Source of the DNA: Capsulimonas corticalis
GTDB taxonomy: Bacteria > Armatimonadota > Armatimonadia > Armatimonadales > Capsulimonadaceae
Length of the DNA stretch: 64,000 nucleotides
Assembly (NCBI RefSeq): GCF_003574315.2
Contig: NZ_AP025739.1
Coordinates: forward strand, 6,324,001 to 6,388,000
Direction: 5' to 3'
Numbering within the stretch: the stretch's first letter is position 1; the number at the start of each line of letters is the position of its first letter. Positions 1 to 64,000 of the stretch are shown in pieces. The notes beneath the pieces were generated by a model that saw nothing but the letters and a program-made list of their open reading frames with translations, had not been told where the DNA came from and ran no database searches. The translations under genes were made by a program, and so were the position numbers.

Positions 1-1759
1 TCTGATCTGGAGAGAGAGGCAGTTGGACATCCGTCGTAAGAGCTTCGTTCGCTCCGACCACTTCGCCGGGTACGGCAAGACGAGCTGTCTGCGCCTGAGT
101 ATCCTTCGTAACGCCAGCCATGGAATCTGCCGCATGCCCAATCGTGACAGGATCACCGTGAGCTGTGAGGATTTGGCTTGGCGTCACTGTCACACCTTCC
201 CCAGGACTGTGAAAAACGCTATGTGCATCAGTCCGAGAAGCGATATTGGCTTGACCATCACTGAGATGTTGATATTGGGATATTAAGCCGTCATCAATAA
301 CACCACGCAAGAAAATATTTCCTGCATCCTGTGGAGCGACGCCAGTACTCGAAATGGCGTCAATCGCAGGTTGTATATTATCGGAATTGCCATTCCCTGT
401 ATTCGGCGCGAGATCCCTAGCGCCACTCTTCGATGAAATTGCAGCAGAATCAGAAGAAGCCCCCGCATTTGCGGGGGCTTCGGAAGCGGCTGCCTTCAGA
501 TTGCGATTAGGAGGCGCGATACGCGACTTAGCTTTCCGTATTGTCGCATTAGAAATACTAGAATCGGCTGAGGCGTTCGATGGGTTACCAGCATCACCTA
601 TTGCTTCCGCCGTCACCCTGGAAGGCGAGCCCCAATGTTCAGCAAGTCCTCGCACGCCATGATAAAATGGGAGGAATGACGCTATTGTGCCGATTGGATC
701 CGAGGGGAGATCTTGATTAAACAATTTTGCCACTGCATCTCTGGCAGTTTGCGCCCCTGTCGCCGATTGGCCTTGCGCTGCCTGATAAGCTCCTCCAAGG
801 ATTCCCATCAACGCTGTTGGCGCAGCTCCTTGGCTCGCCCCTAAGCCATACATCTGCTCTGCGGCTTTTTGCCGGTCGCCAGAAATAGCTGCATGCGCGG
901 AGCGCCCTAGTTGAACTGGAATCGACGCTGTTGCGCCGGGGAGGGCCATTGTTCCCGCCCCTAGTCCGACCACCGATTTGGCGATGGTGGCGACAGGATT
1001 ACCGACAAAATCGATCCAGGGATGGGGCCTATCGATATTTTGCGACTTTGGCGGAGGCGTTGTTCCCGTTCGGCCTTGAATAGCGCGAATCACATTGGCG
1101 CGCCACGTACCAGGCACGGAATCGATCCAATATCTCATGCTCTGATTGAGATGTTCCGCTCCCTCAGAGCTAGCTTGGGCAAATGCGTCGATCTGTGAAG
1201 CAGGGCCATGCAAAGCATTCGCAGCCATATTCCCGAGAACGCCCAGTGTGGATGGATTGGCAGTCGGACTTGAGGCGATATCCGCTTTCTGTCTTGCAAT
1301 ATTACGTGCGGTTTCCACCTGCTGCACAGTGAGCAGACGCCCTCCCTGATGGATATTTCCAAATGTAGCATGACTGCCATCATTAAAGTACGCCGTCGTG
1401 GTATCGGTTTTCGGATCATACTTTCGAATCTTCAGCCCGGATCTATTGGATTGAATAGCATTAAAAATTGGCGATCCGGGAATTCCGGGATCGCGACTTA
1501 CCAAAGTGCCGTCTGAAAGAGTCGTCACGGGATAACGAGACTGTGGCGGCAAAACCGACTGGTGTGGCCGATTTGCTGTGGTCGGTCTGCCAAATTGAGG
1601 GCGCTGCCTAACCAGAACGCGCGGATCAAAGCTGACTGGCGCCACACCACGCGATGGTGGAGCTGTCAAGCGTCTGTCCGCGACAAATGGCTGCAGCCCA
1701 AGCAGTTGCGCTACGTTCGGATTAGCATATTGTTGATTTTTCGTTATCGATTTAGGCAT
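1..1759 (-). CDS. Large virion-type protein, 3' end beyond window
   Basis: An open reading frame runs without a stop from an ATG at 1759 to the left edge, giving 586 visible residues; the C-terminus lies outside. The N-terminus is basic and proline-rich (MPKSITKNQQYANPNV). The middle holds a Gly/Ala-rich, weakly hydrophobic stretch (VGLGAGTMALPG), and a Ser/Ala/Asn-rich linker follows. I recognise no domain. It is the last visible gene of the leftward structural cassette, so a large internal virion, ejection or polyvalent protein is a reasonable guess from position only. The DNA is visibly more AT-rich than the genes at 2-9 kb, which suggests a different recent history. Confidence 0.72.
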   Translation of the reverse strand, partial: MPKSITKNQQYANPNVAQLLGLQPFVADRRLTAPPSRGVAPVSFDPRVLVRQRPQFGRPTTANRPHQSVLPPQSRYPVTTLSDGTLVSRDPGIPGSPIFNAIQSNRSGLKIRKYDPKTDTTTAYFNDGSHATFGNIHQGGRLLTVQQVETARNIARQKADIASSPTANPSTLGVLGNMAANALHGPASQIDAFAQASSEGAEHLNQSMRYWIDSVPGTWRANVIRAIQGRTGTTPPPKSQNIDRPHPWIDFVGNPVATIAKSVVGLGAGTMALPGATASIPVQLGRSAHAAISGDRQKAAEQMYGLGASQGAAPTALMGILGGAYQAAQGQSATGAQTARDAVAKLFNQDLPSDPIGTIASFLPFYHGVRGLAEHWGSPSRVTAEAIGDAGNPSNASADSSISNATIRKAKSRIAPPNRNLKAAASEAPANAGASSDSAAISSKSGARDLAPNTGNGNSDNIQPAIDAISSTGVAPQDAGNIFLRGVIDDGLISQYQHLSDGQANIASRTDAHSVFHSPGEGVTVTPSQILTAHGDPVTIGHAADSMAGVTKDTQAQTARLAVPGEVVGANEALTTDVQLPLSPDQ

Positions 1760-1779
1760 ATCTGTTCGTCGCTTACTCT

Positions 1780-1813
1780 ATAAAAATAAGAGCAGTCGAT
1801 TTCTCGACTGCTC
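1780..1813 (-). terminator. Rho-independent terminator
   Basis: GAGCAGTCGA and TCGACTGCTC form a perfect 10-bp stem with a 4-base loop. On the minus strand the hairpin is followed by TTATTTTTAT. It separates the leftmost partial gene from the gene at 2004-2879. Confidence 0.75.
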
Positions 1814-1855
1814 GTGTACGATCACTGATTAATTTCATGGCTCGGGACGAAAATC

Positions 1856-1942
1856 TTACGAAACCCCAAGCAAGACGGCGACCATCGGCGTGTAGATCAA
1901 CAGCAACGCAAATGATCGTACTATACTGGAATACGCAGGCAT
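1856..1942 (-). CDS. Possible 28-residue single-span membrane peptide
   Basis: A short frame begins with ATG at 1942 and reads MPAYSSIVRSF followed by a hydrophobic run (ALLLIYTPMVAVLLGV). It would be one membrane span with almost nothing outside. It lies between the gene at 2004-2879 and a terminator, so it would be transcribed. There is no clear ribosome-binding site. It is listed because other tiny membrane peptides occur in this window. Confidence 0.3.
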   Translation of the reverse strand: MPAYSSIVRSFALLLIYTPMVAVLLGVS

Positions 1943-2003
1943 GCGCTTGCGATATTATTTGCTAACGATCGCAATCGTTGAAAAACGATGTTTAGAGCCT
2001 AAG

Positions 2004-2879
2004 TTATCCGCCGATTCCTAGGAACGGTTCATAATTCAGTCCAGTTGGTGTGTATGATCCCAGTCCTAAATTCAGATTTAGCTGTCCATTATTACCGGTA
2101 TATCTGCCCAGGGAGCCAGTTCCAGAGAAGGCTCCTGGCGCGGCTTTTGCGTGTTTACCGAATGCTCCTCCGCTGCCAAAGAGCGAACCTGCTTGACCAA
2201 TGAGTCCAAGTGTTGCCGATGTGTCGTTCGCCTGCTGCTGCTCCGCTTGCTGCTGAAGCCCGTAATACCGCTGTGCGTCTTCGCCGTATTTGCCGGCGGT
2301 CCATTCATTGCCGGACGCCTCGCTGCCCAGTCCGGATTGCCACTGATTGAGGCCCTGATCGCGCGCGCCGCCCAGCAGGGAGAGCAGCTGGGTTTCGCGG
2401 TTGTTCTGTTCCTGGTTCGCCCAATCGGCGTAGGAGTTGTCCGCAGCGTTCAATCGTCCCAATTGCCCATTTTGCAGGTAGGCGTCGTTGCCGGCGTAGA
2501 CGCTCGATGCGCCGCCGCTGGAGGGAGTATCGAGGCCGCGCGTGTAGGCGTTTGTCGCCATATTGGCGCGCGCGGTGTTGTAGGCCGCTGTCGTGGGGCC
2601 AATGCGGTTTGCAAGATAGGCGTCCTGGCTTTGCTGTGTGAAAGGGTTTTGCTGGAGACGCTGGGCGCGCGCCGCGATCGCGGCGTTGTAGCCGGGATCG
2701 TACATGTTGTACTCAGATTGCCCTTCGTTCGCAATTTTGCCGTACTGGGCGATTTGATCGCCGACATGCTCCGTAGCCAGATCCGACAATCCCTGATAAT
2801 TGCCCGCCTGCGCGCCATAACCGGCCGCGCCGTGATCGCCCCCGCCCAAAACATCGCTGACAAAATTGAAAAGTCCCAT
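2004..2879 (-). CDS. Internal-virion or ejection-like protein
   Basis: A 291-residue protein with an ACGGAGAA ribosome-binding site just before the ATG. It starts MGLFNFVSDVLGGG, typical of small amphipathic N-termini of phage internal proteins. The central part is Gln/Asn/Ala-rich and probably helical, and the end is Gly/Asn/Leu-rich with low complexity. There is no catalytic motif. Its place after the tail gene (3493-6456) fits podovirus internal or ejection proteins. The assignment rests on composition and order only. Confidence 0.6.
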   Translation of the reverse strand: MGLFNFVSDVLGGGDHGAAGYGAQAGNYQGLSDLATEHVGDQIAQYGKIANEGQSEYNMYDPGYNAAIAARAQRLQQNPFTQQSQDAYLANRIGPTTAAYNTARANMATNAYTRGLDTPSSGGASSVYAGNDAYLQNGQLGRLNAADNSYADWANQEQNNRETQLLSLLGGARDQGLNQWQSGLGSEASGNEWTAGKYGEDAQRYYGLQQQAEQQQANDTSATLGLIGQAGSLFGSGGAFGKHAKAAPGAFSGTGSLGRYTGNNGQLNLNLGLGSYTPTGLNYEPFLGIGG

Positions 2880-2903
2880 ATGCTGTTCTCCGTAAGAAGC
2901 TGC

Positions 2904-3500
2904 CTAATATCGGTAGTCGACCAGAAGCGCCGTCCCGGTGGCCGGCGCGGCGGTGAAGGTCAGCGTCGCACCCGAAACGCTGTATTGCGACGGCGAGAGA
3001 CGCTGCATGGATGAGGGGGTCGCCCCGGAATAAACGTGGACGGAGCCGGCGGACGGCGCGTGCGCCAGCGTGAAGCTCGTGTTGGCTCCATTGATAACGC
3101 CGGCGGGAGCCTCGGAGTCGGCGAAGCTGGGGACGATGGGCAGCGTCACCCAGGACCGTGCGCCGGCTGTGGTGGACACGAGCGCTTGGCCGTTTGCGGC
3201 GGGGTTTCCGAGCGGGGGCTCCTTGGCGTTGAACTGAATCCAGTCGGACTGGATCAGATATCCTCCGCGCGCGCCCGACGCCGGCGCCAATATCAGCGCT
3301 CCATTCTCCAGCCGCAGCGGCGCCTGCGCCGTGAAGGAAGGAGCCGGCGCGCTTGTGAGAATCGGAGCGATCGCGGGACGCCCCGCACCAGCGGCGGCCG
3401 CCTTGGAAGGCGACGGAGTGAGCGCCTTGATTTGCGCATCCCGCAGCGGGCTCGGCGGGCCGCCGCCCGGGATGTGATAGAACGGGGGGCGCTTAGCCAT
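2904..3500 (-). CDS. Phage structural protein, probable tail accessory
   Basis: A 198-residue protein whose ATG overlaps the end of the upstream tail gene by 8 bases, with a strong GGAGGAG site, so it is translationally coupled. The first 70 residues are Pro/Ala-rich and look disordered. The C-terminal part (INGANTSFTLAHAP, VHVYSGATPSS, TLTFTAAPATGTALLVDYRY) is a beta-rich module seen in many phage tail proteins, where it often closes the polypeptide. Likely a tail accessory or fibre-attachment protein; no enzymatic motif. Confidence 0.6.
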   Translation of the reverse strand: MAKRPPFYHIPGGGPPSPLRDAQIKALTPSPSKAAAAGAGRPAIAPILTSAPAPSFTAQAPLRLENGALILAPASGARGGYLIQSDWIQFNAKEPPLGNPAANGQALVSTTAGARSWVTLPIVPSFADSEAPAGVINGANTSFTLAHAPSAGSVHVYSGATPSSMQRLSPSQYSVSGATLTFTAAPATGTALLVDYRY

Positions 3501-6456
3501 GGACTCCTCCTTCCGCGCTTTCGACGGCGACGGAGGTAATGCGCACTGGCGTTACCGTCGCTCCTGCAAGCGTCACTGTCGTCACAAGCCCACGAACTCC
3601 GTTTGGGACCTTCAGTCGAAACGATGCGGCGCCCAACACCGTGTATGCCTGGGACATCGACGCATCGCAGGCGGAGCAATTCACGCCCAGCGTGAGCGTC
3701 GCCGTATCCTGTGTTTGGACAGAGGCAAACACGCGCGCCGGGCGATTCGCGCGCCAGTAGGCGTCGCCGCTTTCCTCCCTCCCAAAACCTCGAGATGCGA
3801 AGGCGAACGCCACCGGCGCGGCCGGCGCAGTCGGAGATGCCCGGTCCCCCTCCCCCGTAAGCTCATAAAGCTGTCCATCCGCCCCAGCCAGAAAGAGATC
3901 GTCCGTATCCGCGCCCGTCGAAAGACTCGCCGCCCCCGTTACATTCATCTGAAGGTAGCGGGTCCATCCGTCCTGCCGGCTGTCCCAGACATACGCCGCC
4001 GTATTTGCCGAGCCTCCCGGCAGCGGAGCGAATAAATAGAGGCGCCGGCCATGGTAAACCAGCGCCGAGCCGGCGTACGCCGCCGGCAGGATCGCGGAGC
4101 CAGACGACTGTGCGGGATTCAAGGCGCGCTCAATGGGAGCGCTGCGCGGCGCGATCTCATCCCCACCGTCAAACTCATAGAGGCCGTTTGGACCAAGGAA
4201 CCAGAGTCTTCCCTCCACCAGCGCCGCTGCGCGCGGCGCGATACACCCGACTCCGGCTTTCAAGTAGTGCCCAGAGAGTTGGAAATCGGAGCTGTCGAAC
4301 CCTGTCAGCATCCATACCGAACGCTGCTTCAGGATGATCAGCGCCGAGGACAGCGGGATCAACTGCTGGATCGGGTCGTTGTCCAGTCCTCCAACCGAAA
4401 CTCGAAATCCCTTAATGGAGGCGCTGGGATCGTCAGGATAAGACACGGCGTTATAATAGAGCGCGCCCGGCGTATCCCCGGTAATCAGCCATGAGCCCCA
4501 GAGCGTCGAGCCGACGGCGAGCCAGAGACGGCCCTGCCATTCGCACAACGCCTGCGCGCCCGTCGGCGGCTTCCCGCGCCCGTTGATCAGAGTCGGCGCC
4601 AGCAGCAGCGCCCCATCGGGGGTATCGTCCGTAAACTTGCGATTGGCGCTCGTCCACAAGTAATAATGCGCCGAATCGTACGCCGTGATATCCGCTCCCG
4701 CCGCCACCGGCACACGGGCCACCAGGCGGCCAACGGCGTCGCCATAGAGACCTCCGTACCGATAGATCTGGAAGTAGGTCGTCGCCGAACCGTTCGCCGG
4801 CGCCGGCAGCGTCATGGCGGCGATTGCCTTGAGCCCGGTAGCGGCCACGGCGTTGGAAATAGGCGACGGATCACTCTCGATATCTCCGCCCGGAGTAGAT
4901 TCCACCTCCGTAAACACATATTGATAGGGTCCAGCGCTCACGCTCACCCCATCGCTGATCGCCAGATTGCCGGCCGCTGTGAGCGGACCGATCGTGAACA
5001 AATTATTCGGATCCGCTCCCGCCATATCGGAGGCGATCTGAATGTATAAGGCGTCCACGGATTGGCGCACATCCAGCGGAATCGTCGTAAGGTCGACGCT
5101 GGCGAACGTTCCATCGGCGCTGAAATTGAGCAGATTCGAGGGGTAAAATGTTGACGCGGGATCCAGATGCTTATGCAGTACAAGACGCAGAGCCGGACGC
5201 GCGGTTGGGCTTGGCGACGAGTACGCCAGCGCCACGACATTTGAACCGCTAAAATCCATCGGGGCCGCGTAGGACTTGACGATGTAATCCTCGCCCTGAT
5301 AAACGTCCAGCGCCGAGAGCGTAAACGAGTTCGCTCCCTGCGAGATCAGGAGCGGATTGCGGACCGCCTTCAGCGAAACGGCGTCGATATACGGCGCCTG
5401 ATAGCCGCGTTTGTTCTTTTCTCCTCCGCGAAGCTCCAGCCGCACCGACGCCGGATCTACCGGCAGGCTCGTCAGTGAAAACGTCACCCGCGCCCGTACC
5501 CAGCCGGTCGCCGTTGTGTCCGGATTATAAGGAAACGTCAGTTCTTCCGACGTCTGCCCCAGAATGTTGCCCGACCCGTCCAGTCCATAAAGGGTAACGA
5601 TAACCGTGGACGCGCCGGTTGGGTCAGCCTGATGGAAATAGCCCTCGAAAGCGTAGACGCGCGCGGATCCCATCAGCCCGCCGCCGTAGGTCGGCGCCGT
5701 CATATCCTGGAATACGCCCTCGCCAGGATCGTCGAGCAGAAGTACGAACGACCCCTCGAAGGGCCGCATATAGCTAGCCGCCCCCATGCCGCTGTAGCAA
5801 TCTGGATCGGCGACGCCCAGGCTTGTCCAATGATCGGCGTACATCGGATCGTGCGTTCCAGGCAGCTCAAAGCCTCCATTGAGGACCAGCTCGGTTGTGG
5901 GAGACGGCGCGGATCGCGAGCTCCACCCGGCGGCGCTCGCAAAGTTGTCGATCGTATTGTTGATCAGAATCGCCGCCAGCGGCGCCGTTGGCGCTCCAGG
6001 CGTCGTCGCCACCGTGGCGATCGTGTCCGTCGTCGCCGCGTCCAGGTCGACGCGATAAAGCGGCGTGGTCGCCTGACCATCGATCACATACACATACTTA
6101 CCAACCCGCGCCATCTGTGTCGCCGGACCGGTCAGCGAGAAATCCGTCACGCCGTTGATCCGGATCTTGGAGTAAGTTGGAGCCCCTTTCGTCGTTGTAT
6201 AGAGATTGCCGCCGGAGACGAACAGAATCTCGCGGCCGCCACCCGCCTTCACAAAGGCGATCGGGGAATATAGCGCCGCCCCCAGCGGCGCGGTAAACTG
6301 CCCGGACTTACCGGGCCGCGTGACAAGCTCACCGCCATCGACATACAGGTTGTCCGCCTGCTGCACGTCGCCATTATCAAGGTTCTCAGGGGCGTGAAAA
6401 AGGTCCAGCCCGCGAAACCGGCGCTGCTGGGAGAAGGATGTGGAAATAGGTGTCAT
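3493..6456 (-). CDS. Large tail protein (podoviral tail tube or stabiliser type)
   Basis: 987 residues from the preferred ATG at 6456 (MTPISTSF), behind ACGGAAA; an upstream in-frame ATG at 6486 lacks a site. The N-terminus has the pattern NLYVDGGELVTRPG, common in podoviral tail or stabiliser proteins that bind the head-tail connector. A beta-sandwich resembling a carbohydrate-binding module is inserted at roughly 180-360. A repeat-rich beta-propeller-like part with motifs such as WQGRLWLAVGSTLW and LVEGRLWFLGPNGLYEF follows. It is probably the main tail protein of the left cassette. The family is assigned from motif style, not from a search. Confidence 0.65.
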   Translation of the reverse strand: MTPISTSFSQQRRFRGLDLFHAPENLDNGDVQQADNLYVDGGELVTRPGKSGQFTAPLGAALYSPIAFVKAGGGREILFVSGGNLYTTTKGAPTYSKIRINGVTDFSLTGPATQMARVGKYVYVIDGQATTPLYRVDLDAATTDTIATVATTPGAPTAPLAAILINNTIDNFASAAGWSSRSAPSPTTELVLNGGFELPGTHDPMYADHWTSLGVADPDCYSGMGAASYMRPFEGSFVLLLDDPGEGVFQDMTAPTYGGGLMGSARVYAFEGYFHQADPTGASTVIVTLYGLDGSGNILGQTSEELTFPYNPDTTATGWVRARVTFSLTSLPVDPASVRLELRGGEKNKRGYQAPYIDAVSLKAVRNPLLISQGANSFTLSALDVYQGEDYIVKSYAAPMDFSGSNVVALAYSSPSPTARPALRLVLHKHLDPASTFYPSNLLNFSADGTFASVDLTTIPLDVRQSVDALYIQIASDMAGADPNNLFTIGPLTAAGNLAISDGVSVSAGPYQYVFTEVESTPGGDIESDPSPISNAVAATGLKAIAAMTLPAPANGSATTYFQIYRYGGLYGDAVGRLVARVPVAAGADITAYDSAHYYLWTSANRKFTDDTPDGALLLAPTLINGRGKPPTGAQALCEWQGRLWLAVGSTLWGSWLITGDTPGALYYNAVSYPDDPSASIKGFRVSVGGLDNDPIQQLIPLSSALIILKQRSVWMLTGFDSSDFQLSGHYLKAGVGCIAPRAAALVEGRLWFLGPNGLYEFDGGDEIAPRSAPIERALNPAQSSGSAILPAAYAGSALVYHGRRLYLFAPLPGGSANTAAYVWDSRQDGWTRYLQMNVTGAASLSTGADTDDLFLAGADGQLYELTGEGDRASPTAPAAPVAFAFASRGFGREESGDAYWRANRPARVFASVQTQDTATLTLGVNCSACDASMSQAYTVLGAASFRLKVPNGVRGLVTTVTLAGATVTPVRITSVAVESAEGGVHG

Positions 6457-6502
6457 GGGTTTTCCGTAACGTTCAAAGGCCCTCACCCGGCCCTCCGGGC
6501 CA

Positions 6503-6607
6503 CCCTCTCCCAGAATTGGGAGAGGGTTAGGATTAAATCAAGATTTGGATCTTTGATCCAAAGAACTTAAAAACTCTGACTCCCCCTCTCCCAGAATTGG
6601 GAGAGGG
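6503..6607. repeat. Two copies of an intergenic hairpin
   Basis: Two identical 24-bp palindromes (6503-6526 and 6584-6607), with arms CCCTCTCCC and GGGAGAGGG around AGAATT, lie 57 bp apart between two structural genes. The flank CCCTCACCCGGCCCTCCGGG is also present. This resembles the dispersed CCCTCTCCC-type extragenic repeat seen in many unrelated bacterial genomes. No T-tract follows, so an mRNA-stability or host-repeat role is more likely than termination. Confidence 0.7.
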
Positions 6608-6635
6608 GGCCGGGGGGTGAGAGCCCCCTGACCTC

Positions 6636-7364
6636 TTAGCAGCAGTCGGGAACCGTCCAGCTGGTAGACGGCGTGTCCTCATTGCTCCAGGAAGTTGCAG
6701 GCGCGGCGCCGGCGCCCCACCCCGTTACAGGCGAGTCGCCCGCCGTCCATTTGTCGGCGCAGCAGTCGCAGGATGGAGGGAGCGGATCGAGGGTCGTTCC
6801 GGTCGGAGGAATTACGACTCCGGGCGGCAGCGCTCCCAGCGCGTATTCGATATTGAGCGCGGTGACGCGGACATTGGCGCCCGTCATCCAGGCCGCCGTT
6901 TCACGCGAGATGGCGGTAATTAGCACCTGCGTCCGGGACATCGCCGCCGCAATCTCAGCGTTCACGGCAGTCGCACGGACCATGCCGCCCGACATCGCCG
7001 CCGCAACCTCGACATGCGCCGATGTCACACGCGCCGCGCCCGACGCCATCGTCGCCGCGACCTCGACGCCCATTTGCGTCACTCGCGAGCCCTGATTGAC
7101 GGTGGCTCCGGAATAAGCAGGCGGCGTAAAAGCCTCGGAGGAGGCAATTCCCGCCGGCGACAGCGTATAAGACACGATGATTGACGGCGCGCCAAACGCC
7201 CCGGCGGTTGGGACGCCTACCGGCGAAAGCGCGTACACTGCGGGGGTGCTCAGCGCCCCGATCGGTTCTCCCCGCACGGCGTAATCCATACCGAAGGAAC
7301 CGCCGTCGCCGGATTTGACAAGTTCGCCGCGCAGATAATAATCGAAACTATTCGAAGCCGGCAT
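6636..7364 (-). CDS. Repeat-containing phage structural protein
   Basis: A 242-residue protein. The N-terminus (YYLRGELVKSGDGGSFGMDYAVRGEP) carries two copies of a short beta motif, and two YxLSPxG repeats follow. Residues of about 90-175 contain five copies of an 18-residue unit of the type RVTxxxVEVAAAMSGG. The tail is Cys-rich (CDCCADKW ... VPDCC) with three SW/GW-centred repeats, which suggests metal binding or disulphides. It sits between the tail protein and a beta-helix protein, so a fibre or decoration role is likely. No function is known to me. Confidence 0.6.
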   Translation of the reverse strand: MPASNSFDYYLRGELVKSGDGGSFGMDYAVRGEPIGALSTPAVYALSPVGVPTAGAFGAPSIIVSYTLSPAGIASSEAFTPPAYSGATVNQGSRVTQMGVEVAATMASGAARVTSAHVEVAAAMSGGMVRATAVNAEIAAAMSRTQVLITAISRETAAWMTGANVRVTALNIEYALGALPPGVVIPPTGTTLDPLPPSCDCCADKWTAGDSPVTGWGAGAAPATSWSNEDTPSTSWTVPDCC

Positions 7365-7379
7365 GGTTCCTCCCGCAAG

Positions 7380-8873
7380 TTAAGGCGTCCGCGTGACGGT
7401 GTCAAAGTAGGCGTTCCCGGTTCCGGCGGCAGCGCGGGAAACCATTCGCAATTTGACGACGCCCTTGGACGTCGGAGTAAACGCCGTGAAGGTGAGCGTC
7501 TCGTAAGCGCTTCCCGCAGTCCCAACCGCCGTCTTTGTATCGCCCGCATATCCGATCTCGGCGTTCGGCAGCAGCGACGCCTGGGGCTTGTTCGTATCGC
7601 CATGGCCGGCGTCCCATAAAACTTTGACCGTGATGGTTGTAGAAACGGGATCGACCGGGATTTGAAAATCCTGATCGCCTGGCCCCACGATCTGGAGACA
7701 CTTGCCTGTCCCTCCATCCGCATTCGCAGCGGACGCAAGGCCCGTTCCATGGCGCTCAAAGCAGCCTGTCGCCGCTTGTGTCGATCCGCCGCCCGCCGGC
7801 CGGGAAAGATTGAGAAGATCGTAAGACGGCGCGGTATAAGTCGCATCCGAGCCAAATCCCAGTACGTTGGAGCCGATATTTGGGTAAAGATACGGACGCT
7901 GCTGCTGGCCGACCACCGACTCGTATCCGGTATTGAGATTGGGAAACCACGCCGGCCCCGTCTGCGATCCTGCGCCGGCCGTGACAACCGTGCGCGGCGT
8001 ATTGGCGCAGACGTAGCAGAAGTTCTCCACGATCTGGCCCGACGTCCCCGCACTCATCCCGGTTCCCGCTCCGACGATCAGCGTATTTTCCACACGGATG
8101 GGGATTGAGGTCGAGACGCCCGTGGACGCCAGCACCGCCGTGGCGCCGCCACTGATTGTGCAGTTGCGGATCAGCAGTCCGCCAGGCTTGAACGTATTTC
8201 CGGAGGTGGCCGGCGTTATGGCGAAAACCGTCCCCGCCCCGCCGGCGTCAACGCGGCAGTTGCGAAACTCGACTCCGACATCCCAGTCCGCTCCTGTCGT
8301 GGAGGTGCTGGTGCTGATCAGAGCAACGCTCGCGGGGACGATTGCTTTGAACATGCATCGGTCAAAGAGGATATTCTGTGTGACGCCCGCCGCTCCGGCG
8401 ATCAGCACCATACGGCTTGTCGGGCTTGTCGCCACACCTTCGAAAGTGCAGTCCAGAAACGTGATGTTCGTGGACGTCAGCGTCGAGGCGTTTACGATCG
8501 CCGCGACCGCCGTCGCAGCGTTTCCGCCCACGAACCGTATCTTCTCGAATTGCAGGAAGCTTTTGCCGCTCAGATTCAGCGGCGCCGTCGTCGCGGGCGT
8601 CGTCTTATCATCCGTCGTATACGCCGTCCAAACGACTTCGCCCATGTCGCCCGTCTGCGCCCCATCCACATCGCCGACAATTCGCAGCGTCGATGACGGC
8701 GTAATTCCCACTGTCACCGTCTCCCGGTACGCCCCAGCGCCTAAATAAACGACATCGCCGCCGACCGGCGTTCCCCCCGTCGCCAGCGCCTTCCCCACCG
8801 TGCCCCACGCCGCGCCCGCCGACGTTCCGGCGGCTGCGTTCGATCCCGATTTCCGCACATAATAGTTCGTCAA
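7380..8873 (-). CDS. Right-handed beta-helix protein (pectin-lyase fold)
   Basis: 497 residues. The opening YYVRKSGSNAAAGTSAGAAWGTVGKAL is the usual start of DUF1565-like beta-helix proteins. The following coils have regularly spaced Asn/Ser/Thr turns (NILFDRCMF, VEFRNCRV, LLIRNCTISGG, IRVENTLIVG). The last 100 residues form a separate beta-sandwich (ITVKVLWDAGHGD). Such proteins in phage tails bind or cleave surface polysaccharide; I see no proven catalytic residues. Its neighbours are all virion genes, so tailspike or receptor-binding is the best inference. Confidence 0.68.
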   Translation of the reverse strand: MTNYYVRKSGSNAAAGTSAGAAWGTVGKALATGGTPVGGDVVYLGAGAYRETVTVGITPSSTLRIVGDVDGAQTGDMGEVVWTAYTTDDKTTPATTAPLNLSGKSFLQFEKIRFVGGNAATAVAAIVNASTLTSTNITFLDCTFEGVATSPTSRMVLIAGAAGVTQNILFDRCMFKAIVPASVALISTSTSTTGADWDVGVEFRNCRVDAGGAGTVFAITPATSGNTFKPGGLLIRNCTISGGATAVLASTGVSTSIPIRVENTLIVGAGTGMSAGTSGQIVENFCYVCANTPRTVVTAGAGSQTGPAWFPNLNTGYESVVGQQQRPYLYPNIGSNVLGFGSDATYTAPSYDLLNLSRPAGGGSTQAATGCFERHGTGLASAANADGGTGKCLQIVGPGDQDFQIPVDPVSTTITVKVLWDAGHGDTNKPQASLLPNAEIGYAGDTKTAVGTAGSAYETLTFTAFTPTSKGVVKLRMVSRAAAGTGNAYFDTVTRTP

Positions 8874-8895
8874 GGCAAATCCCCCAGAAGCCGCG

Positions 8896-9291
8896 CTAGA
8901 GCTTAAAGATCCGGTTCGCCGAGTTGTCCCACGTCACATTGATCGTGCTCACCGAACCTCCCGTCGTCAGCGACGCATCGATCCCGCAGATCAGCGGCGA
9001 TGTCGCGGCGCTCCCCGTGTCCTTATAAAGCACAAGATAGCCGATCGCCGTGCTCGCCGGAACGCTCGAAAACGCGATATCCGCCGCATCGAACACCCCG
9101 GCGACCATCGTCTTCGCCCCCAGCGTCTGATCCGTCCCAGTCGTATTCGCCCCGAGATCGCTCAAATACTGATGCGTCCCATAATTCGGCGTATAGCTCG
9201 TCTTGACGAGCGCCGCCTTGATCGTATCCGACCCCAAATTCAGCCCACCCGCCAAAAACGCGGCGCGCGCGGCGTCATAAACAGCGCTCAT
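8896..9291 (-). CDS. Small phage virion protein
   Basis: 131 residues from the ATG at 9291 (MSAVYDAARAAFLAGGLNLG), preceded by AAAGGGACTTGAG. A longer frame upstream runs through a terminator and is not used. The sequence (DTIKAALVKTSYTPNYGTHQYLSDLGAN ... GYLVLYKDTG) is typical of a common tail or decoration protein of high-GC caudoviruses, with a compact beta fold and no catalytic motif. Function within the virion is unknown. Confidence 0.68.
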   Translation of the reverse strand: MSAVYDAARAAFLAGGLNLGSDTIKAALVKTSYTPNYGTHQYLSDLGANTTGTDQTLGAKTMVAGVFDAADIAFSSVPASTAIGYLVLYKDTGSAATSPLICGIDASLTTGGSVSTINVTWDNSANRIFKL

Positions 9292-9324
9292 CTCAAGTCC
9301 CTTTCGTTTGGTGAACAGCTCAAA

Positions 9325-9352
9325 AAGAAAAAGCCCTCGCATAAGCGAGAGC
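9325..9352 (-). terminator. Rho-independent terminator
   Basis: On the minus strand GCTCTCGC-TTAT-GCGAGGGC forms an 8-bp stem with one G-U pair, followed by TTTTTCTTTTT. The pairing is complete only on the minus strand, which supports the orientation. It lies after the membrane-protein gene 9437-9754. Confidence 0.75.
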
Positions 9353-9436
9353 TTTCGTGACACAAACGTAAGCAGCCGGGCCGCAAGCAATGATTTCCCC
9401 GGAGGTCCGGCTTCCAGAGTCCAAATGGCGCGTGTA

Positions 9437-9754
9437 TCATATACCTACCTGAGACATCAGCGACAATTCGAAAAACGCCGCCGCCAGCGCCAATATGCCT
9501 GTGATTGAACCACTCGCCGCGATCACCGGGTACTTGCCGAACAGCCGACGCGCCACCAGCGCCAGGATCACTTGACAGAGCACCCAGCCCAGCACATGCG
9601 TGCGTCCCTGATATACCAAGTGCGGAGCGCAGAAGATCAGCACAAGATAATAACCTACTGCGAGCGCCAAGGCGCAAACCACGCCGGCCATACCTCCAAC
9701 AAGAAAACCGCGCCAATCCTCGGTCCATCGCCCTCGGTTACTTGGGGTCGTCAT
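9437..9754 (-). CDS. Small membrane protein, three predicted spans
   Basis: 105 residues from the ATG at 9754, which follows GGAGACAAAT; an in-frame ATG four codons earlier overlaps that site. Three hydrophobic segments are visible, at about 15-40 (FLVGGMAGVVCALALAVGYYL), 50-68 and 75-98. There is no motif and no close family is recognised. It is followed by a terminator, so it may be a separate unit with the broken gene upstream. Phage-encoded membrane proteins of this size can act in lysis or superinfection exclusion, but that is a guess. Confidence 0.6.
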   Translation of the reverse strand: MTTPSNRGRWTEDWRGFLVGGMAGVVCALALAVGYYLVLIFCAPHLVYQGRTHVLGWVLCQVILALVARRLFGKYPVIAASGSITGILALAAAFFELSLMSQVGI

Positions 9755-9775
9755 ATTTGTCTCCATAAAAACGAT

Positions 9776-9960
9776 CTACTTCCGCCTTGTATTCGCTTTC
9801 CAGCGCCCAAACGGCACATACTTGAGATATGGCAAAACGGCATCGTCTGGAGCAACCTCTAAAAAGTCCTGTTTTCTTTGAGATAACGTCTTTCTCAGTG
9901 CTTACAGACAAGCAAATCCTTCGATTCATTCTGGGACCATTTCTCCCTTCGGTATTTCAC
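9776..9960 (-). pseudogene. Frameshifted small gene of about 61 residues
   Basis: A frame starting with GTG at 9960 reads MKYRREKWSQNESKDLLVCK and then meets a stop. The neighbouring frame reads on smoothly as ALRKTLSQRKQDFL, continuing through EVAPDDAVLPYLKYVPFGRW to a TAG at 9776. A single-base shift near 9900 would join them into one basic protein. No slippery heptamer is visible, so a mutation or sequencing error is more likely than programmed frameshifting. There is no clear ribosome-binding site and no family is recognised. Confidence 0.45.
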
Positions 9961-10084
9961 AACCGTCACTCACGCAAACGCCGAGCAACCGGAATCAACA
10001 ATTGAGTTTTTTGCTATTGGCGCCTGGAAAGCAATTCGGCCACTTCCAAATCGGTCAAAAAAAATCCGCCCATACCACCGCCAT

Positions 10085-11152
10085 TCACGCAACCTCCTTC
10101 ACTCCCAGCCGCAGCGTGGACAGGTCACCGACCGCCCACGCCGCACCCGTCAGCGGGTTGCGGTCGAACGACTGGAGGTAGTCCACGTAGTTATTTCCGA
10201 TGGAAACCGAAGATCCCACGACATTTGAATGCACGCCATCCCCCAAAACTGGGGCAATCTGCCGTATAATACCATCGTCCTTGCGCGCGACCAGGTTCGT
10301 CTGCACCGCTTTCACTACACCGACTCCACTGGGCGGCGCTGAAAGTGTATACAGATCTATCTGTCCCGCCGTATTCGAAGAAATATACGATGTGTCCGCA
10401 TCCGGCGTCACATCACCGACCGCTGCCGCATTCGACGTCGCTCCCGCCACCGCCCACTGCGACGAGCCGGCCGCAGCAGCTGGCCGATCAATAAAGATCC
10501 TAACATCCCCCATATAGTCATTGTTGTCGGAGCCAGTGGTGTCGTTTGCATATATGTCATCATGATAATATAGGTATGCATCTGAACCAGCGAAAGCACG
10601 CGTCCAAAAACGAATAATATTACAGTATTGGTTCCCTGAATAGCTTGTTTGTACGTTGTTAATTGAAGGCTGAGATATTCCATTTACTCGATAATTGATA
10701 CTTCCACTGCTGGACGAGGAAAAGACTATTTTGAACTCAAAGAAGTAATACGCTCCTCTATCGTAAACCTTATTGCTGCTTCCTATAATCGGCCCGAGAT
10801 TTGCGCCATTGCCACTTGACAGCGTCCCTTGACGAAAAATCAGCCGGCCTAATGTATCCATACAAATGTGCAGTTGATCAAAATTAGCATCACTAAATGA
10901 CCAGATTGCCTCTTCAATAGGAAATGAACTCGCGGTCTTAAACGCTCCTCCAAAAACAAGAGAAGTATAGTTTGATGGTAGAATTTTGTTAAGTCCAATT
11001 TGTCCGGCAGCTGCTTGATCCAAGATCAGTCCATTCCCAGTTCTTCCAGGACCGATGGACACAGAAATGAAGTTGTTAAAACTAGTGTATCCCTTCGTAA
11101 GAAGATCATCACCAGTTATATTATCAAAACTCTCTAGGAATATATTAGCCAT
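10085..11152 (-). CDS. Mosaic phage tail or decoration protein
   Basis: 355 residues with AGAGAGGTGATTT before the ATG. The first 220 residues (FLESFDNITGDDL ... YYFFEFKIVFSSSSSG ... FWTRAFAGSDAYLYYHDDIYAND) resemble a LamG or concanavalin-like sandwich. The last 130 (SQWAVAGATSNAAAVGD ... SFDRNPLTGAAWAVGDL) form a module that recurs in phage proteins. The DNA coding the N-terminal part is clearly AT-richer than that for the C-terminal part, which suggests exchange of a binding domain onto a conserved end. Confidence 0.65.
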   Translation of the reverse strand: MANIFLESFDNITGDDLLTKGYTSFNNFISVSIGPGRTGNGLILDQAAAGQIGLNKILPSNYTSLVFGGAFKTASSFPIEEAIWSFSDANFDQLHICMDTLGRLIFRQGTLSSGNGANLGPIIGSSNKVYDRGAYYFFEFKIVFSSSSSGSINYRVNGISQPSINNVQTSYSGNQYCNIIRFWTRAFAGSDAYLYYHDDIYANDTTGSDNNDYMGDVRIFIDRPAAAAGSSQWAVAGATSNAAAVGDVTPDADTSYISSNTAGQIDLYTLSAPPSGVGVVKAVQTNLVARKDDGIIRQIAPVLGDGVHSNVVGSSVSIGNNYVDYLQSFDRNPLTGAAWAVGDLSTLRLGVKEVA

Positions 11153-12230
11153 AAATCACCTCTCTAAGGTTGCCCTTCACAATACAAATTCTGCTCTTTG
11201 TTCTCCCCTCCTCCGCCGAGCCCTCATCCTCTGCGCCCTCATCCACGTCGCCTACCAGGCCTTTATCTGGATTCCCGCCGCCTTCCAGTGCCAGGCCAAC
11301 GGGCGGGATGTCGATGTTTACTTCCGTGCGGCTCGGCATCTCTTGCGCCATCGACCGCTGTACGATCTCGCGTCTGGGCATTCTCCGATGTTCGATTATC
11401 TTTACTCACCCCAGTTCGCGGTCGCCCTCACGCCGTTTGTCAGATTGGGTCAGCATAATTTTGCGTCGGTGCAGTATGTACTGATCGTTCTATCGTTTTG
11501 GTACTTCGCTTATCTGCTCTCAAAGATCGCGACGCCAAACCCCACACTGAAGTCGGTATTGCTTTGGGGGCTCGCATTGGCGGTAACGCCAAAGGTTTAC
11601 TTCTGCATGGGGATGGGTCAGGTGCAGCCGCTGCTCTGGGTGGCGTTCGCGCTGTCGGTGGTCAGCGACCGGTGGCGCGGCGTGCTGCTGGGCGTGACGC
11701 TTCAGATCAAGACGTATGCGCTTATCTCGCTCGTCTGCGCGGCGTGGAAAGAGCGGCGCGCGGTTGTCGTTCCGGCTTTGGTCGTCATCGGCATGGGGAC
11801 GGCGCTGGGGCTCGCGGTCTGCGGCTGGCCGAAGTTTCTGGAGTGGCGCTTGGCGCTGGAATACGCACTGTCCAACTCGGAAATCCTGCGGGCGGACAAC
11901 ATCTCACTGAGCGTACTTCCGCTGAAAGTCGCGATCGCGCTCGGCTGGCGTCCGCCGGTGATGCTGCCGCTCTGGATCTGCGCTTATCTGAAGCTGATGT
12001 CGCTCACGGGACCGCTCGCTGTTTGGAGCGCCTGTCGCCGCATGTCCACGCAAAAGCTTTACGCCTGGGTGGGATTGGCGAGCATGGCGTTCGCGCCGAT
12101 CTGCTGGGCGTTCTATCTGACCGCTGGGTACGTTCTGGTGGCTCTTTATCTGCGCGATCGGCTCACGTCCGCCGAACAAACTCTTCAAGAAAAGTCGGCA
12201 GACATTCCCACAGTCACAGTCGCGCGATAG
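11067..12230 (+). CDS. GT87-like membrane glycosyltransferase
   Basis: A plus-strand gene in a minus-strand cassette, about 387 residues. The first loop has the pattern NGRDVDVYFRAARHLLRHRPLYD, matching the D-x-x-x-Y-x-x-A pattern after TM1 of GT87/DUF2029 glycosyltransferases. Eight to ten hydrophobic segments follow. These enzymes move sugars from polyprenyl phosphate to outer polysaccharide or lipids. The start is uncertain: ATGs at 11055 and 11067 lie inside the opposite gene 10085-11152 and no later in-frame ATG precedes TM1. It is probably a cargo gene that alters the host surface. Confidence 0.62.
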   Translation: MKLLKLVYPFVRRSSPVILSKLSRNILAINHLSKVALHNTNSALCSPLLRRALILCALIHVAYQAFIWIPAAFQCQANGRDVDVYFRAARHLLRHRPLYDLASGHSPMFDYLYSPQFAVALTPFVRLGQHNFASVQYVLIVLSFWYFAYLLSKIATPNPTLKSVLLWGLALAVTPKVYFCMGMGQVQPLLWVAFALSVVSDRWRGVLLGVTLQIKTYALISLVCAAWKERRAVVVPALVVIGMGTALGLAVCGWPKFLEWRLALEYALSNSEILRADNISLSVLPLKVAIALGWRPPVMLPLWICAYLKLMSLTGPLAVWSACRRMSTQKLYAWVGLASMAFAPICWAFYLTAGYVLVALYLRDRLTSAEQTLQEKSADIPTVTVAR

Positions 12231-12258
12231 CGCTGATTTTCTGCACCCATTACCACAT

Positions 12259-12441
12259 TCACGGAACTTGCAAATGGAACCATGCGAGAATTTCGAGAGA
12301 TGGGCGAGACGTTCGCCTGGTAACAGGGTGAGTTCCATGTGGCGACACTCCTCGTAGCGCCGCCTGAGCATCTGCAATAAACGCTTGCTGATGTGGATTA
12401 GTAATATTGTTTGGACGCTTAATCACTGATTTTGCAAACAT
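12259..12441 (-). CDS. Small protein, possibly a truncated paralogue of the leftmost protein
   Basis: 60 residues from ATG at 12441, with GAGAAGAGAG before it. The N-terminus MFAKSVIKRPNNITNPHQQ resembles the start of the 586-residue protein at 1-1759 (MPKSITKNQQYANPNV). The remainder (RGVSPHGTHPVTRRTSRPSL) is basic and then ends. It lies head-on to the glycosyltransferase gene, so it may be the 5' remnant of a virion gene cut off when that gene arrived. Short length keeps confidence low. Confidence 0.4.
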   Translation of the reverse strand: MFAKSVIKRPNNITNPHQQAFIADAQAALRGVSPHGTHPVTRRTSRPSLEILAWFHLQVP

Positions 12442-12504
12442 AAAAACTCTCTTCTCAAATACAACTAAATTCATTTAGGTAAATCCGGAAGGGCGCTCGG
12501 AAAA

Positions 12505-13212
12505 TTATCCCTGTTCCACAGCCACCGCCAGCCCTCGCGCGAGCATCGGGTCGGCGGCCGTCAGTCTCGCGAGCAGCGATGCTTTCCCGCGTTCGTATTC
12601 ACCGCGCCAGACCTCGGCGCGGGCAGCGAGCGAGGGGTCTTCCAGGTTCTTCTGAGCGATCATTGACGCCGCGTGGAACACGAGCAGGCTGGACAGATCG
12701 GGCGAAAGCCAGCTTGGCGCGTCATCAGCGTTCACCAGCGCGGGCGGCAGGGCAAAGCCGTTCACGGTCACTGTTTGCGAAGCGTTGGGGATCGGATACA
12801 GGCCAACGCCATCCTGGCCCGTGTCGTACCAATAGAGCGGGGTTCCCGGCGCATCGGCAGCCCAAGTGGGATAGTAGTTCTCCAGGGCGGAACGGCTGCA
12901 ATGGGTCAGCGCCGTTCCGCCCCATGCAACGCCGCGCGCCAGCCACAGCGCCGCTCCGCCCGGGGCCGTGAAGATCGACAGCTGGACCGACTGCGCGCCG
13001 CTCGGCCAGGAGAACGTCCCCGCGTTCACGATCGGAAACGCCGTGCGCGCCAGGTCCGATGCGCCGTCGTTGAGGTATTGGGTAATCGTCGCCGAAGTCA
13101 CCAGCACAGCTGCGGCGCCTGTTCCCGATTCCAAGTTGCCCGCCGGAGAGTTCGCCGCCTCACCCAGTCGCGAAAGCACATCTCGCTGCAAGTCCGCTAA
13201 TGTATTCGCCAC
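12505..13212 (-). CDS. Head-tail adaptor-like protein
   Basis: 235 residues from a GTG at 13212 (VANTLADLQRDVLSRLGE), chosen because AGGAGG lies at the right distance. An ATG seven codons earlier has no site. The pattern (LADLQRDVLSRLGEAA, ITQYLNDGASDLARTAFP, TPLYWYDTGQDGVGLYPIP, LLVFHAASMIAQKNLEDPSLAARAEVWRGEYERG) is that of phage neck or adaptor proteins connecting portal and tail. A second protein of the same pattern is at 15186-15848. Position next to the virion genes supports it. Confidence 0.62.
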   Translation of the reverse strand: MANTLADLQRDVLSRLGEAANSPAGNLESGTGAAAVLVTSATITQYLNDGASDLARTAFPIVNAGTFSWPSGAQSVQLSIFTAPGGAALWLARGVAWGGTALTHCSRSALENYYPTWAADAPGTPLYWYDTGQDGVGLYPIPNASQTVTVNGFALPPALVNADDAPSWLSPDLSSLLVFHAASMIAQKNLEDPSLAARAEVWRGEYERGKASLLARLTAADPMLARGLAVAVEQG

Positions 13213-13243
13213 GCCGTTATCCTCCTGCTCCATTCCAACTCAA

Positions 13244-14746
13244 CTACTGCGCCAGAAGCCCGGCGCCGATCGCGGACGTATGGGCCGCCGCCAGCGCTGT
13301 ATGCCCGTACTGACTTGGATGTGTGCCGTCAGCCGTGTACAGATTCGTCCCGCCCGGCTTCAGCCAGCCGCCGCCTGCCGTCAACGGCTGTTGTAACGCC
13401 GTCGCCGAATAGATCCCCGTCCCCACCGTCAGTCCCGTCTGCAGCGAGATCAGCGCGCTCTGCGTCGCCGTATCGGCCTCGACGGCCGCCGCGCGATCCA
13501 GATATCCCGAAGCGCCCAGCGACGCCCAGTTCGCACGGATGTAGTTGTTGATGGCGATGCGAGTGTGATTGCATGTCGTTGGCGTATTGCCCGCCGCATT
13601 GGTGATGGGAAGATACGTGCAGAGAATGATCTTGGGGACACGCCGCTGGATGTGCGCCATCATGCCTTGCAGCAGACCGAGGAACGACGTCACGTTCGCC
13701 GCGACATTCACGTCCGACGCGCCGTCGGTGTAGGTCGTGATGTTATTGACGCCCATTTGGATCACAACATGGGAGCAGCCGGCGTAAAACGGCAGACGGT
13801 AATTGTCGTCGATTGGCTGAGCCACCATCTGATCCCCGTATTTGCAGCCCTGCACATAGCCGATCTTCAGCCCATCGAAGGCGCGCACAAACTCGCCCGC
13901 CCCCTGGATCGCCGCGTTCGCCGACGTATACGTGCGGTTATAACCTGTAAAGCCGCCCGCCTCATACGTATCACCGCTCCCCTGGCCGATGGAGTCGCCA
14001 TAAACCCCCACGGCGTATCGCGGCGACGCCAGCGCCGCAAGCGGTGAGATGCTCGTCACCACCGACGGCCCATACACATAGCCCGACTGATCCGGCGGCG
14101 TGACGCCCGAGTTCGTCCACTGCCCGGTGTTCGCCGTCCCCGTCCCCAGGGCCGCAAGCGTCGCCGATGTCGCCTGCGTCTCATCCGTCTCCGAAGCGGA
14201 ATGCGAGCTGCCTTCCTGCTGGTTAGGCGACGGGATCAATCCCAGCGGCCATTTGTTACCGGAAGTCGCCGTGACATACGTGCGAAAATAAACATAGTCG
14301 CCCGCCGCCACATATCCCCGCGCCGTTCCCTGCACGTAACTCACCGGAACCATGATTTGATCAGATTCCACAGAGCGCCCCGGCGGAATCACGATCGAAG
14401 CCGCCCCGCCCCACGTCGCCTGCAAGGGCAGTATCGGATTGCCGCCGCCGTTCGATCGGAGCCACAGCGCCGCCGTCACCGTAATCGGCGTCGTCTGATT
14501 GTTCGTGTAATACATCCGGAATCCCACGCTGTCCACGAACACATACGACCGGACCTGATAATTCCCCCCGGTATCGGTCCCATTGGAGCTGGAGGGCCAC
14601 CACGAGCATGTCCGGCTCGTCGATGGCATCCCCTTGAGCAGTCCCGGCGCCGACACCGGCTGTCGGTTCGTCAGCGCCGCCGGCAGCGCGTTCAACGTCG
14701 TAAGATATCCCGAAATCCCCGAGATCTTGCTGACATGGATCGCCAT
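13244..14746 (-). CDS. SGNH/GDSL hydrolase-domain virion protein
   Basis: 500 residues from ATG 14746 (MAIHVSKISG). Residues 1-240 form a beta-rich attachment part. From about 245 the SGNH core appears: GDS at 250-252 (block I Ser), IQMGVNNI at 329-336 (block III Asn) and DGTH at 473-476 (catalytic Asp and His). This family removes acetyl or other ester groups from polysaccharides. In a tail cassette the likely job is deacetylation of the host's outer polysaccharide during adsorption. The ATG lies just after the stop of the upstream gene. Confidence 0.75.
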   Translation of the reverse strand: MAIHVSKISGISGYLTTLNALPAALTNRQPVSAPGLLKGMPSTSRTCSWWPSSSNGTDTGGNYQVRSYVFVDSVGFRMYYTNNQTTPITVTAALWLRSNGGGNPILPLQATWGGAASIVIPPGRSVESDQIMVPVSYVQGTARGYVAAGDYVYFRTYVTATSGNKWPLGLIPSPNQQEGSSHSASETDETQATSATLAALGTGTANTGQWTNSGVTPPDQSGYVYGPSVVTSISPLAALASPRYAVGVYGDSIGQGSGDTYEAGGFTGYNRTYTSANAAIQGAGEFVRAFDGLKIGYVQGCKYGDQMVAQPIDDNYRLPFYAGCSHVVIQMGVNNITTYTDGASDVNVAANVTSFLGLLQGMMAHIQRRVPKIILCTYLPITNAAGNTPTTCNHTRIAINNYIRANWASLGASGYLDRAAAVEADTATQSALISLQTGLTVGTGIYSATALQQPLTAGGGWLKPGGTNLYTADGTHPSQYGHTALAAAHTSAIGAGLLAQ

Positions 14747-14750
14747 GCGA

Positions 14751-15119
14751 TTACCCCACCCTTCCCAGCGCCACATAGTCGCCCATCGACAAAATCGGAT
14801 ACGTCGCATCCGGCGTGTACGCCCCGGGCGTGCCGTCGGGATTGCCTCCTAGTCCAAACGACACGTTCGCGCCGGTAATCCGCCCGACAAAGCCCGTGGC
14901 CGCCGTTGGAACCGCCGCGCCGCTCAGATCCTTAAATGTCTTCACCGCCGCTCCCACGGTTCCGGTGAACGATGCGCCTTCCTGCCGGCCATGCATATTC
15001 ACAAAATATCCACTGATCGTCGCAGTCCCCGTCAGCGCCAGGAACACATACGCGATCAGCGGCGGCGGCGTGCTGGTCAGATCGACCACATAATTCGCAT
15101 GCGTAGAATAATCCGACAT
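14751..15119 (-). CDS. Small virion protein of unknown function
   Basis: 122 residues from ATG 15119 (MSDYSTHANYVVDL), preceded by AAGGAG. The sequence is beta-rich and Gly/Thr-rich (LTGTATISGYFVNMHGRQEGASFTG, FVGRITGANVSFGLG), with no motif that I recognise. Its stop lies 5 bases before the start of the SGNH-protein gene, so the two are coupled. By position and size it could be a decoration, fibre-base or chaperone-type protein. Confidence 0.6.
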   Translation of the reverse strand: MSDYSTHANYVVDLTSTPPPLIAYVFLALTGTATISGYFVNMHGRQEGASFTGTVGAAVKTFKDLSGAAVPTAATGFVGRITGANVSFGLGGNPDGTPGAYTPDATYPILSMGDYVALGRVG

Positions 15120-15185
15120 CGTTGCTTCTCCTTCATCTCCATGACGACTCATCGATGGCGTCAATCGCTCACCTAAGAGAACTTT

Positions 15186-15848
15186 TTACCGTCCTTCACA
15201 CGGGAGGACGGATGAAGGCAAGGGCCGTGGATAAGTCTGCCGGCGCGTCTCCGCCTCCAGCTTGCCCTTCATATCCGCGAACTCATCGGCCAGCATCGCG
15301 CGGCGAGCCATGTTGTCGGACGTCGGATTCTGAATAATCCTCAGGAGCGCCGCCTTGTAAACCACCGCCATATGCGCGCGGTCCGGCAGCGGACACGCCG
15401 CGCTCATCGCGCTCCAGCCCACACCTGGGACGCCATACCCCTCCAGCACTAAACCGCCCGCCGCCGAATAACTCGGCGCCGGATACAGTACGATCTGGTT
15501 CAGCCCGGTTGGAATCCACATCTCCGGAGTGCTCGCCGCTTCATCCCGCCATCCGCCCGACCACTCGTCCATCCCGCCAATCGTCGCGCTCCCGATCGTC
15601 CGACGCGCGCCAGACGCGTCATACACGCTCACCGCCTTCACCTTCGTGATTTGCGGCGCGCAGTACTCCGCCTGTCCCGAAACCAGGTCCGCGGTTGCCG
15701 TGGTGTAAAAGCAATCCGTCGCCCGCGCAATCTCGTCGGCCGCCGTGCTGACCAGGCGGCTCCATGCGAACGGATCGGCGTCGCCCGGCGTCCCAAAGAA
15801 CTCACCGAGCAGATCGCGCCCTTGAATGATCATTTCCTGCCTGGTCAT
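15186..15848 (-). CDS. Head-tail adaptor (gp4-like) protein
   Basis: 220 residues from ATG 15848 (MTRQEMIIQGRDLLGEFFG), preceded by GGGAGG. The helical N-terminus, the segment WSRLVSTAADEIARATDCFYTTATADLV and the later WIPTGLNQIVLYPAPS and KAALLRIIQNPTSDNMARRAMLADEFADM are characteristic of phage adaptor proteins that dock under the portal. It sits two genes downstream of the capsid gene, the expected place for a neck protein. Confidence 0.65.
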   Translation of the reverse strand: MTRQEMIIQGRDLLGEFFGTPGDADPFAWSRLVSTAADEIARATDCFYTTATADLVSGQAEYCAPQITKVKAVSVYDASGARRTIGSATIGGMDEWSGGWRDEAASTPEMWIPTGLNQIVLYPAPSYSAAGGLVLEGYGVPGVGWSAMSAACPLPDRAHMAVVYKAALLRIIQNPTSDNMARRAMLADEFADMKGKLEAETRRQTYPRPLPSSVLPCEGR

Positions 15849-15889
15849 CACAACCTCCCCGCCGCTGGTCACACGCCTTCAATCCACAC

Positions 15890-16216
15890 TCACTCGATCT
15901 CGCCCGCCTCCTGCGGCGCCGTCGTCAATCCCGGCGCCTGACCTTCATGCTCCGGCTTCTGCGCCTCCACCTCACCCGCGCGCACAAGGATCAAATAGAT
16001 CTCTTCCGGCACATCCACATATTCTCCGCGCTTGATAAAGTAGAAGTGCCCGTTGACGCCCACCGTCAGCGCCCCCTCCTTCTTGTGATCCTTCTTGCCC
16101 AGCTCATGCCGCAGCCGGATCCGATACTTCGGCTGCGCATCCAACTGCTGCTTCACCGTCAACACCGGCGCCTCATCCGCCGCCATCTCATCTGTTGCCA
16201 TCGTTTTAGTCGTCAT
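15890..16216 (-). CDS. Small head-associated protein
   Basis: 108 residues, with AAGGATACCC before ATG 16216. It has an acidic N-terminus, a basic central part (KYRIRLRHELGKKDHKKEG), a short beta segment (NGHFYFIKRGEYVDVPEEIYLILVRAGEVEA) and an acidic tail. It follows the capsid gene directly. That place is often taken by a head-completion or capsid-associated protein, but no motif proves it. Confidence 0.55.
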   Translation of the reverse strand: MTTKTMATDEMAADEAPVLTVKQQLDAQPKYRIRLRHELGKKDHKKEGALTVGVNGHFYFIKRGEYVDVPEEIYLILVRAGEVEAQKPEHEGQAPGLTTAPQEAGEIE

Positions 16217-16240
16217 GGGTATCCTTTTTCGTATTAGAGC

Positions 16241-16274
16241 GGCCCCCTGCCCTCAATCCTGGGGGCAGGGGGCC
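16241..16274. other. GC-rich hairpin after the capsid gene
   Basis: GGCCCCCTGCCC and GGGCAGGGGGCC form a 12-bp stem around a 10-base loop, 16 bases after the capsid stop codon. No T-tract follows on either strand. A 3' mRNA-stabilising hairpin, or partial termination after a highly expressed gene, is plausible. Confidence 0.6.
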
Positions 16275-16364
16275 GAATCAGGTCGAGCACTACGGCGAAA
16301 CCGCATGCTCCACACGAACCACAAAGTTCTGATTCGCGATCGTACCGCCAAACGTCGCCTTCCA

Positions 16365-17220
16365 CTCATCTGTTACTTTAATGACCTAACCTCGCATACA
16401 ATAGAACCACACAATCAATCGGGTGTACGTTTATCGGAAACTATATGAAGAAACCATCTCCAGAGCAGTTGCTAGCCGATACCCAATCCAATATGACCTG
16501 GATTGAGATCGCTGAAAAGCACGGTTATACAGACGCCCGATTTCTCCGCAAGCTTTCGGTACGTTATGGACTTCCACCACGAAGGATAATCCGAAAGCCT
16601 GACAAGTCCACACTCGAAGAAATGATTATTTCTCGTGGGCTGAATATCTATCAGGTTGCGGATATTCTTGGTTACGGTTCAGGTGGATGGTCTAACATCT
16701 ATGCATATTGCCGTCAGTACGGCATCACTTTCGACTTTTCAGCAAACGCCGAATTGAGAAGAATAGAGTTCACTCCTCAACAGAAATCGTTTGTGTATGG
16801 CACTTTGCTAGGAGACGCATACAGGATTGGTTTCGCAAACGATACGAAATACCAACCATAATTGAGAACCGTCGTAACGATCAATTCTCCCTGCGTATCA
16901 ATGCGTCTGTATCTTCTCGGTTTCTAGCGCTGGTGCGTCCTTTTATCCCTTTGTGCATATCCTACAAGTTAGGCGAGCAATAATTTCTTATTGCTTCTCT
17001 GGTTTCTGAGTGCTCGCTAGGCAGATTATCGCCAGAGGTCGGACTATCGCATCATCGGAGTAAATTCTTCTTTTCTCCGACGCCCTCTCACTTAGTCTCT
17101 CACGGTAGCCTGCGAGGGCCTTCCGCCTTGTTGGGTGTCTCCACCTATTCAAGTCAATCAGAGAGGGTTTTACTCGGGCTGGAATTAGGCAGCCATTTTA
17201 TAATGACTGGTGCGAGTGTA
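16365..17220 (-). ncRNA. Group I intron in the capsid gene
   Basis: The conserved pairings can be read on the minus strand. P1 is exon CTCGGGT (17221-17227) with guide GCCCGAG (17173-17179), with the U-G pair at the 5' splice site. P3 is CCCTCTC (17161-17167) with GAGAGGG (17083-17089). P7 is GACTA (17093-17097) with TAGTC (17042-17046). P8 is TCGGAG with CTCCGA (17055-17080). P9 is CTCTGG with CCAGAG (16997-17037). P10 is guide TTCCA with exon-2 TGGAA. The last intron base is G. Splicing rejoins the frame at Gly-Trp. The 856-nt length is explained by a decayed endonuclease gene between P9 and the 3' end. Confidence 0.88.
16445..16983 (+). pseudogene. Decayed LAGLIDADG homing endonuclease, antisense in the intron
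   Basis: The first frame (16445-16861) has a helix-turn-helix-like N-terminus (MTWIEIAEKHGYTDARFLRK, LNIYQVADILGYGSGGW) and then SFVYGTLLGDAYRI, a LAGLIDADG-type motif, before stopping at NDTKYQP. The neighbouring frame continues to 16983 with DQFSLRINASVSSRFLALV and RPFIPLCISYKLGEQ, which looks like the C-terminus of the same family. The distance between the motif and the C-terminal part is too short for an intact enzyme, so an internal deletion plus frameshift is inferred. It is transcribed opposite to the intron. Confidence 0.7.
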
Positions 17221-17676
17221 ACCCGAGGTCGCCCGCTGATTTAATGGATCAGCGGCCCCCGCCGAGCCGAGCGGCTTGATGATGTTCGAGAGGCTTTCGC
17301 CGCCGATCTCCGTCTTCACGAAGGCCATTGCGCCGAAAATGAGAGTGGCGTGGACATCGATACCGGACGCGCCGGCGCCGGTGAAGACCTTGGCCAGCGG
17401 CGATTCCACGAAGCGCACTCCGTACAGCGAGCCCAATTCACCCTCGTACAGGTCTTTGGGCGTCGAGTACTCCTTCACGGCCAGCCACTCAGGGATGCTC
17501 ATGATGTCGTACTTGGAATCGGGTGAGACGATTCCCACGTAATCGCCGTTAATCGGCATGGCGTAGGATTTCTCGAGAGTCCGCACCGCCTTCTTGATCT
17601 CAGCCGATGTGAACTTGTCCGTGCTCGTCACCAGGTTTCGAGCAGTTTTTCCATTCGCATAGATGACATTGGTACT

Positions 17677-17745
17677 TTACCGAATACATCAACTGGGAAT
17701 TCGCTGAGTAGTAAGAGCGTCTTGGAGAGAGAGCGAGTGGGAGTG
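17677..17745. other. Junction between recombinase gene and truncated capsid gene
   Basis: Capsid coding sequence begins abruptly at 17676 after a TAA. The 69 bp to the recombinase stop codon at 17746 hold no gene. A tyrosine-recombinase gene whose 3' end abuts a gene fragment is the usual picture of an attachment site, so the core is probably within or next to 17660-17745. The partner half is not in the window, so the core cannot be fixed by a repeat. Confidence 0.45.
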
Positions 17746-18801
17746 CTAGGATTCGTAGGGCACGACGAGTTTCCCGGCCAGGCCGCGCAGCTTGCGCTTC
17801 CCGCGCCGATCGTAATTCGCGGTGGTCTTGACGTCGGCGTGACCGCAAGCTTTTTGGACCGTAACGATATCCTCGCCGGCATCGAGTGAGTTGCCGACGA
17901 AGCTTCGCCGGAAGTCATGGACGGTTAATTCGTCGACCATCGCTTTTTTGCCGCGTGCTTTGACGATGAGGTAAATCGCGCCGGCAGTGATATTATTCCT
18001 TCCAACCCGGCCGCCTTTATTGATCGCTGGGAAGAGCGGCGCTGCCTTCGCGAGATAAACCGGTCCGTGAGATACAAGATGCGCCAGGTAATCATCCATC
18101 GCGGCCATGGTCCCGTCTGGAGAATACACGACGCGCTGCTTGTCGCCCTTGCCGGCGCGGATCGTCACTTCGCCGGTATCGGGAACATAATCACCGACGA
18201 TCAGATCCGCGATCTCCTGTTCGCGAATCCCGCAGCCGTTGAGCACCGCGAGGATCGCGGCGTCGCGGCGCCCCCTCAGCGTCTGATCCTTTTTGCACGC
18301 TTTAAAGAGAGAGCGCATCTCGCCCTCGGAAATGTCGCGCCCGCGCGGCAGCCGAGTTCCGACCTTGACGGAGAGATCCGCCGCGCGGTGATAATCTTCG
18401 GCGCTCATCAGGCCGAGGCGCCACGACTCTTGAAGCACGCGCTTCAGCGCCGCGATCATTTTCTTGACGGTCGTCGTTTCATAACTTTCAAGTAACACTG
18501 CTCGCAGCGCCGATGTGTGCTTGTAGCGAAGCGCCGCCCAGTCCAGTGTCATGATGTCACATTCACCGTTGCTCAAAATCTCAGCCATAGTCCCGAGCGC
18601 CTGGCGCATCGTCCGGCGCGACCCGGGCGCAAGACTCGCCAGGTACACGGCGGCGGGATGCTCGCAGAGCGGAGGCGGTTCGCCAAGCCGCAACAGATCC
18701 CCTGCTTCATTCACGCCGTCGGCAGCGGCATTTACCAGACGGTCACTATATTCTACGTGGGCGCCTGACGGCAATACGATAATTGGGTTTTCGGTATCCA
18801 T
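17746..18801 (-). CDS. Tyrosine recombinase (phage-type integrase)
   Basis: 351 residues. The SAM-like N-terminal domain covers about 45-140 and the catalytic domain about 155-345. The active-site set is complete: Arg193 (NGCGIREQEIADL), Lys219 or Lys221 (AGKGDKQRVVY), His295 and Arg298 (TVHDFRRS), His321 (CGHADVKTT) and Tyr330 (ANYDRRG). It cuts and rejoins DNA through a 3'-phosphotyrosine. The 3' end faces the broken capsid gene, so it probably made that junction. An extended -10 promoter lies six bases before the ATG and two SOS-type palindromes are upstream. Confidence 0.9.
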   Translation of the reverse strand: MDTENPIIVLPSGAHVEYSDRLVNAAADGVNEAGDLLRLGEPPPLCEHPAAVYLASLAPGSRRTMRQALGTMAEILSNGECDIMTLDWAALRYKHTSALRAVLLESYETTTVKKMIAALKRVLQESWRLGLMSAEDYHRAADLSVKVGTRLPRGRDISEGEMRSLFKACKKDQTLRGRRDAAILAVLNGCGIREQEIADLIVGDYVPDTGEVTIRAGKGDKQRVVYSPDGTMAAMDDYLAHLVSHGPVYLAKAAPLFPAINKGGRVGRNNITAGAIYLIVKARGKKAMVDELTVHDFRRSFVGNSLDAGEDIVTVQKACGHADVKTTANYDRRGKRKLRGLAGKLVVPYES

Positions 18802-18807
18802 TATTGA

Positions 18808-18904
18808 ATTATATCACGGTTTTTAATAATTACTATAGAGAACTTACGTTCTTCACAATAATCGCTAGATCATTATCAGGGCGTGTAAGCGCGAACACGT
18901 GTTC
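18808..18904 (-). promoter_or_regulatory. Recombinase promoter with two GAAC-N4-GTTC boxes
   Basis: On the minus strand TGATATAAT (extended -10; hexamer at 18808-18813) lies only six bases before the recombinase ATG, and no ribosome-binding site fits between, so the mRNA is probably leaderless or nearly so. Upstream are GAACTTACGTTC (18840-18851) and the perfect palindrome GAACACGTGTTC (18893-18904). Both match GAAC-N4-GTTC, the LexA/DinR box of Firmicutes and Actinobacteria. That suggests DNA-damage control of excision; which repressor binds in this host is unknown. Confidence 0.6.
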
Positions 18905-19116
18905 TGAAACTCGTTTTCTAAAACGAATTGCCAAAAACTCTGCGAATAAACTCCTTTGGCGGTGCGCGGCTACAGGTGGCGCGCACAGACGCGTGAACGG
19001 AAATTTCAATATGGCGCGCGGGTGATTTTCAGTTGAATATTCCGGGGGAGCGAGAGCGCGGAAGTTACCGCTTCGCGCTCCTAGTCGACGAATTGGGCGT
19101 TGGTGTAACAGCTACT
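18905..19116. other. Intergenic region with small inverted repeats
   Basis: No gene is visible. It holds TCGTTTT-CT-AAAACGA (18911-18926) and a longer imperfect hairpin of GAGCGCG and CGCGCTC arms at about 19051-19081. The second could act as an inefficient terminator for the SRAP gene on its right, but it lacks a T-tract. Confidence 0.4.
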
Positions 19117-19755
19117 TTAGGGCTTGAACGCCTGGCCCGGAAACGCTTGGAGCGCGCCCTCTGGGAAAGGCCGCAGTAGGCTTTGAAGGTCCTTTGGCGA
19201 GGCGTCCGAAAGCCAGGCGCGCGCCTCGTCCTGGTCCAGGATCACGGGCATACGGTCGTGGTAAGGGCGGATATCGCCATTGGGGTCGCAGGTCACGATG
19301 GCGCATGAGCGGCGCACGCCGCCGTCCGGCATCCGCCATTCGTCCCAGATCCCGGGTAGTCCGAATACTGCGAGATCCGCCGCGGTAAACGGCAAAAGCT
19401 GCTTGGACCCCTTCACCCCCATCCATTCGTAAAAGCCGTTCGCAGGAACGACGCAGCGGCGCTGAGAGAACGCCTGTCGGAACATCGGCGTGGTCGCCAC
19501 CGTTTCCGCGCGCGCATTACCGGGCTTCATACCGCCCTTCGGATCTTTCATCCAGCTTGGCGTGAAACCCCAGTACAGCATTTCGAGCCCTACGGCGCCA
19601 GCGCTGGTCGTCGCGGCGGGCAGCATCTGCCCGAGTGTCATACGCTTTTCCGGACCATCCCTTTCGGGAAGTGCGGAAGCGGCTTGCAGTGAATCGAGGC
19701 GGAAGAAGTCGGCGATTTCGTCGCGGGTCATTTCGATGCGGACGTTATAGCACAT
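19117..19755 (-). CDS. SRAP (HMCES/YedK) abasic-site peptidase-like protein
   Basis: 212 residues from ATG 19755, chosen because GAGGAG precedes it and because it places Cys at position 2 (MCYNVRIEMTRDEI), the residue that forms the DNA-protein crosslink with abasic sites in this family. The other active-site motifs are intact: KPGNARAET, RRCVVPANGFYEW and YHDRMPVIL. SRAP proteins shield abasic sites in single-stranded DNA from error-prone bypass or breakage. It is next to an inactive paralogue, an ImuB-like protein and DnaE2. A longer upstream frame only translates the repeat array in the leader. Confidence 0.9.
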   Translation of the reverse strand: MCYNVRIEMTRDEIADFFRLDSLQAASALPERDGPEKRMTLGQMLPAATTSAGAVGLEMLYWGFTPSWMKDPKGGMKPGNARAETVATTPMFRQAFSQRRCVVPANGFYEWMGVKGSKQLLPFTAADLAVFGLPGIWDEWRMPDGGVRRSCAIVTCDPNGDIRPYHDRMPVILDQDEARAWLSDASPKDLQSLLRPFPEGALQAFPGQAFKP

Positions 19756-19775
19756 GCGGTGACGCTCCTCATAAG

Positions 19776-19867
19776 ATAGAGAATTATTAGATAGAGAATT
19801 ATTAGACAGAGTGTTACAAAATATCGGATCCATTTGACCGAATATCCAATCAATTTGACCGAATATC
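19776..19867 (-). repeat. Two short repeat arrays in the leader of the SRAP gene
   Basis: A 15-bp unit, ATAGAGAATTATTAG on the plus strand, is present twice in tandem (19776-19805). Farther from the gene, ATTTGACCGAATATC occurs twice (19832-19846 and 19853-19867) with a third degenerate copy between the arrays. They fill the gap between the SRAP start codon and the end of the upstream gene. Confidence 0.85.
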
Positions 19868-19870
19868 GAA

Positions 19871-20545
19871 TTAAAGTGATCCGAAGAGGTCGCCAGTTTG
19901 TGGCGAAGGAGGCTTCGGCGCCGCCTTGCTCTTCTCCGCTAAGGTGATGAGAAGCGGAGCGCCGGACCACGGCTGCAACAGAGACAGGACCGCCTTCGGG
20001 GAGCGCTCCTCAGGATTGAGCCACATATCCCATGCCTGCGCCGGCAGGATGACGGGCATGCGGTCGTGGATCTGCGCCATCGTGTCGTTCGGCGTGGTCG
20101 TCACGATCGCGCAGGTTCGGCGCACTTCCTGGCCGTCGGGAGACTTCCATTCGTCCCAGATCCCGGCCGCCGCGATGAAGATCCCGTCGCCGCGCTCGAC
20201 GCGTGCGCGTTTCCCGACGGTTCCCGCGCCCAGACCGTCCACAGTAATGCGCTGATGAAAGAATGGCATAGGGATAACACACCGCCGAATCGTCAGCGGG
20301 CGATTGCCGGCGTTTGCCCGCAGCGTTTCTGCCCGGCTATGGAGCTGTCCCTCTTCGGAGCGCCCCCACGCGATCAGTCCCCAATCAAAAGCGCCGACCC
20401 ATCGCTCGCCTTTATAGGCAAAGACGGTCAGCATCGGCGCGCCGGCGCCGCCGAGCAGCGCACTATCGACAGCGCTCTTCGTCAGGCGCGCCTGGAAAAT
20501 CGTGGCGATGTTCTTTACGATCGTGCGATCGGTATCAGTATCCAT
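19871..20545 (-). CDS. SRAP-family paralogue lacking catalytic residues
   Basis: 224 residues from ATG 20545 (MDTDTDRTIVKNIATIF); an in-frame ATG at 20584 overlaps a TATAAT box. The fold-defining motifs remain (RRCVIPMPFF, AGIWDEWKSPDG, QIHDRMPVIL). However, the start has no Cys at position 2 and the NGFYEW motif, which carries the catalytic Glu, is replaced by MPFFHQR. The C-terminus ends QTGDLFGSL, a Q-x-x-x-L-F-type string that could bind the sliding clamp. It probably cannot crosslink to abasic DNA and may act as a regulator or scaffold. It is divergent from the ImuB-like gene. Confidence 0.8.
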   Translation of the reverse strand: MDTDTDRTIVKNIATIFQARLTKSAVDSALLGGAGAPMLTVFAYKGERWVGAFDWGLIAWGRSEEGQLHSRAETLRANAGNRPLTIRRCVIPMPFFHQRITVDGLGAGTVGKRARVERGDGIFIAAAGIWDEWKSPDGQEVRRTCAIVTTTPNDTMAQIHDRMPVILPAQAWDMWLNPEERSPKAVLSLLQPWSGAPLLITLAEKSKAAPKPPSPQTGDLFGSL

Positions 20546-20662
20546 ATCAACATCCACTACCCCAATTAAAATCCATGCTCCCATTATAGCGACATTTCCA
20601 GCGCTCTTTTTGTAAGCTCGGCGCCGACGTCAAAAATATTTCGCGAAGGGGCAAACTTATGT

Positions 20663-20697
20663 TTGACAGATAGTAGACATGCGGCTATAATGTAGAC
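20663..20697 (+). promoter_or_regulatory. Consensus sigma-70 promoter of the ImuB-DnaE2 unit
   Basis: TTGACA (20663-20668) and TATAAT (20686-20691), both perfect, are 17 bp apart. GTAGACA occurs twice around the -10 box, once in the spacer and once just downstream. That placement suggests a repressor site that keeps a very strong promoter closed. The start codon is 38 bp downstream with GGAGG in between. Confidence 0.85.
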
Positions 20698-20728
20698 AAA
20701 CCGATACCATCGCAACGGAGGGCTGTGC

Positions 20729-22129
20729 ATGATCGTTTGTTTTTCTGTTCCCGCTCTGGGCGTCGCTTGCGAACAGGCGCGCCGCCCGGACCTCGCCGGC
20801 GTTCCCTTCGCTTTGATTACGGATGACGGCGCGATTTTCGCTCCGTCCCAGCTCGCCGCCGTGCGCGGCGTACGTCCTGGACAGTCGATTTCCGCCGCCC
20901 GTACCTTCTGCCCCGCCCTTGTCACCCTGCCCTATGACCATGCCGCCTACCAGAATCGCGCCCGCCTTTTGTGGGATATCGCCGCTGCCGAGAGCAGCAC
21001 CGTCGAGCCCGTAACCCCCGAACTCTTTTTTTTGCTCGCAGGCAGAACATTTGTTCTGAATGACGTGTCCGCATTCGCGGACGCGATGGCGGCCGCTATC
21101 GGGGCGCCGGTGCTCGCCGGAATTGGCGCATCCAAGTTCAGCGCGCGCCGGGCGGCGATGCTGGCGCGCCCTGGCGAGTCCTTCACGATCGCCGCCGGCG
21201 ATGAGCTCGCGCATCTGGGCCGCGTGCCGATCGCGGAAGTCGCCGGCGTGGATGCAAAGTCCCGCGCGCGCCTCGAAAAGCTGGGTGTGCGCACCCTCGG
21301 GCAGGCGGCCGCCCACAACGGAAAGATGCCTAAGGATCTGCGTATCGTCGGCGGACGCCTGGCCGCGCTGGCGATGGGGCGCGACGGGGACCGGGTCCGC
21401 GCCGCCTGGCCGGAGCGATCGGAAGAGGCGAACACGGCGTTTGAGGACGAAACGGAGTATCTGCCGCTGATCGACGCCGCGCTGCTGCGTCTCTCGGAGA
21501 AGATCGCCGCCAAGCTTCAGTCCCGCCATGAATACTGCCGCACGCTGTCCATCCAGGTTGGGCACGCGCGCGGCGTTGCAGATTGCTGGGAGCGCCTGAT
21601 CCTGCCCGCCTCCGACGCGGCGTCCATTCACCGCGGCGCGCGGCGCTTGCTGGAGCGCGGTCGCCCGGCAGCAGGCGTTCTGACATTACGCCTTGTCGCG
21701 GGCGAGCTGGGATCTGGCTCGGGGCTTCAGCTTTCTCTGCTCGACGAGTACGGCGCCGTGATGCCAGCGGAACGAGACCGCAAGACAGCGGCGGCGCTGA
21801 CCTACATTCGGGAGCGCTGGGGCGGCGGCGCTGTGATCACGGCGGAGGCCATGTACGAGGCGACGAAGCGCGCGCTGCGCACGTATCCGCTCGGTCACCA
21901 GAGCCGCGAGGCGGTCGAGGTGCGCCTGCAAGACGGGACGCCGGCGGCGTTCACGGGGAAGAAGACGCGTCATACCGTCGCGCGCGTGCAGAATAGCTGG
22001 CGCGAAACCGACGTCTTCGCGGAGACACCCTCGGAGCGTCAGGTTTGGCGCGTGCAGACGGCCGCCGGCGCGCTGGCGGAGTTGCATGAGGCGGGCGGGG
22101 CCTGGACGCTGCACGCCATGGCTGACTAA
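20729..22129 (+). CDS. imuB: ImuB-like Y-family polymerase homologue
   Basis: 466 residues. Palm and finger regions of a Y-family protein are recognisable, with two helix-hairpin-helix elements near 165-215 (LGRVPIAEVAGVDAKSRARL, LGVRTLGQAA). The catalytic acids are missing: the first motif is CFSVPALGV and the usual S-x-D-E is TPELF (96-100). This is the pattern of ImuB, an inactive polymerase that recruits DnaE2. QLSLL at 334-338 is a clamp-binding motif in the expected place. GGAGG precedes the ATG. ImuA, usually its partner, is not present nearby. Confidence 0.85.
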   Translation: MIVCFSVPALGVACEQARRPDLAGVPFALITDDGAIFAPSQLAAVRGVRPGQSISAARTFCPALVTLPYDHAAYQNRARLLWDIAAAESSTVEPVTPELFFLLAGRTFVLNDVSAFADAMAAAIGAPVLAGIGASKFSARRAAMLARPGESFTIAAGDELAHLGRVPIAEVAGVDAKSRARLEKLGVRTLGQAAAHNGKMPKDLRIVGGRLAALAMGRDGDRVRAAWPERSEEANTAFEDETEYLPLIDAALLRLSEKIAAKLQSRHEYCRTLSIQVGHARGVADCWERLILPASDAASIHRGARRLLERGRPAAGVLTLRLVAGELGSGSGLQLSLLDEYGAVMPAERDRKTAAALTYIRERWGGGAVITAEAMYEATKRALRTYPLGHQSREAVEVRLQDGTPAAFTGKKTRHTVARVQNSWRETDVFAETPSERQVWRVQTAAGALAELHEAGGAWTLHAMAD

Positions 22130-22140
22130 TAATTGCCAAT

Positions 22141-22180
22141 TTTTCTGATAATTATTATCACTTTTTTCTGATAATTATTA
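22141..22180 (+). repeat. Direct repeats before the DnaE2 gene
   Basis: TTTTCTGATAATTATTA occurs at 22141-22157 and 22164-22180, 23 bp start to start. A third degenerate copy runs into the start region of the polymerase gene. They lie between the ImuB-like gene and DnaE2 and could be a regulator site or a slippage-derived leader array. Confidence 0.85.
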
Positions 22181-22223
22181 CCGATTTTTGAATTATGATC
22201 GATCCTTTCGCAACAACCACAAT

Positions 22224-25200
22224 ATGTTTGCACATTTACACGTTCACACTCCGTACAGCTTTCTTGATGGCGCATCGTCGATTGAAGATCTGGTGCGCGC
22301 GGCGGCCTCAATGGGGATGCCCGGGATCGCAATGACGGATCACGACCATGTCAGCGCCGCCGTTAAGTTCACGCAGTGCTGTCGCCAGTACGGCGTCAAG
22401 CCGATCCTGGGCGCCGAGGTGACGATGGAGGACGGGACGCATCTGACCTTGCTGGCCGAGACGCGCGCCGGCTACGCGAACCTGTGCCGCCTGCTCACCA
22501 GCGCCTACGCGGACGGCGGCCGCCTGACGCCGCGCCTGCGCTGGTCGCACCTGCCGGGTCTGTCCTCTGGTCTGATCTGTCTGTCTGGATGCATCAAGGG
22601 CAGGATCGCCGGCCACGTGGCGCGGCACGAGTACGACGCGGCGAAGGCGATGGCCCAGCGGCTCGCGGGATGGTTCGGCGGCGCGTTTTATCTTGAGTTA
22701 CAGGACGATCGCACACCGGATTCGGCGCGGGTGGCCAGGGAGCTTGCGATGCTGGGCGACGCGATTGGAGTTCCCTCCGTCGCAACGAATAACGTTCACT
22801 ACGCCGCGTCCGCCGCCTTCGCGGCCCACGACCTGCTGCGCTGCGTGCGCGCCGGCGTTACGGTCCGCGACATCCATCCAGAGCGGCCGTTCAATAATCA
22901 GCGCTGGCTGAAAAACACGCGGGAGATGCAGGACCTCTTTGGCTGGCGCCCAGACGCGCTGGCGAATACCGTTCGGATTGCCGATCACTGCGAGGATGTC
23001 TTGCCGGGTGGCGCGGATATCACGCCGAGATTCGACGGCGACGCCGCGCGCGAACTGCGCCGCCTCGCGTACGAAGGCGCAAAGCGGCGGTACCGAACCA
23101 TCACCGCGCAGGCGCTCTCCCCTACCCTGCGCGGACGGCTGGAGCATGAACTCTCCGTCATCACGACGCTGGGCTACGCCGACTATATCCTGATGGTCCG
23201 CGATGTCGTGCGCTGGGCCCGGGCGCAGGGGATCCGCGCGACGGGGCGCGGATCCGCCGCCGACTGCTGCGTCGCCTACTGCCTCGATCTGACGGATGTG
23301 GACGTGATCGCTCGGAACCTTCCCTTCGCGCGGTTCCTGAAGCCCGGCAAGACGCCCGACATCGACATGGACTTCCCCAGCTCGCGGCGGGACGAGGTGT
23401 TTGAGCACGTCGTCACGACCTACGGCGAGGAGAACACGGGCGTCGTCTGCACGTTCCATACCTACTGGGCTCGGTCGGCGGTCCGGGATATCGGCAAGGC
23501 GCTTGCGCTTCCGGCGGACGCGCTCTCGTTTCTCGCCTCCCACCTTTCCCACTTCGTGCACGCGAGCGAAATTGGATCCGCGTTCGATACGTACGCCGAG
23601 CTACGGCCGCACAAGGCGCTTCGGGAGCAGTTCCAAATACTCTTCACCTTGTGCGCCTCGATCGCCGGATTCCCGAGGCATATGGGCAGCCATTCATCGG
23701 GCGTCGTCATCAGCCGCGTACCGCTCGCCACCATTGCGCCGCTGACGCCGTCGGCGCGCGGGATCACGCAGATCTGGACGCTCGACAAGGACGACGCCGA
23801 AACGGTGGGCGCCATCAAGTTCGACATCCTGGCGCTCCGGATGCTCTCGGCCGTCGCCGACGCCGAGGACGATCTGCGAGAATCGCATCCGGACTTCCGG
23901 TATGACGATATTCCCATCGACGACACAGCCACTTACAATATGATCCAGAGCGGGAAAGCGATTGGCGCATTCCAGTTCGAGAGCGCCGCCCAGCTCGCGC
24001 TTGCCGTCACGCTCCAACCGACTCACTTCGAGGACCTGGTGGCGTCGGTGGCGCTGATTCGGCCGGGCCCCGTGCGCGGCAACGTCGTCAACCGCTTCGT
24101 GGCGGCGAGGAACGGCTATGCGCGCGCCGACGTGCTTCATACCGCACTGGAGACGGCGCTCGCCAAAACGTATGGGTGCGTCGTCTTCCAAGAGCAAGTC
24201 AACGACGTCTTCCAGGCGATGACAGGCTGCTCGGAGGCTGACGCGGATGCGATGCGAAAGGCGCTCACCAAGCACACCAAAGAAGGCACACTGGATCAAG
24301 CGGGGATGGAGTTCATCGCCCGGGCGCGGGCGCGTCATCCTGATCTCAGGCCGAAGACGGCGTACATGATTTGGAAACAGATCGAAGGCTGGGCAGGATA
24401 TGGCTTTATCGAGGGTCACGCCGCCGCCTTTGCGCTGACGGGATACCGCACGGCCTATCTCTCCGTCCACCATACTGCCGAGTTCTTCGCGGGAATAATG
24501 TCCGAGCAGCCGATGGGCTTCTACAGCGCAAACACCCTGGCCGCCGAAGCGCGCCGGCGCGGCGTGCGGGTTCTACCCCTGGACATCAATGAGAGCGGCG
24601 ATAAGTGTCACGGCGATGGCGACGAGATCCGTCTGGGCCTGCGCCTTCTCTCTGATCTGCGCGCGGACGATATTGCCGCGATCCTTGCGGCGCGCGACCG
24701 CGCGCCGTTCGCGTCGCTGCTTGATTTCTGCGCGCGCCTGCCGCTGCGCCGCGACGCTTTGGAGAACCTGATCCTTGCCGGCGCGTTTGATGCGCTCCAC
24801 TCCGAGCGGCGCGGTCTGCTCTGGGCGCTCGATCAAACTATCGGCGCCGCGCTCTCTTACCGCGCCACCGGCGGCGTTCAGCGCGAGCTCGCTCTCGGCG
24901 ACGCCGCGCGGCTCGCCACTCCGTGTTCGGACATCGACGACTTCAGCGAGTGGGAGCGCTTCCTATGGACGTGGAGGCTGACCGGCGTGACGGCGGAGTG
25001 CCACGTGATGTCGCATTTCCGCGAGCGCCTGGCGGCGCGCGGCTTCATCACGGCGTCCCAGGCGCAGGAGGCGAATGACGGCGCAGTCGTCCGCGTGGCG
25101 GGAATCAACATCCGCCCACACCGGCCGCCGACGCGCTCGGGCAAGCCAGTCCTGTTTTCCAGCCTGGAGGACGAGACAGATATCCTCCAGCTAATCACCT

Positions 25201-25415
25201 TTGGCGAAGCGATCGACCGGTGCACATCCGTTTTTTTGTTGTCCCAGGCGGTTATGGTCGAGGCGCGTGTGCAGCGTAAAGGAAAGGGCGTCACGCTGAT
25301 CGTCCAGCGCGCCGCGCCATTCCGCGTTCCGCGCCTGGCGCAGGAAGTGTCCCAGGGATATCCCGCACGGCCTACGCTGCCCGTGATCGCGCCAACGGAG
25401 TACCAGGTGAAATGA
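22224..25415 (+). CDS. dnaE2: Error-prone DNA polymerase III alpha (DnaE2 type)
   Basis: 1063 residues from ATG 22224 (MFAHLHVHTPYSFLDG), which begins directly with the PHP domain motif; an earlier TTG is less likely. The PHP metal motifs continue in MTDHDHVSAAVKF. The polymerase palm carries TPDIDMDFPSSRRDEV at about 376-390 and AIKFDILALR, giving three catalytic Asp. The C-terminus has an OB-fold region (DGAVVRVAGINIRP) and stops soon after it, as in DnaE2 rather than replicative DnaE1. It performs SOS mutagenic translesion synthesis with ImuB. The next gene overlaps its stop by four bases. Confidence 0.92.
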   Translation: MFAHLHVHTPYSFLDGASSIEDLVRAAASMGMPGIAMTDHDHVSAAVKFTQCCRQYGVKPILGAEVTMEDGTHLTLLAETRAGYANLCRLLTSAYADGGRLTPRLRWSHLPGLSSGLICLSGCIKGRIAGHVARHEYDAAKAMAQRLAGWFGGAFYLELQDDRTPDSARVARELAMLGDAIGVPSVATNNVHYAASAAFAAHDLLRCVRAGVTVRDIHPERPFNNQRWLKNTREMQDLFGWRPDALANTVRIADHCEDVLPGGADITPRFDGDAARELRRLAYEGAKRRYRTITAQALSPTLRGRLEHELSVITTLGYADYILMVRDVVRWARAQGIRATGRGSAADCCVAYCLDLTDVDVIARNLPFARFLKPGKTPDIDMDFPSSRRDEVFEHVVTTYGEENTGVVCTFHTYWARSAVRDIGKALALPADALSFLASHLSHFVHASEIGSAFDTYAELRPHKALREQFQILFTLCASIAGFPRHMGSHSSGVVISRVPLATIAPLTPSARGITQIWTLDKDDAETVGAIKFDILALRMLSAVADAEDDLRESHPDFRYDDIPIDDTATYNMIQSGKAIGAFQFESAAQLALAVTLQPTHFEDLVASVALIRPGPVRGNVVNRFVAARNGYARADVLHTALETALAKTYGCVVFQEQVNDVFQAMTGCSEADADAMRKALTKHTKEGTLDQAGMEFIARARARHPDLRPKTAYMIWKQIEGWAGYGFIEGHAAAFALTGYRTAYLSVHHTAEFFAGIMSEQPMGFYSANTLAAEARRRGVRVLPLDINESGDKCHGDGDEIRLGLRLLSDLRADDIAAILAARDRAPFASLLDFCARLPLRRDALENLILAGAFDALHSERRGLLWALDQTIGAALSYRATGGVQRELALGDAARLATPCSDIDDFSEWERFLWTWRLTGVTAECHVMSHFRERLAARGFITASQAQEANDGAVVRVAGINIRPHRPPTRSGKPVLFSSLEDETDILQLITFGEAIDRCTSVFLLSQAVMVEARVQRKGKGVTLIVQRAAPFRVPRLAQEVSQGYPARPTLPVIAPTEYQVK

Positions 25416-25531
25416 GAGACCGCAAGCTTAAGATGGGATTTTGGGACCGCTCGCCGCCCCGCGTCACGATTTGCGCTCACGAGAACACGATCAGCGCTCG
25501 AAAGAACACGATCAGCGCTCGAAAGAAATAG
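25412..25531 (+). CDS. 39-residue basic protein coupled to DnaE2
   Basis: The ATG overlaps the DnaE2 stop (ATGA). The product begins MRDRKLKMGFWDRSPPRVT and ends with a duplicated, basic unit NTISARK caused by an exact 21-bp tandem duplication (25483-25503 and 25504-25524). No family is known to me. Coupling suggests it is made with the polymerase; a small DNA-binding or regulatory peptide is conceivable. The duplication looks recent because the two copies are identical. Confidence 0.5.
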   Translation: MRDRKLKMGFWDRSPPRVTICAHENTISARKNTISARKK

Positions 25532-25594
25532 CACAGCGGTTGAAATAATTGTTCAAAATAATTGGATAAAATAGAATTTAAGTCAAGGAGCGAT

Positions 25595-26032
25595 ATGAAC
25601 GCATTGGTTATTCAGAACGTAGATGGATTGAATACTCAGAACGTAGATGGATTGGATATTCAGGAGATGAGCATGGCAGAGATAGATGTGACAGAGCGGT
25701 ACAGAGCGACGGCGCTGCCGCTTGCGCCATCGGGCGGTCAGGTTCCCGAAAAGTTCATGAAAGTACTCAAGGCCGCAAATCGAGATGAGGATATGCGCGT
25801 CTACACCGTCAACTTTCGTCTGGCGGAGCCAGGCGAAAACGATCAGGCAGAGCGCGCAAACGAGTCCAAGCAGCGCGGCTCCGTCGCCATCGCGGGAACA
25901 GCGATGGTGCTTGTAGAGTTCGGTGAGGCAAAAGTGGTCGCATGGAACAAGCCGGCGCTCGAACTCCTGGAGCACGAGGCGGCGTTCGAGGAGATGGCGC
26001 TCCGTGCAGTGACCCGCGCCGGGGACGATTGA
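25595..26032 (+). CDS. Unknown protein with duplicated N-terminal octapeptide
   Basis: 145 residues from ATG 25595, with AAGGAG seven bases before it. Residues 7-22 are two copies of an eight-residue unit, QNVDGLNT and QNVDGLDI, from a 24-bp tandem duplication (25612-25635 and 25636-25659). After MSMAEIDV a mixed alpha/beta protein follows (RVYTVNFRLAEPGEND, AGTAMVLVEFGEAKVVAWNKPALELLEHEAAFEEMAL). A plausible promoter is TTGTTC-N17-TAGAAT, which itself lies in a degenerate AT-rich repeat. It converges with the operon on its right. Confidence 0.65.
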   Translation: MNALVIQNVDGLNTQNVDGLDIQEMSMAEIDVTERYRATALPLAPSGGQVPEKFMKVLKAANRDEDMRVYTVNFRLAEPGENDQAERANESKQRGSVAIAGTAMVLVEFGEAKVVAWNKPALELLEHEAAFEEMALRAVTRAGDD

Positions 26033-26102
26033 ATTGCGGCGCATCGCGTGCGCCGGCATTGTATCCCACGCATTATATTGCTGGCGCACGTTGGGGGCGA
26101 CC

Positions 26103-26822
26103 TTATTTGCTTTCGCCTTGCTGCTCTGGCGTTTGCCAGGCGGCATGCCACGGCGAGAATCGGGTTACGATAACCGGATCCTGCCCCTCCCCTTCGAACT
26201 GATCGGCGGTAATATCGACGATCAAGTCATCTTTCTCCAGCCACGCATGCGTAACCGTGCGTCCGTCCGGCGGATACCGATACCGGCAGATATACTTAAA
26301 CTCGCCCATCCCGGCCGCCTTCAAACGGCGCTGCAAGATCTCGGCGGCTGCCCCGCACGCGCCGACGGGAAAGGCGGAAAGCCCTGTGGAGACGTCGTAG
26401 GACCCGCTCTCCAATTCTTTGCGCAGAGATGTCGCCACTGACCGGATATCTTCCTCCATGAGGCCGCTCATGTTCCGTAGCTCGCGAACGGCGTCTTTGA
26501 CCGACATCCCGTCAAATCGCCCCAGAGGATTAACCGGATCCGTCTGCCCAAGTGGATTAGCCGAGTGCGGTCGCTCCAGAGGATTGACAGATTCCGGCGG
26601 CAACGCGCTTTCCGCTCGGAGCGTGACAACCTCGGTGAACTTGCTCTTGGCGATCAGCACTTCGATTGTCTGATCCTTCACATATCGATCGCCGACGACC
26701 AAATGGTTTTTTACGCCTTCAATATTGACCACGGCATATTCCCCATCGATCGCCGTGACGAGGCCCTCAAATGCCCGCTGCCGTGGGTGCTCGATTCGGT
26801 ACCGCTTCCCAATCTGAACCAT
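26103..26822 (-). CDS. Putative Cys-His-Asp hydrolase with SH3-like N-terminus
   Basis: 239 residues. Residues 5-60 look like a KOW/SH3 barrel (GLVTAIDGEYAVVNIEG). A linker repeats NPLx three times (80-101). The C-terminal domain (125-225) has a papain or transglutaminase-like layout: Cys156 in FPVGACGAAAEIL, His192 in VTHAWLE and Asp203 in IVDITADQF. These motifs suggest a thiol peptidase or transferase, but the substrate is unknown. It is the last gene of the leftward operon and has its own array-rich leader, with AGGGAG before the ATG. Confidence 0.6.
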   Translation of the reverse strand: MVQIGKRYRIEHPRQRAFEGLVTAIDGEYAVVNIEGVKNHLVVGDRYVKDQTIEVLIAKSKFTEVVTLRAESALPPESVNPLERPHSANPLGQTDPVNPLGRFDGMSVKDAVRELRNMSGLMEEDIRSVATSLRKELESGSYDVSTGLSAFPVGACGAAAEILQRRLKAAGMGEFKYICRYRYPPDGRTVTHAWLEKDDLIVDITADQFEGEGQDPVIVTRFSPWHAAWQTPEQQGESK

Positions 26823-26825
26823 ATC

Positions 26826-26935
26826 TTACTCCCTGACATTATTACTCGCCCTGAATTACTACCCCAGCATTCTTCCCACAGCATTCTTCCGTCTGAATTA
26901 CTGCCTCTGAATTATTCCCTATAAAATGCCTCTGT
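26826..26935 (-). repeat. Degenerate leader array of about seven units
   Basis: Read on the minus strand, the 110 bp before the gene at 26103-26822 consist of degenerate 13-17 bp units. The clearest are three copies of AGTAATTCAG-type and two adjacent GGAAGAATGCTG copies. The last unit carries AGGGAG and the ATG. A TATAGGGAATAAT sequence at its far end could be a -10 region. Confidence 0.7.
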
Positions 26936-26993
26936 CCCCATTTCTACCCATTTTGCGCGCCGTCAGCGATTGGGAGAAGGGGTATCTGTGGAT

Positions 26994-27455
26994 TCATTGG
27001 GCTTTGCGTTTCTCGAACTGGGCGCTTGCATCGATCACATTGTCTGCAACCTGCATGCTCTTCTTGGATGTGGCGGGTTTGGGCGGTGTATCCTTGACTT
27101 CATCCGGAAGTTTATTTAGGCGCTTCGTCAGCGACTTGATAACACGCTGCCAATAAAGTTTCTTGCGTTCAGCGGCGGCGATTTCCTCATCCTTGTATCG
27201 GAGCATCTGCGATGCCTCCGCCAGTGCGTTTTCGAGGATCCATCGTTCGATCTTGAGAAGATGCGGTTGTCGGATCCAGACATTTTCTCTCGCAATGGCA
27301 ACGCCGGTGCCGCGACTGAATATCACCGGGCGCCCCATTTCGTCACGGATTGTTAGCGCATCCCGGGTCCACTCCGTCAGCGTCCAGACGACTTCCGCAC
27401 CGTCAGACATAATCGGGATTCGTTGCCCGCCACCATGAAAAGACGCGTACCCCAC
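26994..27455 (-). CDS. Unknown coiled-coil protein
   Basis: 153 residues with AAGGAGT before ATG 27455, which is two bases after the upstream stop. The first 60 residues are beta-rich (SDGAEVVWTLTEWTRDALTI, VIFSRGTGVAIARENVWI). From about 65 to 115 a helical coiled-coil-like part follows (WILENALAEASQMLRYKDEEIAAAERKKL), and the tail is basic and disordered. No family is recognised. A 17-codon frame (MNPQIPLLPIADGAQNG) overlaps its stop by ATGA and may or may not be translated. Confidence 0.6.
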   Translation of the reverse strand: MGYASFHGGGQRIPIMSDGAEVVWTLTEWTRDALTIRDEMGRPVIFSRGTGVAIARENVWIRQPHLLKIERWILENALAEASQMLRYKDEEIAAAERKKLYWQRVIKSLTKRLNKLPDEVKDTPPKPATSKKSMQVADNVIDASAQFEKRKAQ

Positions 27456-27457
27456 TT

Positions 27458-28033
27458 TTAGTACTCCTTGCCTGCTGTGTCGGCGCTGCCGGCGATAACG
27501 ACTTCAATCTCTCGAACGAACTGGACCCGGCTTTTGTCCAGCACTAGTATTTCCTGCTCGCCGCGCCGCAAGAACAGCGCCAGAACATCCGCCTTATCCA
27601 CCTGATAGGCGTGGATGCAGTCCGCGCCGCGCTCATACGCGAATCTCGCCGCTGTCTGTGGGGCAACCGTGTAAGCGATCCAATCCGTCTCTCCTGGCCG
27701 GTGGGCGCGATAGACGGTAATCTGATCCGGCATCTGGCGGAAGACGACAAACTCCGACGGCTTCATAAGGCTCGTCTCCCGGTTTTTTCGCGGCGACGAA
27801 AACAGCTTTTTCCACATCTCCAGATCGCTGAAGCCAGTGTACGAAACCCATAGCGTGGATAGAATATGCCAGTAGGCATAAGTCGTCAACGGCTTGCAGC
27901 TTTTGTTGAAGTGGCGAATCGCCGCTGGCGTCCCCGCATATTTGAGGACCTCACGCGCAATCTTCGCGTCCTTCTCGCTTTGACGAAAGTCTGGGCTGAT
28001 GTCTCGCCCCGAAATTGTGGGCGCCGTTTTCAT
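27458..28033 (-). CDS. ADP-ribosyltransferase-like protein
   Basis: 191 residues from ATG 28033 (MKTAPTISGRDISPD), chosen for the GAGGTG before it. The N-terminal half is helical. The C-terminal half has the order of an R-S-E-type ADP-ribosyltransferase: Arg109 in ITVYRAHRPGE, the W-x-x-Y-T segment at 118-122 followed by an AARFAY helix, and an E-x-E at 159-161 (RRGEQEILVL). Phages use such enzymes to modify host proteins. The central Ser is replaced by Thr or Tyr, so activity is not certain. Confidence 0.55.
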   Translation of the reverse strand: MKTAPTISGRDISPDFRQSEKDAKIAREVLKYAGTPAAIRHFNKSCKPLTTYAYWHILSTLWVSYTGFSDLEMWKKLFSSPRKNRETSLMKPSEFVVFRQMPDQITVYRAHRPGETDWIAYTVAPQTAARFAYERGADCIHAYQVDKADVLALFLRRGEQEILVLDKSRVQFVREIEVVIAGSADTAGKEY

Positions 28034-28040
28034 TCTCACC

Positions 28041-28343
28041 TCAAAATCCTCTGACGGCGATCTCATACCAGTAATCGTAAGTCTGGTCCGCCACCTCTGG
28101 CGACATGCCAGAATAGAGTAGCTGAGCATGCATTACAAGCATTCGATTGACGCGAAATGACTGGGTTGCCCAGGCGAAGTGTACATGTCGGCCAGTAAAT
28201 CTTCCATTGCGGGATCGTCGATAAGTAATAGGCGGATTAGACCTTGCTCGAATGTTCGCTTTATCGATGCGAATCGCCCGCTTCGATCCCCTGGCTGGCT
28301 TGACGCAGTTTTCCGCGTCGCCTGGTTTTGTCTCATCAATCAA
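28041..28343 (-). CDS. Small basic protein with TTG start
   Basis: 100 residues. The TTG overlaps the stop of the HAD gene (TTGA) and GGTGGGG lies just upstream, so coupled translation is likely. The N-terminal half is strongly basic (ARGSKRAIRIDKANIRARS, TYRRSRNGRFTGRH); the C-terminal half is helical (RMLVMHAQLLYSGMSPEVAD, QTYDYWYEIAVRGF). It could bind nucleic acid. A competing frame over 28133-28339 exists, so the reading frame is not certain. Confidence 0.45.
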   Translation of the reverse strand: MIDETKPGDAENCVKPARGSKRAIRIDKANIRARSNPPITYRRSRNGRFTGRHVHFAWATQSFRVNRMLVMHAQLLYSGMSPEVADQTYDYWYEIAVRGF

Positions 28344-28879
28344 AGTGCCCCACCATTCAAAATCGCGATCGCGCGGTCCGCGTCCTCGTCCGTCAGTCCG
28401 ACATTGTAATCCGTGCGAACGAAGCAGTCTGGCGGCGTCCCGAAAACCGGGTCGTCGTCGATAACCACGAACCGATCGCACTCCGTCGCGCTGTCCAGGT
28501 AATGCCGAATCTCGGTCCAGCGCTCGCTTTCGAGCATCTGCGGACCTGGACGCCCTTTGGGGATGTCCGTCACATCGATCGTGATGCCGATGACGCGCTT
28601 GCGATGCGCCTGGAGGCCATGGCGCGCCAGCAACGCCCCCAGATACTGCGCGTACCCCTGCGGACAAGTAGAAGAGCGCCACGCCGAAGAAATGACGATG
28701 TACGCGTCCGTCTCCCGGACGATGCGGTTGACGCGCAGGACGGCGGCGGGATCGATCTTCCCCAGGCACCACGCCAGGCGGTCGACGTGGAGACGCGGCT
28801 TGTTTTTGTAGACGTCGCCCTCCATCCAAGCGACGGAATTGAGAACGCCGTCGAAGTCGAGAAAGATCAGTTTCTTCAT
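28340..28879 (-). CDS. HAD-superfamily protein of the RNA-repair-associated type
   Basis: 179 residues. Motif I is FLDFDGVLNS (Asp8, Asp10), motif II is VISSAWRSS and the acidic motif IV is VVIDDDP. This set matches the small HAD domain found in Swiss-army-knife RNA repair proteins and in many phage genes. It would remove a phosphate, possibly a 5' or 2',3' end group; the real substrate is unknown. ATGA couplings on both sides place it firmly in the operon. Confidence 0.78.
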   Translation of the reverse strand: MKKLIFLDFDGVLNSVAWMEGDVYKNKPRLHVDRLAWCLGKIDPAAVLRVNRIVRETDAYIVISSAWRSSTCPQGYAQYLGALLARHGLQAHRKRVIGITIDVTDIPKGRPGPQMLESERWTEIRHYLDSATECDRFVVIDDDPVFGTPPDCFVRTDYNVGLTDEDADRAIAILNGGAL

Positions 28880-29109
28880 ATCGTCACCGAAGACGCCACG
28901 AGCGCCAGCGCGTCCTGCATGTCACCCAGCTGCTCTGAATACATGTACTCATACTCCTGGCCGCCACCGAAACAGAACGTCGCCAGAGCGAAGCATGGAA
29001 ATTCAACGGGCGGTTGCCCATTCTCCGCGCCGAACTGACTGTGCCAGAACTCGTAATCCGCCGCCGATGTCAGCAGCGCCCAGCCGTGAATGATACGAAG
29101 CGGGTTCAT
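28876..29109 (-). CDS. Small unknown protein
   Basis: 77 residues, coupled by ATGA overlaps to the genes on both sides. It is rich in aromatic residues (HGWALLTSAADYEFWHSQFG, FPCFALATFCFGGGQEYEYMY). No family is known to me. The precise overlaps argue that it is real. Confidence 0.62.
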   Translation of the reverse strand: MNPLRIIHGWALLTSAADYEFWHSQFGAENGQPPVEFPCFALATFCFGGGQEYEYMYSEQLGDMQDALALVASSVTI

Positions 29110-29231
29110 TTCTGTGGACCTCTCTTCTTTCGTCGCTTGGCAGTCCCGTACATCTTGTGAATGATGATTGCCTGTGCCGTGGTGACATAAGTTCCGTTAC
29201 ATCCGCGGTAAGGCATGATCTGGCGCTTCAT
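29106..29231 (-). CDS. 41-residue basic protein
   Basis: MKRQIMPYRGCNGTYVTTAQ followed by AIIIHKMYGTAKRRKKRGPQ and a final Lys. The ATG overlaps the stop of the upstream gene (ATGA), and its own stop overlaps the next ATG in the same way. This double coupling is the main support. The C-terminus (KRRKKRG) is strongly basic, so nucleic-acid or ribosome binding is possible. No family is recognised. Confidence 0.55.
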   Translation of the reverse strand: MKRQIMPYRGCNGTYVTTAQAIIIHKMYGTAKRRKKRGPQK

Positions 29232-29710
29232 TTTTGCGTTTCGTCTTTCCCAGTCTGATCTGCATCTATCGCCATTCGATATCCGTCAAACCAGAAAGAC
29301 CGTTCTTTGCCGTCCTGGTATGGGTTTTTGTCCGCGCCCAGTCTCTTCTCCCCTGCGTCATAACCCTGGTTGTAGGCGGTGTATGGATGATGGATGTCGT
29401 CCTGGGCCGGATTATCAGCGTAGGCCGTCAACGGGTCGAGATGACTACTGTCCCTCACCGAGACGCTTTCCTCCAGCCGCCTCGCGCCGACGTCGTCGAT
29501 TGTCGCCTTGATCGGCGCCAGGGCCGTGTCCGCCGCCTCCCGGTAATCGCCCCACGCCTCGCGCGCGGCTCCGGTGGCGTCCTGGAGGCGCTCTGCGGCG
29601 GCTGGGTCATTCGGGGACAACTTCTTGCGGCCAAGGGCGGCGGCGTGGGCGCCGCGCGCGAGGCGCATCCTTCGCGAAGCGCGCTCTAATTTATTCGGTT
29701 GTTCGTCCAT
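29228..29710 (-). CDS. Unknown acidic-tailed helical protein
   Basis: 160 residues from ATG 29710 (MDEQPNKLERASRRMRLARG), seven bases after GGAG. A helical first half (ARGAHAAALGRKKLSPNDPA, AAREAWGDYREAADTALAP) is followed by a polar region with HHPYTAYNQGYDAGEKRLG and KERSFWFDGYRMA. The latter resembles the compact YxxGYxxG / FWxGY modules often found in small phage proteins. The start lies inside the end of the upstream gene. Confidence 0.6.
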   Translation of the reverse strand: MDEQPNKLERASRRMRLARGAHAAALGRKKLSPNDPAAAERLQDATGAAREAWGDYREAADTALAPIKATIDDVGARRLEESVSVRDSSHLDPLTAYADNPAQDDIHHPYTAYNQGYDAGEKRLGADKNPYQDGKERSFWFDGYRMAIDADQTGKDETQK

Positions 29711-30227
29711 CGGAGTCTCCATATTTGGCAAATATCAATTCCTCAACTTGCATCCTCAGCTTTTGGAAACCGAGTTCAAGTTTAGGATCATTGTTCTCTT
29801 GGGGCATAAAGGCGGACCCCCAGCCGCAAAGCGCATCCATCAAGTCATAGCAATCATCAGGATCTAAGTCGATGCCGTTTTCAATGAAGTGCGCGTATTC
29901 CCCTTGTTTAGCGTAATCTGAGAGGCAGTGGTAAAGTCGGACGCCACAAACAACGCAATGCTCAGGATTATCGTACTCAAACCCAGCGCTAGAGTTTATC
30001 CAGAGATCTTCAGGGACGGCGATAGGCGTATATGGCGCGGCAACAATTCCGCGCTTTATGAGTTGCTCTTCCTGATATTCTTCAGCGCATTTCAGACAAT
30101 GGCAGACGCCTGTTTCATCAAAGCACTCAATCCAGTAGAGATATTCGATTTCCGCGCGCTCCGCGAAAGGCTGGATCAGAGCCGCCAGCAAAGTCGCCTC
30201 AGAAGTGCGTGTATATACTTGCGTCAT
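29691..30227 (-). CDS. Unknown Cys-containing protein
   Basis: 178 residues, ATGA-coupled to the upstream gene. Two CxxC pairs, CHCLKC near residue 44 and CVVCGV near 91, could bind one zinc ion. The C-terminal half is acidic (GIDLDPDDCYDLMDALCGWG). No family is recognised. It is transcribed from the strong promoter at about 30990. Confidence 0.6.
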   Translation of the reverse strand: MTQVYTRTSEATLLAALIQPFAERAEIEYLYWIECFDETGVCHCLKCAEEYQEEQLIKRGIVAAPYTPIAVPEDLWINSSAGFEYDNPEHCVVCGVRLYHCLSDYAKQGEYAHFIENGIDLDPDDCYDLMDALCGWGSAFMPQENNDPKLELGFQKLRMQVEELIFAKYGDSDGRTTE

Positions 30228-30619
30228 CGCTTTTGTCCTCGTACACTGACGGCTTTTTCAAGCGCTATCTTTGCGTACCACAATTTATCTTCAGCTTGGC
30301 GTAGTCGAGATTCAACGTCTTTCTGCTCTTTGCGGATTCCGACAATATCTTCTTCTAAACGCGCGATATTCTTTCTGATCTCCCGCGCGGCCATCGACTT
30401 GCGCGCCCTGATCCGCAGCTGCCGACGTGTCAGGGTGATCATAGCATCCATCCGCCTACGCCATGCCAGATTGGCATTCGGCGTACCGCACTGATCCACC
30501 AGATCAGCGAGCGAGCGGTTGATATAATCGTCAACTTCATCGCCGCCCGAAACGACCAGGTGAGCAAAACGTCCGCCCATTCTGTTTCGCAGGTGATCCA
30601 GATCAAGCGCCTGGTTCAT
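30224..30619 (-). CDS. Helical protein, probable nucleic-acid-associated
   Basis: 131 residues. Almost entirely helical, with a basic centre (RRRMDAMITLTRRQLRIRAR) and a coiled-coil C-terminus (IRKNIARLEEDIVGIRKEQ, KDVESRLRQAEDKLW). No named family. It is the second gene of the operon and is coupled to the next by ATGA. Confidence 0.6.
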   Translation of the reverse strand: MNQALDLDHLRNRMGGRFAHLVVSGGDEVDDYINRSLADLVDQCGTPNANLAWRRRMDAMITLTRRQLRIRARKSMAAREIRKNIARLEEDIVGIRKEQKDVESRLRQAEDKLWYAKIALEKAVSVRGQKR

Positions 30620-30667
30620 CGGATCACTCCTTCAGGGCGGAGGATTTCTCCCCCGCCCCTTCCCCGT

Positions 30668-30907
30668 TTAGTACCGTGTGTCGCGCAGGTCGTGGATGTC
30701 CATTTCCTGCTGGGCGGCGATTTCCGCCTGCTTGTCCGCCTGCTCGCCGCAGATGGTGCAGTTCTCGCCGGCGTCGATGGCGCTTTGGCAGAAGTTGCAG
30801 ATCACCAGTTCGCCGGTGACGAGCATGGAGAGGACGATCCCTTGATCGATGGCGTCTTCGTCCGCCATGTTCTCCATCACCCACCTCGTCGCGTCTTCGA
30901 TTGTCAT
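30668..30907 (-). CDS. Small zinc-ribbon protein, first gene of the operon
   Basis: 79 residues with AAGGAG before ATG 30907. Cys pairs ICNFCQ and NCTICGEQ form a zinc ribbon like those of short TraR/DksA-type phage proteins, though the DksA coiled coil is missing. The short acidic helix before it could touch RNA polymerase. The gene is read from a promoter with an operator in its spacer, so it is probably part of an early, repressible unit. Confidence 0.62.
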   Translation of the reverse strand: MTIEDATRWVMENMADEDAIDQGIVLSMLVTGELVICNFCQSAIDAGENCTICGEQADKQAEIAAQQEMDIHDLRDTRY

Positions 30908-30974
30908 TCTTCGCTTTTCTCCTTTCGGTTTCGGGCTTGCTCTGGAAGGTCCGCCCTGTTTGTCTTACGTATAT

Positions 30975-31038
30975 ATAATAGCATAAAAATTATGCTAAGT
31001 CAAGCATTTCGGACACACTTAGCATAAAAATTATGGCC
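30975..31038 (-). promoter_or_regulatory. Operon promoter with operator in the spacer, plus second operator
   Basis: On the minus strand TTGACT (30998-31003), a 17-bp spacer and TATTAT (30975-30980). The 19-bp palindrome TAGCATAA-AAA-TTATGCTA (30979-30997, as read on the plus strand) covers the spacer. A second copy at 31020-31038 has one decayed arm (TTATGGCC). The start codon of the operon is about 68 bp downstream. Confidence 0.85.
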
Positions 31039-31149
31039 TTTGCCGGGATTGTGGTAGAATGGAAACAGCTTCCTTTCGGGAGCCGCGCTGGCGGCGCTTG
31101 CTCTGGAACAGTAAAGTCCCGCCGCCGGCGTATCAATCTCGCCTATGCG

Positions 31150-31169
31150 ATTATTGATCGATCAATAAT
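31150..31169. promoter_or_regulatory. 20-bp perfect palindrome, also at 41614
   Basis: ATTATTGATCGATCAATAAT is followed by TTG, giving 23 identical bases shared with a second site at 41614-41636. It stands 16 bp upstream of the -35 box for the ribbon-helix-helix gene. A dimeric regulator site is likely. The stretch 31039-31149 to its left holds no gene. Confidence 0.7.
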
Positions 31170-31184
31170 TTGAGCGCCTTGCAA

Positions 31185-31213
31185 TTGACTTAGCATAATA
31201 TTTATGCTATTAT
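31185..31213 (+). promoter_or_regulatory. Promoter of the RHH gene with operator in the spacer
   Basis: TTGACT (31185-31190), 17 bp, TATTAT (31208-31213). The palindrome TAGCATAA-TAT-TTATGCTA (31191-31209) fills the spacer, exactly as in the divergent promoter. The -10 box ends six bases before the ATG at 31220, so the transcript should start at or next to the start codon. Confidence 0.88.
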
Positions 31214-31219
31214 AAAGTC

Positions 31220-31432
31220 ATGGCGAAGAACAAGCGCGACAACGCATACAGTCTTTCCGTCTATCTGACGGAAAAAGAGCATGAGGCGCTATCGAATTAC
31301 TGCAATGAAGAGGGTTCGACGTACGCAGCGGCGGTTCGTACTGGGTTAAAACTGCTCACTGATCCCAGTATTAAAGCGGCCGTTCGGAGGGCGTTGCTGG
31401 AGAGTGAGGGGTTGCGCGATGGGACAGACTAA
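31220..31432 (+). CDS. Ribbon-helix-helix regulator
   Basis: 70 residues. The beta strand YSLSVYLTEKEHEALSNYC and the helix EGSTYAAAVRTGLKLL are the CopG/Arc-type ribbon-helix-helix pattern. Such dimers bind short palindromes. The three TAGCATAA-N3-TTATGCTA sites beside it are the obvious targets, so it probably represses both itself and the divergent operon. There is no ribosome-binding site and the promoter sits directly before the ATG, so a leaderless mRNA is expected. The tail after residue 50 is helical and charged. Confidence 0.75.
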   Translation: MAKNKRDNAYSLSVYLTEKEHEALSNYCNEEGSTYAAAVRTGLKLLTDPSIKAAVRRALLESEGLRDGTD

Positions 31433-31452
31433 AGGGTACTCACAATGAAGAT

Positions 31453-31490
31453 GCCGCCAATATCACGCGGATTAGTTTGATATTGGCGGC
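31453..31490. terminator. Hairpin between convergent genes
   Basis: GCCGCCAATATCA and TGATATTGGCGGC form a perfect 13-bp stem with a 12-base loop between the ends of two convergent genes. T-tracts are weak on both sides, so it may act in both directions with moderate efficiency. Confidence 0.6.
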
Positions 31491-31498
31491 GTTGTGCT

Positions 31499-31885
31499 CT
31501 AAGGATAAGGGTGAGTAATCGTGCATTTTTTGCACCTGCCCATAAGCAATTGCTTATACCAAAGCCCGCAAAACTGACAATGACTTCTAAAAGATTGGGC
31601 TCGAACAAGCTTCATCCTACCATCGGGCAGCATTTTATAGCCCAATCCTTCCAGTGTTTCCTTGTTCACACCATCCGGTAATTTGTTTGACACTCCTGGG
31701 GGCCTCCCTTTACCCCCGCTCTTCGGCCTCGTCTTCTGAAACGCCTCAAAATCTGCCTCTTCAACGGCGAATGCGCGCGGCGTAATCTCTACTAACGACA
31801 CCTTGGCGAGCTGCATCGCCCTCCGTGCGCTTGGACCTGAAACCCCCAGACGTTCCCCCGCCTCTGCCATGCTGATCAATCCCAT
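31499..31885 (-). CDS. Winged-helix-like regulator with zinc ribbon
   Basis: 128 residues. The N-terminus (SMAEAGERLGVSGPSARRAM, AFAVEEADFEAFQKTRPKSG) has an excisionase or MerR-type helix-turn-helix layout. A basic linker follows, and the C-terminus contains CQFCGLWYKQLLMGRCKKC, a C-x2-C-x11-C-x2-C-like ribbon. It is probably a DNA-binding regulator. TGCTATAAT, an extended -10 box, ends only five bases before the ATG, so this is a second leaderless candidate. The large palindrome upstream is the likely operator. Confidence 0.65.
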   Translation of the reverse strand: MGLISMAEAGERLGVSGPSARRAMQLAKVSLVEITPRAFAVEEADFEAFQKTRPKSGGKGRPPGVSNKLPDGVNKETLEGLGYKMLPDGRMKLVRAQSFRSHCQFCGLWYKQLLMGRCKKCTITHPYP

Positions 31886-31890
31886 GTCCG

Positions 31891-31962
31891 ATTATAGCAC
31901 AAGAATTTATTTTACGCTACATAGCGCATTATATTGACAAATAATGCGCTATGTAGTACAAT
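31891..31962. promoter_or_regulatory. Divergent promoters with 16-bp inverted repeat
   Basis: Arms CTACATAGCGCATTAT (31917-31932) and ATAATGCGCTATGTAG (31941-31956) are a perfect 16-bp inverted repeat. The rightward promoter is TTGACA (31934-31939), 17 bp, TACAAT (31957-31962), and the right arm is its spacer. The leftward promoter is the extended -10 TGCTATAAT (31891-31899), close to the left arm. One bound repressor would close both. Confidence 0.85.
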
Positions 31963-32041
31963 ATATACATCAAACAAACAGTTTGCCCCGGCGGATGCTA
32001 CCAACATCCCCAGGGCGTGACCGATCAGAGGGAGCCGATCG

Positions 32042-32395
32042 ATGCCTAATTATACACCATTGCCCGATGCTCACGACGTTATGGCTGCCGACCGCGCCGC
32101 TGTCCTGAACGCGATGCCGATTGCCTCGGACCCGTTTCCGATGCCCACGGTGCAGGAGGTGCTGCGCACATATCGCTTCGCGGCGTACGAGTGGCGCACC
32201 TTCCAGACGTTCGACCGCCGCGCGCTCTCCTGGTCCATGAGCGTGACGCACCCGGCCGATCCGACCAGTCATTTCATCGTCATGTTCGAAGCCGTGAGCG
32301 GTGAATGGACCGTGCAGTATCCCAGCCGCCGCAGCCACCACGGCCCGGTCATCATCGAGGCGGCCCGGCGCAAATACTCGCAGCAGGCGAATTAG
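32042..32395 (+). CDS. Unknown protein
   Basis: 117 residues, with GAGGGAG before ATG 32042. A helical start (DAHDVMAADRAAVLNAMPIA, VQEVLRTYRFAAYEWR) is followed by a small beta sheet (RALSWSMSVTHPADPTSHFIV, MFEAVSGEWTVQYPS). No family is recognised. It is the first gene after the operator-controlled promoter at 31957. Confidence 0.62.
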   Translation: MPNYTPLPDAHDVMAADRAAVLNAMPIASDPFPMPTVQEVLRTYRFAAYEWRTFQTFDRRALSWSMSVTHPADPTSHFIVMFEAVSGEWTVQYPSRRSHHGPVIIEAARRKYSQQAN

Positions 32396-32409
32396 GAAAG
32401 GCGGCCTCT

Positions 32410-32688
32410 GTGGAATTCCTGAAATCATCACTTACGGCGCCGCCTCTGTCGCGGGACGGCGTCTACTACGCGCTTCAGCATATCGAGAGCGGGGAGTATA
32501 TCTGCCTCCTCCAGGATGGGATCGATCACCTGGCGGTCTTCTCCGTACCGGACGGCGCGCGGCAGTTTCGCGCGCTCCTGGGCATCGACGATCATGTAGA
32601 CGTTGCTGCGGTCACTCCCAGCAATGTGCCGTTCAATTATTATTGGTATAACGGTGAAATGATCATCTTGTCAACGCCTCTGTCATAG
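32410..32688 (+). CDS. Unknown small protein with GTG start
   Basis: 92 residues from GTG 32410 (VEFLKSSLTAPPLSRDGVYY), after AGGAAAGG. Beta-rich (YYALQHIESGEYICLLQDG, LAVFSVPDGARQFRALLG). The end, FNYYWYNGEMIILSTPLS, is hydrophobic. It probably belongs to the same transcript as the gene before it. No function is known. Confidence 0.55.
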   Translation: MEFLKSSLTAPPLSRDGVYYALQHIESGEYICLLQDGIDHLAVFSVPDGARQFRALLGIDDHVDVAAVTPSNVPFNYYWYNGEMIILSTPLS

Positions 32689-32729
32689 ATTGCAATAATA
32701 ACAAATATGATTGCAATAGCAACAAATAT
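32688..32729 (+). repeat. 21-bp tandem duplication before the DUF3560 gene
   Basis: Two 21-bp units (32688-32708 and 32709-32729) of the type GATTGCAATA-N2-AACAAATAT differ at two positions. They begin at the stop codon of the upstream gene and end just before AAGGAG and the start at 32738. Confidence 0.88.
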
Positions 32730-32737
32730 AAGGAGTT

Positions 32738-33736
32738 ATGACCATGTGTGAGAATTCGTATGGGATTGATTTGAAGGGTATGACCGTCTCCCAGGAGATG
32801 ACGACGCCTAGCCGGCCTGGCAAAAAGCCTCGCGCGGTCTGGATTGTGCGCGGGACGACGGGCGCACACACGGCGCTGCTGAAATCGCTCGGCGGACGGC
32901 TCTACCATGGCTCCTGGTCGTTCTGGGAGGATCCTTCGGAGTCGCTCGCCGAGGCCCTGGCTGCTGGCGCGGAGCCGACTTTCGCCGAGGTTTACGCACA
33001 GGAGCAAGAAGCGCTGCGCGAGCGCCGCCTGGCGCGCGCGGATCGGCTGGAGGACTGGGCAGGGAGCGCCACGAAGAAATCGGAGGCGCATTACAAGGTC
33101 GTGCGGCAAACCGGCGACATGATCCCGCTCGGGCAGCCAATTCTGGTCGATCATTATTCTGCTCCGCGTCACCGCCGCGACATCGGCCGCATGGACAGCA
33201 ACATGCGCAAATCCGTTGAGAACGCGGACAAAGCGGCGAATCATCTGGGGAAGGCGGCGCGGCTACGCCATATGGCCGAGGATGCGCCCAAATCTCCCAC
33301 CTATATCAACAATCGAATCCAGGAAGCCAAAACGCAAATCGGCATTCTGGAGCGCGCGCTGCAAGGCAAAAGCTATGTCCATAGCGCGCCGCGTGAGATC
33401 AGCGCCGAGGCCCGGGCGCGGTACGAGGGTCTTCTGGCTCTGGAGCGGGAGAAGCTCACATACTGGCAGGAGCGCCTTGAAGAGAGCGGCGGCGCCCGGT
33501 TTAGCAAAGCGAACATCGCGAAAGGCGACAACGTAAAGATCCGCGGATCCTGGGAGAAAGTGGCGCGCGCCAATCCCACGACCGTCAGCGTCGTAACGGG
33601 CTATTCCTGGACGATGAAGTACGCGTATGCCGAGATCCAGGACCATCAGCCAGCAGGGACGGAAGCCAAGCCGGCGGGAGACGAAGCACAGGCGCAAGGC
33701 AGTGAATCGCAAGGTGAAGGGAGCGAATCCCGGTGA
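32738..33736 (+). CDS. DUF3560 family protein
   Basis: 332 residues, with AAGGAG before the ATG. The motif IPLGQPILVDHYSAPRHRRDIGRMDSNMRKS, read in two parts at about 126-156, is the signature of DUF3560 proteins, found on phages, plasmids and ICEs. A helical region with many Arg/Glu pairs follows (NRIQEAKTQIGILERALQG, YEGLLALEREKLTYWQERL). A small beta module (ANIAKGDNVKIRGSWEKVARA) resembles a KOW-type fold. The tail has repeats of GSE-type residues. Its function is unknown. Its stop overlaps the start of the PP-loop gene. Confidence 0.78.
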   Translation: MTMCENSYGIDLKGMTVSQEMTTPSRPGKKPRAVWIVRGTTGAHTALLKSLGGRLYHGSWSFWEDPSESLAEALAAGAEPTFAEVYAQEQEALRERRLARADRLEDWAGSATKKSEAHYKVVRQTGDMIPLGQPILVDHYSAPRHRRDIGRMDSNMRKSVENADKAANHLGKAARLRHMAEDAPKSPTYINNRIQEAKTQIGILERALQGKSYVHSAPREISAEARARYEGLLALEREKLTYWQERLEESGGARFSKANIAKGDNVKIRGSWEKVARANPTTVSVVTGYSWTMKYAYAEIQDHQPAGTEAKPAGDEAQAQGSESQGEGSESR

Positions 33737-34839
33737 TCCAAATCGCTCCTATCGTCAATACCGCCGCTCTTCCAATTTCCATTGACGCCGATGTTGCCGC
33801 GCTGCTGGGGCTCAACGCCCCGGTAGCAGTCGGAGTGAGCGGCGGAAAAGATAGTGCGGCCGTCGCCTTCGCGACGTTCGATTATCTGGACACTATCGGT
33901 CATACCGGAAAGCGTCTGCTCATTCACTCGGATCTGGGATCGGTCGAGTGGCGGGATTCCCTCCCCGCCTGCGAGCGCCTGGCGGACCGTCTGGGCGCCC
34001 AGCTTGTCGTCGTGCGCCGCGCGTCCGGCGGCCTCATGGAGCGCTGGGAGACGCGCTGGCGCAACAACGTCGATCGATACGTAAACCTCAAATGCGTGAA
34101 GCTGATCCTGCCCTGGTCGACTCCCTCCATGCGCTTCTGCACGAGCGAGCTCAAGACGGACGTCATCTGCCGCGAGCTGGTCCGGCGCTTCCCCGGCGAG
34201 ACAATCCTTTCCGTCTCCGGCATTCGCGCCGAGGAGAGCGCGCAGCGGGCGAAAGCTCCGATCAGCAAGGCGCAGGAGAAACTGACCAGCAAAACGCAGG
34301 ACACGCGCGGCCTCGACTGGCATCCCATCCTCTCCTGGACGAAGGCGGACATCTTCGCCTACCTTCGCAGCAAGGGCTTCGATCTTCACGAGGCGTACAC
34401 GCGTTACGGAGCCTCGCGCGTGTCCTGCACCTGCTGCATCATGTCTTCGGAGGATGATCTGCGCGCGGCGGCGAGCTGCGCGGACAATCACGAGATTTAC
34501 CGCCGCATGTGTGAACTGGAGATCGTTTCCACATTCTCCTTCCAGGAGCGCGGATGGCTCGCCGACATCGCCCCGCACTTGCTGACGCGGGACCAAATCC
34601 AGCGCCTGGCGCGGGCGAAGTCGGCGGCGCGGCTGCGGGAGACGGCCGAGGCGCGAATCCCGGCGCATCTGCTTTATACGAAGGGCTGGCCGACTTGCGT
34701 ACCGACGGATGCCGAGGCCGACCTGCTCTGCACGGTTCGCGTGACGGTGGCGGCTACGCTGGGTCTTGACGTGCTGTATACCGAGCCGTCCGCGCTGATC
34801 GGGCGCTACGGAGAACTGATGGAGCTAAAACCGAAATGA
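33733..34839 (+). CDS. PP-loop ATPase of the PAPS-reductase/DndC type
   Basis: 368 residues from a GTG overlapping the previous stop (GTGA). SGGKDS at 36-41 is the ATP-binding PP-loop. MRFCTSELKTD and SGIRAEESAQRA are typical of the PAPS-reductase family, and a Cys cluster (VSCTCCIMSS) near 235 could carry an iron-sulphur cluster or zinc. Family members reduce adenylylsulphate or, as DndC, activate sulphur transfer to the DNA backbone. DndA/D/E are not visible, so a base- or nucleotide-modifying role is equally possible. It is in a tight operon with DUF3560. Confidence 0.8.
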   Translation: MIQIAPIVNTAALPISIDADVAALLGLNAPVAVGVSGGKDSAAVAFATFDYLDTIGHTGKRLLIHSDLGSVEWRDSLPACERLADRLGAQLVVVRRASGGLMERWETRWRNNVDRYVNLKCVKLILPWSTPSMRFCTSELKTDVICRELVRRFPGETILSVSGIRAEESAQRAKAPISKAQEKLTSKTQDTRGLDWHPILSWTKADIFAYLRSKGFDLHEAYTRYGASRVSCTCCIMSSEDDLRAAASCADNHEIYRRMCELEIVSTFSFQERGWLADIAPHLLTRDQIQRLARAKSAARLRETAEARIPAHLLYTKGWPTCVPTDAEADLLCTVRVTVAATLGLDVLYTEPSALIGRYGELMELKPK

Positions 34840-35108
34840 CTACAACGTTCGCTATGAAAATGAAGGACATCCGAATCGCCGAGGCGGAGCTCGCAGGGGG
34901 CATGGATTGCGATTGCTGCTGTCCACTGGCGCAAGTGATGAACCGCACGACCGGCAAAAACCAGTGGTCCATCGGTGTCTGCGACGCCGTAAATATATAT
35001 ACCGGTGAGCGGTATCCATTGCCAGAAAATGCACTCAAATTCAAGGAACGATGGGATCGCGATGGTAAACCGAAACCCATAACCTTCAATCTCGACATAT
35101 TGTCATAA
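34836..35108 (+). CDS. Small Cys-rich protein coupled to the PP-loop enzyme
   Basis: 90 residues, ATGA overlap with the preceding gene. The segment GGMDCDCCCPLAQVM has four Cys in six residues, a possible metal site, and a fifth Cys is in WSIGVCDAVNIYTGERYPLP. No family is known to me. Coupling to the PP-loop enzyme suggests a partner such as a sulphur or metal carrier, which is inference only. Confidence 0.62.
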   Translation: MTTTFAMKMKDIRIAEAELAGGMDCDCCCPLAQVMNRTTGKNQWSIGVCDAVNIYTGERYPLPENALKFKERWDRDGKPKPITFNLDILS

Positions 35109-35131
35109 TCGCGTAGAAAGTAGGATTATTT

Positions 35132-35272
35132 ATGTCACAATCAGAGACAAGCGAGCAGGTGAGCACCCGTGTCGAATTCTATTTTGCTGGGGAAATGTAC
35201 CCGGTGCCGAGGGTGCCGGAGTCGATCTGGCGGGTGGCGCGGGCAGTGAAACGATGGATCAAACGACGATGA
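35132..35272 (+). CDS. 46-residue basic protein
   Basis: MSQSETSEQVSTRVEFYFAG continues to a strongly basic end (RVARAVKRWIKRR). It begins 23 bp after the previous stop with a weak site (TAGGAT) and its stop overlaps the next ATG. Small size keeps confidence moderate; the overlap supports it. Confidence 0.5.
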   Translation: MSQSETSEQVSTRVEFYFAGEMYPVPRVPESIWRVARAVKRWIKRR

Positions 35273-35529
35273 ATAACACGGAATTTCGGACTGGCGATGT
35301 TGCGGTGACGCCTTCGGGCTTGCAGCTGGAGGTAAAGGAGATCCACCCCTTCACGGGCAACGGGCAGTTTCTTGCTCTCGAACCGCTGCCTGGACAGCGG
35401 ATGGAAAAGAACTTGTACTCCTGGTGCCCTGCCTATGATTACCGAAAGCTGGAGCCCGGCGAGAAAGTAAAGAAAGCGCCCGCGCGCGGCCTCGCCGACA
35501 TGGAGCCACCCGCGTATCAAGAATACTGA
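35269..35529 (+). CDS. Unknown small protein
   Basis: 86 residues from ATG 35269 (MNNTEFRTGDVAVTPSGLQL), overlapping the previous stop; a second ATG at 35254 is possible. The beta-rich N-terminal part (VTPSGLQLEVKEIHPF) resembles the small SH3-like KTxxGxxVEV modules of phage proteins. The C-terminus is basic then acidic. It is the last gene of the plus-strand operon. Confidence 0.58.
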   Translation: MNNTEFRTGDVAVTPSGLQLEVKEIHPFTGNGQFLALEPLPGQRMEKNLYSWCPAYDYRKLEPGEKVKKAPARGLADMEPPAYQEY

Positions 35530-35547
35530 GGCACGTCAACCAAAAAA

Positions 35548-35576
35548 GCCCGCTCTCCCGTTTCGGGAGAGCGGGC
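35548..35576 (-). terminator. Rho-independent terminator
   Basis: GCCCGCTCTCCCG-TTT-CGGGAGAGCGGGC is a perfect 13-bp stem. The six A residues before it on the plus strand are the T-tract of the minus-strand transcript from 35649-35996. It may also slow plus-strand transcription. Confidence 0.82.
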
Positions 35577-35648
35577 GAGATCATTCAAGAATTTAAGCTC
35601 AACCAAAATAACAGAATTGAGATTAGGGCAATAGTGGCATCGTTGAAA

Positions 35649-35996
35649 CTACGGCAACGGTAACGTAAGCGTATGATCCAACGCACTATCCTGAGGGAAG
35701 CTTACGCTGGGAATACCGACTCCCCGCTTCGCGAATTTGATGGTGGTTCCAGGATCAAAATTGGCAATTTGGATATGAAGGTCTTGATTAGCTGCTGCCG
35801 GCGCAACACCTTGCGCGTTTACGGTGGCAAAGATTTCTAACAAGGCTCCCTCATTGCCGGTAAAAATTAGTTTGTTTTCCAGTGGCTTGTCAATATGACC
35901 TCCATGAGGAAAATCGACGCCGATCAACGGGCCGAAAGATGCATTTGTAAGTACAATGTCGGCCTTACCGACAATTGTGATGGCGAGATCAATCAT
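35649..35996 (-). CDS. Unknown beta-rich protein
   Basis: 115 residues, with CTGGAGG before ATG 35996. The sequence alternates short beta strands (DLAITIVGKADIVLTNASFG, NKLIFTGNEGALLEIFATVN, TTIKFAKRGVGIPSVSF). This is compatible with a small immunoglobulin-like or lectin-like domain. No family is recognised. It is the last gene of the right module and ends at a strong terminator. Confidence 0.6.
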   Translation of the reverse strand: MIDLAITIVGKADIVLTNASFGPLIGVDFPHGGHIDKPLENKLIFTGNEGALLEIFATVNAQGVAPAAANQDLHIQIANFDPGTTIKFAKRGVGIPSVSFPQDSALDHTLTLPLP

Positions 35997-36054
35997 GCGC
36001 TAACCTCCAGCGAGACGATATGTTAGCATGTATTTGACAAAATATGAGTAATTC

Positions 36055-36090
36055 CTGCGTGATATTTTACGCAGGCAAAATATCACGCAG
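36055..36090. other. 14-bp perfect hairpin
   Basis: CTGCGTGATATTTT and AAAATATCACGCAG pair around an 8-base loop, between the GH5-like gene and the gene at 35649-35996. No T-tract follows; it could be a weak terminator or an operator. Confidence 0.6.
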
Positions 36091-36097
36091 TTATCAT

Positions 36098-37969
36098 TTA
36101 GAAGCCGAACGCCGCTTTCAGATTTGCTTTGAACTCAGCATCCGCGATGGCCTTGATCTGCGCCGTCTGCGCATCGGTGAAGCCTGGATCCGGTGTGACG
36201 GCCGCCGCGCCCGCCCCGACGCCGCCGGCCACGGATCCGCTCGTTCCCGTCCCGTTTGTACCCGCTCCGTTCGTCACGGGAACGGTGGCCGCTGGCGCGG
36301 CGACGTCCTGACCGGCGATCCAGGAGGCGTAATAGCCCAGGATCGCGGCGCCCGTGTCGGTCGGCGTGAAGCTCGCCCCGTCCACGGATTTCACCAGACC
36401 GATGCTGTCCTCAACGCCTTTGATCGTCCATGCCCATGCCATGACGCCGCGCAGATTCGGAATGGTCTGTAGCGCCTGATGGAACTGAGGCGAGCCGTCA
36501 TTGTACTCTTCCAGCAGCACGGGAATCCCCTGACCTGCCTTCGCCGTGAGCTGGGACGCCGGCAGGTACGCGTGCCAGCCGTAGAAGTCGACTCCGTCGA
36601 TGGGATCCGCGCTGGCGGCGGTCATGTCCTTGGAATAGCCCTCCGCGTCCACGACCACCGTCGTCTGCGGATCGATCCCTTTGATGGCCTGGGCGATCGG
36701 CGCCGCGACCGCCTTCCACGCCGCCCAGGTGGCGTATCCGTGCGGCTCGTTGAGGATGCAGAGGATAACTGGCATCCCTTTGTAGGTCGTCGCGAGCTGC
36801 GTATCGAGCTGCTGGAGCGCCGACGATCCGCCACTCGGCATATCCTGCGGCCCAATCTCCGGGATGACGCCGGCGGCGAGCATGTTCTGCACATCCTGAT
36901 CCACGCGGTGCTGATAGAGCGCCGAGCCCAGGTACTTATCTGCGTCGAACGAAAATCGCAGGACCTTCAATCCCGACGCCTTCAGCAGCTTAAAATTGCC
37001 AACGGTGTCATTCGCCGCCGCGCCTTTGGTAGCGATCGCGTTGCCGAAGTCGCCCCCGAGGAAGAAGGAGCGGCCAGGCAGCGGCGCGAGCGCGGCCGCG
37101 ACGGACGGGTACGCGGAGGGATCCGCCTTGACAATCCAGGAGCCGCCGCCGATCTCGAAATCGGCGCCCGGGTAGATCCACGCGCCAAGCTGCGTCCAGG
37201 CCGTGTTGAAGACGCCGCCCTGGAGATTGTAGATCCCCGCCCGCGCCGGCAGCGCCGTCACGAACTCCCCGGCGAGGCTCTCGATGCTGTCTCCCGCCAC
37301 GGTGGCCGGCGCGAGGTAGAGCGCTCCGGCGGCCGGCTTTGCGCCGGCGGCGAGCGGTTTGTGGACGTAGATCTGCGCGAAACCCCCGCTGCCTTTGACC
37401 ATCGCCCAGACGTCCTGCGCGCCGGCGACTGGCTCCTGGAGCGTAAACGGCACATGCAGCTTCCCATCCGCGCCGGCGGCGGGCGCGCCGATCGTCATAA
37501 CCGGAGCGGTGACGCGCAGGTGATTGGTGCTGATGACCAGGTTCGTGGAGGGAATGGCAAAATCGATCGCGCCCTTGCCGGAATAGTTTGTGCCGGCCGG
37601 GAACAGCGTTCCCTTCCCGGCGCCGTAGTGGCCGGGCGGCAGCGCCTGGGTGAAGCTGAAGGTGTTAACCGATCCATCCGGATAGATCGCGGCGGTGACC
37701 GACGGGCCGGGATTGACGGTGACGTACGCGCCTGTGTCCTGGTTCTGCAAAAAGAGCTGGACGTTGTAGTTTCCGCCGGCGCTGCCCAGCGCCGTATCCG
37801 CCTCGATCGTGAATGTCGCGGCGGCGAAGTCGGCCGTGGCCGTCACATTGGTTTTGGAGAGCGTCACCGCAGCGCTCTGGGCGCGTAAGCTCGGCGCGAG
37901 GCAGAGGACCAGCGAGGCGAGCGCGGCTGCCGCGCCCCACCGGGCAAAATTGAAGCGTGGGTATTTCAT
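36098..37969 (-). CDS. Secreted GH5-like glycoside hydrolase
   Basis: 623 residues. A Sec signal peptide (WGAAAALASLVLCLAPSLRA) is followed by a beta-sandwich N-terminal region to about 285. The TIM barrel follows (LGGDFGNAIATKG at the start). ILNEPHGYATW near residue 405 gives the acid/base Glu, and VLLEEYNDGS near 485 gives the nucleophile Glu, the clan GH-A layout of GH5-type endoglucanases. The C-terminus is a Gly/Thr linker and a short helix. It would be exported and act on beta-glycans outside the cell. A tandem array and hairpin precede it. Confidence 0.75.
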   Translation of the reverse strand: MKYPRFNFARWGAAAALASLVLCLAPSLRAQSAAVTLSKTNVTATADFAAATFTIEADTALGSAGGNYNVQLFLQNQDTGAYVTVNPGPSVTAAIYPDGSVNTFSFTQALPPGHYGAGKGTLFPAGTNYSGKGAIDFAIPSTNLVISTNHLRVTAPVMTIGAPAAGADGKLHVPFTLQEPVAGAQDVWAMVKGSGGFAQIYVHKPLAAGAKPAAGALYLAPATVAGDSIESLAGEFVTALPARAGIYNLQGGVFNTAWTQLGAWIYPGADFEIGGGSWIVKADPSAYPSVAAALAPLPGRSFFLGGDFGNAIATKGAAANDTVGNFKLLKASGLKVLRFSFDADKYLGSALYQHRVDQDVQNMLAAGVIPEIGPQDMPSGGSSALQQLDTQLATTYKGMPVILCILNEPHGYATWAAWKAVAAPIAQAIKGIDPQTTVVVDAEGYSKDMTAASADPIDGVDFYGWHAYLPASQLTAKAGQGIPVLLEEYNDGSPQFHQALQTIPNLRGVMAWAWTIKGVEDSIGLVKSVDGASFTPTDTGAAILGYYASWIAGQDVAAPAATVPVTNGAGTNGTGTSGSVAGGVGAGAAAVTPDPGFTDAQTAQIKAIADAEFKANLKAAFGF

Positions 37970-37990
37970 CGGGATTCCTTTTTAATCGGA

Positions 37991-38106
37991 TTGCAGTAAA
38001 CACGGCTTGCAGTAAACACGGCTTGCAGTAAACACGGCTTGCAGTAAACACGGCTTGCAGTAAATGATGCATGCAGTAAAGACTGAGTTCAGTCTTTACT
38101 GCATGC
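37991..38106. repeat. 16-bp tandem array and 18-bp hairpin
   Basis: TTGCAGTAAACACGGC occurs four times without change (37991-38054), then twice in altered form to 38086. The last unit is the left arm of a perfect inverted repeat, GCATGCAGTAAAGACTGA and its complement (38069-38106), with a 2-base loop. Two copies of GGCAAGGATGCAA (about 38120 and 38141) lie beyond it. The array is the leader of the GH5-like gene; the hairpin could end transcription from the lysin gene. Confidence 0.92.
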
Positions 38107-38158
38107 TGCTGGGGCGTTTGGCAAGGATGCAACGTCCCTAGGCAAGGATGCAAGGTCG

Positions 38159-38932
38159 TCAGGCGGCGCGGAAGGCGGTGAGCGCGTTCTTCCACTCGGT
38201 TTCGTGGTCGACCACGGCGGCGTCGCCTTCGGGATCGAAGACATAGACGCTGAAGCTCTTGATCTGGCGCGCTTTCAGCGTGGCGAGCATCTGCGTGTTG
38301 TTGATTGTGGGGACCAGCGCCTGGCCGGGGCGAGCGCGGACGACGGACGCGCCCTCGGACAGCGCGCCGGAGAGGATACTGGCGGCGCTGCGCGTCCCGC
38401 CCGGCTCCAGATACGCCTGGGGCTGAAAGGTGGCGCAGTGGATCATGAACGCGCGAAACGGGAACTCCGGATGAAGCTGAGGACTCCAGAACGAGGAGAG
38501 ATGCAGATTGACGCGGTGACCGGTCGCCGCGGCGATCCGGCTCATCAGCTGATGGACCGCCGCGATGCACGCCGGTTCGCCGTGCGCCGCCGCGAACCTT
38601 TCCCATTCCGCCTCCGCGTCGACCACGAGCTCGGTGACGCCGGCGGGAATACTCGCCGCAATGGATTTCACCTGGTCCGCGATATTGTCGGGGTAGACGT
38701 AGCACCATGCCGCGACGGGGAGATTGATCGTCTTCGCGTCCTTCAAGATCCGCTGCGCGTCGGCGACATGATACGGCGAGCGGCCATCATCGACTTTGAC
38801 CAGGATATCATCGAAGCCCATCGCCTGGACATCGTGCAGGTTGCCCAGCATACGCGAGGTCAGATGCGCCCAGAGGCCGATCCGATTCGTGAAAAAAGCC
38901 GTCCCCGTCGGGGCGGCCACTTTGGTAGCCAT
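38159..38932 (-). CDS. TIM-barrel lysin-like glycoside hydrolase
   Basis: 257 residues. The alternating pattern of a TIM barrel is clear: GFDDILVKVDDG near 40, VAAWCYVYP at 73-81, ELVVDAEAEWE at 101-111 and VNLHLSSFWSP near 140. Acid residues at strand ends (Asp105, Glu107) resemble GH25-like muramidases. It lies with an M15-like peptidase and tiny membrane proteins, so an endolysin is the likeliest role. A substrate other than peptidoglycan is possible. There is no signal peptide, as expected for a holin-dependent lysin. Confidence 0.6.
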   Translation of the reverse strand: MATKVAAPTGTAFFTNRIGLWAHLTSRMLGNLHDVQAMGFDDILVKVDDGRSPYHVADAQRILKDAKTINLPVAAWCYVYPDNIADQVKSIAASIPAGVTELVVDAEAEWERFAAAHGEPACIAAVHQLMSRIAAATGHRVNLHLSSFWSPQLHPEFPFRAFMIHCATFQPQAYLEPGGTRSAASILSGALSEGASVVRARPGQALVPTINNTQMLATLKARQIKSFSVYVFDPEGDAAVVDHETEWKNALTAFRAA

Positions 38933-39029
38933 TCGATTGTCCTTATATTGACCAGCTATTGAAAATTTGGGAGGAGATTTTTACAGCGCTCAGTCCGTAC
39001 TGCAAATCGATTTACTGCATACGATTAGA

Positions 39030-39794
39030 TCATTGCCTGAGCGCCCGAAGTCGCTCAATCCCCTTCGCGTAAATCTCTGGGTCCTTCTCGATGACGATAG
39101 CGCGGCGTCCTTCCTGGATGCAGGCAACTGCTGTTGTCATGCTCCCAGCGCAGCTGTCCAGTACGAGATCGCAGGGGTTGGTGTAGGTGCGGATCAAGTA
39201 TGCGAAAAGGTCCACGGGCTTTTGTGTCGGGTGGATAGTTCCTTGATTTGGATTCGCAAACGACAAAATAGACCTTGGATAATTCGTAAACTCCCGGTCG
39301 TAACTCTTTACGTGAGAAGGCCGGTCTGTAATAGCGGACCCTTTGCGCATTTTAGGGTTGGGACGAAATTCGCGTTTTGGAGAATGAACTAGCCCTTGTG
39401 GGATGTAGATCATCCGTCGGGGACTATTGTTTGCCGTAACACCAGGGGAAAAGACGCAACATTCCTCCACATCTCGAAGAGGTTTGTTCTTCGCATTAAC
39501 GAAATCTGATGGGCGACTTTTCTGCCAGTACCAGCAATATTTGAACCAATCAAAATTTGACATCTGGAGCAGCGGAGTGAACTTTCCTGCGGATGTCAGA
39601 ACGATGGCTCCGTTCGGCTTGATGAGCCGTCTATACTGCTCCCAGAGCGGCTCAAACGGAATGACAACGTCCCATGCGCAGGAAGTAGACCCATACGGCA
39701 AATCGCACAGGATCATATCTACCGACCCGTCAGGAATCAGCTTCATAAGTTCCAGGCAGTCGCCCTGCATGGTCTGGATATTTTGGTCGCCCAT
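39030..39794 (-). CDS. DNA methyltransferase (beta-class, N4/N6)
   Basis: 254 residues, with AGGAGG before the ATG. DLPYGSTSCAWD at 31-42 is the catalytic motif IV (D-P-P-Y type with Leu). IHPTQKPVDLFAYLIR and LDSCAGSMTTAVACIQEGR contain motif I and the AdoMet pocket, after motif IV, which is the beta order. It methylates adenine N6 or cytosine N4. No restriction enzyme is adjacent, so protection of phage DNA or regulation is more likely than a restriction system. Confidence 0.85.
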   Translation of the reverse strand: MGDQNIQTMQGDCLELMKLIPDGSVDMILCDLPYGSTSCAWDVVIPFEPLWEQYRRLIKPNGAIVLTSAGKFTPLLQMSNFDWFKYCWYWQKSRPSDFVNAKNKPLRDVEECCVFSPGVTANNSPRRMIYIPQGLVHSPKREFRPNPKMRKGSAITDRPSHVKSYDREFTNYPRSILSFANPNQGTIHPTQKPVDLFAYLIRTYTNPCDLVLDSCAGSMTTAVACIQEGRRAIVIEKDPEIYAKGIERLRALRQ

Positions 39795-39802
39795 ATGACC
39801 TC

Positions 39803-40282
39803 CTAGTTGTCGGCGGGGTTATGGGCGAGGAACAGCGTACGAACGATTGCCTGCGCCTTCGCCGAAGGCTGCCAGAACAGGTAAGGCGCGTTGCTCAGTA
39901 GTCCGTTTTTGCCGGCGAGCCAGGAATGCGCCTGATTCCGGAGGGATTCCTTCATCGGCACACCGCAGTAAACTGCGTGAATGTGGCGCGCGTCCTTTGT
40001 CGGCCAGTGGTCACGGCCTGGATCCCTGTAATAACAGGCGAAACCTTCCAGGGACAGCGCCGTCAGCAGGTATTTGACACGCTGGTCGTTGAGGTCCTGA
40101 ATATGGAGATCCGTCGCGGCGGAATATTGATGTCCGTTGTCGAGCGTCGTCTCCGGTTTGTGTTCCCCCGCCGACGCCTTGGCGAGGCCAATGGTCTGTC
40201 CGATCATGGCGCCGGTGACGCCAGCGCGGCGGAAGGCGTCGGACGCGCCCTGGGAGAGGCCCGCTTTCAAAAGTGGCTGCAT
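39803..40282 (-). CDS. M15-like peptidase, probable endolysin component
   Basis: 159 residues from ATG 40282 (MQPLLKAGLSQGASDAFRRA). GHQYSAATDLHI near 49-60 matches the S-x-H-x-x-G-x-A-x-D-type zinc motif of M15 D,D-peptidases in altered form, and RHIHAVYCG near 102-110 carries the second metal site (H-x-H). The region between is helix-strand. It would cut peptidoglycan cross-links or stem peptides. The gene lies between the methyltransferase and an unknown gene, with a hairpin upstream. Confidence 0.55.
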   Translation of the reverse strand: MQPLLKAGLSQGASDAFRRAGVTGAMIGQTIGLAKASAGEHKPETTLDNGHQYSAATDLHIQDLNDQRVKYLLTALSLEGFACYYRDPGRDHWPTKDARHIHAVYCGVPMKESLRNQAHSWLAGKNGLLSNAPYLFWQPSAKAQAIVRTLFLAHNPADN

Positions 40283-40320
40283 ATGAGTTTCTTTCTGGAG
40301 GGTGAATTTTTGGAGTCGAG

Positions 40321-40357
40321 AATCATCGCCATTACGGTATGCGTAATGGCGATGATT
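40321..40357. other. 15-bp hairpin between genes
   Basis: AATCATCGCCATTAC and GTAATGGCGATGATT pair perfectly around a 7-base loop, just after the stop of the gene at 40362-40949. No T-tract is visible. Confidence 0.65.
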
Positions 40358-40361
40358 GGGG

Positions 40362-40949
40362 TCAGCATTCTTCGAGGTAACCGTTACGCAGAAACCCGTG
40401 GTAGTTTCCGCACATGATGGATCCCGCGCCGGCCGCGCAGGTGTCGCCAGCTTTATCGACATTGATCTCCGGAGGTACGCCGTGACGGACCCAGCATCGA
40501 TGCCCCTTGTCGTCAGGACGCGTGCAGTTGTTGGCGCGCGAATCGATCACCCACTGCCCGCCCGGCGTCTGCACGGAGAGTGTGCGACCATCGAGCCCGA
40601 CCCCGTAGAAGTCGGTGGCGTATTCAGAATCGAGATACCACATCATGCCGGGTTCGCGCGGATGGCTGAGCGTCGTCAACTCGCCGGTGTCTGATCGGCA
40701 GTACACACTCTGGACGAAAAGCTGCCACTCATCATTGGGCAAAAATTCATATCCACATTCGCAGTGCGTTGGCCAGCGTGGATCGTCGTGCGGCCAATTG
40801 TCACCGCAATCCTGTGGCGAATGCACGTCGTCCAGGTGTATCATCGCGTTATGGAAGTGATCGCCCTCGGACTTGCGGAAAGAGTAGCGGCGCAGGAACC
40901 GGCGACAAGAGCCAGTCGGCTCTACAAGAAAGCATTTGATTCGGGTCAT
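40362..40949 (-). CDS. Unknown Cys/His-rich phage protein
   Basis: 195 residues from ATG 40949 (MTRIKCFLVEPTGSCRRFLR). The start MTRIKCFLVEPTG resembles a recurring unknown phage family. It contains WPTHCECGYEF and CTRPDDKGHRCW, which could bind zinc, and HLDDVHSPQDCGDNWPHDD before them. WYLDSEYATDFYGVGLDGRT suggests a beta-rich second half. The N-terminus follows the tiny membrane-peptide gene by seven bases. Function unknown. Confidence 0.62.
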   Translation of the reverse strand: MTRIKCFLVEPTGSCRRFLRRYSFRKSEGDHFHNAMIHLDDVHSPQDCGDNWPHDDPRWPTHCECGYEFLPNDEWQLFVQSVYCRSDTGELTTLSHPREPGMMWYLDSEYATDFYGVGLDGRTLSVQTPGGQWVIDSRANNCTRPDDKGHRCWVRHGVPPEINVDKAGDTCAAGAGSIMCGNYHGFLRNGYLEEC

Positions 40950-40956
40950 GGCGGCC

Positions 40957-41025
40957 TCACGGGCGAAACAGCGAGCGGACCGCCAGCACAAGGACGGCGG
41001 CCGCGAAGAGGATGGCGAAGGTCAT
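40957..41025 (-). CDS. 22-residue membrane peptide
   Basis: MTFAILFAAAVLVLAVRSLF followed by Arg-Pro. The ATG overlaps the stop of the HNH gene (ATGA) and the next gene starts seven bases after its stop. One membrane span fills most of it. The coupling is the main support. In a lysis region a tiny pinholin-like or regulatory peptide is conceivable. Confidence 0.5.
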   Translation of the reverse strand: MTFAILFAAAVLVLAVRSLFRP

Positions 41026-41561
41026 GGGTTTATCCCAGCCTTCGCGCTTGTCTTTGGTTTCGCGAGGTGGATCTTGGATCCCGCCGGCATACTGGACGCA
41101 GGTACAAGAAGATCTCGCCTCCAAAATCTCTGAGGCAGCCAGACAGGATACGGCAAAACATGAACGCCCAAAATTCCGGTGTGGTGGAGTTTGCATAAAG
41201 GCGTCAAATTGGATTCTTGCTCGATCCACTCCAGGAACTGCTCGTCGGTGGTCACCCCGAATTCGGGATAAAGCTCCTCGAACCGAGAGAGGTCGACTCC
41301 GTTCGCCAGGGCGAATTCCACGGTTGAGTGGTGGAGCTCGATCTGCTGGGTTGTCCCACAAATCCAGCACTGAAGCTTTCCAAGCGCCTTCAGCCGGTCG
41401 TGCGCGGCATGGAAGAACTTGTAATGAGGATCGGTTTCGCGCGGCTCGTGAGACGGATAATGCTCTTCAATGTGAAGCGTCACGGTCTGCGTGTGCGCGG
41501 CCGTGACGTTCCCGCAGGGTATCGCGCTCGTCTGAGCCGTCAGTGTGATATCTTCAGACAT
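41022..41561 (-). CDS. HNH-type nuclease-like protein
   Basis: 179 residues. CWICGTTQQIELHHSTVEFA near 64-83 and NLTPLCKLHHTG near 117-128 form the two Cys pairs and His residues of an HNH zinc finger. It could be a free-standing homing or packaging-associated nuclease. The first 45 residues are polar and the last 40 basic. A perfect 16-bp hairpin and a 20-bp palindrome lie before its start. Confidence 0.7.
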   Translation of the reverse strand: MSEDITLTAQTSAIPCGNVTAAHTQTVTLHIEEHYPSHEPRETDPHYKFFHAAHDRLKALGKLQCWICGTTQQIELHHSTVEFALANGVDLSRFEELYPEFGVTTDEQFLEWIEQESNLTPLCKLHHTGILGVHVLPYPVWLPQRFWRRDLLVPASSMPAGSKIHLAKPKTSAKAGINP

Positions 41562-41581
41562 GGGAACCTCGTATCAAAGGA

Positions 41582-41633
41582 AATGGCCGCCACATTCCCA
41601 GAATGTGGCGGCCATTATTGATCGATCAATAAT
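41582..41633. terminator. Hairpin followed by the shared 20-bp palindrome
   Basis: AATGGCCGCCACATTC and GAATGTGGCGGCCATT form a perfect 16-bp stem (41582-41616), with TTTCC after it on the minus strand, a likely terminator. Overlapping it is ATTATTGATCGATCAATAAT (41614-41633), identical with the site at 31150. Confidence 0.7.
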
Positions 41634-41647
41634 TTGGAGTGAGATTT

Positions 41648-41740
41648 TCACGATGACGCCGCCGTGAACGTGACCGAAAACGCCGCCGTGGCGAGTGTCA
41701 TCAGCGACAGGACATAGAGCCAGAAGCGCCAGGCGCTCAC
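41648..41740 (-). CDS. 30-residue membrane peptide with GTG start
   Basis: MSAWRFWLYVLSLMTLATAA and ten more residues ending in SS. GTGA overlaps the stop of the previous gene. One membrane span near the N-terminus. Together with the gene before it and the lysin-like genes downstream, a holin or antiholin role is possible but unproven. Confidence 0.5.
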   Translation of the reverse strand: MSAWRFWLYVLSLMTLATAAFSVTFTAASS

Positions 41741-42105
41741 GGCGAGACGGGAGGCGCGTCCGCTGACGCCAGTACTGTGTCCGTTGCCGGCGGCGTCGCT
41801 GGCACATTCGATTCCGAAGCAGGATTGCCGGCCGCTTTGACGGCCGTGATCATATCCTCCAGCTTGCCCGTAACATCGACGACAGCTTCCACTGCGCCAA
41901 CCCGGCTGGAGATGCCGGTGATCTGCTGATCGTGCTGATCGGCTGTTCCGCGCAGATCACTCGTCGCCGCGACGGCGGCGTCCGCTTTGGCGTCTGAGGT
42001 TTTCACACGCCCGCTCAGTTCGATGATTTTGATGACGCCGCCAATGGCCGTCACGAGCGTTCCGGCGGCGAGCAAAACGTTCGCGGTTTCCTGTCCTGTC
42101 CACAT
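41737..42105 (-). CDS. Membrane-anchored coiled-coil protein (holin or spanin-like)
   Basis: 122 residues from ATG 42105 (MWTGQETANVLLAAGTLVTA), preceded by AGGAGGCGAGGAG. One hydrophobic segment at about 9-30, then a coiled-coil-like region (GRVKTSDAKADAAVAATSD, QHDQQITGISSRVGAVEAVV, KLEDMITAVKAAG) and a Pro/Ala/Ser tail. The layout is like some phage holins or i-spanins; the assignment is from topology and position only. Confidence 0.55.
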   Translation of the reverse strand: MWTGQETANVLLAAGTLVTAIGGVIKIIELSGRVKTSDAKADAAVAATSDLRGTADQHDQQITGISSRVGAVEAVVDVTGKLEDMITAVKAAGNPASESNVPATPPATDTVLASADAPPVSP

Positions 42106-42127
42106 GGCTCCTCGCCTCCTTCTTGGG

Positions 42128-42463
42128 CTAGGATCCCAGGCCGTCCTTGAGTCCGTCCCCGATACCATTCCCCAGGATAGCACTCGCCTTCGGCGCATGC
42201 TTGGCGTACGCGGATTTGACCGCGGCTTCGAACTGAGAGTTTAGAAGCATGGTCAAAATGACGCCGGCGGCGCCGGGGAACTTGGACGTGACACCCGCGA
42301 CGTAGCTGTCCAGCTTGGGCTCGAGCAGCGCGATCACGCCGTCTGCGGTGAGCGCGGGGTTGGCGAGCAGCGCGCCGCTGACGGCGCCGTCGATTTTGCC
42401 CTCAAAGGCGGTCTTAGCCTTGGAGCCGTAAAGCTTGCCATAGAGCCAGGTGAAGATGTTCAT
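42128..42463 (-). CDS. Small protein with amphipathic helices
   Basis: 111 residues from ATG 42463 (MNIFTWLYGKLYGSKAKTAF), preceded by GAGAGAGG. Helical (AVSGALLANPALTADGVIAL, AAGVILTMLLNSQFEAAVKS), with one weakly hydrophobic segment and a Gly-rich end (GNGIGDGLKDGLGS). That last string resembles the start of the protein at 43799-44263 (SGLGDGLGDGL). Could be a membrane-associated virion or lysis protein. Confidence 0.5.
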   Translation of the reverse strand: MNIFTWLYGKLYGSKAKTAFEGKIDGAVSGALLANPALTADGVIALLEPKLDSYVAGVTSKFPGAAGVILTMLLNSQFEAAVKSAYAKHAPKASAILGNGIGDGLKDGLGS

Positions 42464-42539
42464 GGGTCTTGCCTCTCTCGTTAGTCGATGAATCGTTTTT
42501 GGAGCGCGCCACGCGGCGCCAGCATCCATATGTGTTTGC

Positions 42540-43166
42540 TCAGGAGTACTTTTCGACCAGGCGCGTGATGGCGGGGTCCTTGCCAGGGGATCTGTCCCAG
42601 GTCAGGACGACGGTGGTCCCGCGCGGCGTCGTCATCAGATCCAGCCGGTGGACCATCTTAATCATCAGCGTATAGCCGAGGCCCAAAGTCCCGCCGCTTG
42701 ACCAACCCGCCTGGAGGGTTGCCTTGGGAAGGTCGCAGAGCGGGATACCGCTGCCCCGGTCCGTGACCCAGACCTGAATGGTCGTCTCGTCGGCGCAGAT
42801 GCGCATGGCGCCGCGCGTCGCATACTTCGCGGCGTTTGTCAGCGCCTCCCAGGACGAGAGCACCAGGTCTTCACGCGCGGCGTCGGGCAGCTGGTGCGCT
42901 GCGGCGAATTCGTTCAGCAAGGCCCGGGCGCGCGACATACGCTCCGGATCCCCGTCCAGCAGCATTTCGGGGGAATAATCGGGCAGCATCAGCGGCAGCG
43001 TATCGCGCTCGATATGCAGATGCAGCTTGCCGTCGGTGACGCTGGAGAGGACCTCCCGGCAAAATGTAAACTGCTCATCGCAAATCAGGTGATAGAGAAA
43101 CGGACGGAGCAGGCGCGCCAGACGCTGGAGGAGACCGCGCGCGGGTCCGGTGGATTGGTAACACAT
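42540..43166 (-). CDS. HATPase-domain anti-sigma-like protein
   Basis: 208 residues. The C-terminal 120 residues have the RsbW/SpoIIAB-type GHKL fold: SWEALTNAAKYATRG (N-box), VWVTDRGSGIPLCDLP (G1) and SGGTLGLGYTLMIKMV (G2). The N-terminal 80 residues contain a conserved-looking helical region and a strand pair (LHLHIERDTLPLML). Such kinases bind sigma factors or anti-anti-sigma proteins. In a phage-like operon it might block a host sigma factor or stress response. A direct repeat that includes the ribosome-binding site precedes the ATG. Confidence 0.7.
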   Translation of the reverse strand: MCYQSTGPARGLLQRLARLLRPFLYHLICDEQFTFCREVLSSVTDGKLHLHIERDTLPLMLPDYSPEMLLDGDPERMSRARALLNEFAAAHQLPDAAREDLVLSSWEALTNAAKYATRGAMRICADETTIQVWVTDRGSGIPLCDLPKATLQAGWSSGGTLGLGYTLMIKMVHRLDLMTTPRGTTVVLTWDRSPGKDPAITRLVEKYS

Positions 43167-43215
43167 TGAGCGCTTCCTTTGTTGAGCGTTTCCTCGGAAT
43201 CGTTCCCTTCAAGGG

Positions 43216-43653
43216 TCAAGCGGCGGGACTGTCGGCCGCCTCCGGCTTATGGCGTTCGTCGCCGAGGCCGGAGGCGCCGGCAAGGGCGAGCTTTTCGTAG
43301 AGGGCGAGGATTTTCGCCTGGAGGTCCTCGATGCGGGCGCGGCTTTCGTCGGCGATGCGGATAAGGCGCAGACGCTCTTCGCGATAGTCGCCTACCACGG
43401 CGGACAGATGCCGATTATCAGCCAGAAGTTCGTCCTTCGCGGACTGATACCGCGCCATTTCCGCGCGCATCTCGTCCATCATCGTCGCGGCGTCCTGGAC
43501 GATCTGCCGGCGGTCGAGACCTTCCTCCGTAACCTTCGTCTTACGTTCCTCCGCCTTCGCGCGCTTTCGCTCGACATGGACCGCACTCGCGTATCCAATG
43601 ACCGCCACTCCAAGCGCCTCCGGGAGCTTGGAGAGTAGTTCGTGCGGGCTCAT
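43216..43653 (-). CDS. Coiled-coil protein with N-terminal membrane-like segment
   Basis: 145 residues from ATG 43653 (MSPHELLSKLPEALGVAVIG). A short hydrophobic helix (ALGVAVIGYASAV) is followed by a long charged coiled coil (KRAKAEERKTKVTEEG, MMDEMRAEMARYQSAKDELL, RIEDLQAKILALYEKLAL). This is an anchored coiled-coil of unknown function, possibly tail- or lysis-associated. It is the first gene after the terminator at 43684. Confidence 0.6.
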   Translation of the reverse strand: MSPHELLSKLPEALGVAVIGYASAVHVERKRAKAEERKTKVTEEGLDRRQIVQDAATMMDEMRAEMARYQSAKDELLADNRHLSAVVGDYREERLRLIRIADESRARIEDLQAKILALYEKLALAGASGLGDERHKPEAADSPAA

Positions 43654-43683
43654 GGGGTTTCCGTTCTTGCGCCATGGGCGCGT

Positions 43684-43803
43684 CAAAAAGGCGCGGACCA
43701 GCTATCTTGGTCCGCGCCTCATACGTTAAAGCAACACATCATCAAAGTAGATCAACGCATCATCAAATTAGATCAACGCGTCAAATCAAATCAGCGAATC
43801 AAA
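43684..43803 (-). terminator. Strong terminator with repeat array before it
   Basis: GGCGCGGACCA (43690-43700) and TGGTCCGCGCC (43708-43718) form an 11-bp stem followed on the minus strand by TTTTT. Between it and the preceding stop codon (43799) lies a degenerate array of about 21 bp units of the type GATCAACGCATCATCAAA, three to four copies (about 43725-43800). Confidence 0.85.
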
Positions 43804-44263
43804 TTAGGTCAGGATCGTCCGTCACGAGGATCCCGCTCGTCACATCCACGATCGCGCCCAGAGTCATCTTCGCATGAAACACCCAATTGCCGACCGGCCA
43901 GACCGGGCCGCCGACGAAGTCGTAGCAGATCATATGCGTATCGGTCCCGTCCACGAATCCGGTTCCGGTCACGCCGGCGAGTTCCGGGGGGTCGGAGTAC
44001 TCCTTGACGGCGTAGACCTCCACTACAGCGCCGGTCCAAACGCTGGGCGTGATCCAGGCAAGACCGTACGCTGTCTCGTCGATCTGGCGGACGACGGCGC
44101 TGTCCACGTTCAGCGTGAGCCCCGAGTCGGTATTCGGGTCATCGAATTTATGATAGTCGAGACTGAGTCCCGTGGTGGGGACGACAGCGCCGGTGTCGAA
44201 CGGGGACGGCGCAAGGCCGTCCCCCAAACCGTCTCCCAGTCCGCTACCAAAAAAATCATCCAT
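43799..44263 (-). CDS. Unknown beta-rich tail-type protein
   Basis: 154 residues, with AAGGAG before ATG 44263. The N-terminus has a GLGDGLGDGLAPSPFDTG low-complexity start. Then beta strands follow (SLDYHKFDDPNTDSGLTLNV, AVVEVYAVKEYSDPPELAGV, WPVGNWVFHAKMTLGAIVDV). It ends directly before the repeat array and terminator. Likely a virion or adhesin accessory protein. Confidence 0.6.
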   Translation of the reverse strand: MDDFFGSGLGDGLGDGLAPSPFDTGAVVPTTGLSLDYHKFDDPNTDSGLTLNVDSAVVRQIDETAYGLAWITPSVWTGAVVEVYAVKEYSDPPELAGVTGTGFVDGTDTHMICYDFVGGPVWPVGNWVFHAKMTLGAIVDVTSGILVTDDPDLI

Positions 44264-44272
44264 ATCAACTCC

Positions 44273-46147
44273 TTAATGCAGCGGCGTTGTGACCGTGATC
44301 GTCGCGCTCTGCGGGTTGGGGGCCGGGGCCGTGTTCGCGAGCACGAGCGCCGTGGCGTAGGCGTTCGTCGTCCCGTCCTGGCGCTTGCGAGTTGAAACGA
44401 GCGTATGCGTCGAGCCGTTGAAGCTGTTGCCGCCGGCTCCGATGATCGACGCCGTCAGCAGAACCATATCGTCCCAGGCCGTCACGCTGCCGTCCACGAC
44501 CTTATTCCAGACCGCGAGCTGGATGGCCGCGAGCGCCGAGGAGCTGAGCGTCCCAACCGTCATGTTCCCGCTGCTATCGATCGCAAGCGCGCTGAAGTTT
44601 GCCGGGAAGGCCGGGATGCGATTAAGTAGCGTCGTCGTGCCAGACGTATCCGCGCCGGCGTAGGTCGAGAGCGTGTGCGTCTGATAGTAGCCCATCGTTC
44701 CCGGTGTCGTGTAGGCGCTGGTCAACGACGCCCAGGGATCCGAGCCGCCTCCGCCGCCGTTCGTCGCCGTCACGAAGCCAGAGCCGTTCGTCGCGATCTT
44801 GTTTGCTGGGATCAGCAGCAGCAGGGTCGCTGGATCCTGCCCGGTGGCGTAGCTGGCGACCTGGACGCCGGTCGATACGCTCGACGCGCGCACGCCGTCG
44901 CCGGTGATCGTCGATGATCCGCCGCCGAGGACCTTACCGCCGACGTCGCCGGTCACGCCGCTCGCCACGACGGGATTGGTGAGACCCGTCACCGTGGGGA
45001 TCGTGACGCCCGGCTGCGATGGCTGAAGCAAGACGCGGCCCGATCCGTCTCCCGTTGGTAATCCGCCAGCGGCGCCAGGGGCGATGTTGGGTATCCCGGT
45101 AGCGACGCGGGAATTCGTGCTGGCGGCGTTGCCCTGGGCCGTGACGGCGTTGGGGCTATCCGCCGAGTTCGTCGCGATCAGATCCGTCTTCGACTTGATT
45201 CCCGTGGTCGTCGTCAGCAGAGTCGTGACGCCAGGAGAATCGGCCTGGGTCGTCAGAGACCGAACAACATTCGACCAGACCGCGTTGGCGTTGGCGACGG
45301 CGGTCGGGATGGAAGCGGTCTGCGTGACGAGCAGCGCCAGCTGCGTGGAGTTGAGATCCATCTCCGCGCGGTTCTGGGCGGCGGTGGGAGCGGCAACGAA
45401 GTTTGAGGCGATTGTGGACTGACCGGCCGCCAACGTCACCATCGGCTGCGGCCAAATCAAAAACACCGAAGTTGAGTCCGGGATAGTTGTCCATGTTCCC
45501 GGCCCCGGACGGCTGATAGTCGCCACCTTCGTCGCGCCAACGTATGACGAGATCGTGGCGAACTGGCCCGCGCCGGTCCCTGAGACAATCTTCACGAAAT
45601 GGGTATTGAAAATCCCGTCCGTGGCGGAAGCGCCTGCATCCAATTGGATCGTATTAGATGTTCCGCCCTGCGCCGTCCCGCGCCGTCCGACCACTAAATC
45701 ATCGTAATAGAGCGCTTCACCGATCGTGCCTGCCGCCGACGAGGTATTGATGAGCTGCCCCTGAGAAAGCGGTAGTGCGAGCGCAGCGCCGTCCCAGTCG
45801 AGCGTCCCCTGAGCGATCAGCGTGTCGCCGACGGCCGCTGAGCCGCCCGCGCGTTCATAGATCAGCTCGGAGTACCGGCCCGGCGTGGTGATCCCCGCCG
45901 GAAATGTGGCGACGTAAATGCCCGTCGTTCCCTGCTCGGAAAGCAGTACCGGATAGGTTGACCAGTTGGCGTTCGCGACGGTGGCGAATGTAGAACCGTT
46001 CCACGCGAGAGCGCTCTGATTGAGGATAACCGCGTAGACCGTCTTGCCGCTTGTATCGGTCGTCTTGATTTCGCCGGCCGCGTGGGCATACGCAGGAGCA
46101 AACAGCAGGATCGCCAGCAGGAAGAGTGATTTGAGGTATCGTCGCAT
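44273..46147 (-). CDS. Exported tail- or adhesin-like protein
   Basis: 624 residues with a signal peptide (YLKSLFLLAILLFAPAYAHA). A beta domain (GKTVYAVILNQSALAWNGST, PGRYSELIYERAGGSA) and then a long Ser/Thr/Ala-rich region without Cys follow. Segments such as ALYYDDLVVGRRGTAQGG and FLIWPQPMVTLAAGQSTIAS look like phage tail-fibre modules, but the signal peptide is unusual for a tail protein. Either it is a surface protein or the leader belongs to a fibre assembled outside. It is part of an operon with the genes to its right. Confidence 0.6.
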   Translation of the reverse strand: MRRYLKSLFLLAILLFAPAYAHAAGEIKTTDTSGKTVYAVILNQSALAWNGSTFATVANANWSTYPVLLSEQGTTGIYVATFPAGITTPGRYSELIYERAGGSAAVGDTLIAQGTLDWDGAALALPLSQGQLINTSSAAGTIGEALYYDDLVVGRRGTAQGGTSNTIQLDAGASATDGIFNTHFVKIVSGTGAGQFATISSYVGATKVATISRPGPGTWTTIPDSTSVFLIWPQPMVTLAAGQSTIASNFVAAPTAAQNRAEMDLNSTQLALLVTQTASIPTAVANANAVWSNVVRSLTTQADSPGVTTLLTTTTGIKSKTDLIATNSADSPNAVTAQGNAASTNSRVATGIPNIAPGAAGGLPTGDGSGRVLLQPSQPGVTIPTVTGLTNPVVASGVTGDVGGKVLGGGSSTITGDGVRASSVSTGVQVASYATGQDPATLLLLIPANKIATNGSGFVTATNGGGGGSDPWASLTSAYTTPGTMGYYQTHTLSTYAGADTSGTTTLLNRIPAFPANFSALAIDSSGNMTVGTLSSSALAAIQLAVWNKVVDGSVTAWDDMVLLTASIIGAGGNSFNGSTHTLVSTRKRQDGTTNAYATALVLANTAPAPNPQSATITVTTPLH

Positions 46148-46157
46148 GTAAATCTCC

Positions 46158-47870
46158 TTAAACGATGCTGTGCGGCCGAGCGGCGGCGCTGACGTTCTGA
46201 TCGAGGCGGCTGCTGTCGAGCGGCACGAAAACGCATGGCTGGGCGTTCAGCCCGCTGATGGTGGAGCCGCCCTTGGAAGCGACGAAACAGTAGAATAATT
46301 CGCCGTTGACGGTCGGATCGACGATCAGCACATATTGCCCGGCCGCTGCCGCGATCGCGCCGCCAACGTTGAGATCCGCAATCACCGGATAGCTCCAGGG
46401 AACCCATTTCGTGATGTCGGTTCCAGGCGTCACGTTGGTGGATCCCGCGACGGCGATGTAACCGACGCCGGCGAGGGTGACCGCCTGGTCCACGGTATAC
46501 GCAGTGACGCTGGACCAGGCGCCCAGCAGCGCGATCGCGCTGGGCGTGGTGGTCGGACGGATCGCGTAGCCGCTCGCGAATGTGGCGCCGGAAACGCCGA
46601 CGCCTGAATCGTCCGCCAGCGTGAAAACTGTCGGGATGCCCATAACTGTTACTCCTGCTCCTGGAACGGCGCTGACGGTCGCGCCGTTCATGCTGAACGT
46701 GTAGGGCGCGCCGCCCGATACGAGAAATGAGGCGGTAAAATTCGGAGCCGTCCCGGATACGCCTTGGTATTGAACAGAGGTGCTCCCGACGATCAGCGGC
46801 GCCGCATCGGGATACGAGTTCGTGGCCGCGCCATCCGAAAAGGATGTGAGGGTCAGGGGAACGCTCAGGGTGCTCCCTGTAAGCGAGCACGATCCCACGC
46901 TGTAGGTCGCCGTTCTCGCCGCGAACTCCACATCCGTGAAGGCGCTCCCGTCCGAGACCGTGACGATCGCTCCGGCCGCGCGGTGCAGGGTGAGAAGCCC
47001 CGTATTGGAGATCGAAGCCGCTGCCGGATCGGAAGACAGCCAGAAGAGCGGAGACGCCGATGATGTCGCCTGAACGGTCGCCGCCGTGCTTGAGACCACA
47101 CTCGTCGCGGAAAGCGATGTTGTGGTGTTCAGCTTCGAGGAGGTGTAGGAAACGAACGGAATCGGATTGGTGGAAGCGAGCGCCGCCCCGTTGCCGAAGA
47201 ACAGCCCGTCGTATGCCGCCATCAGGGCGGCTCCCGCCAGCGCCATGTCCGTACCGAACCGAACCTCGTCGATCGATTGCTGAGCGTAACCCGACAGGTC
47301 CTGTTTTTGCAGCAGCGGCCAGTGCGCCGACATGTCGTTCGATTGCGCGCCGCTATCGACCCAAACGCCAACGACGCTGTTTGCGCCCAGCCCCATCTCC
47401 GTCAGCACCCAGAACCGGAATGGCTGCCCCGCCGTGACCGGATACTCCGGCCAGTTCATGGTATTGCCCTGACCGTAGCCGGAGCTGTCCGCCGTCACCT
47501 GGTCGATCCAGAAGCGGGTTTGCAGGCAATATCCGTACCGGACATGATTGGTAAGCCGCAGCGAAACAATGCGGTTGCCCTGGCTCAGAAGCGTCACCAG
47601 CGGAATGTTGCCGCCCACGGGCAGGGTCACCGACGAGACGTTCACCCAGCCGGCAGCGACGGGATCCACGGTCGCCGCCGCCACTCCGGACAGGGTTGTC
47701 AGATCCACGGAAGCGTAGGCGGTTTGGCCGGCGGCCGCCGTGACGAGCAGACTGCTGGAGGATCCATTGATGAGCGCCGGCCCCGACGAATATCCCGTGC
47801 TCCCCGTCCCAAGCAGACTGACGCCGGCAGGAGCGGACCCGGAGGTTGTCAGGTTGGTAAGTAATCCCAT
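46158..47870 (-). CDS. Large beta-rich virion or adhesin protein
   Basis: 570 residues. Residues of about 30-210 resemble a jelly-roll (LGTGSTGYSSGPALINGSSS, WVNVSSVTLPVGGNIPLVTL, FRFWVLTEMGLGANSVVGVW). The central part has Ig or Big-like repeats (TATVQATSSASP-type, FWLSSDPAAASISNTGLLTL), and TYSVGSCSLTGSTLSVPLTL begins a third domain. The end reads LDQNVSAAARPHSIV. No enzyme motif. It is eleven bases from the following gene. Confidence 0.62.
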   Translation of the reverse strand: MGLLTNLTTSGSAPAGVSLLGTGSTGYSSGPALINGSSSSLLVTAAAGQTAYASVDLTTLSGVAAATVDPVAAGWVNVSSVTLPVGGNIPLVTLLSQGNRIVSLRLTNHVRYGYCLQTRFWIDQVTADSSGYGQGNTMNWPEYPVTAGQPFRFWVLTEMGLGANSVVGVWVDSGAQSNDMSAHWPLLQKQDLSGYAQQSIDEVRFGTDMALAGAALMAAYDGLFFGNGAALASTNPIPFVSYTSSKLNTTTSLSATSVVSSTAATVQATSSASPLFWLSSDPAAASISNTGLLTLHRAAGAIVTVSDGSAFTDVEFAARTATYSVGSCSLTGSTLSVPLTLTSFSDGAATNSYPDAAPLIVGSTSVQYQGVSGTAPNFTASFLVSGGAPYTFSMNGATVSAVPGAGVTVMGIPTVFTLADDSGVGVSGATFASGYAIRPTTTPSAIALLGAWSSVTAYTVDQAVTLAGVGYIAVAGSTNVTPGTDITKWVPWSYPVIADLNVGGAIAAAAGQYVLIVDPTVNGELFYCFVASKGGSTISGLNAQPCVFVPLDSSRLDQNVSAAARPHSIV

Positions 47871-47880
47871 AAGCCCCTCC

Positions 47881-49260
47881 TTAGCTCAGCTCATAAACCG
47901 CGATGGTGTTCGCGGCCAGGCTCACGGTCAGGTTTCCCGAGCCGTCCGTCGAAGCGGCCGAAGGCGCGCCCTCCGAAGACGCGGTGAAAAGCCTCACCGT
48001 TCCGCTCATCGGTTTTCCTGCGCCGCCCAGCGAAATCGACACCGTATCGGAGTATATGGTCCCGCCGGTGTTGCCAATCTTGAGCGAGTACTTGGAGTCG
48101 CTGTTTCGCTGATAGGCGTTCACGTAGACGGTGTTTGCCACCGGCTGGCGCGTGGAGAGGCCGCCGCCCGTCGCCGCGTCGGTGTACGAATATCCGCCAT
48201 AACGCCCCTGCGCCTGAAGCGTGGCTAGGAACGGATACAGGCCGCCCACGGAGCCGGGAGTGACCGTTCCCGTGTTGGAGTTGAGGTTGTACAGGCCGAA
48301 ATTCGTGACGTATTGCAGACCGTTCGGCGCGGTGATGGCGCCGATCGTCATGTCTCGCGCCCAGCACCACCAGGAGATCAGCTCCACGCCCATCGTGTCA
48401 TCGGCGAACGCCTGATTGAGGCGTGCGACGGTGTTGGCGAAACTGGTGCAGCTGAACTCTCCGTACCAGATCACCGGAGGGGTATTGCCCTTGCCCTTGA
48501 TGGCCGTGGTGTACTGGGCATAGTCGTGAATTCCAAAGCGGTAGACATTGGAATTGCCGATCAGATATCCGTTTCCGCTGTTGTTAGGATCGTCGTTAAA
48601 GAGCAGCAAGCCGGGGAAGATATCCTTAAGCCCCAGTCCATCGCTCATCCCCGCTCCGCCGTAGACGCAGTTTGCGAAGTTCGCCGCCGAGGAAGTCGCG
48701 CCGCCCGCCAGCCACCAGTCGCCCGGGATGGCGCCCGTCGAGTATTCGTTCGGCGTCGCGATGACCGTGATGTAGCATCCGATTGCCTGTAGAGCCCGGA
48801 TCTCCTTGACGATGGAGTCGCGCCAGAGCTGAAGCTGAACGCTGGTGGGGCTGGAAAGGTTGTTGGAAGTGACCGGTCCATAGCCATTCGGGCGAATCAT
48901 CTTCGCGTGGTGGGGCACATTCGCGATGGCCGGATAGATCGAGCTCGGGGCGGCAAACGTATTCAGGATCCAGTACGGGATGCCCCATTTTCGATTGATA
49001 TAGCCGAGCAGGTTCGACTGCGCGCCCTGCATCGCATAGCAGGTTCCGTCGGCCTTCTCTGTGAACGATCCGCCCCCCTGGATCTCATGACGAATAAACG
49101 ACACCCGGGAAAACAGCTGATTTCCCACTTGATCGAGACTGGCCGGGGTCAGATTGAATCCGGCTCCCCAGTTCCGCACCCGCTTATCGTAAGCCGGCGT
49201 TGAGACGCCGCATCCCTTGATGGCGTAACGAGAGCCGTCCAGCGCCCAGAGAACAGACAT
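47881..49260 (-). CDS. Clan GH-A glycoside hydrolase-like protein (GH30/GH39 type)
   Basis: 459 residues. A TIM-barrel core has the two expected Glu: ATPNEYS near residue 172 and VIWYGEFSCTSF near 268. WELISWWCW-type strands (VELISWWCWARDM) follow. The last 120 residues form a beta-sandwich with NTVYVNAYQRNSDSKYSLKI and end AANTIAVYELS, as in GH30-type enzymes. No signal peptide is visible, although both neighbours include exported proteins. It could be a tail depolymerase acting on extracellular polysaccharide. Confidence 0.65.
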   Translation of the reverse strand: MSVLWALDGSRYAIKGCGVSTPAYDKRVRNWGAGFNLTPASLDQVGNQLFSRVSFIRHEIQGGGSFTEKADGTCYAMQGAQSNLLGYINRKWGIPYWILNTFAAPSSIYPAIANVPHHAKMIRPNGYGPVTSNNLSSPTSVQLQLWRDSIVKEIRALQAIGCYITVIATPNEYSTGAIPGDWWLAGGATSSAANFANCVYGGAGMSDGLGLKDIFPGLLLFNDDPNNSGNGYLIGNSNVYRFGIHDYAQYTTAIKGKGNTPPVIWYGEFSCTSFANTVARLNQAFADDTMGVELISWWCWARDMTIGAITAPNGLQYVTNFGLYNLNSNTGTVTPGSVGGLYPFLATLQAQGRYGGYSYTDAATGGGLSTRQPVANTVYVNAYQRNSDSKYSLKIGNTGGTIYSDTVSISLGGAGKPMSGTVRLFTASSEGAPSAASTDGSGNLTVSLAANTIAVYELS

Positions 49261-51194
49261 TAGCGCCTCCCTCGTCCGAAGCTATGCGTGGTTCCTTTGC
49301 GCCCGGTCCCCGAAGAGACCGTGGAAGGGATCGCGCCGACGATGGGGTAGGACGCCGCAGTGGATCCGCCGGAGTCGCTGGCGACGACCTGGAAATAAAG
49401 CGCTGTGCCGTTGGTCTGGCTGCCCAGGGTGAATGTGGTCGCGCTCTGGGAGCTGCTGGCGGTGGACAGAGACGTCGGCGCCGTGCCGTAGTTGACGACA
49501 TACGTCAGACTGCCGCTGTTGCCGGTCGCCGCCGTCCAGCTGAGCTTGACGGTCCCGCTGGCGGCCGCCGCGTATGTGACTGATGTGTAGCCGGCGACAA
49601 GCGCGGGCGTTGCGGATGGCGTCACGGAGACGGAGGCAGATGTCACGACCGTGCTGGCGTTGTCCGTGTAGCGCATCCGGACGTAGTAGGTCGTGCCGTT
49701 GGTCAGTCCCGTGATCGTTCCCGAGCGCGTCGTCAGTCCCGATCCGGCGCCGGGCGTGCTGAAGGTGGCGTTGTCGGTCGAGATCTGGACCTGGTACGCG
49801 TAGGGCAGAACGCCATTCGTGGCGTCCGTCGCCGTGAAGGTGATCTGATTGACTCCCGCTGTGGGCGTGATCGTCCCTGCCGTCAAGGCTGCCGGCGTCG
49901 TCGTTGTGATCGTCTGTGTCGCGCCGGAAGGCCCCGTGATTGTCAGTGTGGCTCCGGAGGCCGTGCCCGGGTTGATACTGAGCGTGGCGGCCGTCGTGCT
50001 CGACGCCGATTGCGAAACGATCGATGCGCCTGTTCCGCCCGTCATCGTAAACTGCGTTGTGCTGCCAGTGTTGAAGTTGGTTCCTGTGCCGACGATCGTC
50101 ACAGTTTGAGCGCTGTTATTCGCCGCCAGCGTGGTCGGACTTCGGGTAAACGACGGTGCGGTCGGCGTAAAGGTCGCGCTGAAGCTGTCCGTCGTGTCCG
50201 TGAACGTCTGCGCGCCGGTGGGCAGCGTCCCCGGGTTGTAGGTCAGCGTATAGGTGCCTGGGCCACTATTGTAGGTCGTGCTGATCGGCGTCGTTGAGGC
50301 GCCTGTTCCGCCTGATATCGTGAAAGAGGCCGTGGTGGAGAGCGTCGTACCGGAGTTTGGCGTGACCGTGACCGACTGCGTCGTGCCGTTGGCGTAGACG
50401 GTGCCGGAGGTCGCCGCGACCGTAAAGCCAGGGACAGGCGCATTGTCAAGGATGTTGACGTCGTCCACCTGGCCGGCGCCCGATCCCGTTTCCACGATGC
50501 CGCAAAAACCGTTCTGGTAGGCGGAGCTTGAGTCGGTGACCGTGGTATCCCAGGTCATGGCGTCGTTGCGCGTCGGCGAGTTTGCGTAGATCCTCGCCTT
50601 GATGATCTGCGTGGTTGTGCCGCTGATATCCACATCGACGGAATAGTTGCCGGTGGGCAGAGAGGTTCCGGCAGAAATCCCTAACGACGAGAGATTTGAA
50701 TAGCCCGCGTCCGTCCCGAGCGTCGTCAGCGTTCCCACCGTCGTATATCGACCCGACGTCACCGCGCGTCCCGTGATCTTTCGAACGCCGATCTTGCCGG
50801 CCGAGGGAGCAATGGTGATTTCGTACGCATTGCCGTTTGTGTCGGAATGGACGATGATATAGGTCTGTGAGCTGGCGGCGGCGTAGTAAACCGTGCTGTG
50901 CCAGGTACACGCGCCGTACGATGTCGCATACCACCCTGTCGCCGTGCCGCTGGCAAAGGAGAGCGAGTTCGGCGAGCTGCCGGGGTGCGTGGTCGCCACC
51001 TTGTCATTGGTATTCAAGGTCCAGCCCGCAGGCTGGTTGCCGACCGTCAATCCATCAAAATTCTCGCTGTAATTCGCTGCGGCGGCGGTCTTGGGCGTCG
51101 CCACGACCAGCACAACGGACGACACGCCGAGCGCGATCAGAAACAGGAGTAAAGCATAGAGGGAGCGAAGTGATCGCATGGGGGAAGATCGCAT
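49260..51194 (-). CDS. Exported multi-domain protein with fibronectin III repeats
   Basis: 644 residues. A signal peptide or anchor (LYALLLFLIALGVSSVVLVV) is followed by a LamG-like domain (YSENFDGLTVGNQPAGWTLN to about 245), two IPT/TIG-like repeats, then FN3 domains (YQVQISTDNATFSTPGAGSG, TYYVRMRYTDNAST; KLSWTAATGNSGSLTYVVNY). The first codons are duplicated (ATGCGATC twice), so two ATGs with the same context compete. It is probably a surface or fibre protein that binds sugar. Confidence 0.65.
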   Translation of the reverse strand: MRSSPMRSLRSLYALLLFLIALGVSSVVLVVATPKTAAAANYSENFDGLTVGNQPAGWTLNTNDKVATTHPGSSPNSLSFASGTATGWYATSYGACTWHSTVYYAAASSQTYIIVHSDTNGNAYEITIAPSAGKIGVRKITGRAVTSGRYTTVGTLTTLGTDAGYSNLSSLGISAGTSLPTGNYSVDVDISGTTTQIIKARIYANSPTRNDAMTWDTTVTDSSSAYQNGFCGIVETGSGAGQVDDVNILDNAPVPGFTVAATSGTVYANGTTQSVTVTPNSGTTLSTTASFTISGGTGASTTPISTTYNSGPGTYTLTYNPGTLPTGAQTFTDTTDSFSATFTPTAPSFTRSPTTLAANNSAQTVTIVGTGTNFNTGSTTQFTMTGGTGASIVSQSASSTTAATLSINPGTASGATLTITGPSGATQTITTTTPAALTAGTITPTAGVNQITFTATDATNGVLPYAYQVQISTDNATFSTPGAGSGLTTRSGTITGLTNGTTYYVRMRYTDNASTVVTSASVSVTPSATPALVAGYTSVTYAAAASGTVKLSWTAATGNSGSLTYVVNYGTAPTSLSTASSSQSATTFTLGSQTNGTALYFQVVASDSGGSTAASYPIVGAIPSTVSSGTGRKGTTHSFGRGRR

Positions 51195-51267
51195 GGGGCA
51201 ATACTCCAGACGTGAAAAAAGCCGCCTCCGGAGCGGAGCGGCCGAGGAAGAATTATCCAGAGCGGTG

Positions 51268-51384
51268 TTATCGGTTTTTGATTTCGGTTCGCTGGCCGCG
51301 CAACGCGATCCCGATCACGCAAAATCCAACAACGGCGAAGATCATTACAACGAAGTCCATGATGACCACCCAGGTATGAGTCAT
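51268..51384 (-). CDS. 38-residue membrane peptide
   Basis: MTHTWVVIMDFVVMIFAVVG continues into FCVIGIALRGQRTEIKNR. One membrane span with a basic C-terminal tail. It lies between two terminators and the next large gene. A hairpin-forming inverted repeat (TGAGTCATG with CATGACTCA) surrounds the start region. Small phage membrane peptides of this kind often remain unannotated. Confidence 0.5.
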   Translation of the reverse strand: MTHTWVVIMDFVVMIFAVVGFCVIGIALRGQRTEIKNR

Positions 51385-51415
51385 GTTCGCGTATTGGCGT
51401 GAGCATGACTCAAAG

Positions 51416-51476
51416 AAAAAGCCATCTCACGACAATCGTGGATGGCAACAAAAAGGGCTTCACCGAAGTGAAGCCC
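51416..51476 (-). terminator. Two tandem rho-independent terminators
   Basis: GGGCTTCAC-CGAA-GTGAAGCCC (51455-51476) with A-rich left flank, and GCCATCTCACGA-CAA-TCGTGGATGGC (51421-51446), also with AAAAA to its left. Both read as hairpin plus T-tract on the minus strand, after the membrane-protein gene 51552-51995. Confidence 0.82.
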
Positions 51477-51551
51477 CTAACCGAATTATTCGAAATGTGA
51501 GAACTCTGTCGCTGAGCTAAGCCCAGGAGCTTACCCGAAGATCACTATCGT

Positions 51552-51995
51552 TTAACCGAAGCTAAAACGCTGCGGAACGATATGACCGAAGAAGTTGTCC
51601 TTGCTTTGGCGTAGCGTCTTACCCTGCCGATGGTCGGACTGGGCCGAAGACAGAAGGAACAGGACAAGGACCGGCATAATCAGGCTCATCACGAACGATA
51701 GCGTGAGAAGAGTCAGTGCGGCCAGCATCGCGCTGACGGCGGTTGCGGTGGAGCTGCTGCCCTCCACGGAAATACAGGAGTGGTTGCAGACAAAGGTCAA
51801 AAACGCCAGCGATCCGCCGATTGTCAGTACCGCGATTGCCGAGATCACGAAAGTCGATAATAGAGCGGAGGCATGGAGACGCACTGCCGCTGCTCCCGTA
51901 AGGCAAAGCAAAACGGTGAGTCCCAGGCCCAGTCCCCATGTCACGGCGTTTCGGAGCAAGATGTTCGTACGAATGTTGGAAACTTTTGCTTGCAT
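51552..51995 (-). CDS. Small integral membrane protein
   Basis: 147 residues with four hydrophobic segments: about 16-38 (VTWGLGLGLTVLLCLTGAAA), 43-68, 84-100 and 100-118. The N- and C-termini are basic and polar. No family is recognised. It forms a single-gene unit between terminators on both sides, so it is regulated apart from the tail genes. Confidence 0.62.
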   Translation of the reverse strand: MQAKVSNIRTNILLRNAVTWGLGLGLTVLLCLTGAAAVRLHASALLSTFVISAIAVLTIGGSLAFLTFVCNHSCISVEGSSSTATAVSAMLAALTLLTLSFVMSLIMPVLVLFLLSSAQSDHRQGKTLRQSKDNFFGHIVPQRFSFG

Positions 51996-52032
51996 ATTCC
52001 TAACAGTCGTCCTTCGTGAGTTCTAAAAACAA

Positions 52033-52059
52033 CGGCCCCAGCTGGTATTGCTGGGGCCG
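52033..52059 (-). terminator. Rho-independent terminator
   Basis: CGGCCCCAGC-TGGTATT-GCTGGGGCCG, 10-bp stem, followed on the minus strand by TTGTTTTTAG. It ends the toxin-like/DUF6941 unit. Confidence 0.82.
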
Positions 52060-52071
52060 CGTCACTGATGT

Positions 52072-52518
52072 TTATTCTGACTGCTTAACAGAAACGTGAG
52101 TAACCTCAATAGGGTAATCCGCTTTGATCTGCCATTCTCCGGGAGATTCTGACGAGTAAGTGCGTAAATACAGCTTTAGCTCGTAATTCCCCTGTGGAGT
52201 AGGAAAATTCGTAGATCGTAAAATTGTATTTGCAGATCTAAGTGTGAGCACTAATGGGGAGACGAATTCAAGCAGTACATCACCCTTAGGTCCCACCAGT
52301 TCAATCTTCTGCTCGTAGTCCTTCCCCTCGTCCTCTGGGATAGTCCGCCACGCAGAAATAATTGCCCATTCCTGAGGAACTACATCAGTATCCAGGATTT
52401 CAGTGCCCTCAAATATTCCAACATCAATGTAGCTCCAGAGAGCTACGGCTGTCAGGGTGTTATCGTCACCGTCTCGTATCGCCTTACGACAGGCGGCAAA
52501 TAGCAAAAGCCGGGGCAT
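52072..52518 (-). CDS. DUF6941-like protein
   Basis: 148 residues from ATG 52518 (MPRLLLFAACRKAIRDGDDN). The start with LLLFAACRKAIRD and LTAVALWSYIDVGI and the beta-rich body (QEWAIISAWRTIPEDEGKDY, YELKLYLRTYSSESPGEWQI) recall the unknown family DUF6941. Its start lies inside the end of the preceding gene, so the two are co-transcribed. No function is known. Confidence 0.55.
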   Translation of the reverse strand: MPRLLLFAACRKAIRDGDDNTLTAVALWSYIDVGIFEGTEILDTDVVPQEWAIISAWRTIPEDEGKDYEQKIELVGPKGDVLLEFVSPLVLTLRSANTILRSTNFPTPQGNYELKLYLRTYSSESPGEWQIKADYPIEVTHVSVKQSE

Positions 52519-52954
52519 CTCTACCAACCTTTGAACCGTGGATTTCTAATCGATCGCTGAGAATTGCTCCCGCTCCGAAACTTGACCGCATGGCGGATAA
52601 CGCTGAAGGCTCAGGCTTCAATTCAATAAAGATGACGAAGCCCGGAGGCGTCACGACGGCTTCAGAAGACAGGTATTGCAATGCAATGGCTCGTTCCTCC
52701 TCGCGAGTAAGCGTGATGCAAGCTTGCTTAAGCTGCGTACGCGCGCTCCATCCCCGTGGCGGACCATCCCATTCGGCAAACCATGGCGCCCCACGCATGA
52801 TCCACGCGTGGCGAAGCTCATCATGCGTCTGCTCGTAATCATCAAACCCAAATTGGGTCCCACAGCAGAAACAAATGGCCTCATTCACAGGAGGTTCTAA
52901 CATTCCGTGATAATAACACACCGGGCATTCAAATTTGTGGTCTACAGCGATCAT
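52484..52954 (-). CDS. Zinc-ribbon protein, possible immunity partner
   Basis: 156 residues. CPVCYYHGMLEPPVNE and ICFCCGTQFGFDDYEQTHDE form a CPxC-type zinc ribbon followed by LRHAWIMRGAPWFAEWDGPP, a pattern found in small proteins near polymorphic-toxin genes. It overlaps the end of the toxin-like gene by 26 bases, the usual toxin-then-immunity order. That role is inferred from context only. The C-terminal half (AIALQYLSSEAVVTPPGFVI) has no known motif. Confidence 0.55.
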   Translation of the reverse strand: MIAVDHKFECPVCYYHGMLEPPVNEAICFCCGTQFGFDDYEQTHDELRHAWIMRGAPWFAEWDGPPRGWSARTQLKQACITLTREEERAIALQYLSSEAVVTPPGFVIFIELKPEPSALSAMRSSFGAGAILSDRLEIHGSKVGRDAPAFAICRLS

Positions 52955-53279
52955 GGTAATATTTAAGGTTCGGCACTCGATTAAAGCGTGGATTTGGCTT
53001 CATATAGGTCCGAATGAAGCCATTTCTCCCCAGGATCGCGAACTCCTCTGTCATCGTATCGAATCGAACTCGATCTCCATCGACCGAGCACTCATGAATT
53101 CTTCCGTAGGCTAGACAAGAACAGCTCGGACAGGCCCGACAAACCGATGCAGGGGGAGGTAACTGACGCTCGATAAAGGCTGCGGCTTTTGCTTCATATT
53201 CAGTCGCGGTTGTAACGCCAAATTCTTGTTTGTGTTTTGTAAAGTGTGCTTGAAGGAGTCCAGGGTCAAAGTTAACCAA
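52929..53279 (-). CDS. Stand-alone polymorphic-toxin-like domain
   Basis: 116 residues from a TTG at 53279; the frame is closed upstream and contains no ATG. HFTKHKQEFGVTTATEYEAK, then RVRFDTMTEEFAILGRNGFI and RTYMKPNP are typical of a C-terminal toxin domain on Rhs/CdiA-type proteins, here without the carrier. A Cys-rich insertion (CRACPSCSCLAYG) is unusual. It may be a toxin fragment left from a larger gene or a free toxin. The weak start suggests low expression. Confidence 0.55.
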   Translation of the reverse strand: MVNFDPGLLQAHFTKHKQEFGVTTATEYEAKAAAFIERQLPPPASVCRACPSCSCLAYGRIHECSVDGDRVRFDTMTEEFAILGRNGFIRTYMKPNPRFNRVPNLKYYHDRCRPQI

Positions 53280-53562
53280 TGATATCGCTCGCTTGGCTTG
53301 CAGTGAGCTACATCATACTGGATTTTCGGTTTCCTGTCTAGCCCCCATTAGAGTATACGTAAATTTTCCTCTATTCAATCCAATCGCTCCCGTCCCTCCC
53401 TACATAACAGTAGACCCTACGCATCCCGTTCCCCTTCACAAGAGCGATCTCCCTCAAACCCTAACCTTGATCTGTCTGCGCGGGAACTCCCCGTCCCTCG
53501 GCGCCGCCACGCTCGAATTGCTCAAGGGAATCCTGCCCGTCTCGTTGCAATGCAGCTCCGCC

Positions 53563-55242
53563 TTAATTCAGCAACGCCTCAGCGAAGCTACCGCCGCTCT
53601 GCGCGGGAACAGTCGCGGTATCGGTTCCGGTGGCCGTGTCCGTAACGGCGATGATGGGGCTTGCGGCGAAGTCCATCGTATCGGTCCCGACGCCCGCATC
53701 GGCGACGGGGATACTCGCGCTGGCGGACGAGATCGAGATCGCGACGCCGATCGACTGCCCGTAGGCGTTGTCGGTCACCGCGCCGGAGGCGTTTACCTCC
53801 GTCGTCTCAAACCCGATCCCCATCTCATGCGCTTCAGCGAGGAAGCCACCGACAACCTGAGTATCTGTGCTCACGGCGCTATCCGCGACGTTGATCCCCT
53901 GTGACGGGCCTATCGGAGACTCAGATCCAACGCCGGCGTCAGTCACTCCAATCGTGGCCGCCATACCCTGGGTATCCGAACTAACCGCGCTGTCCGAGAC
54001 CGTGACGATGCGCCCCGTGCCGGCCGCGCTGTCCGCGCCGACGGCGCTGTCGGTCATCGACTTGATGACGCCAGTATCGGGCGTGGTGTCGAAGGAGCAG
54101 TAGAGAGGCGCGGCGCCAGGAACGCTCTGGTAATAGGCGGTGAAATAGTTCGCCAGACCAATTGAGGGCGTCGTGCCCGGCGGAACCGTGATTGTGAACG
54201 TCCCTGCGGAATACGACACGTTCCAGCCACTGGCGACGAACGAATCCGCGATGCTGGAGGAGCCAAGAAAGATCTGCCAGGATCCGGCGAGCGGCGCGGC
54301 GGATGAACTGCCGGCGCTCGCGACCGTTCCCGTTGTGCCGGCGGCAATCGAGACGCGGCCGATCAAGACCGCTACGGAATCGGAGGCGGTGGCGGCGTCG
54401 GAGAAGCCGGCGAGAAGTCCGGCGCGCCCCTGATCGTCGCCGACCGCGCTGTCCGAGACATTGATCGTCGAGACCATGAGTGTCGGGATTGCGGTGATAT
54501 AGCGAAGGGCAGGATGAGGAAGGAATATCGAGTAGGGCGCCGCAGCAATCGCCGAGATTTCGCCCTGGGAGAGTGGGCGATTTGCGTAGTACAGATATTC
54601 CGTCTGACTATTCGTCCCAAGGTCTGATGCAGGGAAATTATAGCGTCCGCCGATTTGGAATGTGGAGGCGGGAGCAACCGCAACAGGCGGCGTTGTCGTT
54701 GAAGCGATCAATACACCGTTGCGATAAAAAAAACTTCCCGCCGGGGACCATGTGAATGCATAGTCCTGCCAAAGATTGGGTGTGATCAGAGCGTTGCTGG
54801 CGGCAATATGTACTCGGTCGTCACCGCCAGCGCTGCTATTCCATCCGACATCAATAATGCTGGATGCGCCGAATTTATGAGCGGTTAACTCGTTATTGGA
54901 GGTGCTCCACGACCAAAATGTATGAGTATTCCCGTCGTTATAAACGAAGTTCGGATAGACACTCCAGAGAATCGTCCCCGCCGCCGTGGGCAAGTTCGAA
55001 AGGTTCGTGTCAACCCATGCCGATCCGTTATTGGTCGGACAGGACCCCTTCGCACTGGGCTTCCATAGCATGTTGTGCATGGTCGCCACTTTGCCGGACA
55101 CAGCGTCAGAGGGAACGCCGCTCGCCTCCGTAAACCCCCATGCCCCAACAATCCCATAGTCTTTGACCTTGACTGGATCAAGCTCGGGGTTTGGGTAGGC
55201 AGGTTTCTGTGCCCCTAAACGACTAATGATTTCAAGGGCCAT
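53563..55242 (-). CDS. LamG-domain protein with DSAVGxD repeats
   Basis: 559 residues. The first 240 form a LamG-like concanavalin fold (YGIVGAWGFTEASGVPSDAV, ILWSVYPNFVYNDGNTHTFW, DYAFTWSPAGSFFYRNGVLI, YLYYANRPLSQGEISAIAAA). The remainder holds about eight copies of a 17-18 residue unit of the type INVSDSAVGDD, broken by a beta domain at 310-390. Such repeats are common in phage tail proteins and are probably fibrous. The 283 bp after it, up to the toxin-like gene, hold no gene. Confidence 0.68.
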   Translation of the reverse strand: MALEIISRLGAQKPAYPNPELDPVKVKDYGIVGAWGFTEASGVPSDAVSGKVATMHNMLWKPSAKGSCPTNNGSAWVDTNLSNLPTAAGTILWSVYPNFVYNDGNTHTFWSWSTSNNELTAHKFGASSIIDVGWNSSAGGDDRVHIAASNALITPNLWQDYAFTWSPAGSFFYRNGVLIASTTTPPVAVAPASTFQIGGRYNFPASDLGTNSQTEYLYYANRPLSQGEISAIAAAPYSIFLPHPALRYITAIPTLMVSTINVSDSAVGDDQGRAGLLAGFSDAATASDSVAVLIGRVSIAAGTTGTVASAGSSSAAPLAGSWQIFLGSSSIADSFVASGWNVSYSAGTFTITVPPGTTPSIGLANYFTAYYQSVPGAAPLYCSFDTTPDTGVIKSMTDSAVGADSAAGTGRIVTVSDSAVSSDTQGMAATIGVTDAGVGSESPIGPSQGINVADSAVSTDTQVVGGFLAEAHEMGIGFETTEVNASGAVTDNAYGQSIGVAISISSASASIPVADAGVGTDTMDFAASPIIAVTDTATGTDTATVPAQSGGSFAEALLN

Positions 55243-55290
55243 AGTTTAGCAACCGCCGTAGTTGAAGTTTGACAACCGCCGTTAGGAAGC
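55243..55290 (-). repeat. 23-bp duplication directly before a start codon
   Basis: Two degenerate units centred on AACCGCCGT (plus-strand view) lie at about 55245-55267 and 55268-55290. The start codon of the LamG protein is inside the last unit. Confidence 0.75.
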
Positions 55291-55312
55291 ATTCTGAAAT
55301 ACTGATCTAGCG

Positions 55313-55711
55313 CTAAACCGTCGTTTGGTTGGTGTAAGTGTCCAATGTCGCTGAGACAGCCGTCAGACCGTTTGCCGTGTCCAGATTGGTTAGTGTAATT
55401 TGATAAACACCAGGCGAAAGCGTCAATCCATCAGCAAACGTTGTACTGACGACTCCTGCTGTCAAGACTTGCATGGACGGCCTCTTCACCGTCGCAGTAA
55501 TGGGGGCCGATCCGTACTGACGCCGGACATCGATCTGGATGCCTCCTGCTGATTGCGCAGCGCTGGCTGTTGTGAACTGTACGCACAGGTCGCCGCCGTA
55601 GTCCCCGGAGAGATTGACGTTAAAGGAAACAGAAGCTGAGTTCGCCAGCGCCTGAGGGGCAAGCGCGTTGCCGGAAGCGCCTGCTGTCCTCGTTAGTGTT
55701 GTTGTGCTCAT
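55313..55711 (-). CDS. Small beta-sandwich virion protein
   Basis: 132 residues. Beta-rich throughout (ASVSFNVNLSGDYGGDLCVQ, GGIQIDVRRQYGSAPITATV, GVYQITLTNLDTANGLTAVS). It looks like a compact decoration or fibre-base domain. No ribosome-binding site stands out. The acyltransferase gene is divergent from it. Confidence 0.6.
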   Translation of the reverse strand: MSTTTLTRTAGASGNALAPQALANSASVSFNVNLSGDYGGDLCVQFTTASAAQSAGGIQIDVRRQYGSAPITATVKRPSMQVLTAGVVSTTFADGLTLSPGVYQITLTNLDTANGLTAVSATLDTYTNQTTV

Positions 55712-55808
55712 ACTTAACCTTGTTTAATTTCTTTTGAATATCTGTGAGGCGGCAACCTTTTGCCGAGATCATTGTCTGTTATAATAACAACGAAAAGGAA
55801 CTCGAATT

Positions 55809-56849
55809 TTGCAAACATTGAGCAGAGGGATTGAGGAGCAGGTAAATCCTGAAAAGCGTGAGATATCTCGCGTCAGCTGGTCCGTCCTGGCCATCATGAG
55901 GTTTTATTTAGCGGTCATGGTCGTGTTCTACCATGTTCCGTTTTTTTGCGCATCAACGGATATCGCGGTAAAAATCAGCAAATTTTTACCAGGGTACGCT
56001 GCCGTTCTGGTATTCATGTTGATTTCAGGTTACTCGATCGCTCATTCAGCCGCTACGCAACCCAAAGGCTTTTACCTGAGGAGAATTGAGCGTGTTTTCC
56101 CTGTGTACCTTGCGTCGATTGTATTGGCCTGCCTTGGATGGGCGATTTATGGACCGGCGCCAGTTTCAGCGGTTGGCCTCTTTGAAGCGCCTGCTTCAGT
56201 ATGGACCGTGGTCGCAAACTTTTTCATGCTTCAAGGCACTCTCACTGATCACCTGCAAACAAATCAGGTCACATGGAGTCTCAGTATAGAATGCCTATTT
56301 TACTTGTTTGCGCCGCTGTTCACTCGGACATCGACACGAAACCTGCTCATTCTCTGGGCAGTGTCGGCGTTGTTATATCTGATTCCCGCCGCGTTTCATT
56401 TGCCTGAACCAAACAGTTCGAAGTATGGGCTTGGAGCGATCATGCTTCTCTGGTCGTGGCTGATCGGGTTTTTGATCTATCGCCACCAATCCGAATCCTG
56501 GGTATGGATATTGGCGTTAGTATCCGGCGGCTTTCTAATCTCGCACTATGACCTTGGAGTATGTGTGTATTCAGGATATATGTATACGCTCGCAGTCGTA
56601 GTGATCATGATGGTGAAAACGTTGCCAGCTTGGTTAAATAAGATCTCGGGCTACCTGGGAGACCTCAGTTACCCGCTCTACTTGGTCCATTTCCCGACCA
56701 TGCTTCTGCTTGCTTGCTCTGGCAGAACGGCACCGTCTTGGTTGCTCGTGCTGGGAGCCGTCATTATGACTTTATTGGTGTATCACGTGATCGACAAGCC
56801 ATACCGCTCAAAGCTGAAGAAGGCGCGTATGGTGTCAGAGTTAAGCTGA
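55809..56849 (+). CDS. Acyltransferase-3 family membrane protein (OafA type)
   Basis: 346 residues from TTG 55809, with AAAAGGAA upstream. About ten hydrophobic segments. The N-terminal motif region MRFYLAVMVVFYHVPFF carries the catalytic-type His of acyltransferase family 3, and RRIERVFPVYLASIVL is the conserved R-x-x-R-hydrophobic segment. It would O-acetylate surface glycan. TGTTATAAT upstream is an extended -10 promoter of its own. The gene is plus-strand among minus-strand tail genes and AT-richer, so it is probably a horizontally acquired serotype-conversion gene. Confidence 0.8.
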   Translation: MQTLSRGIEEQVNPEKREISRVSWSVLAIMRFYLAVMVVFYHVPFFCASTDIAVKISKFLPGYAAVLVFMLISGYSIAHSAATQPKGFYLRRIERVFPVYLASIVLACLGWAIYGPAPVSAVGLFEAPASVWTVVANFFMLQGTLTDHLQTNQVTWSLSIECLFYLFAPLFTRTSTRNLLILWAVSALLYLIPAAFHLPEPNSSKYGLGAIMLLWSWLIGFLIYRHQSESWVWILALVSGGFLISHYDLGVCVYSGYMYTLAVVVIMMVKTLPAWLNKISGYLGDLSYPLYLVHFPTMLLLACSGRTAPSWLLVLGAVIMTLLVYHVIDKPYRSKLKKARMVSELS

Positions 56850-56876
56850 ATCTGACGCTGTCGATCACGCTCCAGA

Positions 56877-57431
56877 TTATGTAATCGACAGCGTCACCCG
56901 CGCGATCCATGTCGTGCCCGCTGCCTTGGTCCCAAGGGATCCCACCGCACGGTTCAGCACAAAGCCGCTGACGCCGTGCTTGACGCACATCTCATTCCAC
57001 GCATAGTTGCCCTGCGCGCTCCCAAATGTCGCCTGCACGATCAGCGAATTGGTTGTGCCGCCACTTGCGCCGACGGTGATTCCGCCGCTGGCGTCGCTGG
57101 TGACGTAGGTCTTGTTAGAGCTCGCCAGAAGGTCCGTCTGTGCGTTCGAGGCGGCGGTGGCGCTGTCCCCTACCCCAATTTGCGTGTTGGCCTGGGTAAA
57201 TGTGTTGGCGCTCTGACCGACGGCAATGCGAAACAGTTCGTTCAGACCAGTCAGCAAGAACACATTATCCATTGAAACGGTTTCGACCGGCTCCGCCTCG
57301 CGGGCTTCCCAGGCGGCGGCGTGGGCGTCATTGTCAAATTTGAAGACTTCAAAACGGCCGCTCCACCGAGCGCTTTCAGCAATGCCGGAGGCGCACGAAT
57401 TAATTGCCGCAAGGGCGGTGAGGTTTTCCAT
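56877..57431 (-). CDS. Phage structural protein (tail or decoration)
   Basis: 184 residues. Helical N-terminus (LTALAAINSCASGIAESARW), then beta-rich (VETVSMDNVFLLTGLNELFR, TQANTQIGVGDSATAASNAQ, TYVTSDASGGITVGASGGTT, WNEMCVKHGVSGFVLNRAVG). The pattern NTFTQANTQIGVGDS is widespread in phage tail proteins. The final RVTLSIT matches the end of similar decoration proteins. Convergent with the acyltransferase gene. Confidence 0.65.
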   Translation of the reverse strand: MENLTALAAINSCASGIAESARWSGRFEVFKFDNDAHAAAWEAREAEPVETVSMDNVFLLTGLNELFRIAVGQSANTFTQANTQIGVGDSATAASNAQTDLLASSNKTYVTSDASGGITVGASGGTTNSLIVQATFGSAQGNYAWNEMCVKHGVSGFVLNRAVGSLGTKAAGTTWIARVTLSIT

Positions 57432-57502
57432 AGGGGTTCTCCGAGGGAGGACGAGGCCGCGAAAGGCCGGTGACGAGTTGTGAAAATTCAGGCTTTGAAA
57501 GC

Positions 57503-58357
57503 TTACGCTTTGAAGTAGAGAGTGCCGGCGAAACCGGCGGCGGGCGATGTGGATCCCGCCTGCGTGACGTCAATGCTGATGATGTCGCCCTCGGCGCAGG
57601 TGGCGGCGTTGTCAGCGACGGCGGACGCGCCCTGAGTCGCGCCGGCGGCGATCGAGAGGCGATTCCCCGAGACCGAGAAGATGGAGACACCATTGCGCTT
57701 GACGTCCCAGATTTGCGCGCTTCCGACCGGCGCCACCACGATGCTTGCTTTTAGCTGCGTGATCGTCAGCGCCGACGGAACACGCCAGAGGATCATGCCA
57801 TTCTGGACAGGCAGAGCGCCGGAGACAAATAGGTCGCGCGTGCGCAGCGCCTGGATCTGGGCCTGGATCTGCGAGGGCAGGATCAGATTATTGCGCCCGG
57901 TCGGCGCATTATTGACCGCAACAACCGCGTTCCCGGCGCCGGTTTGCACGGTGGCGATCAGCGCGGCGTTCGCCGGCGCGACTCCGCTCGTGTTCACGAC
58001 GATCTGCCCGGCGTCCCGACCGTCCACGCCGACGACGCCGGCGGCGGATCCGGCGCTTGGCACGGCGGACGGCATGGGCGGCATCTGGAGAAACACATAG
58101 TTCAGCGCCGATGGGGCGCAGGCGGAGACGACATTTGATGACGTCGTCATAACGGAGATCGGCGCGGTAACGGCGACCACGTGACCGATCGCCGCCTCGC
58201 CGATTTGCAGGTTTCCCGCGTTGTCCACGGTCAGTCCCGAGATCACGCCCGCGCCCAGCGCCTTGATCAGCACAAGGTCAATCGCGCGCATGGAGCTCCC
58301 AAAGAGCGTCTTGTTCGCCCGGTTGTCGAGAGGGATGTCGGGTAAATAGAGACTCAT
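57503..58357 (-). CDS. Phage tail-associated protein
   Basis: 284 residues, ATGA-coupled to the large gene upstream. Starts MSLYLPDIPLDNRANKTLFG. The first half is Ala/Val-rich with beta strands (VISGLTVDNAGNLQIGEAAI). The second half has the pattern GMILWRVPSALTITQLKASI, VSIFSVSGNRLSIAAGATQG and GDIISIDVTQAGSTSPAAGF, a beta-jelly-roll ending common in phage tail proteins. It probably attaches to the large protein encoded before it. Confidence 0.65.
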   Translation of the reverse strand: MSLYLPDIPLDNRANKTLFGSSMRAIDLVLIKALGAGVISGLTVDNAGNLQIGEAAIGHVVAVTAPISVMTTSSNVVSACAPSALNYVFLQMPPMPSAVPSAGSAAGVVGVDGRDAGQIVVNTSGVAPANAALIATVQTGAGNAVVAVNNAPTGRNNLILPSQIQAQIQALRTRDLFVSGALPVQNGMILWRVPSALTITQLKASIVVAPVGSAQIWDVKRNGVSIFSVSGNRLSIAAGATQGASAVADNAATCAEGDIISIDVTQAGSTSPAAGFAGTLYFKA

Positions 58358-61300
58358 GTCAAAAGGGTCCAGTTCTCGCCGCCGTCCGTGGACTGGAAGC
58401 GGGCGTCCCCGTAGTGGACGCTCAGCGGCTGTCGCGGATCGTAGCGGTTCATGATCGCGGCGGGGCGGCCGGCGGCGAGAAGCCCCGTCCCGATGATCTT
58501 CTCCGTGGTTCCATCCGCCCAGGTCATCAGGTTCTGCGCGCTGTCCAGGCGCAGAACCTTCACCGTGGCGCTGGCGCCGTCAATGAACGCCCCAAATACG
58601 AACGTAACGCCCGAGGAGGTGTCCTGAAGGATCATCGGCAGCGCGCCAGGCGCGGAAAACAGGGCCATTTCATCCCCCAGCGTCAAAAGTCCGTCGTCGC
58701 TTTTGGCAAGGACCGCCTGCTTATCGGCGACGCGCTGGTAGGCGGCCAGCGCCGTACTCTGCCCCGATTTGATCCAGATCGAAGGGGCGAAGCCGGTGCG
58801 CAGCGCTCCCGTGGTTTTGTCCGTGATCGGCGCGGCGCGCACCGGCGCGTTCTGAAGCCCGTCGTGACCTTCGTGAACGTGGACCGTCAGGTTCGATGTG
58901 CCTTGCTCCGAAAAAATCCGGTAAATCCGTCCGTGGCTATGGTCCTGGGCGAGGTCCTGTTCGCCGCCGCCGACGGGCGCGGAGTTCGCCAGCACATAGT
59001 AGAAGAACTCGTTACCGTTCGCCGCCTCAATCATCAGAAGCGTCTGCACAGGGTCCTCGGTCTCCTGGACGACGTAGGGAACGGGCTGGAATACCGGAGC
59101 GCCCGCCGCGATGTTTCCGGTGTTCCAGGAGTAGGGATGCCGCACGCCGGGAAGAGCGAAGTAGCCATCATCATCGGTCGTGACGGTTCGCTCGATCGCC
59201 GGCGGACTGCCAAGCCCGAGACCGACGGACTTTCCAGAGAGCGCGCTCCTTGTATTGGCGTCGAGCACGACGCCTTCGACCAGTGTCCCGAACTCAAATA
59301 GGACCGGGACATGCGCGGAGACCGTCACATCAAAGCCCGCGACGAACTCAAATGTCTGCGTCGAAACGCGTGCGTTGATGATAAAACCCGTCTCAGCGAC
59401 ATCGACTTCCGTTACTGGCGTCGGCGTCCCCATGCTGGCGAGCGGAATCTTGCTCGCCGAAGGGCTCAGCGTCGTCACGTTCCAGATGCCCGCGCCCTGA
59501 TCGAGCGTGTCGATCCAGCGCGCGGCGAGGTCGGCGAATGTCGGAATGGCGGCGGATAGACCGTTGTCGCCGCTGGCGGGGATGGAGGCGATGGGCCGTC
59601 CATTCGCGAGCACGCGCAGGACGTTTTGAACAGCAGGCTTTTCGTACGCCGTCATGGACGCCGAGCCGCCCGGCTCCATCATGCCCCCGTCCGCGCGCTG
59701 CGCGGTTCGCTTGCCGTCGGTGCGGTCATGGAGCGTGATCTCGCGCAGTGTGTAGGTAACGCCCGGCGTGATTTGATCGATGATCAGCGTGCGCGCTTCC
59801 GCCTTGATCCAGTCCGCGTCTGGCCCCGCCGAATAGGAGCGGATGCGGTGCTCACCGATCTGGTCGAACGTTGCGTAAAACGGGTCGCGCGTGATCGCGG
59901 GGATCGTACCGCGAAGTTTCTGGTGGTCGACATAGTTGTGGAACGGATATTGATCCCCGCGCACCAGGTCGAGATCGAGCGTATTCTCTCCGGCGCCCAG
60001 TGTGATCGTCCAGCTGTAGGCGATGCCGGGCGAATACAGCGTGCCGGAGTCGTTTTGCAGAGTCAGGCGGATTGTCGTCGCCGTGGACGCCGCGATGCGT
60101 ACCTTCATCCAGCGAAAACAGCGAAAAGCCCGCCGGCGCGCGACGTCCCCGAAGAGGTCTCGCTGTACGGAGTAGGTATAGCCATTCGCGACTGCTGACT
60201 TCGGGTACGAGAACTGCATCGCGCCGGCGATGGTCTGGATTTGCCAGGCGGCGGCCTTGGCGGGGTTGTTGATCCCGGAAACCGCCTGCCCTTTCCAAAG
60301 CGTTGTCCCGTTGTCAATCGAAAACGACGGAGCGCGCGAGATATCGAGCATCGCGTCTGTGCGCATCACGATGTGCCCCTGGAGGTCACGGCTCATGGAA
60401 TGCGTATAATCGTTATTGTTGTAGGCATAGTCCAGGTTGTGATCGTGCAGCCACCCCATTCCCGGCAGACCGTTCTTGCCGGCAATGATCGTGTGCTCCG
60501 CGCAAAAGACCGCGAGCTTCTGGTATCCGCCATAGTACGTCAGGTTTCCGCCGCCGCCGTCGTCCGTGATGCCGGATGGATCGAGAAACGACGGGATATG
60601 CGCTTTTCCTGTGGCGTCCGTATATACAGGCAGATTGGGCAATGCGGGATGGAGCGCGTCCGGAAAGGTGACGCGGTTGTAGCGGTTATTATCCGTACCG
60701 TTATACAGCGCCATGCCGAGCGTCGCCGGCATGCCTTCAATGGGCTCCCCCAGAAAATCCCTGGCCATAACCGCGAGATCGAGATTTGTGACCCCGTACG
60801 AATACAGCACGCCGTACGGCGAGAAGGCGACGGTCTGGACGCCGCCCTGCTCCAGGTCGCCGCCAATGACGTATCCGGCGCCTCCGCCCTGCGCGTAGTT
60901 ATTCTTGCCGTTCTGATAGGTCTGAGGCACGATGATCGGCGGGTCATTATTTCCAATGATCGGCAGCGGGGCGCCCGAGAAGGAGCCGGAGCTCCCATCC
61001 GCCGACGAGGTAATCGAAACGCCGGCAAAGCTGTAGGACTGCGCGTAGGCGGATCGAAAATTGATCATCCTGCCTTCGGGGCCAAAGGAGACTACCTTCG
61101 CGCTTCCCTCACACGAGAGCTGTGTGCAATAGAAGAGAGGAGCCGGCATGTCCCAGACCGCAGGCATCGGGTAGGTGACGCCGTTAATGCTGAGGTCTCC
61201 GTAGCCGAGCCGGCGATGCCGCTGCTGCACCAGGCCAAAGGAATCGATTCCGTAAGCCGTGTCGAAGACGTCCTGTCCCTGCCAGGAGAGCCGCACGGCG

Positions 61301-61524
61301 CCGGAAGGCGTGATCTCCCCCCCGCCGACGGTGCGGCCGAAATAATCGATAAAGCACTGGTTTGTATAGGGAAAGTATCTGAGAATGAAGAAGGTGTAGG
61401 GCGGGTTAACGCTGAGAATAACGAAATCGAGCTCCGCCTTCTTCGCATTGGAGCCGATCGCGGCGGCGGACCACTGGAACTCCACTTCCCACGTCACGAT
61501 ATCATTGAGTGGAATAATCGCCAT
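58354..61524 (-). CDS. Very large tail protein
   Basis: 1056 residues. N-terminal beta domain (VTWEVEFQWSAAAIGSNAKK), a middle with many aromatic strands (FILRYFPYTNQCFIDYFGRT, YLYYANR-like turns absent), and carboxypeptidase-regulatory-like Ig domains (VEGVVLDANTRSALSGKSVG, ERTVTTDDDGYFALPGVRHP). The C-terminal 100 residues resemble a beta-propeller fragment (SVHYGDARFQSTDGGENWTL). Likely the central tail or host-contact protein of the right module. The leader is a 20-bp tandem array, and its start lies beside GGGATGGA. Confidence 0.62.
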   Translation of the reverse strand: MAIIPLNDIVTWEVEFQWSAAAIGSNAKKAELDFVILSVNPPYTFFILRYFPYTNQCFIDYFGRTVGGGEITPSGAVRLSWQGQDVFDTAYGIDSFGLVQQRHRRLGYGDLSINGVTYPMPAVWDMPAPLFYCTQLSCEGSAKVVSFGPEGRMINFRSAYAQSYSFAGVSITSSADGSSGSFSGAPLPIIGNNDPPIIVPQTYQNGKNNYAQGGGAGYVIGGDLEQGGVQTVAFSPYGVLYSYGVTNLDLAVMARDFLGEPIEGMPATLGMALYNGTDNNRYNRVTFPDALHPALPNLPVYTDATGKAHIPSFLDPSGITDDGGGGNLTYYGGYQKLAVFCAEHTIIAGKNGLPGMGWLHDHNLDYAYNNNDYTHSMSRDLQGHIVMRTDAMLDISRAPSFSIDNGTTLWKGQAVSGINNPAKAAAWQIQTIAGAMQFSYPKSAVANGYTYSVQRDLFGDVARRRAFRCFRWMKVRIAASTATTIRLTLQNDSGTLYSPGIAYSWTITLGAGENTLDLDLVRGDQYPFHNYVDHQKLRGTIPAITRDPFYATFDQIGEHRIRSYSAGPDADWIKAEARTLIIDQITPGVTYTLREITLHDRTDGKRTAQRADGGMMEPGGSASMTAYEKPAVQNVLRVLANGRPIASIPASGDNGLSAAIPTFADLAARWIDTLDQGAGIWNVTTLSPSASKIPLASMGTPTPVTEVDVAETGFIINARVSTQTFEFVAGFDVTVSAHVPVLFEFGTLVEGVVLDANTRSALSGKSVGLGLGSPPAIERTVTTDDDGYFALPGVRHPYSWNTGNIAAGAPVFQPVPYVVQETEDPVQTLLMIEAANGNEFFYYVLANSAPVGGGEQDLAQDHSHGRIYRIFSEQGTSNLTVHVHEGHDGLQNAPVRAAPITDKTTGALRTGFAPSIWIKSGQSTALAAYQRVADKQAVLAKSDDGLLTLGDEMALFSAPGALPMILQDTSSGVTFVFGAFIDGASATVKVLRLDSAQNLMTWADGTTEKIIGTGLLAAGRPAAIMNRYDPRQPLSVHYGDARFQSTDGGENWTLLT

Positions 61525-61532
61525 CTTTTAAT

Positions 61533-61603
61533 ATCCATCCCAGTGCGTTACTATCCGTCCCCGTGCGATATGATCGATCTCCGTGCGATATGATTCGTCC
61601 AAG
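61533..61603 (-). repeat. 20-bp tandem array before the large tail gene
   Basis: Three 20-bp units (61533-61552, 61553-61572, 61573-61592) and a partial fourth. The two middle ones share CCGTGCGATATGAT. On the minus strand each unit carries a purine-rich GGRRAYSGAT-type string, the nearest of which is the ribosome-binding site. Confidence 0.85.
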
Positions 61604-61609
61604 TCCTTC

Positions 61610-61882
61610 TCACAAAACACCCTCGCCCCAGCCAAACCCCACCACGCCCCAGTGAAACGCCTTCCCGAGATCGCCGGTCGAGAGAATGATATTGAGCGAT
61701 GTCGTCTGCCGGCGCTGGGATCCGTCCGTCCCGCCGTGCATGATCGTGTGTGCCCCGGTCACCGGGTTCATATCCGCCGTGGTTGCGCGCGCGACGACGC
61801 GGCGCGCCTCCGGATGCTGCGGCCCCTGACGGTGAATGTTGCGGTTCAGACGGTTGGCTGTCGCTGGGTCAATGTAGATCAT
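61610..61882 (-). CDS. Small unknown tail-operon protein
   Basis: 90 residues. Starts MIYIDPATANRLNRNIHRQG and continues with VVARATTADMNPVTGAHTIM and LNIILSTGDLGKAFHWGVVG. Beta-rich, with a Gly/Trp end (VVGFGWGEGVL). No family is recognised. The ATG is five bases from a tandem array; no good ribosome-binding site is seen. Confidence 0.55.
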   Translation of the reverse strand: MIYIDPATANRLNRNIHRQGPQHPEARRVVARATTADMNPVTGAHTIMHGGTDGSQRRQTTSLNIILSTGDLGKAFHWGVVGFGWGEGVL

Positions 61883-61886
61883 AATC

Positions 61887-61934
61887 GATGCCTGTCAATA
61901 TCGATATCTTTCACTATGGATACCTGTCTATATA
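61887..61934 (-). repeat. Three 16-bp tandem units before a start codon
   Basis: GATGCCTGTCAATATC, GATATCTTTCACTATG and GATACCTGTCTATATA follow each other without gaps (61887-61934), directly upstream of the gene at 61610-61882. All share GAT-N2-CT-type spacing. Confidence 0.8.
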
Positions 61935-61949
61935 GATCAAAACTCTCTC

Positions 61950-63983
61950 CTACAAAAGCTCGGCAGAGTAGGATGTCCGGCGCCAGCGGTCATTGGTCCA
62001 CTCCGCGCCGCCGATCTCCGTGATCAGGGCGAGGCCGAAGCCCTCAATGTTCACCGGTCCATCAATTGGAATAGACATCTGATAGTCGGGTAGATCGAAG
62101 GAGACCGGGCGGATCGGCTGCGAGAGGCGCGCGGCCAGCACGCCGAGCGTGCGCTGCGCGGAATCGACCGATGCGATCGCCGCCGTCGCGTAAATAAAGA
62201 CGCGGCGCTCCCCGACATAATTGAACGCCGTCCGGTTACTGATCGAATCCGTGTCCACGTAGTGCGCCGCGACGATCTCTCCGGTTTTCCCGTCTCGTCC
62301 CAGCACCCAGAAGTCGTTCGCGAGCGGCTCCGTGGCGTCGGACTGCTTGACGCTGTTTGCAAGCGCTACCATGATAGCGGGGTTTGGTCCGCGCGCGGCC
62401 GCGATCGGCATCTGCGTGAGCGTGTCGATCGGCGTCTGCTGGTAGATCGTCGGGATAGAGATCGTTCCGGCGAGCGCCGCGCGGGTGAAGTAGTCGCGGC
62501 TGCAGTAATAAAACCGTCCGCCGATATCGTCGAACACATATCCGCTGAAGGTATCGCAGATGTGCTGGATAAACTCGTCGCGGCTCTGGCCGTTCGCTGG
62601 GCGCCACAGCGGCTCTTCGCCGAAGTCCGCCTCGTCGAGCGTCACGCCATCCTCTTCGACGATAATATCCGCCGGGTCAACGCCGGCGTCGTAGAGGATG
62701 CGGTAAACCGCGCTCGCGTGCGTCATCGCGTCGAAGCGCTGCGAGTCGGAGAGAAGCGAGTAGCGCAGCATCTTGCGCCGGCCGCTGCACGGTACGGTGA
62801 TCTTGCTGTCCCGGCCGTCGATAAACTCCACTGGGTCCGAGTATCCCGAGAAGATCTCGGCCATGGCCGCGTCCACGCCATCCTGCTGAAGGTAGACCCT
62901 CACCTTTCGGTTCCACAGGTCCTTGACGCTCGTCCAGCGGTCGTTCGGGTTGTCGAGCGTAAAACTGAAGGACTTTTGCCCGCGATCGCGTGAGAGCGTG
63001 AGATTCGCCGACTGCGGAGAGCCGATATTATTCGTCGTGTAGACGCGATTACCAAGTCCGCGGTCAAATCGGATATCGACGCCGAAGAGCTGCGGCGTCA
63101 CTGTAGACTTGGGCGCCGTCATCGTCACGGTCCAGGCGATCTGCTCGGGACGGTTCATGGGAGTCGGCGCATAGGCGTTCCCGGCGCCGTCCTTGAGTGA
63201 GAGCACGGCTGCGCAGCCGTCCTGCATCTCCGCCTGGACGCGCGCCTCGATCGGTCCGGCGACTGGCGCGTACGGCGTCGCGGTCGGAACAATGCCCACC
63301 GTGCCGGAATTTGCGATATTGCGCAAGGTATTGATCGTCAGCAACGCGCGCACGGCGGGATTAGGCGTCAGCGTGACCTGCGCCGATTCCGTCGTGACAT
63401 AATAGACGTCCTCGCCGGGTGTTCGCGCCCCCTTCAGCGCGTCGCTCGTGTCGGGACGCGTACCAGAGGAGACCTCAAAATAGGATCCCTGGTTTGTGAC
63501 AAAGAGGATCCGCCCGCGCCGCCATGGGATGATCGCGATCTGAAGCAGCTTGCCGATCAGGTCCTGACCGCCAGAGGCGAGCGGAACATCCTCAGCCAGG
63601 AATTGCTGTAGCGCCCCTGGCCGAAGGTCCTCGACATCCGCCGTGCCGTCGGCGTGGATATGGAGATTGAACCATTGCCCGAACTGGCAGACCAGGTAGT
63701 CATCAAGCGGCTGCCCGGAAACGCCGTAAACAAAGGTTTCGAGGAACAGGGCCTGGTTCGGATCGAACTGAGGCGAGACCAGCGTGCCGGAGGCGTTTCC
63801 CTTACTCGACATGAAGAGCGCGTTGTTATCACCGCGTTTGATCTGCTCCCAGGCGGTATTGTCGAGTGTGAAGTCGGTTAGTTTCGTCTTGCCGGCCGCC
63901 GCCGGCCAGGTCGCCTCAAAATTGATAGGCTTCAAGATGGCGCCTTGCCCGCTCGGCAGGATCCAGGCATTCTTCGTCACCAT
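61950..63983 (-). CDS. Large phage tail protein (host-contact type)
   Basis: 677 residues from ATG 63983. Starts MVTKNAWILPSGQGAILKPI. Beta-rich N-terminus (FLETFVYGVSGQPLDDYLVC, GRILFVTNQGSYFEVSSG). The central part (NLTLSRDRGQKSFSFTLDNP, RKVRVYLQQDGVDAAMAEIF, GYSDPVEFIDGRDSKITVPC) resembles distal-tail or baseplate-hub proteins. The part at 430-560 has a hub-like alternation (VYRILYDAGVDPADIIVEED, FIQHICDTFSGYVFDDIGGR). It is the first visible gene of the right module; upstream genes lie outside the window. Confidence 0.66.
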   Translation of the reverse strand: MVTKNAWILPSGQGAILKPINFEATWPAAAGKTKLTDFTLDNTAWEQIKRGDNNALFMSSKGNASGTLVSPQFDPNQALFLETFVYGVSGQPLDDYLVCQFGQWFNLHIHADGTADVEDLRPGALQQFLAEDVPLASGGQDLIGKLLQIAIIPWRRGRILFVTNQGSYFEVSSGTRPDTSDALKGARTPGEDVYYVTTESAQVTLTPNPAVRALLTINTLRNIANSGTVGIVPTATPYAPVAGPIEARVQAEMQDGCAAVLSLKDGAGNAYAPTPMNRPEQIAWTVTMTAPKSTVTPQLFGVDIRFDRGLGNRVYTTNNIGSPQSANLTLSRDRGQKSFSFTLDNPNDRWTSVKDLWNRKVRVYLQQDGVDAAMAEIFSGYSDPVEFIDGRDSKITVPCSGRRKMLRYSLLSDSQRFDAMTHASAVYRILYDAGVDPADIIVEEDGVTLDEADFGEEPLWRPANGQSRDEFIQHICDTFSGYVFDDIGGRFYYCSRDYFTRAALAGTISIPTIYQQTPIDTLTQMPIAAARGPNPAIMVALANSVKQSDATEPLANDFWVLGRDGKTGEIVAAHYVDTDSISNRTAFNYVGERRVFIYATAAIASVDSAQRTLGVLAARLSQPIRPVSFDLPDYQMSIPIDGPVNIEGFGLALITEIGGAEWTNDRWRRTSYSAELL

Positions 63984-64000
63984 TTTGACCGGAGAGGACA

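Follow-up and report, generated by a model that had tools for sequence, protein, structure and literature searches.

Why does the frame of a phage major capsid gene run into a stop codon, only to resume 856 nt further on? The gene lies in a 64,000-nt stretch of DNA from Capsulimonas corticalis (NZ_AP025739.1, positions 6,324,001 to 6,388,000), referred to here as the window. Left unspliced, the minus-strand capsid frame ends in ...DPLNQRATSG, meets a stop about 12 codons past 17221 and is taken up again as WKATFGGTIANQNFVVRVEHAVSP. What lies between the two parts, 17220-16365, is a group I intron, on which the Rfam model RF00028 is silent; the gene that it interrupts encodes a major capsid protein of the N4-gp56 type. 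Very probably, this intron belongs to a family of group I introns seated at the same codon, is expected to splice itself out of the capsid mRNA and carries an endonuclease gene that is broken.

Exons, junctions and capsid family

The last base of exon 1 is U17221 (ACC TCG GGT) and the first base of exon 2 is T16364 (TGG AAG GCG); joined, the exons read NQRATSG-WKATFGG in frame. The final base of the intron is G16365, and a G is likewise found in those same-site relatives in which the 3' junction has been placed. Relatives without the insert carry DPLNQRxxxGWK unbroken, and one uninterrupted relative, MT836150, reads through the junction point as DPLNQRSSIGWKLLKTAKI. The fixed bases of GG(N)-TGGAA are invariant in 67 uninterrupted capsid loci among those fetched from IMG/VR. 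The splice sites proposed in an earlier note on this DNA (17221 and 16364) are thus supported by the in-frame joining and by the uninterrupted relatives, a comparison that the note itself had suggested. Its choice of the N4-gp56 family is supported as well: the capsid protein, joined from its three pieces (Table 1), scores 275.9 bits against TIGR04387 (N4-gp56 major capsid), whose curated cut-off is 60 bits, and covers profile positions 5-323 of 324.

Table 1. Coordinates of the features of the locus (positions in the window unless given on G000:C1)
Feature	Position	Strand	Basis or remark
Group I intron, 856 nt	16365..17220	-	Junction reading; same-site homologues; covariance model R1, 118 bits, E 1.7e-22
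Capsid exon 1, C-terminal half up to intron	17221..17673	-	phrog_1357; TIGR04387 on joined protein
Capsid exon 2 (WKATFGGTIANQNFVVRVEHAVSP, stop)	16290..16364	-	
Capsid gene, N-terminal half	G000:C1:6441448-6441878		About 100 kb from the remaining capsid parts
Internal guide sequence, UUCCA-GCCCGAG	17173..17184	-	P1 with exon 1 (17227-17221), P10 with exon 2 (16364-16360)
P3 (17167-17161 / 17089-17083) around P4, P5 with GAGA loop, and P6	17083..17167	-	
P7 (17097-17093 GACUA / 17046-17042 UAGUC) and P8 (17080-17075 / 17060-17055)	17042..17097	-	
P9 (17037-17032 / 17002-16997) and P9.1 (16994-16988 / 16983-16977)	16977..17037	-	
Antisense homing-endonuclease gene, 5' part	16445..16861	+	Encodes an HTH domain and, ahead of a stop, LAGLIDADG motif 1 (GTLLGDAY)
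Antisense endonuclease gene, 3' remnant (TIIENRRNDQFSLRINASVSSRFLALVRPFIPLCISYKLGE)	16855..16983	+	Other frame
Left part of the second prophage (about 99.8 kb) in the capsid gene	17674..64000	.	Continues to about G000:C1:6441455
Left attachment site of the second prophage	17666..17692	-	8-bp core ACCAATGT (17666-17673), 16-bp arm TTGATGTATTCGGTAA (17692-17677)

Structure of the intron RNA

The guide pairs with both exons. In P1, CUCGGGU (17227-17221) faces GCCCGAG (17179-17173) with seven of seven pairs and a U.G pair at the cut, and in P10 the adjoining part of the guide, UUCCA (17184-17180), forms five pairs with UGGAA (16364-16360). P3, P4, P5, P6, P7, P8, P9 and P9.1 are present in group I order, with the P3/P7 pseudoknot. 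In the six same-site introns compared over P3-P9, 99.4% of cells are paired and 18 of 29 pairs show double changes; none of 500 shuffles came as high, and slid controls were 33-46% paired. RNAalifold, unaided, recovered P3-P6, P8 and P9, with compensation in 22 of 34 pairs. Across 16 related introns pairing is 98.7% and double changes occur in 27 of 33 core pairs, counts that are biased towards the structure, as this alignment was fitted to the helices other than P7; the count for P7, which was not in the model, is unbiased, and this helix is 100% paired and includes three A-U to G-C swaps. Related introns keep the structure through compensatory changes, so that it goes beyond chance, and the elements read from the single sequence in the earlier note (P1, P3, P7, P8, P9, P10, the U-G pair and the terminal G) are all borne out. 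At a few joining-segment bases conserved in the relatives the window intron differs, for example UGAU against UAAU between P3 and P4.

Why, then, is the Rfam model silent? Scans of the window with RF00028 over sub-ranges and with a series of thresholds, permissive settings included, gave no match; the closest and intact same-site relatives are missed too, again at permissive thresholds. The earlier note had named the lack of a group I covariance match as grounds for rejecting the intron. The Rfam part of that comparison did come out negative, but controls make it an invalid refutation: the experimentally spliced introns of LittleE and BAKA score 30.7 and 28.6 bits, and since these proven introns also lie under the gathering cut-off of 50 bits, silence does not refute. 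RF00028 is a detection model and no defining feature of group I introns. A covariance model made from five same-site relatives with the window left out (R1) finds the intron at 118 bits (E 1.7e-22), its sole match within the window and the only copy in the host genome. Over 291 genomes of the host phylum R1 returned the window copy only, with no relative in neighbouring bacteria, and among 78 uninterrupted capsid loci it gave nothing but one chance-level match. It did not match the LittleE intron, whose sequence is too distant. R1 also matches capsid introns at other points of the gene (L113, L124, L125 and two introns of L119), and RF00028 recognises several N4-gp56 capsid introns (78.7 bits for L071, 75.8 for L084 and 65.2 for one intron of L119). 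Because that L119 intron is matched by both models, the R1 lineage is tied to recognised group I introns. Guide pairing, core covariation and the R1 match together uphold the group I identity first put forward from the sequence.

How would such an RNA leave the capsid message? Two transesterifications of the usual kind are expected: guanosine would attack at U17221, and the freed exon would then attack G16365, restoring ...NQRATSG-WKATFGG.... In the relatives, the LAGLIDADG endonuclease, encoded mostly on the opposite strand, would cut intron-less capsid genes, into which the intron would be copied. Catalytic activity, splicing in the cell and homing are predictions made from the sequences.

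Relatives at the same codon and introns elsewhere

Homologous introns occur at the identical codon in 10 other distinct phage or prophage loci, found in IMG/VR contigs and in assemblies of Clostridia and Latescibacterota. The truncated endonuclease ORF of the window led to L105 (IMGVR_UViG_3300046373_000240), and the L105 enzyme as query led to L107, L108, L109/L110, L111/L112 and L191-L195. The IMG/VR set comprises L105, L107, L108, L109/L110 and L111; L112 is a second contig, closely similar to L111, that ends inside the endonuclease gene before the capsid junction. The bacterial assemblies contribute L191-L194 (Clostridia, Bacillota; L191 from water-buffalo cecum) and L195 (Latescibacterota), and the bacterial host taxa of the relatives come from these assemblies, the IMG/VR contigs being without host names. 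Other routes were barren: intron DNA gave chance matches only against phage records, and neither a single-protein capsid search in IMG/VR nor an A1 alignment search in genome contigs returned anything usable.

The guide forms seven of seven pairs with the last seven exon bases in 10 of the 11 same-site loci, and six of seven, in the homologous register, in L107. The exon ends differ among these loci (CUCGGGU, AACGGGU, AGCGGGU, GAUCGGU, CGUGGGU and others), yet the guide co-varies with them. The last exon base is U in all 11 intron loci, against T in only 22 of the 67 uninterrupted alleles. A comparison of capsid, endonuclease and core identities gave no clear sign of lateral transfer; the distribution across loci suggests lateral movement of the intron. 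A single intron lineage occupies one codon in phages of unrelated bacteria, with a host gene family and an insertion site that are probably new. It spans phages of Clostridia, of Latescibacterota and of the window's host phylum, and the 67 uninterrupted alleles provide natural empty sites for homing tests.

Several further introns interrupt N4-gp56 capsid genes at other points. Two IMG/VR loci (L071:4802-5009 and L084:4794-5007) hold group I introns of about 245 nt between DPL and NQ, seven codons upstream, and lack an endonuclease gene. In one locus (L113:2932-4064) the capsid intron lies around residue 124 and holds an antisense endonuclease gene, whereas in L124/L125 introns near residue 93-98 carry a sense endonuclease; in L119:2415-3720 a single capsid gene is interrupted by two introns, at points near residue 93-98 and farther upstream. 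The introns of L071, L084 and L119 share with the window the N4-gp56 capsid gene and the group I core and differ in their insertion points.

Mobile group I introns with homing endonucleases are familiar from essential phage genes, as in T4 td and the SPO1-type introns, which reside in nucleotide-metabolism or polymerase genes and carry GIY-YIG or HNH endonucleases in the sense direction. The window intron is an element of this kind, a group I intron with a homing-endonuclease gene, here broken, in an essential phage gene, but host gene, enzyme type and orientation differ. A closer parallel in a capsid gene is gp13 of mycobacteriophage LittleE, with an intron of about 820 nt whose splicing was proven by RT-PCR and protein sequencing; the same paper cites a capsid intron in Tuc2009 (PMC3706429). 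LittleE resembles the window in the major capsid gene, the U before the intron, the terminal G, the antisense LAGLIDADG gene and a near-equal length, and differs in being an unrelated phage with another insertion site and an intron that R1 does not match. Major capsid genes of Delta and Zeta crAss-like phages also bear group I introns, in some cases more than one (PMC7886860); these are other phages, and the likeness to the window is one of description only. The earlier note did not know introns in capsid genes of N4-gp56-type phages as described; group I introns in capsid genes are a kind already on record in LittleE (PMC3706429) and crAss-like phages (PMC7886860), and the present case extends them to the N4-gp56 family. 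In the full-text literature N4-gp56 and intron came together in one paper, which mentions each term once. Since this lineage escapes the standard Rfam model, annotation is likely to treat the capsid genes of such phages as broken when they are only spliced.

Endonuclease remnant, second prophage and rival readings

The endonuclease gene is intact in L105, L107, L108 and L110. The 306-residue antisense enzyme of L105 matches LAGLIDADG_2 (E 2.6e-34); its relatives in the PDB are I-SceI and a second intron endonuclease, and among phage records it finds only distant LAGLIDADG proteins. The window keeps roughly the first 126 residues and, in another frame, roughly the last 40; the stretch between them, second LAGLIDADG motif included, has been lost, and the 5' part is 62% identical to residues 2-126 of the L105 enzyme. 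With its endonuclease gene deleted and frameshifted, the window intron should be incapable of homing on its own. The earlier note had mentioned neither this gene nor the second prophage described below. In the Latescibacterota locus (L195:2121-3400) the same-site intron carries its endonuclease gene in the sense direction, which suggests that intron and endonuclease gene combined more than once. A promoter scan of the window gave sites not clearly above shuffles and none ahead of the endonuclease gene; -10-like boxes (TACAAT, TATAAT) spotted by eye upstream of endonuclease genes could, at a guess, be promoters.

Apart from the intron, a second prophage of about 99.8 kb divides the capsid gene; its edge is position 17676, where the annotation of the earlier note stopped. 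Its attachment site has perfect 16-bp inverted-repeat arms and the 8-bp core ACCAATGT, and it is inserted at the conserved GTNV codons of the first prophage's capsid gene. Without it, the flanks join in frame as STGTNV-IYANG, and both capsid halves are open. At the right end of the inner prophage is a large serine recombinase with Resolvase and Recombinase domains, and at the left end a tyrosine integrase; this prophage also encodes a DnaE-type polymerase, methyltransferases and its own HK97-type capsid gene (PF05065; phrog_10). Genes for terminase, portal, adaptor and internal virion proteins are still present in the outer prophage; in the part scanned it showed neither an integrase nor a replication module of its own. 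Because the gene is split in this way, capsid protein is not obtainable by splicing alone, and in the lysogen prophage excision would be needed as well. The earlier proposal that virion production depends on splicing is to that extent incomplete.

Could the insert be a structural relic, group I by descent but neither spliced nor needed, and decaying alongside its endonuclease gene? The deleted and frameshifted endonuclease gene, the split of about 99.8 kb and the lack of an integrase or replication module in the scanned part of the outer prophage would all fit. However, no damage is seen in any helix, in the guide pairing or at either splice site, and the serine-recombinase element is cleanly seated between two open capsid halves that would rejoin in frame, which leaves room for a live allele. 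A relic is thus conceivable but rather unlikely. With the capsid gene disrupted upstream by the prophage, splicing may be under relaxed selection in this genome; judged from its sequence, the intron has probably kept the ability to splice and lost that of homing by itself.

Alternatively, the insert might be a free-standing homing-endonuclease gene, an intein or some other insertion that merely resembles an intron, as the presence of an endonuclease gene and the failure of Rfam to recognise the RNA might suggest. A capsid frame that meets a stop shortly past the junction rules out an intein, the endonuclease is encoded on the other strand, and readings of this sort leave guide pairing and core covariation unaccounted for; the covariation refutes them in practice, and they are very improbable. 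Still harder to credit is a group II intron or another self-splicing class, for which nothing was found: no Rfam group II model matched at any threshold, the order of the P3/P7 pseudoknot, the U at the 5' site, the terminal G and the guide are group I marks, and R1 and RF00028 converge on one L119 intron. The self-splicing group I intron, then, is the reading to retain. On a wider view, the N4-gp56 capsid gene might be a standing target of mobile DNA at near-invariant codons, with introns at at least four points and a serine-recombinase prophage at GTNV, and capsid production in this lysogen might be under two locks, exact removal of the inner prophage and then splicing; this broader idea is doubtful.

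Some genes of the two prophages deserve a brief mention. The outer prophage encodes a GDSL-lipase-like protein amid its tail genes (window 13244-14809). A weak similarity, far under the cut-off of the family, links the inner prophage's serine recombinase (L003:3766-5343) to XisF, which in cyanobacteria acts as the recombinase for excision of the fdxN element. Also in the inner prophage (window 20729-25415), a Y-family polymerase-like gene, ImuB-like by reading, adjoins the DnaE-type polymerase, and two neighbouring genes resemble SOS-response peptidases (SRAP); the group is possibly a mutagenesis cassette.
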